Assembly: GCA_037951105.1 (NCBI GenBank)
Contig: JBAMJV010002081.1
Location: 62,001-126,000 of the forward strand
Source: Echinarachnius parma
Taxonomy: Eukaryota > Echinodermata > Echinoidea > Clypeasteroida > Echinarachniidae
Length of the DNA: 64,000 nt
Reading direction: 5' to 3'
This document shows positions 1 to 64,000 of the stretch, one piece after another. Both the position numbers and the translations under genes were made by a program. The notes under the pieces were generated by a model, which saw nothing but the letters and a program-made list of their open reading frames with translations, was not told where the DNA came from and ran no database searches. Position 1 is the first letter of the stretch, and every line of letters starts with the position of its first letter.

Positions 1-595
1 TTCACGCAACGCCCCGTCAGCCTTGCGTTGACTTCACGGAGTCTAGTGACGTCAGTGCGCATGCGATCCTCCCCGTACTCGCGGACGTGCGCCCACAGCG
101 TGCGGTTGAAGTGGCGGTAGAGCTGCGCGTCACCATAGTTCCACTTCTGCAGTAGGTTCTGCGTGTACGCCGTGACCTCGCGCGGCCTCTCGCGCGCATT
201 CAGCTTGAGGTAGGCGACGTCCTCAAACGTCCAACACATCAAGTCCTTGAGAAGAACAAGCGACTCGTCAAAGTGCTCCATGATCATGACGAGATGGAAG
301 TGGACCTGGACGTCGTGGATTGTCTTGTCGACCTTGGTCAGATCGTCCATATCTTCTGGTTCCAGACCTAGATCGTAGAGGAGCGGGTTCCGCGCGTATC
401 GCCTGTGGACGTTAGTGTCCGACGTGTTATAGTACTGGTAAGGTTCTTTGAGGAAACTCTTGATCTTCAGCGGATGGGTGTCGTTTCCAAAGGCTCCGGG
501 AAGCCCAAGGTAGTCATAGATGGACTCAAAGAGAGTCAGGGGAGAACGCAGGATGGTGACATAGTGGCTGTCTTTTGGCAGAAGGCTTGCGATAT
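1..595 (-). CDS. GAL3ST-like exon 3 (catalytic domain, partial)
   Basis: Starts after TTGTTCCAG and completes an Asp codon (G + AT), giving DIASLLPKDSHYVTILRSP and then FESIYDYLGLPG. Three NxT sequons (NDT, NTS, NRT) suit a lumenal domain. The frame is open without interruption to base 1, so the C-terminus, perhaps 30-80 residues, is outside the window. Confidence 0.88.
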
Positions 596-3500
596 CTGGA
601 ACAAGAAATGTGATACACGGAAACATTATATAGTATGCAACAATTATAGGTTACAATATTTTGAAAAATACATTCTTCAAGTTAAAAAAAAAACAATCAC
701 CCGACAGAAGCTTTGGAGATCCGAATATACAAAATTAATTTAAAAAATAAGCACTCTCTCAGAATTTGGTGGAATGAGTCAAATGATTCATTGGAGGACT
801 ACTTCGCCGCGTACAAAAAAAAAAAAAGAGTCTGTGTATATATTCGCTCACCTGGTGCACTGAACCTGGCGTGGTGTGTGAAGACGTTGAAAGGACGCGT
901 CGACTGCACGAATTCCCGCGGCACGTCCCGCGTGGCGTTGAACCTGTGCACCAGGTTGAAGAGATGGCTCCTAGGCGGGAGCACTATGCGCAGGTCGTTG
1001 CTTTCCGCGTAGCGAAACACGATGTTCTGGACGGTGGAACTACCGCACTTGTGCGTCTTCCAGAAAACCAAGTTGCGATGTGGACGGCACTGCCGCGTCG
1101 CATCGGCGTCAACCATCGCCACCGTTTTAGCGCCGTCGACCATTGTCGCCGGTTCAGCGTTGTCAACCATCCCTGCCGGTTTTGCGCCGTCGACGAGTCT
1201 TGAAGATGTCGGCAAGCTTCCCTCCCGTTGGTTTAGCTGAGCTTTTGTCCTCTCCGATACATCTGAATAATTTTCGTTTTCGAGCTTTGATGCGACCCCT
1301 GTGGAGATGAATTAATACATTTCAGAATGAGTCACTTGTTTACAACTACGTTTTTAAAATGTATTTATTTATATATTTACTTTTTTATTAAAATATATTT
1401 TTTTACAGGATGACAAACACCTCAGCTGCTATATAGGGTTTATAGAACATTTTATAGTTATACAAAACAAATCAAACGTATAGGAGAACAGCCAAGATTG
1501 AGTCCCGGTCATTAATTTTTTTAATGCTTACGTGTACCACCAGGACCACCAGGCAAACAACAACACATAATTCTATGTTTTGGTACCATTGTGAGATATC
1601 AAAGAGATGCCTAACACTTTGCAAAGGGTTGTGAAAGTCATAAACAATGCAATGAATTACCACCACTTACGGAACCATTATGGCCTCATGGTTCCGTACG
1701 CGTCAAAAGTATGGGAGTGCGCCAATTCTATTCACGCGTACGTTTGGAGACCATTCAATCATGCACAGTATGCACAATGTTGTAGTATGGTGATGCGCTT
1801 TCCAATTATATAATTTTTTTCTAGAAACATATTTTTTGGACTACTAGAAATGTTATCCTTTTATTTATAAGAATATTATGTTTGGGCGGTGGTACCCTTT
1901 AACGACCATAATGATATCATACAAACGCCAAGTCAAGTGAGAAATCACCAATCTCATGTAATTCATCATTTTGCACGTAACTTTGGCGTATTCTTATTGA
2001 ATATAATTGAATCCCATATGATATAATGCAAGTTTTTCCCAGTTACTAATGCAGAAACATAATTATCAGAGTTTACGCGAAACTTTGGATTTGAATACAC
2101 CAAGGCGTTACTAGTGGACTGACTCCTTGATAAGGGTAGAAAACCAACGGTGAAATCATGGACCCTACTACATGGACCCTACTTGTCTCATATATAGACC
2201 TTCCACCTGGGGGTTGTTTCACAGAGATCCTAAGTTGATCTTAGCACTAAGATGGTCTTAAATATTATGGAAAGCCATTAGTGTCTTGAAACATTTTTGT
2301 AAAAGTTATGTTGAAATGCATTAAAATGTTGATTCAAATCATATATATTTTCTAATTATCAAAGAGATTTCATGAATTGTATGTGAAGATTATGAATCTC
2401 TTTGATAATTAGAAAATATATATGATTTGAATCAACATTTTATGCATTTCAACATAACTTTTATCAAACTGTTTCAAGACACTAATGGCATTCCACAATA
2501 TTTAAGACCATCTTAGTGCTAAGATCAACTTATGATCTTTGTGAAACAACCCCCAGGTCTATGCTTGTCTCAACAGCTATACGATATTAAAACCAGATGT
2601 TCACTTTTCCCTTTGGCCTGGTGGCATAGCTAGTACACAGTGGCATCAAGGCGTGAAGTTGGGGGCGGGGGCGGGGGGGGGGGGGGAAGAGGGGCGTGCT
2701 CCTCATGCCGACCTTGGTACTAGTATTCTTGCCCAAGACCCCTTGCCCCCTTGTTGGTCAGAACATTTAATAAATTAATACAAGATGATTTGTCCAAGGA
2801 GAACTCCTTCCTTTGTTGACCCCTAGAAAGTACGCCAACTCTGGGTTCGCAATCGACCGAAAATATAAGTCCGCAGTGGTGAACATAGCTAAGGGGAGGG
2901 GGGGGGGGGGCGCGCACGGGGCCACATTCTCCCAATAATCCGACAAAACAATACAATACATATGTAGGGGGAAAGCCAATAGTTATAATAAACAGAAATA
3001 CATAGTATGTGCCCCCTAATCAGTCTGAGCAGCACGCCTATATACTGCACTGGTTTCGATGGTAATTGGTCCTCCTCTGGCTCAGGGTAGGAAATATACG
3101 GGGGCTGAGGGCGATTTTGCCCCCTAATAGCCCCCTGAAATCAGTAAGTAGCCCCTACAAATACCACAGTTTTAGGGTACATGACTGAGCGTCTGCCAAG
3201 GACGTCATATTTATAAGAAAACCCTATTTCGAGTTGGTTGTTTCTGACTAGGTACGCCGTTGTTTGTTCTCTGCTCGCGCTCTGTGACCCTACATGACCT
3301 CACATAATCGAATTAGGTCCATGGTAAAAGAGTGAGGAATGGACCTAGACTTCCACTTCCCTGGTACAACAGTCTGCTAGTACAATCCATGGTACAACCA
3401 TGAACCTGTAGGTTCATGGTACAGCCAAGGAGGTACAGTACAGCATGGAATCCATGAGTACAGTATACTTTGTAGTATATCCTTGGTACAACAACAGTGA

Positions 3501-6500
3501 GGTATGTACCAGGGCTAAGTGACTCGAAACAGGTCCAGTCCAACCAATGGCTCTAACTCATTGACGGTAATGCACTAGAATAACATATCATTCAAAAGAT
3601 CGTAGCAGAGCACACCTAGTGCTAAACTGGTCAACAAATCAGTCTATAATGACTATATGTTCCGATGGGGTGATATGACGTCATATATATTAAAGAGAAC
3701 CCAATGCAGAGTCGGTTATTTCTGACTAACATAGTGCATGGTTTATTTATTTATTTATTTATTTTGGTATACATTTCAAACTGATCAGCAGCAGTGCTGA
3801 AAGGATCAGTGTACATTGAACATCAAAACATACATAGTATAAATAATACAATATCCTAATTTACTATCCTAATATTGTATACAAATCCAAACAAAGGTTT
3901 ATGAATTATCCAAGCGTATAGGATCTAGAGAACAGCGGATCTATGAGGGCTGGGGGTGTTTCACAAAGATCCTAAGTTGAACTTTACTCTAAGTTGGACC
4001 TAACTATTATGGAAAGCCATTTTTAAACCTTGGAATACAATATATTAAAAAGCAACAAAGCAAGAATTCTAGACTTTTCAATTCATAACTGTTACATCAA
4101 GAACATGAAATCTCCTTGATAACAGAAAATATTAATGATTTGAATTAACATGTTAAGCCTTTAAAAAAAGACTTTTACAACAATTTTCAAAGAAACTAAA
4201 GGCTTTTCATACTTTTTAAGTCCCACTTAGGATCTTTGTGAAACACCCCCTGGTCCTGCGTCATGTTCGAGCTCCCGCCCCCATGCAGGTGGATAGTTTC
4301 TACCCTAGATAATCAAATCAACATTTCTACTATGGACTGCCTCCATGCTGATACACACATTCGCTTCAACGTGAAATAAATCATATTTTCTCCAACAACA
4401 TAGGGACATTTCCCAGGGTCCCACTATACATGGACGCACTACTGGGTGCTAAAACTATAGGCACTTTTGATTGTGAATATAAATCCCCCAAAGTACGACA
4501 TGGATTATGATTGAACTTTGAGTTTGAAGCAGAAGATAGCTGACTTTTGTGAATATCGGTTAATTGGGTGTGGTTGTATTTCATAATTCCCACTCGATTT
4601 AACGCAATGAATCGAACACTTTCAAAAGTAGAATACTGTATAGTCTTGTTCCCGGATAAGACCTGTCCAATGAGTGTTTACGCGAGTACGAATTACACAA
4701 TGATTATTGCTTGCCCAGCCATCTATAGTTGCACCTGAACAACTAAGTATTAAACAAATAGTCCTTAGCAACTATTCTCGGGTTAATCATGATTATCCAA
4801 GGCAAGCTTTTGTTCACAATAACAATTAAAAAAGTAATGCAGTTTCACGATTTGTACAGGTTTTATTCTGACAAAATTTTGCAATCGACTTTTGAAAATA
4901 GCACAAAATAGCAATTTGGCATACAATATGTTATGGATTAGGCCTACATGTCAGTATATTGAGAGCTCAATAATTGAGGTCAAGTAACAACTCATGCTGG
5001 GAAAGCTTGGTTATTCCTCTTTTTTTCAAGAAACCAATTCCGTGTAAATTATGTCATACACATTTCTGGTGCACAATTCTATAAAAAGAGATGATGAAAT
5101 TGAAAATAAATGCTATGTAATGTATACGACAGCACCACGCATGGTCTTCCCACCTCTTTAGTACTTGAGTGACTATGCTCAATGAAAATGACAATGATGA
5201 TTGGTACGTGTTATACAATTATGAACCGTCCCTGACCGAGGAGGTACGGCACCTCCTTAACTAACCTGACCAACACGTTGTGTTATTTATCATAACTTCT
5301 TAGACACATGCACAAAGGAAAGTAATAGAAACGGTCATATTTATATAGATATTTATATCGATGGTGTAACCACAGCAGGGCTTCGGTGCGCCTTGGGTAT
5401 ACAGTGGCGTAGTGTGGTCAGACTGGTATGGGGTGTGGTGGGGGGGGGGGGGGGGGTACACACCTAGGCTTATGTTTACTGTATTTAATCAGACATTTTC
5501 TCTTGGTGTTTTTATTGTTTTTGACAAATTATTGGGGGGGGGGGGCACCCTAACACCCGTTGCTATGCGCCACTGCACATATATATACGTCTATTGTTAT
5601 ATCATCGAAGCATATGATCAAACATATATTATTTACAGTTGGCTATTAATTTGGGCCATCAGACCTACTCAAAGATATCTGCCTGTTCACATGCACAGCA
5701 CAAGTTCAAGTTCATATACTGTAGATGATCAGTTGTTTTAAATAATTTTGAAATATTGCGGCCGATATTATGGTGAGCGATTTTTACCGATTTGATGATT
5801 TTGCTACTCTAAAAGACAACATCACAAGCAGGCATAATTAAAGTTCTCAAGAGCTTTTCAGCGGCTGAAAAATTGGTGAGTAACTGTGTTTTATCATTTA
5901 GAGTTTAAAGGGGTAGTTTAGTTTTGGTAGAGAGGGCGCTGCACATCACAATTTTTTTGTGAGGTAATGAAAAACTGAGTGTCGAATTTGAGAGAACATG
6001 CAATTTTAATGGCAGAATAAACTTTATTTGGTCAAAATAGACCCAGAAATGACTGAAATATCAATAAATGCATTTGATCTTCTAATTATTTGGGGCCCAA
6101 ATAATTAGATGATTTAAAAAAAAAAAAAAAAAAATGCTTGCACTTTATCAAAAATGTTCAAAAGTGTTTTTTAATAGTTGTTGATGATCTCTCTATTTAA
6201 TCATTATTTCAATAAAACATCACATGCATAATTTTGTATGAAAAATGGTTGAAACCAATGCCTTTTTAGAAAGCGCCCTCTTGTGTTATAATGGCTCTTT
6301 TTTAATGATAACGGGCTTTATACTTAGTCGTTTGTAATTTTGTATACCTTTCGAGCATGGTGGAGTTATAACTATTAGTTTATAATGTTACTGTCCAGGT
6401 TTGGTTACTAAAGTTCAGCCTTACCAAAGCTGTACTACCCCTTTAAATGGATAGTTCTGTATTATTTGGAAGAGCATGTGATTTTAGAGATAAAACAAAC

Positions 6501-9500
6501 TTTATTTGATAAAAATCGGTCTAGAAAGAGCTGTAATATCAATAAATATATTTGATTGGATTATTGTGAGTCCCACATTTATTCAACAATTTAAGAAAAC
6601 ATTTATAAAATGCCTACACTTTCGAAAATATACCAAAGATGTTTTTAAATAGTTGTTGGTGATCTCTCTTTTGAATCATTATTTTAACACACAGATGGTT
6701 AAAACCAATATGTTTTAGAGAGCGCCCTCTTGTGTTTTAACTGCCGCTTTTTTAACGATAACAGCATTTTAACTTAGTCTTTTGTAAGTTTTTCTACCTT
6801 TCGGCATGGTGGAATTATAAATAACAGATTGTAATAATATGGTGCAATTTTTGGTCACTAACATTCAGTTTGACCAACATTGTATTATCCCTTTAAATAT
6901 CATTCTCTAATGCAATGTATGGGTTTATCATGGCGTATAATTATGTGCGTTTGTGTGTGAACGAACGTGTGCGTATAGATATAATTATAGTTTGTGTGTC
7001 CCAATGTATATACAGTAAATGTATAGATACATATAAATAGATAATTGGTTTTATATGACAGAAATACATACACACGGGTCAATAGTAGCCCAAAATAGTT
7101 ACTAGATATTTAAAACGAAATGCCATATGAATCATATTGTACTTAAAGCCAAATAACAGTAGTGGGAAACGCCCCATACACACAAAATGAAGGGGGGGGG
7201 GGGAAATGCTTTCCTCAACTACCACGTGAAAGAATACTAGTATATCATAACTATAGAAAACAACGAAATTCAATAAGATACTCCGTGGAAAGATTTTTAA
7301 GGTGATATTTCGGCCATAGGCCTTTGTCAAACTGACGAAATATCACCTGAAAAAAATCTTTCCAAGGAGTATCTTATTGAATTTCGTTGTTTTCTATACA
7401 TTTCGACTCCGAGAGAACTTTTACTTATCATAACTATAGATATTAATGTAAAGATTTAGACAAAAATGGCTTTGAAATTTACTAATTTAGCATTAATAGG
7501 TTCCAAAATAAAACGATCGTTGTCAAAGTTCAATTTAATCGCGTGTGAAACCGCGTACACGCTATGTGCAAAAGATTAAGCTATCTCCAGCCCAGCGCTA
7601 GCGGCGCGGACATGTGCGAACGAGCGGTGAATTTAGTCAAAATTTCACTGGCGTGGATTGGAGTTCCTCCGCTATATCGGCATTTAACGGATTTAAGGTT
7701 CGGATTTTACCACACGGGACCTTTTTATACTTATTCAACAGTATTGATCAATTAGTTTGACCAATATGTTTTAGGTAATTTTCCCAATTATACTGTTATT
7801 TGGCTATAAACTGTACCCTCTCTACAAAAACGAACGATATAGTGTTCAAATTTGTTTGTCCAAAACTAAACATCGTTTTCATGTTTTCATTATGACCTTG
7901 TCTTACCCAGATCCTAATGCACAGTTTGACGGCACGGTAACGAATCACACAAAGCTTACCGACCGACCTACCCACCATGGCATCTAGGACAATCGTAGGA
8001 TGTGCATTCTCCTTCGCTTGTTTGCTGCTGATGATTAACCGGTCAGCCGCTGCGAACATTTTGATGAACGCAATGGTTGGCAAAGGGAGTCACTTCTACT
8101 TGTCGGGAGCAATCGGCGAGCAACTCCTGCAGAGAGGCCACAATATCACTTTCCTCGTCAGCAACGCGTTCGTCGACCAGGCCAGGAGCAGTCGCTATGG
8201 CAACATGTTCCACTTCGAGGTCTTCACGCATCCGTACCCCGTCGACGAGGTTCACGAGATGTTTGAGAGTCTGGGACAAGCCTTCTTCAAACCGAAGGGA
8301 ATCCTGAGCAATCCGTCTCTAGATGCCCAGAAGGTATTGGCGAGAGCTCGTTTTGAAGATTGCAAGGCGCTGTTCGATGATGAGAAGCTCCTCAACCGTC
8401 TGCGCTCGTCCAACTTTTCTGCGGTCATTTACGACACGATTTGGGTCTGTGGAGCACTAGTTGCCGAAGAGTTGGGCGTTCCACATTTCGCAGTGGTGGC
8501 ATTCCCAGGCCCATGCTTTTACACCGTATCAGAGGGTTCGGGCTTTAACGCGGCACTGCTTCCGAGCCTGTTCACATCCTTTTCCAACAAAATGAACTTC
8601 TTTGAACGACTCACCAACACATTTGCCTACATTTTTTCCCAAACAGTGGCCTCGCATGTCGTTCTAGACCCGTACATACATTTGACAGAAAGATTTGACG
8701 ACATCTCTCACCCTGTGTACATAAAAAAGCGTTCGAAAATCTGGCTAGTGAACAGTGACTTCGTCGCTGAATACCCATGCGCGCTCTCCCCAAACGTCAT
8801 CCCCGTTGGTGGACTAACAGTGAGGGACTCTGGGGAACTACCAAGTGATCTAGAAGAATTCTTCCAAGGCTCGGGCGTTCCTGGAATTATCATATGCGCA
8901 TTCGGTTCCTTCTTCACCTTCTCGGATGATCACCTGCCACTACTGCGCGCGTTTTCGGATGCCTTCGGCAGGTTACCGCAGAGAATCGTCTGGCAGTTGA
9001 AGGAGACACCCCCTTTCCCGTTTCCCCCTAACGTGAGAATTCAGTCATGGCTTTCGCTGAACGATGTCTTGGGCCACGAGAGGACCAAGGCCGTCTTCTA
9101 CCACGGCGGTCACAACACCTTCTACGAAGCCTTATACCACGGCGTCCCAACTGTCACGATGCCCATACTGGGGGATCAGGGCAGGCAGGCGAGGAAGAGT
9201 GTGGAATTAGGGTTGGGACTACGGGTGGACAAGGACCTGACAGCTGACGATGTATTCAACGCTCTGCACGAGATAACGACCAACTCCTCGTACGCATCAA
9301 GAGCCAAGCGACTCTCCGCTACGTTTCGAGATAGACCCATGAAGCCTGCTGAGCGAGCAGCGTTCTGGGTGGACCACTCCATCAAGTACGGGGCCGACTA
9401 CCTGGAGATATCCATGGACCACCTCAACTGGTTCCAGTACTACCTCCTCGATGTCATTGCTTTCATCGCCGCTATTGTCATGGCAACGATCTTCATCATT

Positions 9501-12500
9501 GTCAAGTGTGTACGATGTATCTACCGCCGAACGTGTGGGGCTCGTAATTCGAAGTCCAAAACGGAATAAAATGATGCAGTAGATAAGAATAAGATAACAC
9601 AATAGGAAAGGGGTAATAATAAAGGCACCTGTTGGAATGTTGTCCCGCTCACCCTCTACAAGGGGACTAAAATTCATGGAATGGCATTCATAATCACCAA
9701 TGTCAAGTACAACGATGTAATTGAACGTGCCGGGCTCTATATTCGAAGTATAATTTAAAAACGGAATTAATGTTGTAGCTTATTTCTTTTTATTTTTAAA
9801 TCATCGTTTTTGTTGTTTGTTTGTCCCATTTTTTTTTTTGGGGGGGGGGGGGGGGGGACTGTAGGGCGCATGCACGGGCACATACGCACCTCATCCTGTA
9901 TGTATGTTACTGCTCCACCACAGACCAGTCCTTATGGGCCAAACATAAAGAAATACAGAACAACAATTGTATTTTAGTTATAGTCTGGCTAACCGGCCTC
10001 GCATGGAAAGGTATTTGGCCATCAAATAAATGAACATGCGCAAAGAAAATTGGGCTTTCCCTGGACTCGAACCCCAGACTTCTGGATTGATAGACCGCTG
10101 CTCTACTGATTGAACAAGAAAGCTCTAATTGTGATGGTGGCCCCTCTAAGACCCCTTTCAAATTCCAATGCACGTGCCAGTCAGTAGCTTTACAAACACA
10201 ACACAAACCCGAGAAAAAGAAATCAACTTTGGGATATGTTCGAGGAATCACCGAAGTGATGCATTTTTTCTTCTTCATTAGAATAAACATTAATTACTTA
10301 GGCTTTCAATAGATGAATGCATAGTAATAGTGTGGTGTAAATCATTCATACGAATGGTGAATGAAAGCTATAACCCCAAAACAACACAAAGTTTACTATG
10401 GGACGTCCTGTATTTTTGTCCAATGGTGGAATATCATTGTGTCAACAATAATATCTCCAATGATATAGTGACTGACTGTCTGGGATGTCAATCAACATTC
10501 TGCGATCTAGTGGTAGCCTTTTGACAAGGCCTCGCGTCTCATGTCAGAAACAACCAGTACTGGAAACAACTGGTGAAAGAGTGTATACAAGATGAGCTGC
10601 AGCCATGGGGCCTTTTTGCATCTGAACTGGTTATTAATATTCAGTATGGCTCCACCAAGATCACTAAGTCAGGTTGGCAATCAAACGTCTTCTAAATAAA
10701 TCCCAGCCTTTTGACAAGACCTCCCGTCTCAATGTCATACACAACTGGGGAAAGAATAGTTGAGCATACAGGAGGAGATGCAGCCATGGGGCCTTTTGGC
10801 ATCTGATCTGGTTATTAATATTCAGTATGCCTCCATCAAGATCACTAAGTCAGGTTGGCAATCAAACGACTTCATAAATAAATCACAGCCTTTTGGCAAG
10901 GCCTAACGTCCCAATGTCAGAAACAACCGGTGAAAGAGTGTACAAGATGAGCTGCAGCCATGGGGTCTTTTTGCATCTTATCTTCCAGGGTAGGAAATAC
11001 ACGGGGGCTGAGGGCGACTTTGCCCCCTAATTTCAAAAATAGCCCCCTGCATGAAATGAGTAGGTAGCCCCTAAAATTACCATAGCATAGGGTATTTATT
11101 ATGGGAAATATTTTGTGATATCCATCAGATTGAAAAAGTAGCCCCCTAAAATTAAAAATTCTCATTCATAATATTCAGTATGCCTCCATCAAGATCACTA
11201 AGTCAGGTTGACAATCAAACGGCTTCTAAATAAATCCCAGCCTTTTGGCAAGGCCTAACGTCTCAATGTCAGAAACAACTGGTAAAAGAGTGAACGAGAG
11301 TAGACCGAAAAATCAGTCTATATTCCGAGGGTTTGGTCCACTGAGACTGTGTCTTGTTTCATTATCATCTTACACTATCTTGTTCCCTCTCCACTAAAGT
11401 ATGGCGTCATAATATTAAAGGACCCCCTCCATAACGAGGTGGATTTTCTGTCTAGTACGAGAGGAGCTGCAGCCATGGGGCCTTTTTGCATCTGATCAGG
11501 GCCCCGTTGCAGAAAGAGATACACTCGATTGTAAGTGACGATTGATCGTAAGTCAGAAAATTTACGCGTTTCAACCAATCAGATTTGCGCATCTAGAACA
11601 CGTGATCTGACTTACGATTAATTGCAATTTACAATCGATTGTATCTCTTTCTGCAACGGGGCCCTGCTCAGAAACAACTATAGTGGAAGGATAGTCGCCC
11701 ATACATGTATGAGCTGAAGCTTGCGGCCGTCGCTGCTCGTGTGATAGTCGCGTTCGCCAGTTGTTCCCGTCATACATACACGATGCCTTGTCAAAATGAT
11801 AGAGTAGTGGTGATAGCATGATGGCCGAAAATGTGAATTGATACATTTATATGAATAGTTTGAATGTCCCTATACATATGAAAATTTGCATATTATTACA
11901 TTAGTACATGGACCAACACATATCATGCTATGTTTTATTTCTAGATTTTATATTTGTTGGATCATACATGTATATAGTATAGGATGATGATTTTATGTAA
12001 CATTTACAAGTCTTTATGTCGCACTAATTAGTTTGTTCAATAACCTTTTCATTTTGTAGAGTGAAAGATTATTTTGTTTAAAGTATAGAATTCAGAATAG
12101 ATAATTATATAAACTATGTATATATACCTAGATGCAACATATTAATAGAGTATCACTTATTTTGTGTCACATTACACTGTTACATTATTGGGATTATGAA
12201 AAATAATAATTGTTTTCCTTTTTAAAAATTAATAAACACAACACAATTTACCATATAATATTAATAGTACCACATTGATAAATATCATTTTAGGCGTACT
12301 TATTTTGAGTTTATGAATAATTTGTTCCATTACGTCGTACTCGTACATGTCGTATATAGTATACCTTCCATGCATGTATATGCTTCCACTGTAATAAAAC
12401 ACTTGAAATATAGATAAAGGGTAATATGCATTGTTTTTCCTCTCTATTGTATGTCTATTATTGATGTTCGCTTATTGTTTTGTTGTTAGTTGTCGTTGTT

Positions 12501-14437
12501 GTTGTTGATTTGGAGATGGGGTGGGGAGGGCGTTATAGTTGTGCATGCATTTGTATCCATCCGTAACAAGTTAGAAGTTTCTTACCAAGGCGATTTCTAC
12601 CGGAAAGAGCCGGGCCGTTTCCCGTTTCGAGTGAATGTTGGACTGCCTCGTCATGATCTGATGGGTAAACTGTTTTGTTTACGCTCGAATTCGGTTGGAG
12701 TCTGGAATACCTGTTCAAGAAAGAGTATGTTTAAGAGATAACATTTGCATTTTTTGAGCGAAACCATTCAGTGATATCACTGAGCACAAACAAGGTCTGA
12801 CTAGCCCATAATAGCGATAGGCGAGTGAATTCATCTCTTTGGGAGAAAATGCTGTACATGCAGTGATGGAAATACAAATAGCTGCACCTTTTCAAAATAT
12901 TTGTTTTGAACGGACGATATTTACAAAAGACAGTAAAATAACGCTTTTCATATAGTGTGGTATATTATATAGCAATGGAAGGAGAGCAGGAAAATGGATG
13001 GGGGCGAGGAGAGAGCAGGATGTACTAGTACTGGGGAGTATAGTAGCACATTGACGTGGTAAGAAGATATGAAAAGGAGGGGAAGTTCAATAAAAGACGG
13101 AGTAAACAAATGAGAGGAGCGGTGGAGGAGGTGGGGGGGGGGGGGAGGCTTAGGGATTAGAAGGGGAGAGGGAGCATACGAATTAGGGATTAGAACGGGA
13201 GAGAAAGAGAAAGGTGTAATATAATGGATGGTGAGAGAGGGGGAGAGAGTAGACTCATTTCATACCAAGGTATATCTTTGAAGATATGATTTTGAAGTAT
13301 CACGCATTTTCTTATCATTATTTTCACTGTTTTATCGCAATTATCTCGAATTGGTAGAAATGCAGGTTTGTATGGGTGTTTGCATTCAAAGTTCAAACAC
13401 TTCAAATTTAGATCGATTATGTTCGGAATGGGATCGAGATAATGAGATGAAATAGGAATGGGGAAATGAAGTGAGGAAGGTGGTGTGGCAAGATTGGTAG
13501 AGCGCGCGCTTTCCGATCATGAGATCCCGAGTTCGAACCCTGCCCACTGCCTTTGTCCTTCAGCAAGACAATTTATCCACAATTGCTGCTCTCTACCCAG
13601 GTGTATAAATGGGGACCCGGTAGGAGGTGAAAGCCTATATGTGAAGGATCTTCTCTATGCCCATGAGCCGCTTGGAAGGAATGCTCCCCAGGGAGTGGAG
13701 ATGGTGCACACAATGTGTGCTGGTTTGCATTGTATCCTATATGACCGGGGGTAATATTATCATTGTAAAGCGCTTAGAGATGATTATCAATCACATTAGG
13801 CGCTATATAAATCGAGTATATTATTATTAATATGAGTATGCTGAAAGATAAATTAATTAAACATGTATGCCTACATAATGTATAATCATGATCATATGGC
13901 GTAAAGTGAGCATACGTATAGAGTCATTATTGATTTTCTACCATTTACCAGGTCAATTATTAATGTTATCATGTATGTCCAGTTCAAACTCCTATATTTG
14001 AGGAGAATAAACTTACCAAGTACATACAATTAATTTAAAACAAAAACGTTATATATGTTCGTACTGATGCCAACGATAAAATACATAGTAACACAATGGA
14101 TAAAAACTCTTTTTCTTGTGAAAAAATAATTATCAACGGAAATGAGATAAACCCGGGAGACCGGGTTTATTAAGTTATAATAGCAAAATAATTATACTAA
14201 CCGGTTTGCGACATCCAACTCGCCCGATCTTCGAAGCCCGACTGCACCGACATCGTGTAGTCTGAAGACACCTTCAACCTCACTTAGACGTCGTCGACTA
14301 CCGAGTCCGCCCACCACTTCGTCGGCCCCCGTGTTAGATCGATACGATGTCGTCCAGGGAAAGAAAGCGAACAACGACACGATGCCGACAAAGGCAGCGA
14401 GCACGATGAAAAGTCTTCGAGGCTTTAGTAGTCGCAT
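1..14437 (-). CDS. Galactose-3-O-sulfotransferase-like gene, 3 exons, 3' end off the window
   Basis: Family role: a Golgi type II membrane enzyme that transfers sulfate from PAPS to the 3-OH of galactose on glycolipids or glycoproteins. Three minus-strand exons (14437-14202, 1216-852, 595-1) join in phase (2 bases + 1; 1 base + 2) into about 398 residues before the window edge; the family usually has 420-490. Exon 1 gives a short basic tail and one membrane segment (residues about 9-26). Exon 2 gives the stem and the PAPS 5'-phosphosulfate loop KTHKCGSST (about residue 132). Exon 3 gives TILRSPLTLFES, the 3'-phosphate site region, and the family blocks NPLLYDLGL, EHFDESLVLLKDLMCW and YLKLNAR. 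The catalytic exons are secure. The link to exon 1 rests on phase match, topology and order, across a 13 kb intron that holds a plus-strand UGT gene and many repeats. The acceptor of exon 2 has a poor pyrimidine tract. Confidence 0.8.
852..1216 (-). CDS. GAL3ST-like exon 2 (stem repeat and PAPS-binding loop)
   Basis: Begins with a stem made of four 9-residue repeats starting VD (VDGAKPAGM, VDNAEPATM, VDGAKTVAM, VDADATRQC), then HRNLVFWKTHKCGSSTVQN, the family's nucleotide-sulfate loop. It ends FSAP plus one base at a good donor (CCAG then GTGAGC). The start depends on an AG at 1218-1217 with a weak pyrimidine tract; an AG 20 bases upstream would break the phase with exon 1. Confidence 0.8.
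2206..2557. mobile_element. Foldback MITE, family 1 (CCTGGGGGTTGTTTCAC)
   Basis: Almost the whole 352 bases fold into one hairpin: the left half beginning CCTGGGGGTTGTTTCACAGA is mirrored by the right half ending GTGAAACAACCCCCAGG. No coding capacity, so non-autonomous. Confidence 0.9.
3199..3735. repeat. Direct repeats of a dispersed GACGTCATA family around a short palindrome
   Basis: 3199-3250 and 3677-3732 share GACGTCATAT, AAGARAACCC and GGTTRTTTCTGACTA. Related stretches with GTCATAATATTAAAGGACC recur near 11405, 44872 and 46892. Between them, 3354-3500 is an imperfect hairpin around ATGAACCTGTAGGTTCAT. Confidence 0.6.
3952..4250. mobile_element. Foldback MITE, family 1, second copy
   Basis: Inverted ends GGGGGTGTTTCACAAAGATC and its mirror. 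The inner sequence is related to but more diverged than the 2.2 kb copy. Confidence 0.85.
5402..5575. mobile_element. hAT-like MITE (CAGTGGCGTAG ends), with G-runs
   Basis: Ends CAGTGGCGTAG and CTATGCGCCACTG, with two internal poly-G runs. The flanking 8-mers share only their last four bases, so the duplication has decayed. Confidence 0.7.
5904..6447. mobile_element. TTTAAAGGG-ended MITE, family 2
   Basis: Inverted ends TTTAAAGGGGTAGTTTAG and ACTACCCCTTTAAA, both followed inwards by TTTTGGTA-like sequence. An internal 'GAGGGCGC' block recurs in other copies. Confidence 0.85.
6442..6898. mobile_element. TTTAAAGGG-ended MITE, family 2, abutting copy
   Basis: Shares its left TTTAAA with the right end of the 5.9 kb copy and ends TATTATCCCTTTAAA. 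The internal sequence aligns with its neighbour (AAACTTTATTTG, AATATCAATAAAT, GAGCGCCCTCTTGTG). Confidence 0.8.
7266..7392. mobile_element. Hairpin element (CAACGAAATTCAATAAG arms)
   Basis: Near-perfect hairpin of about 55-base arms, with an inner GGTGATATTTCGGCC/GACGAAATATCACC stem. A shortened relative lies at 37331-37385; both are followed by the same TTTTCTATACATTTC tail. Confidence 0.85.
7805..7810 (+). promoter_or_regulatory. Possible TATA box of the UGT gene
   Basis: TATAAA lies 167 bases before the UGT start codon, which would give a 5' leader of about 140 bases. The surrounding DNA is AT-rich, so a chance match is quite possible. Confidence 0.3.
7977..9569 (+). CDS. UDP-glycosyltransferase (UGT family), intronless, 530 aa
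   Basis: Family role: an ER-membrane enzyme that moves a sugar from a UDP-sugar to small lipophilic acceptors. Full length for the family (about 520-540). Residues 1-25 are a signal peptide. The catalytic His of the GSH motif is residue 39 (VGKGSHFYLSG) and its partner Asp is D153 (VIYDTIW). The UDP-sugar signature runs from about residue 357, with HGGHNTFYEALYHGVP at 376-391 and GDQ at 399-401. The C-terminal helix (about 489-509) is followed by a basic tail ending KSKTE, a KxKxx ER-retrieval signal. The ATG sits in a strong context (ACCATGG). Oddities: the usual W-x-P-Q of the signature is replaced (SWLSLND), and usual HGG-x-NS is HGGHNT. It lies antisense inside the first intron of the sulfotransferase gene. 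The Gln of GDQ is what glucosyl/glucuronosyl enzymes have; the ceramide galactosyltransferase UGT8 has His there. The substrate is unknown. Confidence 0.95.
   Translation: MASRTIVGCAFSFACLLLMINRSAAANILMNAMVGKGSHFYLSGAIGEQLLQRGHNITFLVSNAFVDQARSSRYGNMFHFEVFTHPYPVDEVHEMFESLGQAFFKPKGILSNPSLDAQKVLARARFEDCKALFDDEKLLNRLRSSNFSAVIYDTIWVCGALVAEELGVPHFAVVAFPGPCFYTVSEGSGFNAALLPSLFTSFSNKMNFFERLTNTFAYIFSQTVASHVVLDPYIHLTERFDDISHPVYIKKRSKIWLVNSDFVAEYPCALSPNVIPVGGLTVRDSGELPSDLEEFFQGSGVPGIIICAFGSFFTFSDDHLPLLRAFSDAFGRLPQRIVWQLKETPPFPFPPNVRIQSWLSLNDVLGHERTKAVFYHGGHNTFYEALYHGVPTVTMPILGDQGRQARKSVELGLGLRVDKDLTADDVFNALHEITTNSSYASRAKRLSATFRDRPMKPAERAAFWVDHSIKYGADYLEISMDHLNWFQYYLLDVIAFIAAIVMATIFIIVKCVRCIYRRTCGARNSKSKTE
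9618..9623 (+). terminator. Polyadenylation signal candidate for the UGT gene
   Basis: AATAAA lies 49 bases after the stop codon. Another AATAAA at 9565-9570 overlaps the stop itself, which is probably too early to be used. Confidence 0.4.
10044..10122 (-). repeat. tRNA-like head of a SINE (or decayed tRNA)
   Basis: Minus strand has an A-box-like TCAGTAGAGC, a short anticodon-like arm, a B box GGTTCGAGTCC with a T-arm, and an acceptor stem (AGCTTTC with GAAAGCC). The anticodon stem does not pair well, so I read it as a SINE head, not a working tRNA. Confidence 0.5.
10516..11260. repeat. Tandem repeat, about 182-187 bp unit, interrupted
   Basis: CAGCCTTTTGACAAGGCC-type starts at about 10516, 10704, 10886 and 11238. 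Units carry GAGCTGCAGCCATGGGGCC and AAGATCACTAAGTCAGGTTG. The third unit is split at about 10984-11166 by an insert related to 3080-3190 (GTAGGAAATACACGGGGGCT, TTGCCCCCTAAT). A partial unit recurs at 11460-11496. Confidence 0.85.
11498..11665. mobile_element. Foldback MITE, family 3 (AGGGCCCCGTTGCAG)
   Basis: Ends AGGGCCCCGTTGCAGAAAG and its mirror, arms of about 60 bases, loop with AACCAATCAGATTTGC. Other copies lie at 52228-52365 and, as a left half, at 40504-40600. Confidence 0.9.
11670..13470. other. GAL3ST-like intron 1, right part, no gene seen
   Basis: AT-rich. 11690-11770 is related to 16960-17045 (GATAGTCGC, TTCGCCAGTTGTTCC, CGTCAT), so it is a dispersed repeat. 12960-13260 is purine-rich with a G-run at 13133-13145. 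No exon supported. Confidence 0.5.
13478..13828 (+). repeat. tRNA-derived SINE, full length
   Basis: tRNA-like head with A box (GGCAAGATTGGTAGAGCG) and B box (GAGTTCGAACC), then a conserved body (CCTTCAGCAAGACAATTTAT, ACCCAGGTGTATAAATGG) and the tail AAAGCGCTTAGAGATG ... GGCGCTATATAAAT followed by ATT repeats. This layout is typical of SINEs in echinoderms and other marine animals. Confidence 0.85.
14202..14437 (-). CDS. GAL3ST-like exon 1 (cytosolic tail, membrane anchor, stem)
   Basis: ATG at 14437 opens MRLLKPRRLFIVLAAFVG, a basic tail running into a hydrophobic segment, then a hydrophilic stem. This is the layout of a Golgi type II glycan-modifying enzyme. The exon ends AACCG before GTTAGT, leaving two bases of a codon, which matches an acceptor at 1217-1218. 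The frame is also open a few codons upstream (ACC, GCA), but this ATG is the first in frame. It could instead belong to another type II enzyme whose later exons lie elsewhere. Confidence 0.55.
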
Positions 14438-15436
14438 TGCGGTCAATTTTCCATGTCCTCTCCATGCATTGTACTATGCATATACTTCCATTCGTGTTGG
14501 ATTTTTTGAGGATCAGAAATATTTCATCTCCATTCGATCGTATTCATTTTTCGATACGTATTTCATGTTAAATATCACTTCTGATTCGATGACCTCATAA
14601 AGTATAAGCACAACAAAAGGTTATCAAAACGGACTTCGTGCAGATAGCAGCTGATAAAATATGATAAACAGAGACATGAGAGATAAGACAAATGACTGTT
14701 GGATATACTACAGTATTGTAGTACATGTAGTAACATTATACTTCCTATAGTTTGTTGTAGTATAGTATCAACGGGACTTACTCTCGATTTCCAGCAGGAA
14801 AAGCTCGATGACCCCATAAGCACAACCAAAGTTGATCAAAACAGACTTCGAGTAGATCTATAGCAGCTGACGGTTTAGGTAAACCAGGGAAATGGGATAC
14901 CACCTCCGATCCCTGGCCTGGGTAAACAGAGATTACACAAATCACTGTTGGATAGACTACGATACGTATATAGTAGTAACATACCTCATTACTATCTTCC
15001 TATAGTTTCTTGTAGTTATCAACGGCACTTACTCTCGATTTCCAGCAAGATAAGCTCCTGAGCTCCTATTATCTGGCTAGTCGCGACTCGTCTCGCTTGA
15101 TATTTCAGACGTGTACATGTACAGTGTATACATCCATATTATATCCATACATCCACAGCCATCCGTTCCCGTAAAATGCAACCAGAATCGGTGATACATG
15201 TCTGCACTCTGGCAAACCAATCATTCCTTCCTTTCCTTTCCTTGCAACATGTGCAACCTTGGTTGCTGGCTGCCCGCTGGCTGCTGCTAGTCGGTCTACA
15301 CCCATTTGGGCTACTCCCATACATATTTCGTCTAACCGTGGACCCTACTGGGTATGGGTCTAACTATAGATATTAAGACGAAAATAAAAGTATATACAGC
15401 CTTTAGTAGATGAGTATACAAAGACAACAATCAAGA

Positions 15437-15978
15437 TTTAAAGGGATAGTTGAGTTCTGGTAAATAGAGTACTGTTTTGGTCAAACTGAATTTTAGTAAC
15501 CAAAACCTGCACCATTAGTACATTACATTACAAACTAATAGTTATTACTCCACCATGCTCGAAAGAGATACAAAATTACAAATGACTAAGTAAAAAGCCT
15601 GTTATCATTAAAAAAGAGCCGTTAAAACTCAAGTGGGCGCTTTCTAAACATTCACCGTGTCAACCATTTTAAATAAAAACATTGTGCATGTGATGTTTTG
15701 TTGAAATAGTGATTAGATAGAGAAATAATCAACTTTTTAAAACCTCTTTTGTAAATTTTTGAAAAGAGGAAGCATTTTTTACATTTATTAACAGCTGGTT
15801 CAAAATGATCAAATAATTGTGGGGTCCCACATTTATTACAAATGGTTATGTTTTTGGATATTTCAGCTATTTCTGAACCGATCTTGATCAAATAAAGTTT
15901 ATTCTGTCATTAAAATTGTATGCTCTTTCGAATTATTGTGTGTAGCGCACTCTATACCAAACTCAACTATCCCTTTAA
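15437..15978. mobile_element. TTTAAAGGG-ended MITE, family 2, inverted copy
   Basis: Ends TTTAAAGGGATAGTTGAG and CTCAACTATCCCTTTAA. The internal order is reversed relative to the 5.9 kb copy. Diverged pieces of the family lie at 41285-41345 and 60740-61133. Confidence 0.85.
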
Positions 15979-16199
15979 CCATCATAACAAATATATAAAA
16001 TACACGTAAAGTTACAGTGTAACTTACGGTAAAAAAGAAGTGGAAATTTCATAAAATTTTACAAGATAAAATAAATAATCACACGATGAATACAACGTTA
16101 CAAAAACAAAAAAGAGAAGAAATTGAATCATGAAGAGAGGAAGAATAATCTAAACTTTACTGCGACTAATGGATATATGACCTAATAATTATAGATGAC

Positions 16200-16413
16200 C
16201 AGTGGCGTAGCGTGGTCGGACCGATTGGGGGGGGGGGGGGCAATCAGCTGGGGGGCACGCGAAATTATGGGGGGCACACCTTTGGATTTCTCTGTTTGCT
16301 CCAAAAAGGCCCCTTATGTTTCCTAGTGTTGTTCAAATTAATGGGGGAGGGGGCACGTGAACCCCCGTGGGGACCCCCCCCCCCCCCCCCCCCCCCCCGT
16401 CGCTACGCCACTG
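16200..16413. mobile_element. hAT-like MITE (CAGTGGCGTAG ends), with 8-bp target duplication
   Basis: Ends CAGTGGCGTAGCG and CGCTACGCCACTG. Flanks TAGATGAC and TAGTTGAC match at 7 of 8 bases, the duplication length of the hAT superfamily. Inside are a poly-G run and a poly-C run (about 25 bases). A terminal fragment of the same family lies at 40596-40614. Confidence 0.85.
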
Positions 16414-17465
16414 TAGTTGACTACAAATCAAAATCAGATCTCAGAGGCTTAGGGGTTAACACTGAGCTTACAAATGGTACGCACTCTAGGATTGGGAATG
16501 CCCAGGGTGAAATTCCCATTGACTATTATTACCAATTTAAATCAATTGGTAATCGAAGAATTACCAATTGAAAATTACCAATGGAAATCAATTGGTAATC
16601 GAAGAGCATGCATATATGGAAAATGAAACAATTTGGCAAATTTAAATCAATGGGTACCCATTGAAACCAATGCCAATGGGTACCCGTTGAATTCAGACCT
16701 CCCATGTATGAGGCGGACACTCTAACCTATGCTTGGTATTAATTACTGTACCAGATGAACATTATTTACGTCAATTTCCATGGGACCACCCTTCTATTAT
16801 CGTCACCATCCGAGAGATGCAGCCTAGATTTTCTTGTCGTTGTTTTTTGTAGGTATTCCATTATTTTCGATTAAAATATACTTATAGGTTATAGGGTAAT
16901 GGGTAGTCTTTCAACAAGGCCTCACGCTTTAATGTAAGAAACGACTGAAGGGCGCTGAAAAGCCTAGAATAGACTGCAAGTTCACGAGGGAGACGGCAGC
17001 CACTGTCCATGTGGTAGTCGCCCTTGCCAGGTGTTCCTGTCATTTAGAAGCGAGGCCTTGTGCCTAGTGTAGGCTATTCACTCGACTGATACAACTTAAT
17101 TATTGCATAATGTAAGTGACATACAGGAAACTCGAAGCCTGGACATGATAATAGTATCTTCCTCTAAATTCATTACCGACGAGAACTAAGCTTGTAGGCA
17201 CAGTACTGACATTGCAAAATCTATACTATAGTACAATAGTACATATGATGGTCAGAACTTTGTATATTGTGTCGGTCCCCAAGGGAAACAAAGGAAGTCT
17301 CTAATATGGACAAGTTTCACATACAGTAAAACAGTGTATAGTGACCTCCCAAGGGAAACAAGCACATATTGTTATTGTACACAAATTGCCTCTATATGAA
17401 CATGTTCCACATTAATGGGTCCCTTACACTCGTTTTCTCGGCATGCAGGGGCCACCACTTATGGT

Positions 17466-17935
17466 GGCCACTAAGTAGGCAAGTTGGCTGTTGGTGACGG
17501 GTGGCCACTAAGTAGGCAAGTTGGCTGTTGATGGTGACGGGTGGCCACTAAGTAGGCAAGTTGGCTGTTGGTGACGGGTGGCCACTAAGTAGGCAAGTTG
17601 GCTGTTGGTGACGGGTGGCCACTAAGTAGGCAAGTTGGCTGTTGGTGACGGGTGGCCACTAAGTAGGCAAGTTGGCTGTTGGTGACGGGTGGCCACTAAG
17701 TAGGCAAGTTGGCTGTTGGTGACGGGTGGCCACTAAGTAGGCAAGTTGGCTGTTGGTGACGGGTGGCCACTAAGTAGGCAAGTTGGCTGTTGGTGACGGG
17801 TGGCCACTAAGTAGGCAAGTTGGCTGTTGGTGACGGGTGGCCACTAAGTAGGCAAGTTGGCTGTTGGTGACGGGTGGCCACTAAGTAGGCAAGTTGGCTG
17901 TTAGAGACGGGTGGCCTCTAAGCCAGGTTTGCCTG
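17466..17935. repeat. Minisatellite, 37-bp unit, 12-13 copies
   Basis: GGCCACTAAGTAGGCAAG begins units at 17466, 17503, 17543 and then every 37 bases to 17876, with a decayed last unit. The unit matches part of a dispersed repeat also seen singly near 47110 and 57905 (GGCAGGTTGGCTG, AGACAGGGTTGCACTGTAC), so the array grew from one copy of it. Confidence 0.95.
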
Positions 17936-17939
17936 TAGG

Positions 17940-18294
17940 TTAAACGGATCTAGTAACTTTGTTGACATGTGCAAAAAGTGATGAATGGTTGATAAAATGT
18001 GCATTGTTGTGGTCTGATATGTCTACTGAGTAATGTGTGAAAAGTTCACGTTAAATGGATGTTTTATATGGCCGAGAAATGAACGAAAATGCAAAGTGCA
18101 CTGACTTTGTACACGGCTATGATTATCCACTGGATAGTTAGTAAATCTGAACACTTCAATCGTAAATATCTTTTTAACGAAAGAGAAATCCGAAAAACCA
18201 AAACATGTCCCATGCTTCTCAAGAAGGTATGAGAGAACCGTTGGAGTTCCAAGTAAGTTTTGAGGATTTGGACAATGTTACTAGATCCCTTTAA
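17940..18294. mobile_element. TTAAAGGGATCTAGTAAC element, family 4
   Basis: Ends TTAAACGGATCTAGTAAC and GTTACTAGATCCCTTTAA. It starts about five bases after the 37-bp minisatellite. Inner blocks ATGTGCAAAAAGTGATGAAT and TTTTGAGGATTTGGACAA are shared by all copies. Confidence 0.88.
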
Positions 18295-18797
18295 TGCCAG
18301 CGCTCATGCGCATGCCTACTTGCAGCAATAATCCTATCAGCAAGACTGCATACACCATGGTAACAAAACGACTTAACTCCATCATATTCACTTTATTGCA
18401 ATCAAATATTACCTACATGTATGATCGGGGCTGTGGTATCCTAAACCCTCAGGGGGTGTTGTCGGATATATTCTTCGTCATAATGACTTGACTGACAATC
18501 GTACTACGCATGCATACATTTGAGGAGATTCGTATTCATCCAGTCAAATAACTATTAGGATATTTAGGCCTAAGTAAGTGGCAAGTCGCACTTATATGCT
18601 TTCCTTTTAGATGTCAGCTTGTATACAAATAATGATGTTCTTATATAAACATTACCATTCTATGGCACAGAGGTCGCTGTTTATTTGTTGGCATTTGGCA
18701 CAGAGCCGTACGTTCGTAAATTCTGCAGTAGAGTCCCTTTAGAAGTCATTGCGTGCCAAGCTCGCATTTTTGCACCAAACAATACACACACATGTCA

Positions 18798-19375
18798 TAG
18801 AGCCTTAAAATCCATGGCACTCAAAGTGATAAAGGGACTCCAAACTGCAATAGTCTCTAGTCTGTTTTGTATATCCAAAAGATTCTTAAAAGTATCGACA
18901 GTTTTTGCTTCAACGACTTTCTCTGGCAAGCTATTCCAGTCTGATACCACTATCTGACTAAAAGATTTACTTCTAATGTCCCATCTTGATCTCTCCTTAT
19001 ATAGTTTGTGTGCATGCCCCCCTAGTGGTTGCATAAATTGCTGGAGTGAAGAAAAGTTCACTGGAGATTCCAAGCTTCCCATTCATCAGTTTGAATACTG
19101 TAATCATATCTCCACGGAGTTTTTCTTATCTAAATACTTCGATCGTACATATCTTTGTAACGAAAGGGAAATTTGAAAAACCGAAACCTGTCCCATGATT
19201 TTATTGTTAATACGAATACAACAAGGTATGAGGGAACCGCGAGAATGAAAAATGTATTTTGAGGATTTGGACAATGTTACTAAGTCCCTTTAATGTATAT
19301 AATGAAGAGTACAGGTCCCAGAACACTCCCCTGTGGATTCCCGCTTTGAACGCGGCACCAGTTGGGTAACAATTA
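18798..19375 (-). pseudogene. LINE (CR1/Jockey-like) reverse transcriptase relic
   Basis: On the minus strand the piece at 19375-19310 reads SGNPQGSVLGPVLFIIYI, the conserved PQGSxLGP block of non-LTR reverse transcriptases. After a 180-base insertion of another repeat, 19113-18798 reads LRGDMITVFKLMNGK and later the typical end ERSRWDIRSKSFSQIVV, SDWNSLPEKVVEAKTVDTFK. A frameshift near 19015-19020 separates them. Sequence between the blocks is missing, so it is a deleted, dead copy. On the plus strand an A-rich tail (19500-19524) ends a different retroposon. Confidence 0.85.
19114..19293. mobile_element. TTAAAGGG element, family 4, half copy inside a LINE relic
   Basis: The right half of the family only (from GAGTTTTTCTTATC to AAGTCCCTTTAA), splitting the reverse transcriptase relic, so it arrived after the LINE. 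Confidence 0.85.
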
Positions 19376-19524
19376 ATGGCCAAGAAAGTCGATATGTATC
19401 ATGTATATTACGTTGTTGACATCACATACATTATTTTGTATTTTGTACTTATAATATTTTTGTTAACTTGCTTTGAGAAACTTGAATAAATTTTATTTGA
19501 AAAAAAAAAGAAAAAAAAAAAGAA

Positions 19525-22250
19525 AGTCGAGGCCCTCGATCAGGAACAAGGATGTCATAAGCTTTCATCTTACTCCTCTCTCGATTTTTAGCAATATATT
19601 TAAATCATACACAGTATTATTTTCCTCCTTTTAAATTAAGCAAAACAAATCATAACCCTAGGAAATCACAATCGATTATGACATGTACTGATCGATTATA
19701 ACGATTGTGGACACGAGAACATCAAATAACATAACATAGAACCGGGCTCTATTTTCAACTTGAAGCATGCAGTAATTAAATTTACATTTACTTTTCTAAC
19801 TATTTGACGACGGTAAAATGATACAATTTATGATTATGTTTGTTAAAACGGGATTATCAAAGTACCTGAAATAAAGTTAAATTATAATCGATTACGACCT
19901 GTAGATCGATAGAAGGCTTATGTAGACACACAAATTAAAATCATGATATAAACAAATACTGCCTTTGTTGTTCCAGAACTCAAAATATACAGCGATTTAC
20001 TCAATAACTTTTGTTTAAATCATAAGATTGTACAAATCATATACTTGATCGTATTCATATAACTCGATGTGGAATTGCTTTTTTATTTTGTACTCTACTA
20101 ACTGTTAAAAATAATGTAATTTTTATTATAGATACATACATTTCTTGTATTACGTTATTATACTTTTTCAACTTTTTTGCTCGGGTAATGATCAGACGAG
20201 CTGGGAACAAGAAGTTTACTTCGAATTCTTTTAGGCTCATTCTGTGTCATATACCTCATTATGACAGCGAATGGCAAGTTTACATCGTGCGATGACTCAC
20301 GTGTTTGTTTATCAGAGGTTCTCCCCATGCGCCCAGGTGGTTCTCTTTATTTTGTGTTTAATCATGGAAGTAGGAGTTTCTCTATACTTCCATTAGTAGG
20401 GGACAGTCTAAACGCGAAGCGTGCGGGCGAGGCTCCGTGTGCGGAACTAATATTCATACCCGAGATGCATTTTTACAAATATTGCGATAGGACGTGTCAA
20501 ATAAAAATTAGTATAACTTCGCCATTTCTGAACAGATTTCGATAATCTTGGTCATGAATTAATGAGAAAAGTCAAATCTTACCTCATATCGTATTAGTTA
20601 TCGACAATAAGACAGCAAAAAATGTGAAAATATGAGCTGAACATTCCCTTAATATCGTACAATTTTCTACGGTTTTGATCATCAAAAAGTACCATTAAAA
20701 AGTCTTGCATCATTCCTTTCTGCTTAGATATTCATTCGTATGGTTATATTCTTCTGAAAAATGTGCACTTTTAGACATGTTAATCCTTAGACGAGTCAAG
20801 ACGTCGGATATAATGACCCCACTTCATTTTTAGAATCTACGAATTGTGTTAAAAAATTAGCTTCAATTCGCGCTTGCACCGAAGCAACCGCATTGGTCAA
20901 TACGTGATCACGTGATCGGCGATTGTCTGCTAGCGCTTCGATCGTACGTTCGATTCGCGATCGAGGCGATGGATTTATCCTTGTTCATTTCTGTCTAAAA
21001 TTTGTAGAACTTAGATAATAATACATTTTATGTCATATTTCCCATATTCCCTCCTTCCTCTCCTTTCACCAATAAAATCTGACAGATTGCAATGGACATA
21101 CAGCGAGTGATTGGCTCAAGTTAAGAACGCGTAGGCCCACATGATCATTTTTATGTAAGTTGATGTTTGAGAACTATCACTGATCAATATCACAAGTGTC
21201 AAAACGGAAGTCGAGGATTTAAAGACAAATCTTGGATAACTTACGTCGTTCCCATTCTTAGGGCATAGGGGTATGGGGGAATATGTGTATTTCCTAATTT
21301 GATGAATATTAGAGGTAAGTCAAAGTAAATGCTTAGGCCTCCTGATTTTGGGAAAGTATATTTGTTTCTTGCTATTTGTTTATTGTTATTGTTTACAATG
21401 TTTGGGTCAAATTATCAAATTAATTATAGTATATCCCCATCCCCACTCTCCCCCAGAAAATATGCGAAAACAAAAATAAGAAGTGAGAGTTAAGGAAATG
21501 TTGAAGAGAAGTGTGCTAACTGTCCAAAAACACACAGACACACACGCACGTATACACGCCCACACAAACACACACACATGAACAACCCCGCCGATATGAT
21601 CATTGAAAGAAAGCACACGGGAAGCACCCATCAATGTTTCACTCAAACACAAACATACTAACTGGTTGGTAAATAATGTTATCGAAAACACTTAAAACCA
21701 AAAATGAAATTTTATGAATAAAAAACTTTTTATTTACAGAGTAAACTCATTATAAACAGGTTCATAGGCAAGATATCACACACAAGGATAGTGTGAAATG
21801 AATCACACTGAGGTAAGGTACATGTGTTCAGCTGCATTTTCAACATTCAAGATGAATTTTGTATGCACATACAGTAATTTCTATAAGCATGCAAATAAAG
21901 GTGAACCAGTAAGTAGTACAAAATACAACTACATGTATATACATGTACATATTTCTTAGTACATAGAAAACTTGCATACTAAAACTACTATCTTCATTTA
22001 TAAAACCATGACATAATGCATAATTATGCACATAAAATGTAATGCTTAAGTGTAAATGGCCTATCGTACAATACTCCTCATTACCATGATATCTCAATAT
22101 AGTGCTTGCACATCCCTTCACACATGCTGATAAAATCATCCATAATTTACAAGGAAGTGAATGTGCTTACTTTAACTTAGCACACTGTTTCAGCCACAGC
22201 ATTTAAGTATGCAATACAAACAAAAACTATTTAGAGATAAACGTATCTCA
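19525..22250. other. No gene seen; dispersed repeats
   Basis: 19870-20245 is a short relative of the 43 kb segment (ATCGATAG, GAAGTTTACTTCGAATTC). 20390-20430 (GTCTAAACGCGAAGCGTGCG) pairs in reverse with 32156-32182, next to the giant foldback, and 20785-20805 with 31835-31855 in direct orientation, so both loci hold pieces of one repeat. 21530-21580 is CA-rich. Confidence 0.5.
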
Positions 22251-22257
22251 TACATTT

Positions 22258-22590
22258 ATAAGCACCTTCCACCTATCAATGACTATATCTTGTCACAGTG
22301 CATGTTTACACTTGTACATTTTCATATTTGGCATGTCAAGTACAACTCCATGTTGTAAATTGACAAATCCCTCTCAGTAAAATAACTGAAAAAAAAACAG
22401 ATATCTTTGGCAAAATTCATAAGCACCTTCCATGTATCAATGACTATTATCTTGTCACAGTTTCAGCTTCGAGTCAACCATGTATGTTCATACGTGTACA
22501 TTTTCATATTTGGCATGGCAAGACTAAGATAAGTACAACTCCACATTGTACATCAGTGTACATCACTCATTTAAAACAAATCCCTCTCAG
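22258..22590. repeat. Local tandem duplication of about 160 bp
   Basis: ATAAGCACCTTCCA, ATCAATGACTAT, TCTTGTCACAGT, ACATTTTCATATTTGGCATG and ACAAATCCCTCTCAG occur in the same order from 22258 and again from 22419. Confidence 0.85.
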
Positions 22591-22690
22591 AATCATTCTT
22601 TCCACAACATCTCGGTCTTGCACCTATCTTTGTTTTAGTAGTACAGACTGAAATAATGTTCGAAATAAATTTAAATATCAATGTTTCACA

Positions 22691-22915
22691 GGGGTAAAAC
22701 ATAAGCCAAATAAAGGAGGTGTTGCACCATGCAACAAAACAAAGTGTGGCCCATGTAAAGTGTGCAGTGGCAATACAAATTATGTTAGATATGTTCATCT
22801 TTGTACTTTTAAGTCAGAGAGCCTAGTGGAATTATTTAAAAGTAAATGTGTTTCACTGGAGGGGAATAGTTGTATATGTAATGCATGTCATGTTAAGTTC
22901 AGGAAAAATTTTTAA
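22691..22915 (+). pseudogene. Cys-rich zinc-finger fragment, multicopy family, N-terminal type
   Basis: An open stretch after TTTCACAG reads KHKPNKGGVAPC, CGPCKVCSG, VHLCTFKSESLVELFKSKC, then CICNACHVKFRKNF and a TAA. The paired Cys motifs and the ESLVELFKSK helix resemble, from memory, the N-terminal finger of a large uncharacterised protein family repeated in invertebrate genomes. A donor-like GTTAAG lies just after the last CxxCH, so it may be an exon rather than a whole gene. I do not know its function. Confidence 0.5.
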
Positions 22916-23169
22916 AATGTATAGAGAGGCCACAGATCCTGGCCGGGGAGGGTGGGGGACTTCCATGAGAACCCTGAGCAAGTTTGTTTCGAGTTTATCT
23001 TTTGTGGATCCTACCATAGACCCAAGACGTATGAGGCTGCGTTAAGCCCGGCGCAGACAGAGCCGACTCGACCCGATCCGACTACAATGGAATGGATATG
23101 TGTTGTTATCACTGATAATAAAATGCAACATATCGTCGGTGGGGTGACAAAACCTCGTATCTCAAAAAT

Positions 23170-25020
23170 CATGAATTTTCAGGAGAGCGAAAAAACTTTC
23201 CTGTCTAAACAAATTAAGTGCTGTGACAACGTCCTTTCTTTTTAAAACTGGAATATTTATGAAATTTGTAATGTCATTGTTGAAATACCGTAACATAATT
23301 GTTTTGATATTTGAAACTGAGTTACGAGGTTTTGGCTTTTATCTACATTGAGATACGAGTTTTTAGTTTTTATTCAAATTGAGATACGAGTTCTTAGTTT
23401 CAATTCTGAATGAGTTACGAGGATTTGGTTGAATGAGTTACGAGGATTTGAATACTCTAACTTCGGCACTGTTAGGCCGTGTGTGAGTTACAACCCCACA
23501 GCTAGAATGGAGTTGAAGCTATAAAGAGTAGCTGGTTGTATTGGACTAAAACACTGATAGAGGCGTTTGATGTTTCACCATAATCAAAGCAAGTGATTCA
23601 GAAACCAAGAGTCTCGCCTGATCACGAGTTCAATATAACTTTGAACCGACAACGAATGCTTTATCGCAATACAGTATAGCATTCTAGATTCCATCCTTCC
23701 TGAGGGCTGCGTTCGGGCGAAATCATCTTGCGCTACCGATGCCGATGGAAGCAAAACAAAAATCACTGTTATGATGATCTATGTTCATGATGATCTATGT
23801 TCATGATGATGATGATTATTATTGTAATATTCAACATTGTATTATCAAGATTGTACTATTCCTTTAATTATATTTCCACCAGATAAGTTTCCCCTTTAGA
23901 TACTTCATCTCCAACTTCAACACATAGCCATTATTCACACGTCCATACAAAAATATAAAAAAAAACATTGACGGCACATGTCCAGAGTGAAAACACATTA
24001 CAAACGCAATGGACGTTTTAGAACTTCACTTTCACAGTAATGAACATTGTTAAGTCAAAACAAAGGAAATATTCACAACAATATTTCAGTCAAATCGAAA
24101 GATACATTGTATTTAAATATTTCATGCAATTCAATGAACCTCGAACATATCAATTTGAATTATTTTAGAATCCTTGAATATTCATATTCATAGAACATCA
24201 ATTCAATGGTAAATAGAATACCAATTCATTAATAAAAATTCATTTAAATTCAAGACATTTTTTGTCTTGTTTTTAAGCAAGGTTTAAGCTGAGGAGGGAA
24301 AATTTTGAACCTGACATAGCTTGGTATAAGAACCGCTTAACCGAAATCTTGGTATTACTTTGGCTCAGGAGAAAACACACCATCCACTGTGGGCCGCGAA
24401 GAAAAGGGCACTTGAAAATCAGCAAAGAGTATTATGCCTATGAAGATTATAAAACGATACAAACAATGCTGGGGTGGGGTGTGTACGAAATCGACACAAG
24501 TGAAGGGATAGGGCTACCACGGGGTTACACAATTTATAAATATTATCAGCTAATATTGTTCATGCCGGAGAAAACTTATCTTCTTTAGGGTCATCATCTT
24601 CGTCAACAACATAAAATACAGAGTGCGTATGATGCCATAGGTACCCTCCATTCATCTTAGCCAGAACATATACAAGCCCTTTACTCTGTATAGGGTTATA
24701 ATTAACTTTACGCATTAAACCCTACATTACTATATTAAAATGTCATGTATTATAGACACAAGAGTCAAGAGAGAAACAACAGTGGCAATACCATACCAGA
24801 AATTCACTTTCGTTTCCACAAATTTTTCAAATCCCTTGATATTGGGCAGAACTTTCCTGGGACAGAAGAGAAGAACAACAAATATAAAATAGGAGAAAAG
24901 GAAGAAATGTAGTAGATGAAGGAGATGAGATTGGAAGAGGAAAGATGATAAAGAGGAGAAAGAAGAACAAGAAAGACAGAGAAAAGAAAGAAGAGACAAA
25001 GAAGAAAAAGGCTAACAATT
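23170..25020. other. No gene seen; polypurine tract at the right end
   Basis: AT-rich with GATGAT repeats at 23770-23815. From about 24865 to 25015 the plus strand is nearly all purine (AGAGGAGAAAGAAGAAC and similar), the third such tract in the window. Confidence 0.55.
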
Positions 25021-25022
25021 GT

Positions 25023-25367
25023 TCAGTGACGTAATCCATCGTAGAAAGTATGGTAGTCTCCCGGGATTACAAATTTTAGTTGCTGCAGATGTTCATATTT
25101 ACTGTCATTGATTGGCCTGCGGTCTTGATACAGGGATGGTGGGGACAACTCCACCTCTCTAGCAAGGCTTTGCCTTGTGCGCCGAGGACGTGGAAGGTCT
25201 TGCCAATCATCGCTGAACTTTAGCTTGTATTGGATACTACCATCTTCGTACTTAAGAGCACGAACGTTTGTCACCGTGGGGTCGCCAACCCTGCTTCCTG
25301 GTCGAATTGAAGGAATGGTAATTGTCTTTGAGTAATCTCGGAAGAAGCGATAATCCAAGTACTTCAC
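25023..25367 (-). CDS. Conserved unknown fragment, probably from a multicopy element
   Basis: 115 codons open, reading FRDYSKTITIPSIRPGSRVG, then VRALKYEDGSIQYKLKFSDD, and ending LQQLKFVIPGDYHTFYDGL. I recognise the SIRPGSRVGDP and PxDYHxFYxxL blocks as recurring at the C-end of uncharacterised proteins in repeat-rich invertebrate genomes, but know no function. There is no clear ATG (the first in-frame start would be TTG) and no strong acceptor, so it is probably an exon or a relic. A tandem GACGTC-rich array abuts it. Confidence 0.5.
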   Translation of the reverse strand: MKYLDYRFFRDYSKTITIPSIRPGSRVGDPTVTNVRALKYEDGSIQYKLKFSDDWQDLPRPRRTRQSLAREVELSPPSLYQDRRPINDSKYEHLQQLKFVIPGDYHTFYDGLRH

Positions 25368-25424
25368 AACGTAGGGTCATAACAAGACGTCTTTTATACG
25401 TCATTTTACGACGTCCTTATGACA

Positions 25425-25720
25425 AAAATTAATTGTGAAAAAATGGTCTTTAAAAGACATCATTATGACATCTTCTATACGACACAAATTATCATGTCAA
25501 AAATGGTCTTTAAAAGACGTCACAATGATATTATTATGACATCTTCTATACGACACAAATTATCATGTCAAAAATGGTCTTTAAAAGACGTCACAATGGC
25601 GTCATTATAACATCTTCTATATACGACACAAATTATCATTTCAAAAATGGTCTTTAAAAGACGTCACAATGACGTCATTATGACATCTTCTATACGACAT
25701 ACGACGTGTTAACCAATTTA
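25425..25720. repeat. Tandem repeat, about 70 bp unit, rich in GACGTC
   Basis: Four units with AAAATGGTCTTTAAAAGAC, GTCACAATGACGTCATTATG and CTTCTATACGACACAAATTA. Each unit carries short palindromes such as TGACGTCA, the core of a CRE site, but nothing shows regulatory use. Confidence 0.9.
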
Positions 25721-25807
25721 CGACCAAATTAATACGTCCTAAAGACGTCAGTCTGCTATCAGGGATGCATCGCACTGGTCCTTTCGCGTTTGAAAAACCG
25801 ATATGTT

Positions 25808-26518
25808 CATAATGGGCCGTATGCATAAAGACAAGCAATTGCTTATAAGCAATTGCTTTAAGCACAAGCAAGAGCTTGTCAAGCAAAAGATCAAGTTCAA
25901 GCAATTGCTTGAATTCATATGCACAGGCTTTTGCTTGTGCTCAAACCTTTTGCTTGCACTGCCAAGCATTTGCTTACGTGTTGGACAAAGGATCGTTACG
26001 GTTGTGCGAACATCGCACTGCAGGACAACAATGCTTCGTGCCCGACCTGGCGGTAGTATTTTTTTCTTACGCAAATAGCGAAGAAACAGCACAGAGCATC
26101 AGGGGGGTTTCTGTGCAGATCGATGGACAAACATTGCCGTAAAAAGTCTAAAATAACAGGAATTTGATTAAATATGAAATCACAACATAATCTCTGAAAT
26201 AAGGAGCTTGTAATCATCCTGAAACGGTATGAAAATTTGATCCTTAAACGCGAATGCCCTGAGTAAGCAAGAGCTCAAGCTGGTCCGGAGATGCTTGAAA
26301 AAACGCAATTGCTTATCAAGACAAGTAAAAGGTTCGTTTTATGCATACGGTTTTAAGCAATTGCTTGTTTGGTAAGCATTTGCTTACGAGCCGTAAGCAA
26401 TTGCTTGTGCTTGTAAGCAAAAGCTTTTGCTTACAAGCAATTGCTTGTTTGTGTGCATACCGATTCAAGCAAAAGGCTAGCACAAGCAATTGCTTGTTTT
26501 TATGCATACGGCCCATTA
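25808..26518. mobile_element. Foldback element built of AAGCAATTGCTT palindromes
   Basis: Outer inverted ends ATGGGCCGTATGCATAAA at both sides. Both arms are filled with repeated AAGCAATTGCTT and close variants in alternating spacing, around a unique middle of about 330 bases. No coding capacity found. Confidence 0.88.
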
Positions 26519-26865
26519 TCATACTCTTCTTGAAGTACCCTGCGTGACAATGGCTTTCTATCATGATCGTTACACTTTCCTACGTAGAGGTATTGAGATA
26601 CGAGGTATTGTACAGATGTTCAAGGCATAAGAAGAAGGAATTACACGTATCTCATGTTACGAGGTTTTGTCAGTGCAGCTTCAAAGGGGGTTAAAATTAC
26701 GAGGTTTAGTTTCAGGGTGTTTGGGGAAAAACCGAGACAGGAGGCGTTCCATGGGTTTATCAGCAGGTGCCGTAGGTCATTAGGTACAAAATTATGCAAA
26801 AAACTCAAAATCTCAAAAAATTGAGATACGAGGTTTTGTCACCCCACCGACGATATACATAAGGG

Positions 26866-27506
26866 ATATTCTTTTGTTACGTTTTAAGTACCCTTGAGAT
26901 GAAGTATCAGCAAGAAAAAGAAAATCCTCACCAAACGAAGGCACTGCCATTCGTGCTTCAGCTATCTCTTCCCTACTTCCTGTTAACGAACAAACGAAAT
27001 TACAAACCAAAGTACTGGGTTAAATAGAGTGTCAACTGAATTAATATCAAATGGCAGTAGAGACATGGGGTCTTTAGAATATGTTTCACACATGTTTTTC
27101 CCCTGTGAACGAAGCATAGTATTAACTGCACATGCTGTGTCACACAGACTTGAAAGAGATTCACTCTCATTTAAAGAATGTGCAGGTGACAACAATGTCT
27201 CATCAGAGGAAGAACATTCATCATTACATTTACTGTTTAGAGAAAATATTTCAGCTTTTGATTTATGCCATGCTTCTATAATGTCTTCTTTTGATAAGTC
27301 TGAGACATAAAACAAATCTCCTCTGTTAGACCCAGATTTACTAATTGAGAGTTTACTTCCCATAATATCCATGATTCTGATTCTAAGCCATGGTTTTGAC
27401 CTTTTTGATCTATCATATAGTGATACATTACTATGACACACATTTCTTAGGACTTTAGTATATAATTCATATGCAGCTGTCATTAAAAATTCTTTATATA
27501 CGCCTG
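26866..27506 (-). pseudogene. Unknown protein exon, frameshifted, of a multicopy family
   Basis: A strong acceptor (CTTTTTTCAG) at 27507 opens GVYKEFLMTAAYELYTKVLR, then about 150 globular residues with a Ser/Cys-rich middle and SVDTLFNPVLWF near 27010. The first frame then stops; moving one frame continues FVCSLTGSREEIAEARMAV, which looks like the expected continuation (the family pattern I recall is DPVLWxFVCxLTQS). So a small indel near 27000 breaks it. The first frame is open upstream to 27852, but that part overlaps a better plus-strand zinc-finger reading. Confidence 0.5.
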
Positions 27507-27566
27507 AAAAAAGCAGGAAGAAGCACAGGATTAATTGTTTCCTCTCGGAATACATGATGTGCGCTC

Positions 27567-28037
27567 TTACATCAGAAGTGGAATCCTGTTGCAGTTTAGA
27601 CGACTTTAATAATGCATTCCATCTTAATTGTTTGTCAGTACCCAATATCATATCTCTGTGCAGGAAACACAGGGCAGAGCTTTCAAATTTTAAAACAACT
27701 GAACTTTGTATTACATGTTGCATATGTAGCCTTAAAGTTACAGTTAAAGAAAGGAAATATTCATCAAAAATCCTCTCAGATGAAGGAGTAAGCAAGTTGA
27801 AAGACATCAAGGCAGAGTTTGCTGTTGATGGAGATGCGTTTTTTGTGCTCAAGATGTTATCGTTATTCTGTTCACATTGTTAAGAAAACAAGTTTTAGTG
27901 ATCTAGATTTGTGTGTTCAAGACTTGATGAACCGTGCAGATAAAGTAGAAGATCCTATAACAGCAAATGATAAAGCTTGGGCTTTAACACTAAAAGACCT
28001 TATTAGTATATGTAAGCAAGAGCATGATTCTGAATGA
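27567..28037 (+). pseudogene. Zinc-finger fragment (CxxCxxC ... CxxCY), frameshifted at a T-run
   Basis: Plus strand reads ISLCRKHRAEL, ELCITCCICSLKVTV, SSKILSDEGVSKLKDIKAEF, DGDAF. At a run of six Ts (27839-27844) the frame must drop one T to continue LCSRCYRYSVHIVKKTSFSD, DLCVQDLMNRAD and on to a stop at 28037. The CxKH, CxxC and CxxCYxxHxxIxK order matches the second finger of the same multicopy family as the 22.7 kb fragment. The indel may be real decay or a homopolymer sequencing error. Confidence 0.55.
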
Positions 28038-28750
28038 ATGGCTTGTGGTGAAACCGATTCCAAAACAATGGCAGGGTCTGGAGCTGGTGGGGGACGTGTA
28101 CCATGGTCTACAGTGTCGGGAGCTGGTGGAGGACGTGTACCATGGTCTGCAGGGTCGGGAGCTGGTGGAGGACGTGTACCATGGTCTGCAAGGTCGGGAG
28201 CTGGTGGAGGACGTGTACCATGGTCTGCAAGGTCGGGAGCTGGTGGAGGACGTGTACCATGGTCTACAGGGTTGGGAGCTGGTGGAGGACGTGTACCATG
28301 GTCTGCAAGGTCGGGAGCTGGTGGAGGACGTGTACCATGGTCTACAGGGTTGGGAGCTGGTGGAGGACGTGTACCATGGTCTGCAGGGTCGGGAGCTGGT
28401 GGAGGATGTGTACCATGGTCTGCAGGGTCGGGAGCTGGTGGAGGACGTGTACCATGGTCTGCAGGGTCGGGAGCTGGTGGAGGACGTGTACCATGGTCTG
28501 CAGGGTCGGGAGCTGGTGGAGGACGTGTACCATGGTCTACAGGGTCGGGAGCTGGTGAAGGACGTGTACCATGGTCTGCAGGGTCGGGAGCTGGTGGAGG
28601 ACGTGTACCATGGACTGGAGCTAGCTGGTTGTGCACGGGATCACAACATGGTCTTTGTGTAATGTCTGTAAACACTGGAGAGTTCCACCCGGGTGTAAGG
28701 ATAGCTCGATAGTTTGTCACTGGCAGGATATGTAGGAAGTTCTGTTTCAC
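27917..28750 (-). CDS. Pro-rich repeat exon, 14 x 13 residues, function unknown
   Basis: A strong acceptor (CTCTCTGCTCCCAG) opens VKQNFLHILPVTNYRAIL, a 45-residue unique start, then 14 near-identical repeats of HGTRPPPAPDPAD and a non-repetitive tail to the stop. The repeat is a 39-bp DNA minisatellite, a multiple of three, so it is open in several frames on both strands, which makes the ORF weak evidence by itself. The acceptor and unique start argue for the minus strand. The tail overlaps the plus-strand zinc-finger fragment, so at most one of the two is real there. Confidence 0.4.
   Translation of the reverse strand: MKQNFLHILPVTNYRAILTPGWNSPVFTDITQRPCCDPVHNQLAPVHGTRPPPAPDPADHGTRPSPAPDPVDHGTRPPPAPDPADHGTRPPPAPDPADHGTRPPPAPDPADHGTHPPPAPDPADHGTRPPPAPNPVDHGTRPPPAPDLADHGTRPPPAPNPVDHGTRPPPAPDLADHGTRPPPAPDLADHGTRPPPAPDPADHGTRPPPAPDTVDHGTRPPPAPDPAIVLESVSPQAIHSESCSCLHILIRSFSVKAQALSFAVIGSSTLSARFIKS
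28075..28625. repeat. Minisatellite, 39-bp unit, 14 copies
   Basis: Unit GGGTCGGGAGCTGGTGGAGG + ACGTGTACCATGGTCTGCA. Few substitutions between units and no length changes, so reading frames stay open throughout. Confidence 0.95.
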
Positions 28751-29176
28751 CTGGGAGCAGAGAGAAAAATACGGAAAACAAAAATATAAGATTAAAATCA
28801 AACTTGAATTTTAAAAAAATTAAGTTTAAAATCAAATCAGAATTCATGTGTTTTAATTAAGAACAGTTGTATTTTACAAGCTACATAATCACAGATAAAT
28901 AGTTCTGGATAACTTCATAGCATTTAAATACCATATTTAGAAGGTTACAGGTCACCTATCTACAGTGGCCACTTTCCATGCTTCCCCTGGGTAGTCACTA
29001 TACACTCTATTTGTTTAGGAATTTCTATTCAGAAAAATTTACCATATAAACAGTATAACTGCAACTTCAGTACATGTACTGACTCGATTATAAGTTCATC
29101 AAATGTAATAAAACAGTGCGCACACACCCTACGCACCCCCCTGGCTATGGGGCTGTAATATATAACATTAGTTAAA

Positions 29177-29331
29177 CATGTTATTGCAGTACTGCGGTAC
29201 TCATAGTGCATTTACTCCGGTAAATTGGACACTTTCGCAGTACAAGTACTGTGGTACAAGTACCGTGGTACAAGTACCGTGGTACAAGTACCGTGGTACA
29301 AGTACCGCGGTACTAATGCAGTAATAACATA
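29177..29331. mobile_element. Foldback element with GTACCGTGGTACAA tandem core
   Basis: Inverted ends ATGTTATTGCAGTACTGCGG and ACCGCGGTACTAATGCAGTA. The core has five 14-bp units of self-complementary GTACCGTGGTAC/ACAAGTAC sequence. Confidence 0.8.
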
Positions 29332-29779
29332 GGTACTTCAAGTATGTACTCCGAGTACTGCATTACAGTACTGTGGTACTGCAGTTCTTGCATTACTTTT
29401 TTTTACATGGGAGTTATTTTAACAAAAACATATTTTGAGGCAAGACATATTTTTTGGGCAAACAGAAATATATGTACCTTCTTTCGCCGCCTCTTCCGTA
29501 GGGTCTTTTTCCTCCTCTGCCTCCTTCTCCTGGCAGCCTTCCTCCTCCGCACATATGGCGATGGTTGCGCAGGTTGCTGAATTGGCTGAAGTTGCTGTAG
29601 AGATGATGCGACACATCTTGACTTGATGGCCACATAAGGTATAATCTTAAAACTTGGCACATCAGGCACATAACTTTGGGGCTGAAGGAGCAAGAACAGA
29701 CTGCCATGGTGTTTTTTTCTTTCTTGGCTTCGGCGGGAGAGGTTGTGGTGTTTGTTGACGGCGACGATTTCCATACTTT

Positions 29780-30458
29780 TCACGCCTGCAATAAACTACC
29801 AAGTCCAAATCTGTCTCCTTCCACTGTCCTGACTGAACCGACTCCTGATGCCTTTTTTTTTGGAGGGCAAATGGGTGGTATTTGCCATCGTGGATGTGGA
29901 ACAATAACGCGTGTAGCAGGAAAAAATAAATTGTTCACAAAAGAAGATATACTGTCCGCAATAACACTCTTGCCAGCACTTGTCAAATGTAACCCGTCTC
30001 TCTGGTAATGAAAGGAGTGTTGCAAAAATGGACCAGTTCCATCAAATATATTACATCTCCCGAAGGAAGTGGAGAGTTGGTGCAGTTTTAAATTGTAATA
30101 TAAAGATTTAGTGTGAAGATCCTCACTGTCCCAGCGGGGTAAAATAAAACTGAATGTTATATGTGCAGCTGGAAAACGTTCTCTCGTAATTAAGTACAGA
30201 TGGCGATATAAAAGTTTATCTTGATGCCATACACCCTTATTTAAATTGTTTGTTCCAATATGGAGAATAACTAGTCAAGTGTCACTGTCTGTTGTATAAT
30301 TATAGCGTATATGATCATATAATTTATTTAAAGTTGCTCCAGGCAGAAAATCAACGGTCCAGGAAAAAAAGCAGTTGGTAGCTTGCAGTTGGTCTTGAAG
30401 CCCACGGAAAATGGAGTCACTGAACACAGCTACCTTGATGTTATTGGCTGGGGCAAGC
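29780..30458 (-). pseudogene. SGNH/GDSL-hydrolase-like domain with one in-frame TGA
   Basis: A strong acceptor (TTTTTTAATTGCAG) opens LAPANNIKVAVFSDSIFRGL. One frame runs about 226 codons, broken only by TGA at 30277-30275. SGNH blocks are visible: block I VFSDSIF (usually GDSI, so the Gly is changed), block III VILHIGTNNL, and block V RDGLHLTSAGKSVI with the Asp-x-x-His pair. The TGA sits just before block III, where TGG would fit. Such domains occur in some LINE ORFs and in other multicopy proteins. The tail after FVNNLF is basic and Pro-rich and may shift frame. Confidence 0.6.
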
Positions 30459-30469
30459 CTGCAATTAAA

Positions 30470-32190
30470 AAAGAAAGAAAATAAATTAGCATGAAGCACA
30501 GAAATTACTAAATACTTTTAGTAATGAAAATCCCCTTATCAGTCCCATCTCTGTTGGCACCATTTCGTTAGAACCATGGTTCTCTTTCGATTTCTGTGAT
30601 CAGAGAGGGGAAATGGAAAGTGCTTTAAGATGTAAACAGGCTGATCCTGATGGTGGTTTATTTTTATTTTTTGAACGCACGTACAATAAACCTAACTGGG
30701 GCTAGTGCACGTGCAACTGATCAAGCCCCATAGTTCTAATGGTGCATTGATCCATTACCCAGGACACATGCTTCAAAATTTAAACTAGCTAAATTAGCAT
30801 TCTTTGCCCAGACTGCCCACCATGCACCATCTTCTCCCTCCGCTATTTTGGAGATCAGCGATCCCAAGGGTCGCACATTTACATCAGTTCTGCATACTAT
30901 GGTGTGAAATTGAGAGTTACAGCAGTATTTTAGTATACATTGATTACTCTATGTGTGGTGATGTGGCTCTCCAATGCTTTACTTCGATGAAAATCAACTT
31001 AATATAAATATAATCAGGGAATAATTTTCCTGGTATCGCATCGCAATTTGCTATGCATTTTTGCATGACTGCTATACAAAACATCTTTTGTGTAGCAGTT
31101 TTCTTCCATAGAAATGTACAGAATTTCATTTGAAATATTTATCCATCGGCTGAAATTGCTAATCAAATTTGAGGAAAATTATTCCCCGATATAAACATGA
31201 CAAAATTAAGAATGGATGCTCTCTGTAACATTTACAACTAATACACAGATATGATGTGGGCATGGTTGGCGAGTACTTGCTAGTATTTACTAGTATTAGT
31301 AAATAATATTCAATGATTACAATTCAATTTACATAATTCATAAACACAAAATTGCACTGAAATCTGAATCATGATTATTCACTGAATGATCAGGATCATG
31401 GATGATTATGAGTCTTCTAAATTGGGACATTTCCCTGGGCCTGGCCTAGTAATTTTAAGAATCAGTTAAAATAAGATTAAACCTAATAGTAACATTCTAA
31501 TCTCTATGGATAGTAAGAATCATAGACATACAAATTATAATAGTATACAGTAATACTAGGCAGTCCCAACATAAATTGAAGCATATGGGACTACACAAGA
31601 ACAATGCCACTGTGAATCGTTTCTTTTGTTGGCGCGCCATTCTCGTACATCGCGCGAAAAGATCGAGTCGATTAAAGCAAAATTGTGCCTACTTCCGGTA
31701 AACATTCAAGATTTTGTTGTTTTTAATGTGACATTTATTACATGAAAAGCATCGTGCATCAAAACGAATTTGGGTTGTGCGTAATACCAACAATTCAAAC
31801 TATCATTATTCGGAGAAAATTTTACAAAGTAAGTTTTAGACGGGTCAAGACGTCGCAAAATCTGACAATATGACAAAAGTATTAACCAGAAAGAGACAAA
31901 ATGTTTCCGATTTTCATCTCAATATTTCAAACCCAAGATGACAGCCAAAATTGGCAAATTATGCATCAAAATAAAGAGAAAGAATCATGTTTGTACGTAC
32001 CCAACCATTGCTGCTTGCACGATGCATGACGTAGGTACCTGATGAAAGTTTGTTGACCTGTCTCAAAAATCTTGAGAAGTCTCGTAACATCCCAATGCCC
32101 GATTTCCGACTGACAGCCTAATCTCGAGTTCCGCGAGATTCGCCGGTTTCACCTCATTACGCACGCTTCGCGTTTAGACTGGGGAGGAAC
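30470..32190. other. No gene supported
   Basis: AT-rich sequence. The end (31620-32190) has CG-bearing blocks (GGCGCGCCATTC, CGCACGCTTCGCG) shared in part with 20390-20945. Confidence 0.5.
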
Positions 32191-34261
32191 AGGGGGGTCC
32201 CATGCACCCAAAAGATATATTTTTTTAACATACATTTTTGTAAACCTGAATGTGTCTAGTTAAAGAATTTTGATGTTACCAAGACCAAATCGTGTCCCAT
32301 GGGTGTGTTTGGCGGCCATCTTGGACACCATGTTGGATTTCAATGGAAAAAAGTGTAATAAATGTTGAATAACGGGACATCAAAAGAAAATTGAACATGT
32401 ATTTAAGGATGGTTGGCAACGAGGGATTACTTAAAGGTAATATATCAGTAATTAAACTAATTTGATACGTAATTTGGCGATTATCGTGGTGGCCATCTTG
32501 GATTTTGACCAAAAAAGACGATTTTCAAATATATCTTTTGGAATATACCTACTAAAAAGACCAATAAACATGACTGTTCATGAAATGCATCATGGAATAT
32601 TTTATCAATATATTCTTGTTCATAATTCAATCATATGAATTCAAACAGGGGGTCTTGGCCGCCATTTTGTGCCACTCTTGGCCACCATGTTGGATTTCAT
32701 TGAAATACATATAAATTGCTTATGTCTGAAGTAGGGTCATATAAAGACATATTAACATATTTTATATGTGTGAAATGGTAAGAAGGGATTAGTTTCAAGT
32801 ATAATTCTAATGATTCAACTAATTTGAATACATAATTTGGCAGCCATCTTGGATTTTGGTGAAATTTTTTTTTTTTCATATATCTTGTAAGATAAATGAA
32901 ATAAACAGAAAATAAAAAAGAAATAAACATGGTTTTTGATAATTTCGCAACTAGGGATGATTACAAAATATAATTTAAGTTATTTGCATGCCTGCCATCT
33001 TGGCAGCCATCTTGGATTTTAATGAAAAAATCTATATGTACGGGAAATAAATTATCTTTCTAAATAAGTACCGTAAATTCAAGTCAAACAATCACATTTT
33101 CTGTATGATAGTTTATTGATGTATGATCTCAGAATATACAACCCCACATATGGGTTTTGGTAGGCACTTTGGCGGCCATCTTTGACTTAACCGATCTCCA
33201 ATCATCTGCTTTAGCAGAGCATTGGCAGAATTTTGCCTTGCCTTGAAATACATCGGACATGTGAATTGGTTGAAGGTGGGCTGAGTGAAGTCAGATCCCT
33301 CTGGAAATTTGGAACCGACCATAAATGTATACTGGGCCAAGAGCCCAGAGTGTATCCACATTCATTTAAAGCTTTACCTTCAGTGAAAGTGCCATACTTC
33401 TCTTGTACGAAGGAGGTGTCCAATAACGGCTGGTGGCATCACAGTTGGGTTTCACCACCTGTAGCATGCTCCCACCTGTGCTGTTTACTTCATTTTGATT
33501 CATGCAAGGTTGTCATTATGTTGCTATTTGTAATTTGTCATTATTTTATCCTCATGGATAATGACTTCCAGGGAGTCATCTAATCCATGCCAGAATTCAA
33601 AACGTACATGTACGTATAACCCCTGTATCACAAATGCATACGCACTGACCCGCACCAAGCCAACAAGGTGTGCAAGAGCCTGGGATAATTGTGTAGATGA
33701 CACTCCTAAGCCACCTCAGCAAGAGAAGAAAAATTTAATCCACAAGGTCGCTGATGTAATACCTTATCAACGCGTAAGGTGAGGACCTGTTCGCATCTGT
33801 TTGAATGTCAATGATTGCACATTACTGATCAGCGACCATGATGCAGAAACACCTCTCATGGGGCCGTACCGGACTGGCAGTGACTCCATCACCACCTGCC
33901 ACACCAATGGCCTTAACCATGTTAACAATCCATTGTAAAAAGATATCTAAAAAGCACATGTTATGAAACATCACATGATTTCTTACACCTAGCCCATCCT
34001 ATCAATGGAGACGGTCTAAATGACAATGACTCATTGATACTGACGCGAGACTCAAAAGAGGAGCACAGGCTGAAGTACACAAAAATGACAAAAAGTACAC
34101 ACTCATAACCCTGGAATCAAGTTAGAAGAAGACACTGCAAAGCCATCTGTGAATAAAATCCTGATTCTACATTGGCGGTTATCGTGAGATGAGAGCCTTG
34201 AGAGGTAACCTGCAACTGTATATCCGCATCATCAGATCATGCGGAGTTTGTTTCCAGTATC

Positions 34262-34564
34262 AAGAAGAAGAAGAAGAAGAAGAAGAAGAAGAAGAAGAAG
34301 AAGAAGAAGAAGAAGAAGAAGAAGAAGAAGAAGAAGAAGAAGAAGAAGAAGAAGAAGAAGAAGAAGAAGAAGAAGAAGAAGAAGAAGAAGAAGAAGAAGA
34401 AGAAGAAGAAGAAGAAGAAGAAGAAGAAGAAGAAGAAGAAGAAGAAGAAGAAGAAGAAGAAGAAGAAGAAGAAGAAGAAGAAGAAGAAGAAGAAGAAGAA
34501 GAAGAAGAAGAAGAAGAAGAAGAAGAAGAAGAAGAAGAAGAAGAAGAAGAAGAAGAAGAAGAAG
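34262..34564. repeat. (GAA)n microsatellite, about 100 pure units
   Basis: About 303 bases of uninterrupted AAG/GAA. It is open in all frames as poly-Glu, poly-Arg, poly-Lys or their complements, so those ORFs mean nothing. Confidence 0.98.
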
Positions 34565-34869
34565 AGGTGTAAGACAGACCGTTCGACTGATCATGCTGGC
34601 AGTGGCCATGAGTGGCCAAGACTGCCGCTATTCCACACGGGCCCTCTTTCAATCAAAATATGGTTTTACAATGGCCACAAGGATTCATTAAGATGAAATC
34701 AGGTTCAATGAGACCTGAGTTGCAGATGTTGAACTAAAAGACCACCATTATTGATTCGGAACATGAAACATACACAAAAACAAAGGAAAATATGCCAGAA
34801 ATCTAGATCAAATTCCAATCTATCGCGGCCCTAGCAGCACTCTACATCGGAAAACGGAACTTGGGTTGT

Positions 34870-35112
34870 TACGTTCCATCATGGGTCCGTCCCTGGACCT
34901 ATCCAATTCACCATTCACACTTAACCTAGGGACATTTGCAAAGCATCACGACGGGGGTTATCATCTCTACGTAGACGATACTCCACTCTAAGTTGCCTTC
35001 AAGCCATGGCGGTCAGACCTTGCTGCATGCCAGAAGATCTACGACTGTTTGACTGCGATGCAGATGTGGATGTCGGATGGACAGTGATTTCCTGAAACTG
35101 AACCAAAATTAA
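34870..35112 (+). pseudogene. LINE reverse transcriptase fragment in the foldback loop
   Basis: Reads LGTFAKHHDGGYHLYVDDTPL, a stop, then VAFKPWRSDLAACQKIYDCL and MQMWMSDGQ. This is the catalytic YxDD region of a non-LTR reverse transcriptase (usual form YHLYADDTQL); here the box is YVDD with a stop four codons later. It lies at the centre of the giant inverted repeat, where the two arms meet. Confidence 0.75.
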
Positions 35113-37434
35113 ACATACATTCAACTTTCCTAAAATACATTCAAGACATGTTGATTGAAGAACACTAGATAACTGTCAGTCTTCCGCCCCTTGCATGTGA
35201 TCCCGTAGTTGTATTTCATGTGCCGAATCAATCATAGTTGGAGTCTTTTGGTTCAACATATGTCACTGAGGTCTCATTGAACCTGATCTTATCATAATGC
35301 ATCCAATTCTAGACCATTTGCTTGAAGAGAGCTAGGCTTGTCCAAAAGATCGTTAATCTTGGTCACTCATGGCCACTGTCAGCATGATCAGTCGACCAGT
35401 CCGTCTTGGACCTCTCATCTTGAAGGGTCGTTCCAATGGTCTGATAGGTCACAATAACCGCCCACGTAAAAGCAGGATCTTGTTCCCAGATGGCTCTGCA
35501 GTGATTTCTTCTAACTTTATTCCAGGGATAGGAATGTGTTCTTTTTGTCACATTTGTGTAGGATTCAGCCTTGAATTTTACGAGACGTTGATGCCGTCCT
35601 GGATGTACTCCCCTTTGGGGTCTCTCGACAGTGAATTGTTAGTGTCTTGGACGATGAAGATCACTAATGATGCTTTGTTCTGCCCACAGAAATAGCATTA
35701 CATCAATGATCCATTGTTCTTAGAGTCCTCTCAATTGATAGGCAGACCTAGGAGTTAGAAATCATGTGATGTTTCATGTGATTTTCGGACATCCTTATAA
35801 AATGGATTGCTAAGACCATTCGTGTGACATGTGGTGAAGTCATTGACCAACCAATATGTTCCCAAGATACTAGAGGCGTTTCTGCATTTTGGTCGCTGAT
35901 CATGCAATCGTTGACATCCAAACAGCTGCCAACTGGTTCTCACCAGTCCTCACGCGTCTATCAGCTATTGGACACCTCATTTGTACGAGAGAAGTATATA
36001 TGACACTTTCGCTGAAGGTAAAGCTTTAGCTGAATGTGGATACACTCTCGGCTCTTGGCCCAGTACATATTTACGGTCGGTTCCAAATTTCCGGAGGGAT
36101 CTGACTTCACTCAGTCCACCTTCAGCATGTTCAGGCAATTCACATGTCTGATGTATTTCAAGGCATGGCAAAAGTCTGCCATGCTCTGCTAAAGCAGATG
36201 ATTGGAGATCGGTTAAATCAAAGATGGCCACCAAGGTGGCTACCAAATCCCGAATTGGGGGTTTTATAATTCTGACATCATGTTTCAATGCTATATCTAT
36301 CAATAACTCTCATACAAAAAATGTGATCATTGGACTTGAATGCATGGTACTTATTTAGAAAGATAATTTATGTACATATACATATTTTCATTAAAATCCA
36401 AGATGGCTGCCAAGATGGCAGGCATACAAATAACTTAAATTATCATTTGTAATCATCCCTATAGTTGCCAAATTATCAAAAGCATGTTCATTTGTTTTGT
36501 ATTTTCCGTTTATTTCATTTAATCCCAAAAGATGTATAAAAATATGTTTTTTTTTCACCAAAATCCAAGATGGCAGCCGAATTGTGCATTCAAATTAATT
36601 GAATTATTATAATTATACTTTAACTAATCCCTCGTTGCCATTTCACCCACATACAAAGTGTTAATTTGTCTTTGTATGACCCTAATTAAAACATAAGCAA
36701 TTTACACGTATTTCAATGAAATCCAACATGGTGGCCAAGAGTGGCACAAAAAGGCGGCCAATACCTCCTGTTTGAATTTATATGATTGAATTATGAACTA
36801 GAACATATTGATCAAATAGTCCATGATGCATTATATGAACAATCATTTCTATTAGTCTTTTTATTAGATATATTCCAAGAGATATATTAGAAAATCGTAT
36901 TTTTTTGTAAAAATTCAAGATGGCCACCACGATCGTCGCTAAATTACGTATTCAAATTGGTTTAAATATTGTAATTTTATTTAAAAATAATCCCTCGTTG
37001 CCAACTATCCCTAAATACATGTTCAATGTTCTTGTTATGGCCCGTTATTCAACATTTGAGTTAGTTACACTTTTTTCCATTGAACTCCAACATGGTGTCA
37101 AAGATGGCCGCCAAACACACCCATGGGACACGATTTGGTCTTGGTAACATCAACATTCTTTAACTAGACACATTCAGGTTTACAAAAGTGTAAGTTAAAA
37201 AAATATATCTTTTGGGTGCATGGGAACCCCCCATTCCGACTAGACTACATGGTTTAATTGAAATCATAAACTTGCCATAGAAAATTACATCAAACAAAAT
37301 ACAAAATAATTATATATATAATATATATGACAACGAAATTCAATAAGATACTCCGTGGGAATTTTTCTTATTGAATTTCGTTGTTTTCTATACATTTCAA
37401 CTCCGAGCAGAACTTTTACTTATAAACTGGGTTC

Positions 37435-37953
37435 CAAAAGAAACTTATCACGTTTTCAGAGCGACGCACATTGAAAACCAAAGCATAAAAATGAATCATA
37501 TTTGGGCATAGATTAGCTGTCATACTCCTTAGCAAGCTCATCTAAAAAAAAATATGATTGCTTTAGTCTACAAAGCATAAAATAAGGTGATATCGCAAGA
37601 GATAATTTTTCAAAAATCACAGAAACTGCTCGCCTTCCAGGCACAGAGCTCGGTGCGGACAATAGCCAGTCTAGTGGTTACATAACCCGCTTTGAAGTTG
37701 AATGAATAGCTATTGAAGGTTCTGAATAGACCGCCTTTCGTGGAGGTTCGCAGCGAGCAGTTTCTGTGAAAATGACCTGTAATGATTCCATCGCATTTTT
37801 CTCATTTTTTGTAAAAGCAAACTTTTATTTTTTAGGATATGCTTCATAAGGAGAATGATAGCTTATATGTGTCTAAATATGTTTCAATTTGATGCTATGG
37901 ATTTTAGTGAGCGTCGCTCTGAAAAAGTGATAAGTTTCTTTTGGAACCTAGTT
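37435..37953. mobile_element. MITE with AACTGGGTTCC ends and TA duplication
   Basis: 519 bases. Ends AACTGGGTTCCAAAAGAAAC and GTTTCTTTTGGAACCTAGTT with about 40 matched bases (through CAGAGCGACGC), flanked by TA on both sides as in Tc1/mariner-type insertions. It sits just after the shortened hairpin at 37331-37385. Confidence 0.9.
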
Positions 37954-38776
37954 TATATAATATATATAATGTATATTGTAATCCATTACAAATTATAAAC
38001 AATATAAATTATCATACAAATCACAAACATACAATAAATGTATTGAAATGTTTGATAAATTAAACTGAAAAGTACACACCCTTTGAGGGGAAACCACAAT
38101 ACAAACCAGCACAAACAACACTACCAATATACGTGATCATTTTACCAAGAAAGAATACAAGAACTTAATAGGAAAACTATATGACTGATTAAAGTGGCGT
38201 TAAATTCAACCAAAAGTGCAAAACCACTTGGAGCTTTTACACTTATTTTATCTTATTTTATCGTGTTGCTTGGCTTATTGGTACAGAATAATAAAATGGG
38301 TTTCTAGTTTTCAAATGTCTCCCTAACTATGGAGGTATTTCAGATTGAATTTTAAAGCGTCTATAAACTCTTTCGACCGCAATCAGTCAAGGGTATCTGA
38401 ATTCGGATACTTTATTCGAATTCGGATACTTTATATCCGAATTTGGATACTTCACGCAAACGTATTTCACTAGGTAACTAAGCATTCTTTTTCTATGAAA
38501 ATCTCACATATAATTCTCATAAATCATTCTCAAGAATCTTACAAAGAAATTTGTGTAGAATTTAAGTCTCAAATATTACTTTGGGGGGAAAAATATAATT
38601 ATTTGCTCATTTTAAGAACTTGTAGTAAATATAACTTGATTACTTACAGAGATTTCTCATTTTCTTGAAACTGTATTGATAAACATAATGCGCAATCATA
38701 CGGGTTGGTACGATCAGTCTCTTTTCGCGATAACAATGGTAAAAAGAGAAAAGTTCCCAAACATTAACAGAGGTGC

Positions 38777-41281
38777 TATAGGGCAATTCCACGGTAACGG
38801 AAGGACATTCAGACACAATTTTGGAACTTCAATCAAATAATTCCAGGATCCTGCTTTTGATTTTTTTTTCTAAATGGCATGTCTTTGATCCTTGTTGGGA
38901 CACCTTTGATTTCCACTATTTCTAAAATTTTGACCGCATTATGTAAATTAGATATGGACACTAATGAGGCCGGTAACGGAAGGACGCCAAAATGGACATG
39001 GATTTTCAAGTTTTTTAGTTATGACCCAATCTCTGTGAAGTTACGAGGTTTATCATGTTAAGTTGGCTACAAGTCAATTTCCTTATGTTCACAGAGTATA
39101 ACACCACCTTTTAAGAAACATTATCTACATTGGTATATTTATTATGAGAAATTAATTACTCCAGTGTTCGGTAACGGAAGGACGGTAACGGAAGGACCTC
39201 TGAAAAGTCTATTGGAATTGTACAATAAAATTAATTTTGAAATTTAAAGACCATTTATGAGAAGGAAACATCTCTTTTGTGGTCTAAAATGAGTTTGTAT
39301 CATAGATAGCATATGGACATCACAAGCATTTACATTTCTATTTTTTTCTTACTATATTTCATGCTCCAATGGCTCTTATTCATGGTCAATCCATGGTAAC
39401 GGAAGGACACTCAGACACAAATTGTCAACTTTAAGAAAGACATTTTTAAATACTTGTGTTGTCAGAACAGTCTATTTTGATAACAATACTTCCAAAACAT
39501 ACAGTTTTAAGGTCCCATAATTTTTTTAATTTTGTTTATCTCCGCACATTATTGAATATGCATACAAATGAGGTCGGTAACGGAAGGACACCAAAATGGA
39601 CAAGGTTTTGTTATCAAATCAGTTTTAACTAAAACTCTGTGATAGTAAATAATACAAAACATTTTAAGGGTACACATTTCATTCTCTGAAGGGTTAAGAA
39701 GAAATTACTTGTTCTTTGATTAAAATTTGTCCGCAGATATTTGAGTTATTTCACACAAAGCGGACCAATGTTCGGTAACGGAAGGACATAATGGACTATA
39801 ATGTATGATATGACACAGTAGGGTCATTCCATGTCAAATCACCTTTAAAAAAATAGAAAATTTTCATCGCAGCCCCCTTTAAATTTGCTAATATTTGGTA
39901 TGTATGATATTTCAACCTTTAAAAGCGCAAATATTTAAGTTTTAGCCCAATCCGCCCAATGGTTTTGGCGCTATGGTCGATTCTTATGGGGGAGTTTTGT
40001 AAGAAATGGGCGTGGGCACCATTTTTTAAATGGCCATTGTCCATTAACCGTTGAGTCAATTTATTTTGTAAAGGTGTCATTGGACTGGGGATGTTATGTG
40101 CAATCCATTTATGCCATTTGTGTTCATGCATGAGCGAGTTTGGATACGATAACCTTTGACCTTAGATTTTGACCTTCCGTTTTACCTCGTGGATCAAATA
40201 ATTTTGAGAATTTGTTTTGCTTAAATCTTGGCTTGATATAATTTCTACAACATATGAAAGAATTGGAGATATATTATTTCTTGCTTTTTCTACAGCCTTG
40301 TTTTAAGTTTGCTAATTTCATGTAAAATGTAATTATTTTAGACCTACACCCATGTCCAAGAATTCTATAGGGGTGTATTGTATTTAAAAAAAGACCTATT
40401 CAAAGTCATGATCAGAGCCTATTCACACCCTGGCTCACCACAGTTAAATAGACCTACTAATCCCCATAAAATAGAAATCCAGACAAATGGCATCATGGTA
40501 CAAGGGCCCTGTTGCAGAAAGAGATAAAATCAATTGTGAGCCAGATCAAATGTTCTAAATGCACAAATCTGATTGGTTGAAACACAGAAAATTACTAGTC
40601 TGACCACGCTATGCCACTGATAGCTGGCCATTGCAGGTATTGTCTCATTATTTTGGGTTTTCATATATGAGAGACCAATTTTTTTACATAAATTTTGTCA
40701 TAATATGTATTATGAGGTACCTTGTCCATCTGTTACCATGTGTATGGTAACGGAAGGACATTTTCTTTTGTTATTTATTAATTAACGAAGAAACAATGAG
40801 TAATACAATTGTTAGCAATGGGAAGGCCTACTTGAACTTGCTTTGCACTGAAGATCGGTCTGCACTCTAACAATTATGTGAGCCACAAAATTAAAAATAT
40901 TGATTTTTCGGTAACGGAAGGACATTTTTATAGGCTGAAAATAAGAAGTCATTGAAGCATAACAAATCAAATAAATCATACAAATTTACTATTTTACGAA
41001 ATGGTCATATCTCAGGAGTCAGAATAATGGTTTTTAGGCTTAACTGGGGAAATATTAAACAAACACAGGATCAAAACACTTTTTCACAAAAATGTAAAAT
41101 TTGTGGGGTTCAATTTATTCAAGTTATTATAAAAAACAACTAAAATTATGTAAAACTAAAATTTTCTCATTGAATTCCAAAAATATAGAATTTAAGCTTT
41201 GATTTGATACCAAATTTGTATCATAAAAATGCTTGCAAAATTTTTGGTCAAATGTCCACTTTGGCGTGGAATTGCCCTATA
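38777..41281. mobile_element. 2.5 kb element with TATAGGGCAATTCCACG ends and iterated GGTAACGGAAGGAC
   Basis: 17-bp inverted ends at 38777-38793 and 41265-41281. Inside, GGTAACGGAAGGAC starts at 38793, 38972, 39170, 39184, 39395, 39576, 39774, 40746 and 40910. The spacing repeats (179, 198, 14+211; 181, 198), so about 600 bp is tandemly duplicated. The wide gap 39774-40746 includes younger insertions, among them a half copy of MITE family 3 (40504-40600) and a hAT-like end (40596-40614). No transposase was seen. Confidence 0.85.
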
Positions 41282-43496
41282 TAAGCTTTAAAGGAATAGT
41301 TCAGTTTTGATTTAGAGGGCGCTTCGAGAAATGATTTTTTGTTCCCATTTTCTAAAACAAATTTATTTCATAATCGATTACGATTTATAGATCGATATGA
41401 AACTTGTGCAAATATGAGAAAACTAGATAATAAATAACATACAAACTTAATTCGATTCCAGTCATTATATATGCAGCGATTCAGCTGACAATTTTAATAT
41501 TTGTATTTAATTGTAACTGGTAAAACTTTTTGTCCGGGATACCACGAGATCGAAGTCAGAAAGAGAAGTTTACTTCGATTTCTACCGACTCGCTTTAACA
41601 ACGTACGGTCTCCCTAAATACAGTACACCGTATTACCGCTAAAATATCAGATATGGTACGTATTCAAGTACCGGCGGAGCTCGAGGGTCATAGTTGATGG
41701 TTCTCCTCACGGGCTTCGCGAGTTACATAATACCTATTCAACTGGGGGGGATGGATGAATAGATCCCCCCACTTGAATGGGTATCAATGTCATGTCTACG
41801 CCCGTGGTTCTCCTCGTTTGTAATTCGGGGAACTACGCTTTTCCAGATATGGTACCATTTAAACCCATTATTGATTTTTGCAAAACTGTCCTATCATGGT
41901 CATCATCAATTAATTTGGTGCTGATTCAATAATTCAATTCAGTTAAAGATGTGAGACTGTTTCTAGTAATGTGTGTGTGTATTTTGTTACAGAAAGCTTC
42001 CAATATGTTGGAGAAAAGAAAAGAAAGAAGAAGGCAGTGGTAGGGGTTGGGGGAAGGGGGGGGGGTAGAGATATGGCACGGTATGGTTGTCCATCTTGCT
42101 GGGGTGTCGATCCTATAAATCCTCCACTTTTCGCACCCTCACCCCACTGAAAATATGCAGGATAAACTGCAACATTGTGTACTACACATTTCACTCACTC
42201 AAACAGCCTTAGATATGTTACAGCGTGCATTTTAATGATGCTTTATATTACAATGATTTGTCTACTCTAAGTGAGAGCGCGCAACATGACAAAAACTGTT
42301 CAACACAAAAACACAACACGATTCACATCTACAATCCGCAGACACCTGCAAAGAACGATCCATCAAACATAAATAGAAAAAGTAAAACAAATAGGACATG
42401 GTGATTAGCAGCGTGGTGAACATTTGTCATAAGATTTCATGTGATTTTTAACAATAAGTTAAATTCATTCGCATTATTATCAATTAGTTTCCTCCGCTTT
42501 TACTCCAAGCGATTCCCATTTTATAAAATAAATTTAAAATCATAATCGATTCAGACACATAGGCCTTGATCGATATGCTTGTGTATACGCGGAAATTTAA
42601 TAAATAAAATAATATAAACTATATCCTAAAATGTTTTATCAATATGGTATGATTGTACATTTGAAATAATAAATTGACGCTGATCCGTGGTCGGGCCCCT
42701 GTCCCCTGATGACACAGGGCGGTGCCGGACATAAATAATCGTAATTGATTTTGCAAACGCATTTCTATATAAGAGTTTACAAAAAAATCAACCAACCATA
42801 TAACGACTTGGCTGTATCTAGACGGTTACGAATAGTTACATAATTCAGCAGCATTGATGCAGTAATTTCTGTTAAACTCCAACAAGTAACATTTATAAAC
42901 AAAAATACAGACAAATACTTTTTGCATAGTTTTTGCATAAACAACATATTACTGAAGCTTATTAAGCACGTAACGTTAACAAAACTATACATTTCAATTA
43001 TAATCGATTAAGAATCAACGATCGATAGAGCATTGCTATAAAAGTGAAAACTGATATTAAACAATGTTCTATAAACTATACAATTGTTACATTTGAATTC
43101 ACTGCAACAAACTCGACACATTATTACGAGACAATTAAGGTTGTGAGTGATAACTATATCACCTGGGATGATAGTATTTCGAATATGAATATAAGTGTAA
43201 GTTATTTATATTAACTGTATTTATGCATCTTGCATTATATCGTATATTCATCACATTGTTCAATACTATAAATTGGAGAATGTTCTTGCAATTTATGCAT
43301 ACCTTACTTTTTACCAGGAGTAGAATGATAACAGGCTAGTTAGGAAGAAGAAGTTTACTTCGATTTCCAACGACTCGCTCCGTATCCAAACTCCTAAGAA
43401 TATAACCAAAGACAGCAAGCTTGCCCGCTACGGCGTGGCATGCATGGTGGCTAATCTAGCATCTTCACGACTTTACTATCTTGATAAAGCCCGGCG

Positions 43497-44273
43497 CAGA
43501 CAGAGCCGACTCGACCCGATCCGACTGGTTTTAATCAGGCTAGAGTTGGGCCCGGTCGGTCGGAGCAGATTTATCGTGTTGAATCGGCCCCAACTGGCAT
43601 CCGACTGTCTCTCGACTGGCAAAATCTGTGTCGCGAGGCACTAACAACTGAGCCGATCGGTCCGGATCGGAATAACAAGCAGTCGAGTCGGCTCTGCCCA
43701 GGTAGCAAACAAACGTTGGTCCATCGTTGGACCAACGTTGTCCAATTTTTTTGGCAACGTTGGTCCAACGTTGTCCAATTTTTTTGGCAACGTTGGTCCA
43801 ACGTTGTCCGGCAACGTTGGACCAACGTTGCTTGTGTACGCCCAACCAACGCTGCTCCAACGTTGGCGAAAACAAAATACCAACCTTGGATCAACGTTGG
43901 TCCAATAAGTCTGTCCAACGTCCAACGAGTTGGCAAATTTCCAACGTTGGACCAACGTTGGCATCCAACCTGATTCTAACAATTAGATTGTGATATTTGT
44001 ATGCGGATGTCCAACATTGATCCAACGTTGATCCAACATTGGACCAACGTTGGTATCCAACCAGATTTCAACTTCCAAGGAGTTGCGAGAATCCAACGTT
44101 AATCCAACGTTGGACCAATGTTGGTATCCAACCAGATTTCTACTTCCTAGCAGTTGCGAAAATCCAACGTTAATCCAACGTTGGACCAACGTTAGTTTCC
44201 AACTTCCAACGAGTTTCGAGATTCCAACGTTGGTCCAACGTTGGCTTGCTACCTGGGTGTCTGCGCCGGGCAT
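43497..44273. mobile_element. AAGCCCGGCGCAGAC MITE, family 5, carrying a nested insertion
   Basis: Ends AAGCCCGGCGCAGACAGAGC and CTGCGCCGGGCAT, flanked by TA on both sides. Just inside the right end another element is inserted (43697-44257). Confidence 0.88.
43697..44257. mobile_element. CCAACGTTGG palindrome-array element nested in a MITE
   Basis: Ends CCCAGGTAGCAAAC and GCTTGCTACCTGGG. The interior is almost wholly made of CCAACGTTGG-type palindromes (TTGGTCCAACGTTGG and variants), several dozen over 560 bases. ORFs reading QRWxNV or similar on both strands are by-products of this repeat. Confidence 0.9.
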
Positions 44274-45628
44274 TATGTACTTGCAACAGCTCAAACTAAA
44301 CTAGAACAAAACTATTTGATTAGAGACTGCAGGAAAAAATCAGTCGCTTCTTTCTGCTCATCGCCAGGAGTGCGCTCTTATAGAATGTTGTGATACCCCT
44401 GTCACATATAGCTACGCTCTCGCGCCGCTCCTAATCCCCATAATCCCCATTCATAAATTTGGCAGTGGGAGGCGAAGCATTGTCCGAACGATGATTAAAT
44501 GACGAATGAATGGGAGGATTATCGCACATAGGTGAAAGGATATCCTCTCATGCATGGACATACAATGGCTCCCTAAACAAAAGAGCAGAACGCCAAAGAC
44601 TCACGACCGCTTTCGACATGTCCAAAATGTCTTTTGCCGACCTAGTCTTTTGTTCAGCGAGCTATTGTCTGTGCATTCATGGAAGGATATCTATTGACAC
44701 ATGTGAGATAATCTTCCCATTCAGATCCTCATTGGACAAAAGATATTTTGCAGATACATTCCAGTGATTGTGATCAGCTATTGTCTAGATCGTGGTTAGA
44801 GCGTGGCTCTAGTCTGACGGCACACTTACTTTGTGACTGTTAGTTACTGCGTATGGTAATTTATTTCAGTCATAATATTAAAGGACCCCTCCAGAACGAG
44901 GTGGACTTGTCTGTCTATGCATTAACAGATCGATAAACCGTTTCAGGGCCTTTATTTTAATTTACTTTACTCTATACTGTCGGCCTTTTAGGCATTAAAG
45001 GGTACCACCACCCAAATCTAATATTGTTATTATAGAAAGGTAACATCTTTAGTATTCCATTCCATCAACAGGTTCACAAAAATAGGTTTTCAGAAAAAAT
45101 ATATAATTGGAAAACGCATCACCATTCTAAAGCATGCGTTCATGCGGTCTGAATTGAGTAGACTACTGCGTGTGCAACAAGCGAATCGCCCGGGATTATA
45201 TTGCCTACAAACGTACGCGTGAATAGCATTGGTGCACTCGCAAACCAGGAACCAGGAAATAGTAGTGGTTCCGTAAGTGGTGGAAATTAATTGCTTTGTT
45301 TATGAATTACACAATCCTTTGTAAAATGTTGGGTACTATTTGATATCACAAAACGGTACCAAACATATAGTAATGTGTTTTTATTTGCCCGGTGGTCCCC
45401 TTTAACCATGTATCTCTATTTGTTGTGGCGTGAGTCATACCCCCTGTGTATAGTGACCACTTAGTTTTGTAAAAATAAAATTATATAAACGTAACATTGA
45501 AAATATACATTTAATTTATAATCGATTAAGAACCAACGATCGATAGAGCTTTGCTATAAATGTGAAACCAAAATCATACAATGTCGTGTAAACTACCATT
45601 GTTTTCACATGTTAATTCACTGCAATTA

Positions 45629-45768
45629 AAGCCCGGCGCAGACAGAGCCGACTCGACCCGATCCGACTGGTTTTCAGTAAGGCTAGAGTCTTGAGGCAAC
45701 GCATACCGAGTTAATCATGCTGAAAACCAGTCGGATCGGGTCGAGTCGGCTCTGTCTGCGCCGGGCTT
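45629..45768. mobile_element. AAGCCCGGCGCAGAC MITE, family 5, complete hairpin
   Basis: 140 bases with arms of about 50 (AAGCCCGGCGCAGACAGAGC, then CGACTCGACCCGATCCGACT), flanked by TA. Fragments of the family lie at 23045-23090 and, diverged, at 53395-53480. Confidence 0.92.
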
Positions 45769-46140
45769 TACTCGACACATTATTGGAAAACAAGTATGGT
45801 TGTAAGTAATAACCATATCACCTATCCCATGGGATATTACTTACTAGAACATGTGGGTAATTGCAAGTTATTTTTGAATAACTTTATTTATGCATGGTGC
45901 ATTATATAACTTATTCATCACGTTGCAATACACGCTAATCCCATCTTCGACACCATTTGTCAATAGTATTACTTTTTCCCGGGGTGGAGAGCAGACCAGT
46001 TAGGAAGGAGAAGTTAACTTCGAATTCTAATGACTCGCTCTGTATCAACACTCCTATATTATTCGAACCAAAAACATTACGGCAGGGTGATTAATTTAGA
46101 ATCTGAACGATTCTACTATCTTGATCTTCATTTTGAACAC

Positions 46141-46374
46141 TACTAAAAAAAAGTTAAGGACCACTTGATATTTTGTGTATACTTTTTGTATGAGATATTT
46201 TACTCCTGCATGTCCTCAAACACATTGTAATCATAATGTATCTTGCATCATTTGTTTTATTCCAATGAGAACACCATCTAGACAAACAAAAAATGAAAGA
46301 ACTAGACCTCACTCACTGCTTGGAGAAAACAAATACAAGTTAAGAAAAAAGTGGTCCTTAACTTTTTTTTAGTA
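46141..46374. mobile_element. MITE with TACTAAAAAAAAGTTAAGG ends
   Basis: Ends TACTAAAAAAAAGTTAAGGA and CCTTAACTTTTTTTTAGTA, 234 bases, no coding capacity. Absent from the related copy-1 segment. Confidence 0.88.
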
Positions 46375-46489
46375 GTATATTTGAAACAGCTCCAACGGAT
46401 TGGAGACGGCAGGAAAAACTCAGTCGCCTTTTCTGCTCAACGCTAGAAGTGCGCTATGGAATGCTGTACTTTGTAGTGTCTGTTATGCT

Positions 46490-46689
46490 GGGGTCCGCTC
46501 GCTAGTCATATAAGGACCGCTAGTCATAATGACCGCTATTCATAACGTGTAACTTCCTATACCTTATGCCATTATGAATAGTGACCCCCTTTTCATTTTA
46601 TGAATAGCGGTCCTTCACGTATAGGAAGGTACACGTTATGCATAGCGGTCCTTATGACTAGCGGTCCTTATGACTAGCGAGGTTACCCC
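46490..46689. mobile_element. Hairpin element with repeated CTAGTCATAAGGACCG
   Basis: Arms GGGGTCCGCTCGCTAGTCAT and its mirror, with inner repeats of GACCGCTA[GT]TCATAA. About 200 bases. Confidence 0.85.
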
Positions 46690-47213
46690 GTTATGCTAGT
46701 GACTGCGTATTGTAATTTGTTTAAGGTGGATGGGTGGATCTATATCATTGTAAAGCTTTTTTTCCCCCACTTGACATGCATGACGTCTTACAAGCAGTGT
46801 TGAAGGCTTGAAGCTAGTCCGAAAAATCAGCCAATGTTTCGAGGGTTCTTTGAGTCTTTGACGATTTGTTTTTCTCGCCCGTTCTATAGTATGACGTCAT
46901 AATCTTAAAGGACCTCCTTTACGAGATGGATTTGTCTGTCTATGTTGAAGCATACCTTTGGCAGTATTTTTGTGGGCAACCAACTTAAACACACTTTAAA
47001 TGTTTGTCTTTGTTTGGGGCACTCAATTTTGATACAGGGCCAGCAAAATTGGATACATCTAATTTTTTACTTCAACTGAGCCACACCATAATTTCTCTGA
47101 TCACTTTTGGTGGCCACTATAGGCAGGTTAGCTGCTATAGACATGTGACCGCTAAGACTGGTTTGACTGTACACATTTTTTTGCACTAATATTCCTCTAT
47201 CCGTCTTCATTCT

Positions 47214-47614
47214 TTAAAGGGATCTAGTAACTTTGTTGACATGTGCAAAAAGTGATGAATGGTTGATGCAATGTATAAGGTACCTCAATGTATATTGTTG
47301 TTATCTCATATGCCCACAGGGTATTGTGTGAAAATTTCAAGTCAAATGGACATTGCATGGCCAAGTAATGAGCAAAAATGCAAAGTGATAGTCACTAACT
47401 CACTGCACTCACTTTGTACACAGTAAGAAAAACTCTACCAGAGTTTTTCTTATCTGAATACTTCGATCGTACATATCTTTGTAACGAAAGGGAAATTTGA
47501 AAAACCGAAACCTGTCCCATGATTTTATTGGTAATACGAATACAAGGTATGAGGGAACCGCTAGAATTAAAATTTTATTTTGAGGATTTGGACAATGTTA
47601 CTCAGTCCCTTTAA
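47214..47614. mobile_element. TTAAAGGG element, family 4, full copy
   Basis: 401 bases, ends TTAAAGGGATCTAGTAAC and GTTACTCAGTCCCTTTAA. The middle has a stem GAAAAACTCTACCAGAGTTTTTC. Confidence 0.88.
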
Positions 47615-48978
47615 TAGCTGTTCCCATTCAAACATCTACTCACACTCACACATAATTCTTTTACAGTAGAGCCTCATCATAAAGAGAGATGATATAACAA
47701 AATCCTCTTATAAGAAAGGTAATTTTGCTGGTCCCACCCTGTACACTCTCTTCTTGTCCCCGATATAACGAGATACCAGTATAACAAGGTAACATGCATG
47801 GTCCCAAAGTCGACCTCATTATAACGAGGTTCCACTGTACAGCAAAAATAAGACGTGCGCACACTCAGTGTTGTAGAGGGTTAGGGTTAACTAACATTTA
47901 TTTTGTATCAAGTGACAACATAAATGCAGTTCTTTTTCAGTGTTAAGACGGCATTTCATATATAATTTTTTAGTAAAACCCTACAATTCCTTTAATTAAT
48001 AGTGCATGAGATAACCAGTTGGGGAGATTCAATTCTGTTGTAAAGTCAGGTCTCACATGTGCATTATTCTGAAATCACTACGACTGTCCGAGATAAACTA
48101 TATCATCTGTGAGATACTGCAAATACTTTTTTGTAAATGGACAGATGATCTTGCACAGAGTTGCAATTTGTGTTTGATAATCGCAAAATTGTTATCTTTT
48201 TTTTTGGGTCCAGTGCCCATGTTTGTTTGGAATATTCATGTAATGTATATAACCATGACTGTTGATCATAATTACGTACACCCGTTTGTTATAAGGTAAA
48301 TTTATAATTTGCATAATTATTTGTTGCTGTGAAGCCTGTGTGTAGATAATCGTAACTGCATCCTGAGCACCTTGCAAAAGATCTGTAGCACTCTGTGACT
48401 GCCTGCAGTATGGTATCGCAGTGATTTTATCATCACATTCGAGACTGGCTTCATAATCATGTTTTCATCACAGACTGAAATATCTCAAGCCTATTCCTTA
48501 ACAGATTAATACACCCTATATTATGTCATTGGAATATAGAAAATTGTACAATGGGCTACTTACATTAACACAGGTGAAAGCATATATTATACATTTTATA
48601 AAATTGTATAGATTGCAGGTTACCATAATTACTTCTTACAGCCTCAACCCTATATAATGCTAAAGAGTGATGTCACAACACTTCGATGCCATGGGTTATG
48701 GTCTTAAACATGTCAGGCAAGCTAGCAATTATTGACCGAGCGGTTGTCAAGAAGTCAATCGTCCAGCTCCAACCCACAACCAAAGGCCCGAATCAAAAGA
48801 CAAGTTGTTTAGATTTTTAGAACCATTAATATAACAAAGGACAGCGACGTCATCACTTCTTCTGTACTCTTACTAATTTATGTATTTTGTAGGTGTGTAC
48901 TGCAATTCTGCTTTGAAAGAGGTAGAGTGATGAAAATGAGCACTAGAATATAGTATCATAAACAAATAGAAAGTGCCC

Positions 48979-49262
48979 AGAGAGCCAAGTAGATGCAGTC
49001 AATTGGGTGGGTGTTGGGGGGGGGGGGGGGGGAGGGAGGGGGCAGAGGGCAGATAGGGGGCAGGCAAGACAGACAGAGAGGCAGAGGTGTGTGAAAAGGT
49101 GAGGGGGTAACCAGAGCCCAGTAGATGCAGTCAATGTGAGGGGGGGGGGGGGGGGGATGGGGTGGAAGGAGGGCAGATAGAGGGCAGATAGGGGGAAGGC
49201 AAGACAGACATAGAGAAGCAGAAGTGTGTGAAATGGGGAGGGGTAATCAAAGTACAGATGCA
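48979..49262. repeat. Tandem duplication of about 140 bp with poly-G runs
   Basis: AGTAGATGCAGTCAAT, a G-run, GGGCAGATAG, GCAAGACAGACA and GTGTGTGAAA appear in the same order twice, with a third start at 49254. Confidence 0.88.
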
Positions 49263-50089
49263 GTCAATTGACCAATACACTTAGTATTACAGTGTTATGT
49301 TTTTATATATACTAACCTCAAAATTACATTAGAATAAATGAAGATATCCAATTAGTTTGAAATACCCCATACATTACGCCAATTATTTTACAGTATGTGA
49401 CATTGCTATATATTGCAACTACTTCATACAGACCCTATCATACCATTAGTAGCATTATTATGGTTATGGACATGTTACATCTACATATGTTACATATACA
49501 TCTTATTTAAACAAAATAAAAGTGCATTTTCATCATATCATCTTCACGTTTCACATTATACTCTTGAATGCTTGATCTTTTTTTAGATGTTCACAAAGCC
49601 AAGAAGTTTTAGAATTGAAAATTAAAAATTCTCATGATTGCTGTTTATTATTTTTGTTGCGGTTAATCTTCAGGATACTCAATAAACTAGAAATGGCTGG
49701 AACATTTACACGAGCTGAAAGTGACATTAACAAAATTTGTATATGTTACCATTCTCGCCAAAGGAATCATGGTCTTTAAATGGGATGATATACAACCAAC
49801 CAATAAAACATTCAAATATTACATTTTGTAACGAGCTATAAAAATGATGAGTTAAGTTGATATTGATTCAAACAAGCACTATATAATCAAAATTTAGTAT
49901 CATTATGATAACTGTATACATGCAACAAATCAAATGCATTTACAATAACCATTTCAACAAGGATTAAGATAATATATGTTAATTAATTAATCACAATTGT
50001 TCACACCCTTTAATGGAAATAATGAAACACAGAAAGCACTATTCAAACATTATCAAAATATTAATACTACCAAGAATGATATATAACAT

Positions 50090-50345
50090 AATTGTATAGC
50101 GCCACAGACCCCCACAATTACCCCGTGCAATTTCTCAACTCCCTGGGGAGCATACCAACCATGGGCAACCTTATTTTTCACCAGACAATGAACCAATTTA
50201 ATTTATACACCTGGGTGGAGAGCAGCAATGTGGATGAAATGCCTTGCTGAAGGGCAAAAGACGCCGGTTGTAGTGGGGACTTGAACCCGCAACCCTTGCT
50301 TTGAAAGACAAGAGCCCAATCCACTAGACCACAACACTCCCACAT
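50090..50345 (-). repeat. tRNA-derived SINE, same body family, reverse
   Basis: Minus strand: tRNA head with GTGGTCTAGTGGATTGGG and B box GGGTTCAAGTCCC, then CCCTTCAGCAAGGCATTTCA and ACCCAGGTGTATAAAT as in the 13.5 kb copy, and an end GGCGCTATACAATTA. The tRNA head differs from the other copy while the body is shared. Confidence 0.85.
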
Positions 50346-50346
50346 A

Positions 50347-50725
50347 ATTACAATAATATAAGTACATGTACTTGCGCGCTAAGGGGCCTTGCAAAGTTAT
50401 TCCAAACATCCGAATAAGATTTGGATAGAGCTCACCCCACCCACCCACCCCCCTATCCAAACTTTTTGTTTTTTTGGAAATCCATCTCCGACATGGACAG
50501 AAAACTCAAATCATATGACTTTTTAAAAGTCATTATATGATTTGAGACGAGTAAAGTGCAGTTTTTTACACTAAATCTGGGTGGGGTTTTCCAATTTATT
50601 TTTAAAAATCCAAAATGGCACTGGACCCACCCACCCACTTCCAAATCTTATTTTGACGGTTGGAATTTTTTAAACTTTGCCCCTAAATGGAAATGATAAT
50701 ATAAGTACATGTACTTGCGCGCTAA
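50347..50725. repeat. Foldback between 29-bp direct repeats
   Basis: ATAATATAAGTACATGTACT + TGCGCGCTAA occurs at 50347-50376 and 50696-50725. Between them lies an inverted repeat (GGCCTTGCAAAGTTATTCCA near 50384; mirrored up to 50686) with a central hairpin (CAAATCATATGACT / AGTCATTATATGATTTG). Confidence 0.8.
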
Positions 50726-51420
50726 ATGGAAATGATGATGGAATATAGAGAGCTATACTAGACAAAGTATTATTTAACTCATAGAATCTGCAAACATCCA
50801 ACAATATTTACATTCAACTTCATATCGCAATAATAGGACATGTATGTGATTACGCATGCTTAAACAACATATACCAGGTTATAAAGTTTACTATATATTT
50901 ACATGCCCTAATGTCTCAGAGCCACTCATGAGTCATCGAACACATGATCTTTCTTCTTGTGCAAGAATTCATCAAATCTTATTCCTTTAGTAAAAAAAAA
51001 AAAATATTACACAATATCTGTCAGAAAAATGTAAGAAAAAAAAGACGTTCATCTTGTCCCTGCATGATTTGAATATAAAAATGTTTTAATATCTTATTCT
51101 TTACTTTAAAAAAAAAAACATTAACATTCATTCCAGACCTGCTCGATGTGAATTCAGAAATTATCTAAATCTAGAGTAAATGACTTTCAAATATATATAA
51201 ATCTTCATTCTTTATAACTGTACACTTGCGTAAGTTTCTTTACAAAACTTGTGATTTTTATCATTCTTTTTTTTTCCAGCTGTATTTTACATCACATGCA
51301 TTTCTTCCTTACAATTTATACAATATTTTTGTTTTAATTTCTTGTATCCAGATTCGGCAGAACTTGCATTTGATTTAAAATCTAAAATTAGTTTAATCGT
51401 TCATAATTAATTTCAAGCTA

Positions 51421-51426
51421 TTTATT
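51421..51426 (-). terminator. Polyadenylation signal candidate for the ITM2-like gene
   Basis: AATAAA on the minus strand about 104 bases after the stop of exon 6. The region is AT-rich, so this is only a candidate; similar hexamers occur further on. Confidence 0.35.
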
Positions 51427-51529
51427 TTCAGTTATCTTGTGATGAGACTCTTACATCATTTGCATATTTTCCATTACAATACTGAAAATTGTGTCTGGTC
51501 GCTTACTTTTTGGGTTGTTTTTTTATGAT

Positions 51530-51639
51530 TCATATTTCTCTTATTTCCAAATCGATGTGCACTCTCTTCTTTCCGTTGAAGAAGATGAAGGATCGCTGGG
51601 GAACAAACTGGTTGTCCGCACTCCTCTTCACAATCGAGC
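51530..51639 (-). CDS. ITM2-like exon 6, intact copy (cleavage site and peptide)
   Basis: The acceptor is TTTTTACCAG. It completes a Gly codon and reads GSIVKRSADNQFVPQ, then RSFIFFNGKK and a basic-acidic end at a TGA. The IVKR-S site lines up with IQKR-E in ITM2B. The predicted released peptide has 30 residues, an aromatic core and no Cys. Confidence 0.82.
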
Positions 51640-54600
51640 CTGGTAAAAATATCAAAATGAAACAAGAAAAAGGTTTTTAAAAATGCATGAATAATGCTAA
51701 ATCTATAACATGTAAGAGGGCTTTAGAGTTTTATTGGTACAAGCCGATGAGACACATTTCTTTCCGCTGAAGAAGACGGAGGATCACTTGGGGAAAACTG
51801 ATTGTCCGCACTCCTCTTCACAATCGAGCCTGGTTAATGAAAATTTAAATGAAACAAAGAAATAGGTAAAAATACATGAATTATGCAATATCTATAACAT
51901 GTAAGAGGGCTTTAGAGTTTTATGTGTGCAAGCTGATGTGACACATTTCATTCCGCTGAAGAAGACTTGACGATCGCTGAGGGACAAACTACCTGTCCAC
52001 ATTTCTCTCCACGATCGAGCCACGTAAAAACATTAAAATGAAACAAGAAATACGTAAAAAATACATGAATCCTGTTGCATCAGCAGAATGAAACAGCCAG
52101 GCTATCCCTTGAGCCTTTCTTTCTTGCGATGGCAGGTTGCAAACAGTGTGTAAATCTGTGGTTCACAGTCCACTCTGTGGAGAGCATTCCTTTCATGACA
52201 ATGGACCCTCATTCAAGTAAAAAGATAAGGGACCCGTTGCAGAGAGATACAAATTGTAAGTCAGTGCACATTTCAACCAATCAGATTTGCCCATTTAGAA
52301 CACATGATCTGACTTAGAATTAATTGTAACTTACAATCAATTGTATCTCTTTCTGCAATGGGGCCATTGACACAAACACACACATAAAACACAAATTAAA
52401 GGGACTACAATGTCTAGATGGCCTAATTTTCACAATTCGGCTCTCTATATGTGATTTTTCCCGAAGAAAAAGAATTTGGCAGTCATTTCTCATGAAATCA
52501 ATCAATTTTGGGGTAATTGGTAAATATCTAATTGTCCTGGGAATGCCCCTTTTAAATCGCCAAAATGTGACGTCATCTAAAGAACGGACTAATGAACTAA
52601 AGTCTGTAGATGACGCGTCATGACGTAAGCCAATGTATTGTCAATCACACGTCGATCACGCCGCCGATTCCGGACCCTAAATGTGGGTGGGGCGTAAACT
52701 GGCTGCTAAGTGAGATTTGGCATCAGAAAACTAGTCTTAAATCACTACTGTTTTTATTTTCATGGATTTTTTTTCGGCAGACCTATGTTTCAAGTCATCA
52801 ACTATGGAATAAGTGTCAAAGTACGTTGTATTCTTTAGGTCCTTTAAGTTCAAAGAGTTACCTCGGCTGGTTTCCACGACCTCGGAAGCCTGGAGCCAGA
52901 AGGTGGAACGCTGGAAGCAGTGGTCCCTGACAGAGGTGGCCATGAGGGTCACATCTATAGCCGGACCTTGAACCTCCATCCTTGCATACACAGTGTCCAG
53001 TTGGGTCAGGTGGTCACCATTCTGAGGGTTGGGAAAAGCAAACAAACAGATTAATAATAGAAACAGCCAATTGAGTCATGATTAAAACATGCATTAAGCA
53101 GTGGTCCCTGACAGAGGTGGTCATGAGAGGTCACATCTACAGCAGGCCCTTGCACCTCCATCCTTGCATACACAGTGTCTAGCTGGGTCAGGTTGTCACC
53201 ATTCTGAGGGTTGGGGGGGAAACAGAGCAATAAATAATTAATACAAACAAATCAAACAGTGATTAAACCATGCATAAATCAGTGGTCCCTGACGGAGGTG
53301 GCAATGAGGGTCACATCTACAGCAGGCCCTTGAATCACTATCCTTGCATACACAGTGTCTAGCTGAGACAAGTGGTCTCCATTCTGAAGGTTGGGACCAA
53401 CTCAACCCGATCCGGCTGGTTTTCAAGCAGATCGGGTCAGTGTGCGCTGCCTCACAACTCGGATTTTGCCCGTCGGAAGTCAGTTAGGTCCGATCCAACG
53501 TGTTAACTTGGCCTACATGTAGATATGATATGGCAACTTTTCCAACTACCTTAAACCGGGGTGACTTTGGCCCCTTTTTTAGACAAATGTATTTTTATCA
53601 AGCCTAACTTTTTAGAACAAATTTCTTAGTGTTTCAAAAATATTCTCATAGGGTAATGTACAGAATTAGAAATTAGTGAGACTTGATGAAGATACATCCT
53701 TCTCAAAAAGTGGCCAAAGTCACCCCGGCGGTCAAAGTCACCCCGGTTTACGGTACACTGCTTTTTACCTTGTAGCCTTTCATGAACTCCAGCACATTGC
53801 GAGGGCTCTCGAACAGGGAGTTGTTGTGCTTGAGCAGGAAGCAGTTTTCATCCACGTTGTCACGGAATGCAGTCAGTTGCTGAACGAGAAAGGAGAGAAA
53901 TAAGACGAGTAACACATTAAATTCACTAAAAGAAAAATGTACATTTTAATTGGATAACACTAATCAAGCCAGGTTATTTTGGCTATGCTATAGGCTATAG
54001 CTGAGGGATGGGGGGCTGATTCCTGTGACTTTGTAATGGCATACCGGATCATAGCAAATGTAGTCTATAAAGATCTGTTTTTCTTCCTCCCCCCCCCCCC
54101 CTCCCCTCCCCCTGTATTCATTGCTTAAAAATTGTACTGCCATATTAACATTAAACAATCATACTAAATACAGCAAAATCATACTACTTGGCAGCTCTTT
54201 TTTGTTAAATTTATACATTTTTTATTCAGCATTTCTATAAAAAAAAAGGTGACTTACGATCCTGAAGTCAGACATGACGGTGATGTGGTGCTGGTTGCTA
54301 AACTCTGGACAACCAACAGTCAACGATAGATTCTTTCGATTGTTTTCAATACATTTTTTATTCAGCATAATTTATAAAAACAAAGGTGACTTACGATCCT
54401 GAAGTCAGACATGACGGTGATGTGGTGCTGGTTGCTGAACTCTGGGACATCGATCATCTCAATATCCTGCTCCTCCTCAACAGTGATGGTCTCTGGGTAG
54501 GTCTGGTTGGAGTCGGCCTCCGGTCCGTACATCACCTGACAGAACATGGCTGGCTGGCTGCGGAACTCCTGATAATAGAGAATACAAAAACAAATCAATG

Positions 54601-57600
54601 TAAATCGAATACATTATCGTCTTAAGAGTAAATTCCTAGTTCTCTTCATCAACATCAATCATCTAATTATCCTGCTCCTCCTCAACTGTGATGGTCTCTG
54701 GGTAGGTCTGGTTGGAGGTAGCCTCCGGTCTGTACATCACCTGACAGAACATGGCTGGCTGGCTGCGGAACTCCTGATAATAGAGAATACAAAAACAAAT
54801 CAATGTAAATCGAATACATTATCGTCTTAAGAGTAAATTCCTAGTTCTCTTCATCTTCCATAGTGATAGCTGATAGTGATAATAGTCTCTGGGTAGGTCT
54901 GGTTGGAGGTAGCCTCCGGTCCGTACATCACCTGACAGAACAGGGCTGGCTGGCTGCGGAACTCCCGATAATAGAGAATACAAAAACAAATAAATCAATG
55001 TAAATCAAATTCATAATCATCTGAAGAGTAAATTCCAAGTCCTCTTCATCTTCCACAGTGATAGCTCATAGTGATAGTCTCTGGGTAGGTCTGGTTGGAA
55101 AAAATCCTTGGTCCGCACATCACCTGACAGAACAGGGCCGGCTGGCTGCGGAACTCCTGATTACAGATCTGAATTCTGAAGGAATGAAAACAGTCAAACA
55201 AAACTGTGGAACTAGAGACAACTTTCTTCTAAAATGATATTGTTTGAACTTTGAAGAGTACATTCGCAGTTCCCTTCATTCTCCATAGTGAGTCTCTGGT
55301 TGTAACAATTGTTTAAAGGGACTTAGTAACATTGTCCAAATCCTCAAAATAAAATGTTAATTCTAGCGGTTCCCTCATACCTTGTTGTATTCGTATTAAC
55401 AATAAAATCTTGGGACCGGTTTTGTTTTTTCAAATTTCCCTTTCGTTACAAAGATATGTACGATCAAAGTATTCAGATAAGAAAAACTCCCCCGGAGTTT
55501 TGAAACCGTGTACAAAGTGAGTGCAGTGAGTTAGTGAATATCACTTTGCATTTTCGCTCATTTCTTGGCCATGCAATGTCCATTTGACTTGAAATGTTCA
55601 CACAATACCCTGTGGACATATGAGATGACAACAATATACATTGCATCAACCCTTCATCTCTTTTTGCACATGTCAACAAAGTTACTAGATCCTTTTAAGT
55701 TCATACAGTATGACAAGCAGTACTGATAACAAGCCTCCACACTAACCATTTTCCTTACTGGCCCATTTGGGCAAGTAAAATAACAACTTTAATAATTTTA
55801 ATTGCCTGAACAAATATCTAATTGCCTGCTACTTCTAGATGAGATTTAAACCTAAAAAATAACATTATTCTCTTATAGTTGACCAATAAACAACTAAGCC
55901 ATTTATGACATTTTTTTTGCCCGACACCAATTTTTACTTACCCCGGGCAAAAGGGCAAGTGCTAGTGCCGAGCCCCGAGTATGTGCAAGTTTAATTCATA
56001 ATGCTCTGAATTAACATCAGTGTCATGGTTGAATGGCAGTTTCATAGGAAAACTGTCATAAAAGTTACAGTATGTTAATTTGTGATAACTTGCTGACCTT
56101 GTAAACATTGTAGGTTTGATTGTTTAGTCAAAACAGACTAATTATGACTTCACACAGGTCTTCTATGAAAATACTTTCAGGATGTAAATGTTGGGGCAAT
56201 ATGGGGTCTATTTCCTGTACAATTATGTGAAAATCATAACATTGTGTGCTTAAACACTTTAAATGCTTGACTGCTCATCCCTAAAAATACATTGCTGTAC
56301 ACTCGGCACAATACAGGAAGTAGGTATAATTTTTGGTTAATTTCATGCTGCTATTGTTTTAGCATAGTATCTATTGCACTTTCCAAGTCACAACTTGTTG
56401 AACATGATAAATACATTTGTGGAGCACCACTTCAATAGTTATAAATAATAGATCTGTATCTTTCACATTCACTAACCAACTGCACCTACATAACAAGCAT
56501 AGTAAGTACATGTAGCATACATGTATTATGCCATATTATATTCCACATACTAAGAATCTTGCTCTACGATTGGTCAAAAGTTAATCACGTGATGAAATAT
56601 AGATTCGCCCATCATTGATGGGAGAAGAAAAGTTCGGTACACTGTGTAGATATTTTGGGTGAAAGTGCGTTGCACTCACTAGATAGTCGGTAAAAGTGCG
56701 TTGCACTGTGTAGATATTCAATTGTTCGCGCGCAAGTATATACGCGTGCGCGCGTTAGTGCGCAGAAAGGTAGCGCGCTGATGCGCAACATTTTCGCGCA
56801 GCTACGCTTAATAGACAATGGTATAAGCGTAATCTTGTTCATGTGCAGGATTGACGAAATTAAAATAAAATTGCTCAATATTCCAAACTGTTTAGCCCTT
56901 TGTGTTAGTTATAGGTTGTTTGTGATCAAAATAATTGATGTGGAATATAAAGCAAATAATCACCTTTTGGTTTCAGGCGATGGCAAACTATCACTTCCTC
57001 GGCGATCTGAATGTATACGCTATCTTTCCTCAGCTTCGCTTCGGAAAGATAGCTACATCCAGATCGCCTCGGAAGTGATAGTTTGTCCAATCACCTTCAC
57101 CAACGGTAATTATTTGCTTACTATATAGACATGGAAATATAGCATAGTATGTTATTTATAACATTATAGTTCTTTCACTTCAGATTGAACATGTAGTCAT
57201 TCTAAAAACTGAAAATGTAATTCTACTCGAGAACAGACCAGTATATGGAAAATTATGAATGTTTCAAAAAGGGGAAGTGGGATAAGTTTCTATTGATGCG
57301 CTGTAAGAAAGGAAAGTAATTCAAGGAAGTTGAGCATAGTAATTAAATCACACTAACAATACCCAAGTTGTTAATAAATACCTTCGCTTTTGATGACAAT
57401 ACACGGGGGAAAAGTACGATTTGTCCCCATAGCATTTAAAATCGCCCTCGTGAGCCAATACACAGAGGCGAAAAAAACGTTTTTCAACAAAATCGCCCTC
57501 GCTGTTGTATATCACATTTTTTAGTTAGTCCCATGCATGCAAAATGTTCTTTTTATTAGAATGAGAATGCTTGTCTTCAGTATAGGGTAAGATCTTTATA

Positions 57601-60600
57601 ATCAGTCATTACAATGTCTGAGAAAAATAAATATAAAACAAAATGAAAACAAAATTTAAACAAGACAAAAAAGCCCCTGTGAGCCCCAAAATAGCCCTCG
57701 TGATTATTTACATGGGGGCAATTTTTCTTTCTAAATAAAAATAAATAGCCCTTGTGAAATAAAAAGTATTTTTGGGGTTTGCATAATATAGTGAGTTAGT
57801 GACCACCTACATGTAAAATAAAATAAAAGTGGTCACTGTAGATACATGTAGGTGACAGATGGGCAGGTTCAGAACATGGTTTTCTCTGTAGTGATCTTTC
57901 TTGTGACCACTACAGGCAGGTTGGCTGAGTACTACATGTACAGACAGTTTGCTGCTAAGACAGGGTTGCACTGTACTCAAAGCAAAAAGGGTTGTTGCTA
58001 TGCAAAACGTTTTTTACAAATTTATAGGAAATTGTATGTAGACTTCAATTTCCTTTATTGTCAGAGATTACAACTTGGCAGTAACTGAGAGATACAATAA
58101 GCAAATAATTGGTGTACAGTTTGTGTAACTTTCAAAATGTAAAGACCCAGAGGGAAAGTTAATAATAGCTCAAACTCTCTATTCTAGGGTATCCCATTAA
58201 ACCTGATTCTGAGCATGATGGTTAGGATCCATGCACTTGATGGAAACTTTCCACATGGGTGACTTTGAAACATTCAAACTTAGAGCGAGAGTCCATATTA
58301 AAGGGACTTAGTAACATTGTCCAAATCCTCAAAATAAAATTTTTAATTCTAGCGGTTCCATCATACATTGAACATTGTATTCGTATTAACAATAAAATCA
58401 TGGGACCGGTTTCGGTTTTTCAAATTTCCCTTTCGTTACAAAGATATGTACGATTGAAGTATTCAGATAAGAAAAACTCCCCCGGAGTTTTTCTTACTGT
58501 GTACAAAGTGAGTGCAGTGAGTCAGTGAATATCACTTTGCATTTTCGCTCATTACTTGGCCATGCAATGTCTATTTGACTTGAAATTTTCACACAATACC
58601 CTGTGGACATATGAGATAACAACATTGCATCAACCCTTCATCACTTTTTGCACATGTCAACAAAGTTACTAGATCCCTTTAAAAGTGTTCAGGATTAAAA
58701 GTTTGTGGAACTCGAAATCTAAGGTGTTTCACTGAGGATCATGCAACTTTACATTTATTCAATTCAACAGTTAAACATCTTTAATTGGTCAAAATCTGAA
58801 CACAATTGTAAGTAACTTAGTTAACCCATTCACTACGAGATTCTGAAATCCCCATAGACTTTGTACATGGCCCACGTGGTTCCCTACTTCCCGTACTAGT
58901 AAGCGATGGGTTAAGTGTACTTTGGTTGACTTTGAAACATTCCTTGGAACTAAACAAAGAGACTTTGAATCAACTTACGGTTCTGGTTGCCATGTAGAGC
59001 AGCCCAATGAGTAGAAAGCTGAGCGCAACGGTGACGGTGCAGACAGCAGTCAGGGCCCAGGTGCTGCACGGCCGGTTCCGTCTCACCCCCTGGATACGAA
59101 CAGCGCCATCTTGGGCCTCGCAATCACAGCGACAGTCACAGTTTGCATCCCTGCAGTCACTGTTGGTGCACTCACTACATCTCTAGAAAAAAGTAATTAA
59201 GGAAGGTAGAATTTAGAAAGCTGACAGATTTTATTTTTTTTAAAGTACGGTAATTCTTATGTAGGATAATGTAACTTGAAAACTTGTAAATTTAAGCTGT
59301 CAAAATAATCTGTTTTACATAAAGCAGGGACATTTGTTTATCATTTTTTTTTGTGGGAGCTACTTTTCAAGCTTGCCTGCATGAAAATAGCACTCTCAAA
59401 TTTGTTTTGCAATTAACTCTCGACCTTGCAATTTAACAGCCTGGGCACTTTCAGGCACCCTTTTTAGCATTTTGGGGGTTAAAAGGCTCCCTTGGATTTT
59501 TTCACTGCCCCAATTCATATGAAAGCGAAACTATGACTTAGTTCAGAAGAACGTTTGCGTGAGAAATGTAACATTCGGACAAATTGGTATAAATCATACT
59601 GTTCTGAGTCTTACATACATGCATTACATTCCGACTATATTTGCTTTTAAAAGGTAAACATAGAATAAATGGCAAATTATTTTACAAACTTCTTACCTAA
59701 ACTTTTAGTGATAAGGCATTGTACTTCTATTTTAGAAATTATACATAGTCGATTGGGTGAATATTTGGCAATAGGCAAAAAAGTTAGAATTAAGAGCACC
59801 TTTTTTGCACCTGCTTTTAGATTGTACGAAAGATTTTGTAGCATGCATTTGCCGATGTACAATAAATACTGTATGCATGCAAGTGTGTAATGAATGCTAG
59901 CGAGCACACTCACACATGCAAGTACATTGTAATATTGTGTACTTGCATGTACATCGAGTCGGCAATTGCACACTGCAAAACCTTTGGACTATCACACAGC
60001 ACGTGCCAAAATATATAAATTTGGACTTTTTGGCCCATTGCCATAGAGTACCGAAGCTGTGACATCATAAAAATCTATTTTTAGAATTTCTCAATTTGAA
60101 CTTCATTTTCCGAAAGAGCATACAAAATAATGTCCAATTGTTGAAAACCAATCGAAAATTGTAAGTATTGGCTGAGATATGCCCAATCAGTGTTATAGAC
60201 TATAACTTATAGTGCTCTGGACCTGGTTCATAAAGTTACGAACCAGAGCACTATAACACTGATTTCCTATAATAATTGACAACAAATTCATTCGGATGGG
60301 CATACTGTACTGTATGTATCTCAGCCAATACATACTGTAACATTATTCAATTGATTGTCAACATTTGGACATTATTTTTTATGCTCCTTCGGAAAATGAA
60401 GTTCAAATTTGGAAATTCTAAAAATAGTGTTTGATGACGTAACACTTCACCACTTAGTATTGTCACTGGATCCCAATTGGCTACAGGATATTGACTTTAG
60501 ATACAAGTACAATTCATTGTAGTTCAGAAGAAAATTTGTAGAGACATTTCTAGATTGAACATTACCATTTGGACATTTTTGTTAACATGATATACTAAAC

Positions 60601-63523
60601 GTTCTGATGCAAAACTATGCATTTTCATCAGACTGTTTTTTGCCGACAGAAAACATGAAATAAATCAGACCAGAATGTATTTCTTACCCAAATTTTTTAC
60701 ACGATTCAGAATATGGCTGGGATCAATATCTTTATAATACCATTACAGAGGTCAGACTCAGAGTCAATTGAGAAATTGAGAAATATTAAATAGAGACACT
60801 TCCAATGCTGGACACTTCTTACCTTGTAAACCAGGATCATCAACAACTATTTAAAAACATCTTTTGTACATTTTGAAAAACTAAAAAAGTATTAGAAAAT
60901 AAGCATTTAATTTTTTTTTAAAGCTTCAAATAAATGTGGGATCCAACATAATAATTATTTTGATCGCATATATTTATCGATAATTCAGCTGTTTCTGAAC
61001 CAATTTTGATAGAATAAAGTTGATTCTGTCATTAAAATTGTATGCTCTTTCAAATCTCACGCTCAGTTTTGTTTTCATTACCTCACAAAAAATATTTCTT
61101 GAAGCGCCCTCTATACCAAAACTCATCTATGGTTGAGAGACCCCCACATCGGCACCCTAAAACATTTCCGACAGTTTTAGACTTAAAAATCGTACAAATT
61201 TCATAAAACTTTACTCACACATTGAGAAAATGGTGCAGATTCCGATGCGATGATCAGATTTGCGATTTATAATTTATATTTTGAGATATCGACTTCGAAC
61301 GCGCGCGTTGTTTTTTGGCTTCACGAGTTCGAAGTGTTTTTATTACCGGCACCCCCTCAACTCTCATTGACAACGCACGCAACTCAAAATTTCTTGTGCG
61401 ATGTTGCCTTGTTGGTATTATTTTACAAATTTCACAAAAATATTCGTAGCGGACGATAAACGCATTATTTCTCCTCGAAATGTCGACCAGTGCAGTTTCT
61501 AAGGGTAGCGCGCATCATCACATGCGCGATTTTTCACAACACGCGCAAAAACAAATATTACGCGGGGTGCCGATAATAAAAACAGTGCCGATGTGTAGTA
61601 CACCTACCATACCTGGTATGTTAATTTTTATTTGCATGCAAAAATAAATACAGCTGACAGACACTGACATTCAACATTTCAAGACAAACAAAGACTCGGC
61701 GCCAATATTTAATAATATATTATACTGTTGTTATATGGCGGTGGAGGTTATAGCACGGAATATTACATCCCGAGGGATTTAAAATGCTATTGTGGGAAGA
61801 GTAAATAAGTCCCGAGACGAAGTCCAGGGACTTATTTTCTTCACAAAATAGCATTTGAAATCCCGAGGGTAGGAATATTCCGTGATTTTCCCTGACAACA
61901 AATTGAACAACTGTTTTATCATCTGACTGTCAAACACAGGGGTGTAATATTGCCATGGTATATCCAAAAATATTAATTATTATAACACCGCAGCGGCATG
62001 TACTGTATTTACTAAGTCATGTGATAATAATTAATATGAACCAGCTCATCACTCATGTTCGACAGAAATATACCGTCTCTACATTGGGTTTACTCTTATA
62101 TCGAATTTTTTACCCTACCGACCGACCACATCTACACTGTACAATGGTTCTGGGAGAACCATTTACCTTACACTAGTGCTAATCGCGGTCGAAGTAACTT
62201 TTACGTTTTTTCTCTCTCACATACCTTCTCTTTCTCACTTCTTTTGCACTCCATCAATACATGAATGTATTGTGCCACTTTTTTATTATTTGTTATTATA
62301 TAAATGCGAATACAATACGTTCTGCTATACTCACCAAATCTGCATTTTCAGCGGTAAAATGTTGTGGGTCCGGCTTCCTTCGGGAATTGGCAGGAAATGG
62401 CCGCGTACACACGCCACCTATGGCTGGCTATGGCATAACATATCGCGCGGTACGGTAGCTCTATATCGATATCATGTAAACATGAAAGTTCGTTTACTAG
62501 TCTTTTACAAAGCGTACTTGAATGTATGTTGGTAGCAGAGCGTGATGACAGGCTTCACATAATTACGGCGTTAATAGTCAACGTCTTGATGGAAGATCAA
62601 CATCCGATCTCGAATGGTCAACACTCGAAGAGACCAGCGTCACGTAACTAACATCGCCAGGCAATGCATTGTCTCGCATGTACGTAATTGTGGCGTAGAG
62701 AGCGCACTCTGACTCGGACCAGAAAAATACTGAGTCGCCATTATAACACAGGAAGCATGCTAGAAAGAGGCTTGATACGTTGATGTATCTTCGAAAATGG
62801 GCTTATTTCTACCTTTTTGCCAATATTTTCCCAAATTAAAGTGCCATCAGGAGTAAAATGGTGAGTTAATGCATTCAACATGTTTCTTAGAGTATGAATG
62901 TGAAGCATAATTTTCATGCTTTGGTTGTGTTAAGTTAACATAATTTTCGGAAGATGTAGTGCATGGTTCCCTTACGTTCATACCACGTAAGTGAATGGCA
63001 ATGAGTGTATGTGTGCGACCGACCAGCTTGCAGAATATGAGTGACAGGATGACAGGGGTGTCGATCTGTCCGGGAAACACAATACATTGTGGGGCCGGGG
63101 GCGAGCTATTGTTCACAAACAATGCTCGCACTCGCCCCCCCCCCCCCCCCCCCCCCCCAATGCATTGTGTTTTTCGAACAGATCGACACCCCTGGAATAT
63201 GAAGACTGATTTTCGGTCTACAGACTACAGTTCATGCAACCGCGAATTCAACCAACGACCGCAGAAATCAGCTGATGAGCTGCCTGAGCGCCGCGGCGCT
63301 CACACATGTAAACAACACACGCAATCGCATCGCGGTCACTCTTTCCGATTTACGGAAATCATGCGACAAAATAAAATCGTATAAAAATTGGTGATTTGAA
63401 TCATACCTGCGCCTGTGGCTGGAGGGGTTGTGTCTGAGAAACTTGTGTAGAATTTGTGTTCGAATCTGCTTTGGATTTCGGGGAATAAATTCTCCCTTCC
63501 GTGACGGGCTTGTAGATCGTCAT
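51530..63523 (-). CDS. ITM2/BRI-like BRICHOS membrane protein, 6 exons, 291 aa
   Basis: Exons 63523-63407, 59182-58979, 54568-54395, 53879-53769, 53021-52862 and 51639-51530 join in phase (0,0,0,0,1) into one open frame. Order: N-terminal cytosolic region with a Cys-rich stretch (about 40-62), RRNR, a membrane helix (about 83-103), a linker, and a BRICHOS domain (about 145-242). BRICHOS hallmarks are D162, C178 and C237. The 16- and 59-residue spacings match what I remember of ITM2B, as does the sequon N184-N-S six residues after the first Cys. A dibasic IVKR-S site near 258-262 would release a 30-residue peptide, like the BRI peptide. The family chaperones its own C-terminus in the secretory pathway and is cut by furin. 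The human homologue also has six exons, as I recall. Odd: exons 3, 5 and 6 have decayed tandem copies, and the released peptide lacks cysteines. The family call rests on motif alignment by eye. Confidence 0.85.
51723..51829 (-). pseudogene. Second copy of ITM2-like exon 6, alternative C-terminus or relic
   Basis: A good acceptor (AACCAG) and an open frame: GSIVKRSADNQFSPSD and on to a stop at 51725-51723. Relative to the intact copy it lost one base after QF, so the peptide after the cleavage site is different and Ser/Pro-rich. It could be a live alternative last exon; decay looks likelier. Confidence 0.7.
51958..52021 (-). pseudogene. Third copy of ITM2-like exon 6, dead
   Basis: Homologous over the cleavage-site region, but the acceptor AG reads TG, the KR codons are changed (VER), and a TAG follows within 11 codons. 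192 bases from the second copy. Confidence 0.8.
52228..52365. mobile_element. Foldback MITE, family 3, second copy
   Basis: Ends AGGGACCCGTTGCAGAGAG and its mirror, with the same loop block CCAATCAGATTTGCCCA. It lies 3' of the second exon-6 relic side of the ITM2-like intron 5. Confidence 0.88.
52862..53021 (-). CDS. ITM2-like exon 5, intact copy (end of BRICHOS)
   Basis: 53 codons plus one base. Acceptor CCCTCAG, donor CGAG then GTAACT. It holds the second BRICHOS Cys (RDHCFQRSTFWL). Reading through the donor would add about 40 unrelated residues; splicing to exon 6 restores a family-like C-terminus. Two truncated copies lie upstream in the gene. Confidence 0.88.
53095..53203 (-). pseudogene. 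Second copy of ITM2-like exon 5, frameshifted
   Basis: Keeps the acceptor and about 110 bases, but an extra base in the DVTLMAT region shifts the frame, and homology stops at the Cys codon, so it has no donor. 182 bases from the intact copy. Confidence 0.85.
53277..53383 (-). pseudogene. Third copy of ITM2-like exon 5, truncated
   Basis: The frame is open from the acceptor to RDH, where the Cys codon TGC reads TGA. It lacks the 3' part and the donor. 180 bases from the second copy. Confidence 0.85.
53769..53879 (-). CDS. ITM2-like exon 4 (BRICHOS core)
   Basis: 37 codons, phase 0 on both sides (GTTCAG; AAG then GTAAAA). It encodes the first BRICHOS Cys (DENCFLLKHNNSL) with a sequon right after it, then the RNVLEFM block that parallels RNLLELL in ITM2B. 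This exon is single copy. Confidence 0.9.
54255..54311 (-). pseudogene. 3'-half copy of ITM2-like exon 3
   Basis: Repeats the last 57 bases or so of exon 3 (PEFSNQHHITVMSDFRI) with its donor GTAAGT, but lacks the 5' half. An AG just before it (GTCCAG) would give a 47-base exon, which breaks the frame. Confidence 0.8.
54395..54568 (-). CDS. ITM2-like exon 3, intact copy (linker and start of BRICHOS)
   Basis: 58 codons between TTATCAG and ATC-GTAAGT. It carries an acidic run ending EEEQDIEMIDVPEF that parallels the EEEEVEFISVPVPEF block of ITM2B, and the conserved BRICHOS Asp (VMSDF). A sequon (NQT) lies at residue 128. Four damaged relatives flank it: three upstream in the gene and one 3'-half fragment downstream. 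Confidence 0.88.
54657..54773 (-). pseudogene. Second copy of ITM2-like exon 3, decayed
   Basis: Starts at the same acceptor (TTATCAG) and matches exon 3 closely through the acidic run, then hits a stop after EEEQDN. It has no 3' half and no donor. It sits 205 bases from the intact copy and carries duplicated upstream intron sequence as well. Confidence 0.85.
54880..54964 (-). pseudogene. Third copy of ITM2-like exon 3, acceptor lost
   Basis: Homology covers the first 30 codons or so. The acceptor AG has become GG (TTATCGG), so it should not be spliced. 191 bases separate it from the second copy. Confidence 0.82.
55072..55156 (-). pseudogene. Fourth copy of ITM2-like exon 3, decayed
   Basis: Same start (GAGTTCCGCAGCC) after an AG, but the middle has drifted (CGPRIFSNQTYP) and it runs into a stop (TGA) beyond the homology. 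192 bases from the third copy. Confidence 0.8.
55313..55698. mobile_element. TTAAAGGG element, family 4, in ITM2-like intron 2
   Basis: Reverse orientation to the 47.2 kb copy. Ends TTTAAAGGGACTTAGTAAC and GTTACTAGATCCTTTTAA. Confidence 0.88.
55700..58297. other. ITM2-like intron 2, repeats only
   Basis: 57400-57760 carries repeated 'AATCGCCCTCGTGAG' and 'AGCCCCTGTGAGCCCC' blocks related to the 3.1 and 11.0 kb inserts. 56690-56810 has a GCGC-rich patch (CGCGTGCGCGCGTTAGTGCG). No exon supported. Confidence 0.55.
56951..57119. mobile_element. Hairpin element (AGCAAATAATCACC arms)
   Basis: About 169 bases folding on themselves: GCAAACTATCACTTCC, GGCGATCTG and CTATCTTTCC are mirrored around CAGCTTCGC. 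It lies in ITM2-like intron 2. Confidence 0.85.
58298..58682. mobile_element. TTAAAGGG element, family 4, second copy in ITM2-like intron 2
   Basis: Same orientation as the 55.3 kb copy and very similar to it, with an intact central stem (AAAAACTCCCCCGGAGTTTTT). Confidence 0.88.
58979..59182 (-). CDS. ITM2-like exon 2 (Cys-rich region and membrane helix)
   Basis: 68 codons. The acceptor is TTTTCTAG and the donor ACC then GTAAGT, both good. A cluster of eight cysteines in the first 21 residues (RCSECTNSDCRDANCDCRC and on) lies on the cytosolic side and might be palmitoylated or bind metal. Then come RRNRPCS and a hydrophobic helix ending LLYMATRT. The Cys cluster is not something I know from vertebrate ITM2. 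Confidence 0.8.
60055..60445. mobile_element. Foldback element in ITM2-like intron 1
   Basis: About 390 bases: AATTTGAACTTCATTTTCCG is mirrored by GGAAAATGAAGTTCAAATT, with an inner stem TATTGGCTGAGATATG / TATCTCAGCCAATA and a loop stem CTGGTTCATAAAGTTACGAACCAG. Confidence 0.85.
61752..61897. mobile_element. Hairpin element in ITM2-like intron 1
   Basis: CACGGAATATTACATCCCGA and AAATGCTATTGTG are mirrored downstream, with an inner ATAAGTCCCGAGACG / CGAAGTCCAGGGACTTAT stem. Confidence 0.85.
63053..63194. mobile_element. CAGGGGTGTCGATCTGTCCG element with poly-C
   Basis: Ends CAGGGGTGTCGATCTGTCCG and CGAACAGATCGACACCCCTG. The interior has ACACAATRCATTG on both sides and a C-run of about 20. 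It lies in ITM2-like intron 1, about 210 bases past the first exon. Confidence 0.85.
63407..63523 (-). CDS. ITM2-like exon 1 (cytosolic N-terminus)
   Basis: ATG at 63523 opens MTIYKPVTEGRIYSPKSKAD, then a Ser/Thr/Gln-rich run to residue 39. The donor is GCAG then GTATGA, phase 0. No upstream in-frame ATG was seen. The segment is hydrophilic with no signal peptide, as expected for a type II protein. Confidence 0.75.
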
Positions 63524-64000
63524 TTTGGTGCGTGTACAGAGTTACCGAATCTGGCACTATCGATTATACAAAATGGTGCGGATTGATTAACTGAAGATTT
63601 CGATCATTTTTTTGTGACTCGACTCGACTGCATGTACTGCTATTATTTGGAAGCGGAGCGTATGCGGTATGGTACGGTGGCCTGGATGGGGCAGGGGTGG
63701 TATCGATGGCAAGTCCTTCCCCACCCACTGACCTCTCTGGTAAAACCATCCCCCATGTTTGAAATTGATGAATATATATATTGTTTTTGAATTTGGCATG
63801 CATAATTGCATTATTTGGAGCCCAACAGATTGCACCTGACACCTCATTTTCGAGCATCTGAGGGGTCTAGGCTCGGCTTGCACACATACCCTGGTATGTC
63901 ACCGAGCTGAGAAGTCTGCACGATGTACTGTGCCGGACTGACCAGATGATGCACTGTTAGGTCGGATTTGAGCGATGGACAGGCAGCATGAAGTAGGAAC

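Follow-up and report, generated by a model that had tools for sequence, protein, structure and literature searches.

Gene structure

The 64-kb stretch of DNA analysed here (the window) carries on its minus strand an ITM2B-like (BRICHOS) gene with six coding exons (Table 1). The joined product of the six exons is open and comprises 291 amino acids. It is 56–58% identical to proteins of S. purpuratus, L. pictus and Diadema antillarum, and the relative from Diadema antillarum (P0026) is annotated as ITM2B-like. The BRICHOS Pfam profile passed its cut-off of 25 bits in the product of exons 2–6 (35.2 bits), and the product matches the solved chain 8rnu_A, Integral membrane protein 2B, with an E-value of 3e-11. 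A hydrophobic stretch in exon 2 was read, by eye, as the transmembrane anchor. In common with ITM2B (BRI2)/BRICHOS genes, the gene would thus encode a one-anchor membrane protein with a BRICHOS domain and the residues KR, which we take to be a furin-type site, before a C-terminal peptide. It differs in its exon arrays, related genes being known here only as proteins. Altogether it looks like an intact echinoid ITM2B-like gene, predicted to be spliced as modelled. A pseudogene was thought unlikely, since the six exons are open and match related proteins. The window also holds a gene for which the closest UGT proteins come from Diadema antillarum (56%).

Table 1. Exons of the ITM2B-like gene and additional copies (positions in the window; c1, working copy; c2–c4, decoys)
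Feature	Position	Strand	Remarks
Exon 1	63407..63523	-	39 codons; donor CAG/GTATGA; tblastn with gene model and S. purpuratus P0001
Exon 2	58979..59182	-	donor ACC/GTAAGT
Exon 3 working copy c1	54395..54568	-	
Exon 3 decoy c2	54569..54773	-	AG kept, then in-frame stop; donor-like CAG/GTGATG at +33
Exon 3 decoy c3	54774..54964	-	AG changed to GG; stop
Exon 3 decoy c4	54965..55156	-	AG kept; pyrimidine tract weak (7/16); stop
Trace of fifth exon 3 copy	55252..55291	-	80% over 40 nt
Donor-side duplicate of exon 3 end	54213..54308	-	donor GTAAGT after 54258; without acceptor
Exon 4	53769..53879	-	one copy
Exon 5 working copy c1	52862..53021	-	
Exon 5 decoy c2	53022..53203	-	AG and pyrimidine tract kept; 1-nt insertion; exon truncated
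Exon 5 decoy c3	53204..53396	-	AG kept; stop in place of Cys codon
Exon 6 working copy	51530..51639	-	terminal coding exon with stop
Exon 6 decoy c2	51640..51829	-	AG kept; frame shifted by 1-nt deletion
Exon 6 decoy c3	51830..52070	-	AG lost; early stop

Tandem arrays at exon boundaries

Self-comparison of the window revealed arrays at 51554–52070 (exon 6), 52915–53396 (exon 5) and 54447–55167 (exon 3), and an additional separate pair at 54213–54308 and 54349–54445. The original prediction of one ITM2-like gene whose exons 3, 5 and 6 carry tandem arrays, with exon 4 single, is thereby confirmed. E-values were between 1.9e-22 and 0, and none of five windows shuffled in 12-nt blocks contained local arrays; the arrays are therefore not due to chance. 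The copies are direct and arranged head-to-tail, four for exon 3 and three each for exons 5 and 6. In all three arrays the unit runs from the intron end across the acceptor into the beginning of the exon, which indicates tandem duplication across the intron–exon boundary and agrees with the claim that the copies include flanking intron. The units extend into the first 87–122 of 174 exon nucleotides at exon 3, the first 107 of 160 at exon 5 and the first ~73–92 of 110 at exon 6, where the edge is blurred. Acceptor-to-acceptor periods were 205/191/192 bp for exon 3 (first exon bases 54568/54773/54964/55156), 182/180 bp for exon 5 (53021/53203/53383) and 190/191 bp for exon 6 (51639/51829/52020). 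These are the periods predicted for exons 3 and 5; for exon 6, 190/192 bp had been given.

Different arrays have no sequence in common (0 matches at E up to 1). When a dispersed element was considered, no array copies were found elsewhere in the 64-kb window. The additional pair represents a donor-side duplication at exon 3 with its own period of 136–137 bp, in which the 5′ copy (54349–54445) is the working one. To this separate duplication belongs the 3′-half fragment that had been assigned to the exon 3 array; the four copies of that array stand.

Decay and age of the surplus copies

None of the seven decoys is followed in line by the downstream remainder of its exon, and all seven reach an early stop or a frameshift on read-through. 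The acceptor AG is kept in five and lost in two (54964 and 52020). The degradation described earlier, with lost AGs, stops, indels and truncation, was thus evident. Cassette or mutually exclusive exons were rejected because no decoy is complete with both splice sites and an open frame (0/7). Exon 6 decoy c2 was considered as an alternative C-terminus; its acceptor is intact but the conserved frame is destroyed by the 1-nt deletion, and it is regarded as fortuitous. Dispersed-repeat similarity begins after 13 intron nucleotides in exon 5 decoy c3, and a dispersed repeat starts at 55313, just past the trace of a fifth exon 3 copy.

JC divergence of the exon part from the working copy was 0.059/0.110/0.179 for exon 3 (c2/c3/c4), 0.081/0.158 for exon 5 (c2/c3) and 0.145/0.285 for exon 6 (c2/c3), the exon 6 c1–c3 value being taken from the multiple alignment, as ungapped pairwise counts are inflated beyond the indel. 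Intron distances of exon 5 c3 (repeat 13 nt upstream) and exon 3 c4 (upstream homology uncertain) were left out of the dating. Divergence grows with distance from the working copy in all three arrays, and the arrays differ in age. These unequal ages, the missing cross-similarity and the absence of further copies in the window bear out that the three arrays arose separately and locally.

In exon 3 decoy c2, the last 82 intron and the first 42 exon nucleotides are identical to the working copy; the 0 substitutions from −82 to +42 are followed by 8 from +43 to +117. This pattern suggests that sequence was exchanged or converted up to a boundary inside the working exon. In exons 3 and 6 there was no third-position excess among codon-position differences, which fits the expectation of decay. 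At exon 5, the exon halves resemble each other more closely than the intron halves do (8/104 vs 19/72, p = 0.001), and differences between c1 and c3 were in excess at third positions (p = 0.009, one of 12 tests). This pattern would be better explained by conversion or past coding use than by simple decay.

Origin and polarity of the arrays

Quite probably, the locus has undergone four separate local tandem duplications across exon–intron boundaries, of which those at exons 3, 5 and 6 span acceptors and the fourth spans the exon 3 donor, and the surplus copies are decaying intron sequence whose polarity reflects a filter. Each duplicated unit contains one splice junction and part of an exon, and the surplus copies are therefore incomplete as exons. 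Splicing is expected to continue at the junction still joined to a complete exon (junction use in RNA is what we infer here), so that the surplus copies would become nearly neutral intron sequence and decay. Existing arrays may now and then grow or homogenise, presumably by unequal exchange or conversion. The common polarity would be a filter and not a mechanism, because copies with one junction and a partial exon turn into intron; duplications would be tolerated where the surviving junction leaves the mRNA unchanged.

The rule is that a copy survives if it has stayed connected with the remainder of its exon. An acceptor-spanning unit ends inside the exon, and therefore the 3′-most copy is the one joined to the complete exon; the same geometry predicts the reverse polarity of the donor-side duplication. 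Survival of the 3′-most copy, predicted for every array, thus applies to the three acceptor-spanning arrays and fails at the donor of exon 3, where the 5′ copy works. Nor does like polarity call for a shared mechanism, as had been proposed: unit geometry suffices, and the donor-side duplication shows the opposite polarity. Unit geometry, unequal ages, decay and this donor-side counter-example are all direct observations. The AG kept in 5/7 decoys, together with the exon 3 c2 acceptor being identical to the working one, counts against purely passive decoys. The exon 5 pattern and the striking of three different exons, somewhat rarer than chance, also count against this explanation.

Of the 16 local arrays in the window, four lie in this gene. 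The definition of an array is a choice, and totals of 16, 12 and 10 were all tried, giving scan p-values of 0.30, 0.11 and 0.055, respectively. Clustering is thus not significant and within chance. In post hoc tests, three units all touching exons gave p-values of 0.0027 for the gene body and 0.023 for the 3′ part; for three different exons being struck, which is mildly unusual, the corresponding values were 0.0014 and 0.008.

That three different exons were struck (post hoc p = 0.0014–0.008) would favour a common process, linked to sequence or chromatin, that causes repeated duplication in this gene, for example nucleosome-length template switching centred on exon starts. The alike unit sizes (136–205 bp) and the acceptor covered by three units also favour such a process. 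We nevertheless regard it as unlikely. An array of ~181–190 bp at 10515–11299 lacks a reading frame of at least 90 amino acids, so that the unit size is not peculiar to the gene. Moreover, clustering was not significant, three acceptors to one donor is no clear bias, and the arrays have no common sequence.

Possible use of the decoys in splicing

At least exon 3 decoy c2 could be spliced as a 33-nt in-frame microexon, bounded by its intact acceptor and the CAG/GTGATG donor, although we consider this improbable. In an approximate donor matrix this donor scored 8.0 bits, which places it in the top 1.7% of the 752 GTs in the gene body and compares with 5.6–6.1 for the donors modelled at exons 2, 3 and 4, 8.0 at exon 5 and 8.3 at exon 1. 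The motif lies 33 nt past the acceptor in all three exon 3 decoys, and differences between main copy and decoy were fewer in nucleotides 1–39 than in 40–88 (0 vs 5, 1 vs 8 and 2 vs 12; p = 0.06, 0.04 and 0.02). However, the working copy bears the same motif, as part of its protein-coding sequence, and descent explains it. Furthermore, the acceptor AG is gone from c3, the tract of c4 is weak, and the two related proteins covering the site, P0001 and P0026, have no insertion there (P0002 begins inside the site). The low divergence of c2 continues on the intron side, a sign of recent exchange. Candidate donors at exons 5 and 6 scored 3.4–6.5 in the same approximate matrix, and the one scoring 6.5 is out of frame in a copy without AG.

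The exon 3 decoys display the geometry of intron gain, since the duplicated exon segment contains a donor-like GT and the next copy an acceptor. It is equally improbable that several acceptor-spanning duplications are at different stages toward introns or microexons, the youngest exon 3 decoy being already spliced in some transcripts. If true, the c2 microexon would lengthen the protein by 11 residues in the segment that links the membrane anchor to the BRICHOS domain.

Very unlikely is a role of the decoy acceptors as regulated poison sites, whose use would add stop codons and lower expression by unproductive splicing. The AG kept in five decoys and the stop or frameshift reached in all seven would suit this role, but the other two have lost the AG and the pattern is expected by chance for young copies. 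Least credible is an assembly artefact from haplotypes or mis-joined reads. Exon 3 c1 and c2 are 96% identical, which is within the range of allelic differences in sea urchins; the other six decoys differ by 8–24% from the working copy in the exon part and carry private indels, and two arrays adjoin dispersed repeats at their ends. For these six, assembly collapse or haplotype duplication appears unlikely; the nearly identical exon 3 pair c1/c2 might be explained in this way.

Comparison with published duplications

Acceptor-spanning duplication is already known, and the present gene would add another instance; a literature search covering part of the literature found no gene with several acceptor-spanning arrays. 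With four boundary-crossing duplications of graded ages and both polarities, this one gene offers a small natural system for studying splice-junction choice among duplicates, and the frequency with which the copies are put to use instead of disappearing.

An acceptor-spanning two-copy duplication in potato RdRp created a new intron, proven by RNA reads, and a second duplication of 83 bp lies inside an intron (PMC4974935). This published intron gain has the same geometry as proposed for the microexon: intron 3′ end, acceptor and first exon part, the exon piece carrying a GT donor motif. Whereas the potato case has two copies and RNA proof, the present gene, known from DNA alone, has three arrays of 3–4 copies and a donor-side duplication, mostly decayed. 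In Drosophila, novel intron positions arose via tandem duplication (Lehmann et al., 2010, PMC2891723). There, partial exon duplications likewise provide raw material for changed gene structure, but coding sequence with an AG/GY proto-splice site was duplicated, whereas in the present gene an existing acceptor was copied.

The ITM2B-like gene and its arrays

Joining of the six exons of the minus-strand ITM2B-like gene left 291 residues open up to the stop. The product of exons 2–6 matched proteins of S. purpuratus (56% over 98%) and L. pictus, and a profile search with subsequent alignment added one from Diadema antillarum, listed as integral membrane protein 2B-like. It contained a BRICHOS domain (35.2 bits; cut-off 25) and matched the solved ITM2B chain 8rnu (E 3e-11). 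The source is probably a sea urchin without close kinship to any of the three species. Judged from its sequence, the gene carrying the arrays appears to be intact.

Exons of the ITM2B-like gene and local direct repeats associated with them
Feature	Positions	Strand	Basis
Exon 1	63523-63407	minus	
Exon 2	59182-58979	minus	
Exon 3	54568-54395	minus	
Exon 4	53879-53769	minus	
Exon 5	53021-52862	minus	
Exon 6	51639-51530	minus	
Exon 6 array	51554-52070		self-comparison
Exon 5 array	52915-53396		self-comparison
Exon 3 array	54447-55167		self-comparison
Donor-side pair at exon 3	54213-54308/54349-54445		self-comparison

Self-comparison revealed the predicted local tandem arrays at exons 3, 5 and 6, with exon 4 present once only and without an array. 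Measured from the acceptor positions of the copies, the periods were 205/191/192 bp (exon 3) and 182/180 bp (exon 5), as originally predicted, and 190/191 bp for exon 6, where 190/192 had been claimed. Copying was confined to the start of each exon: in exon 3 (174 nt) it extended to nt 122 for c2 and to about nt 87 for c3 and c4, in exon 5 it covered 107 of 160 nt and in exon 6, with a blurred edge, about 73–92 of 110 nt; the remainder of each period, roughly 75–117 nt, was upstream intron. Here c1 is the working copy, and c2 to c4 are decoys lying successively farther 5′. The arrays did not cross-match (no hit with E ≤ 1), their sequence was not found anywhere else within the window, and local arrays were absent in all five shuffles of the window (12-nt blocks).

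Polarity of the arrays and state of the decoys

Because the unit carries the acceptor and the exon start but stops short of the exon's end, only the last copy stays joined to the remaining exon. The donor-side pair, a separate duplication (unit 136–137 bp) containing the end of exon 3 and its donor, has the opposite polarity, its working member being the 5′ copy, and is a natural control. Together, unit geometry and this opposite polarity argue that the polarity of the arrays is geometric in origin. From exon definition we infer that splicing favours the junction of the complete exon. The original prediction that the 3′-most copy survives thus held for the arrays at exons 3, 5 and 6 and failed for the donor-side pair.

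Damage to the other copies, also predicted, was present: all seven decoys (three of exon 3, two each of exons 5 and 6) lack the rest of the exon and give a stop or frameshift on read-through; the acceptor AG is lost in two (54964, 52020) and retained in five. Codon positions differ evenly between copies in exons 3 and 6, as would be expected for decay. For exon 5, differences were fewer in the exon halves (8/104) than in the intron halves (19/72; p 0.001), and those between c1 and c3 were in excess at third codon positions (one of 12 tests, p 0.009), which makes conversion or past coding use of these copies possible.

Age and history of the arrays

Divergence from c1 grows with distance in all three arrays, a trend to which a slowly evolving working exon may contribute. 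The intron part shows it in exon 3 (c1–c2 0 of 66, c1–c3 6 of 62) and, weakly, in exon 6 (13 vs 16 of 65). Exon-part divergence of the newest copy is 0.059 in exon 3 and 0.145 in exon 6; the arrays are unequal in age. Between c1 and c2 of exon 3 there is no substitution from -82 to +42 (counted from the acceptor) and eight from +43 to +117, a pattern suggestive of exchange or conversion with its end inside the working exon.

A dispersed repeat (55313-55698) adjoins the exon 3 array, and the 5′-most exon 5 copy stops where similarity to another repeat starts (53397-53460; one other place, 78%). The family of the former occupies four other places in the window (58298-58682, 47214-47614, 19116-19293 and 17940-18294; 73–94% identical).

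Frequency of local arrays

The window contains 16 local arrays with offsets of 100–500 bp, four of them in the ITM2B-like gene. In tests of clustering and exon overlap, all post hoc, four array starts within 2.9 kb gave p 0.30 (16 arrays), 0.11 (12) or 0.055 (10), all three units touching exons p 0.0027 (gene body) or 0.023 (3′ part), and three different exons being hit p 0.0014 (gene body) or 0.008 (3′ part). No reading frame of at least 90 aa overlaps another array, at 10515-11299, whose period is about 181–190 bp. The set of splice-junction-spanning tandem duplications is real, tidy and slightly unusual.

The 10515-11299 array sits on the downstream side of a UDP-glucuronosyltransferase-like gene with a single frame (7941-9569), whose closest protein is from Diadema antillarum (56%). 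At 14604-15057, a two-copy local duplication without a 90-aa reading frame (pieces 80–82% identical, offsets 212 and 249) adjoins a minus-strand reading frame (14192-14473). By eye, each copy has a donor-like site on the minus strand, and the pair is a candidate for a further duplication at an exon edge, here of an untranslated exon.

Known parallels and a possible microexon

The exon-boundary duplications belong to an already known kind. In a potato RdRp gene (PMC4974935), a duplication with the same geometry as the acceptor-spanning units created a new intron, as RNA reads show, whose donor came from within the copied stretch of exon. The Drosophila cases are based on exonic duplications (PMC2891723).

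All three exon 3 decoys contain CAG|GTGATG, in frame and 33 nt past the acceptor, as does working exon 3. It scores 8.0 bits with an approximate donor matrix and, of the gene's five modelled donors, outscores three. Birth of a microexon in the exon 3 array is a concrete and testable possibility.

Other features of the window

Elsewhere, the window holds 101 perfect copies of AAG (34262-34565), a 39-bp minisatellite of 14 copies at 95% (28071-28617) with several frames open on both strands, and a minus-strand frame (799-1311) with a partial galactose-3-O-sulfotransferase domain (63.8 bits).
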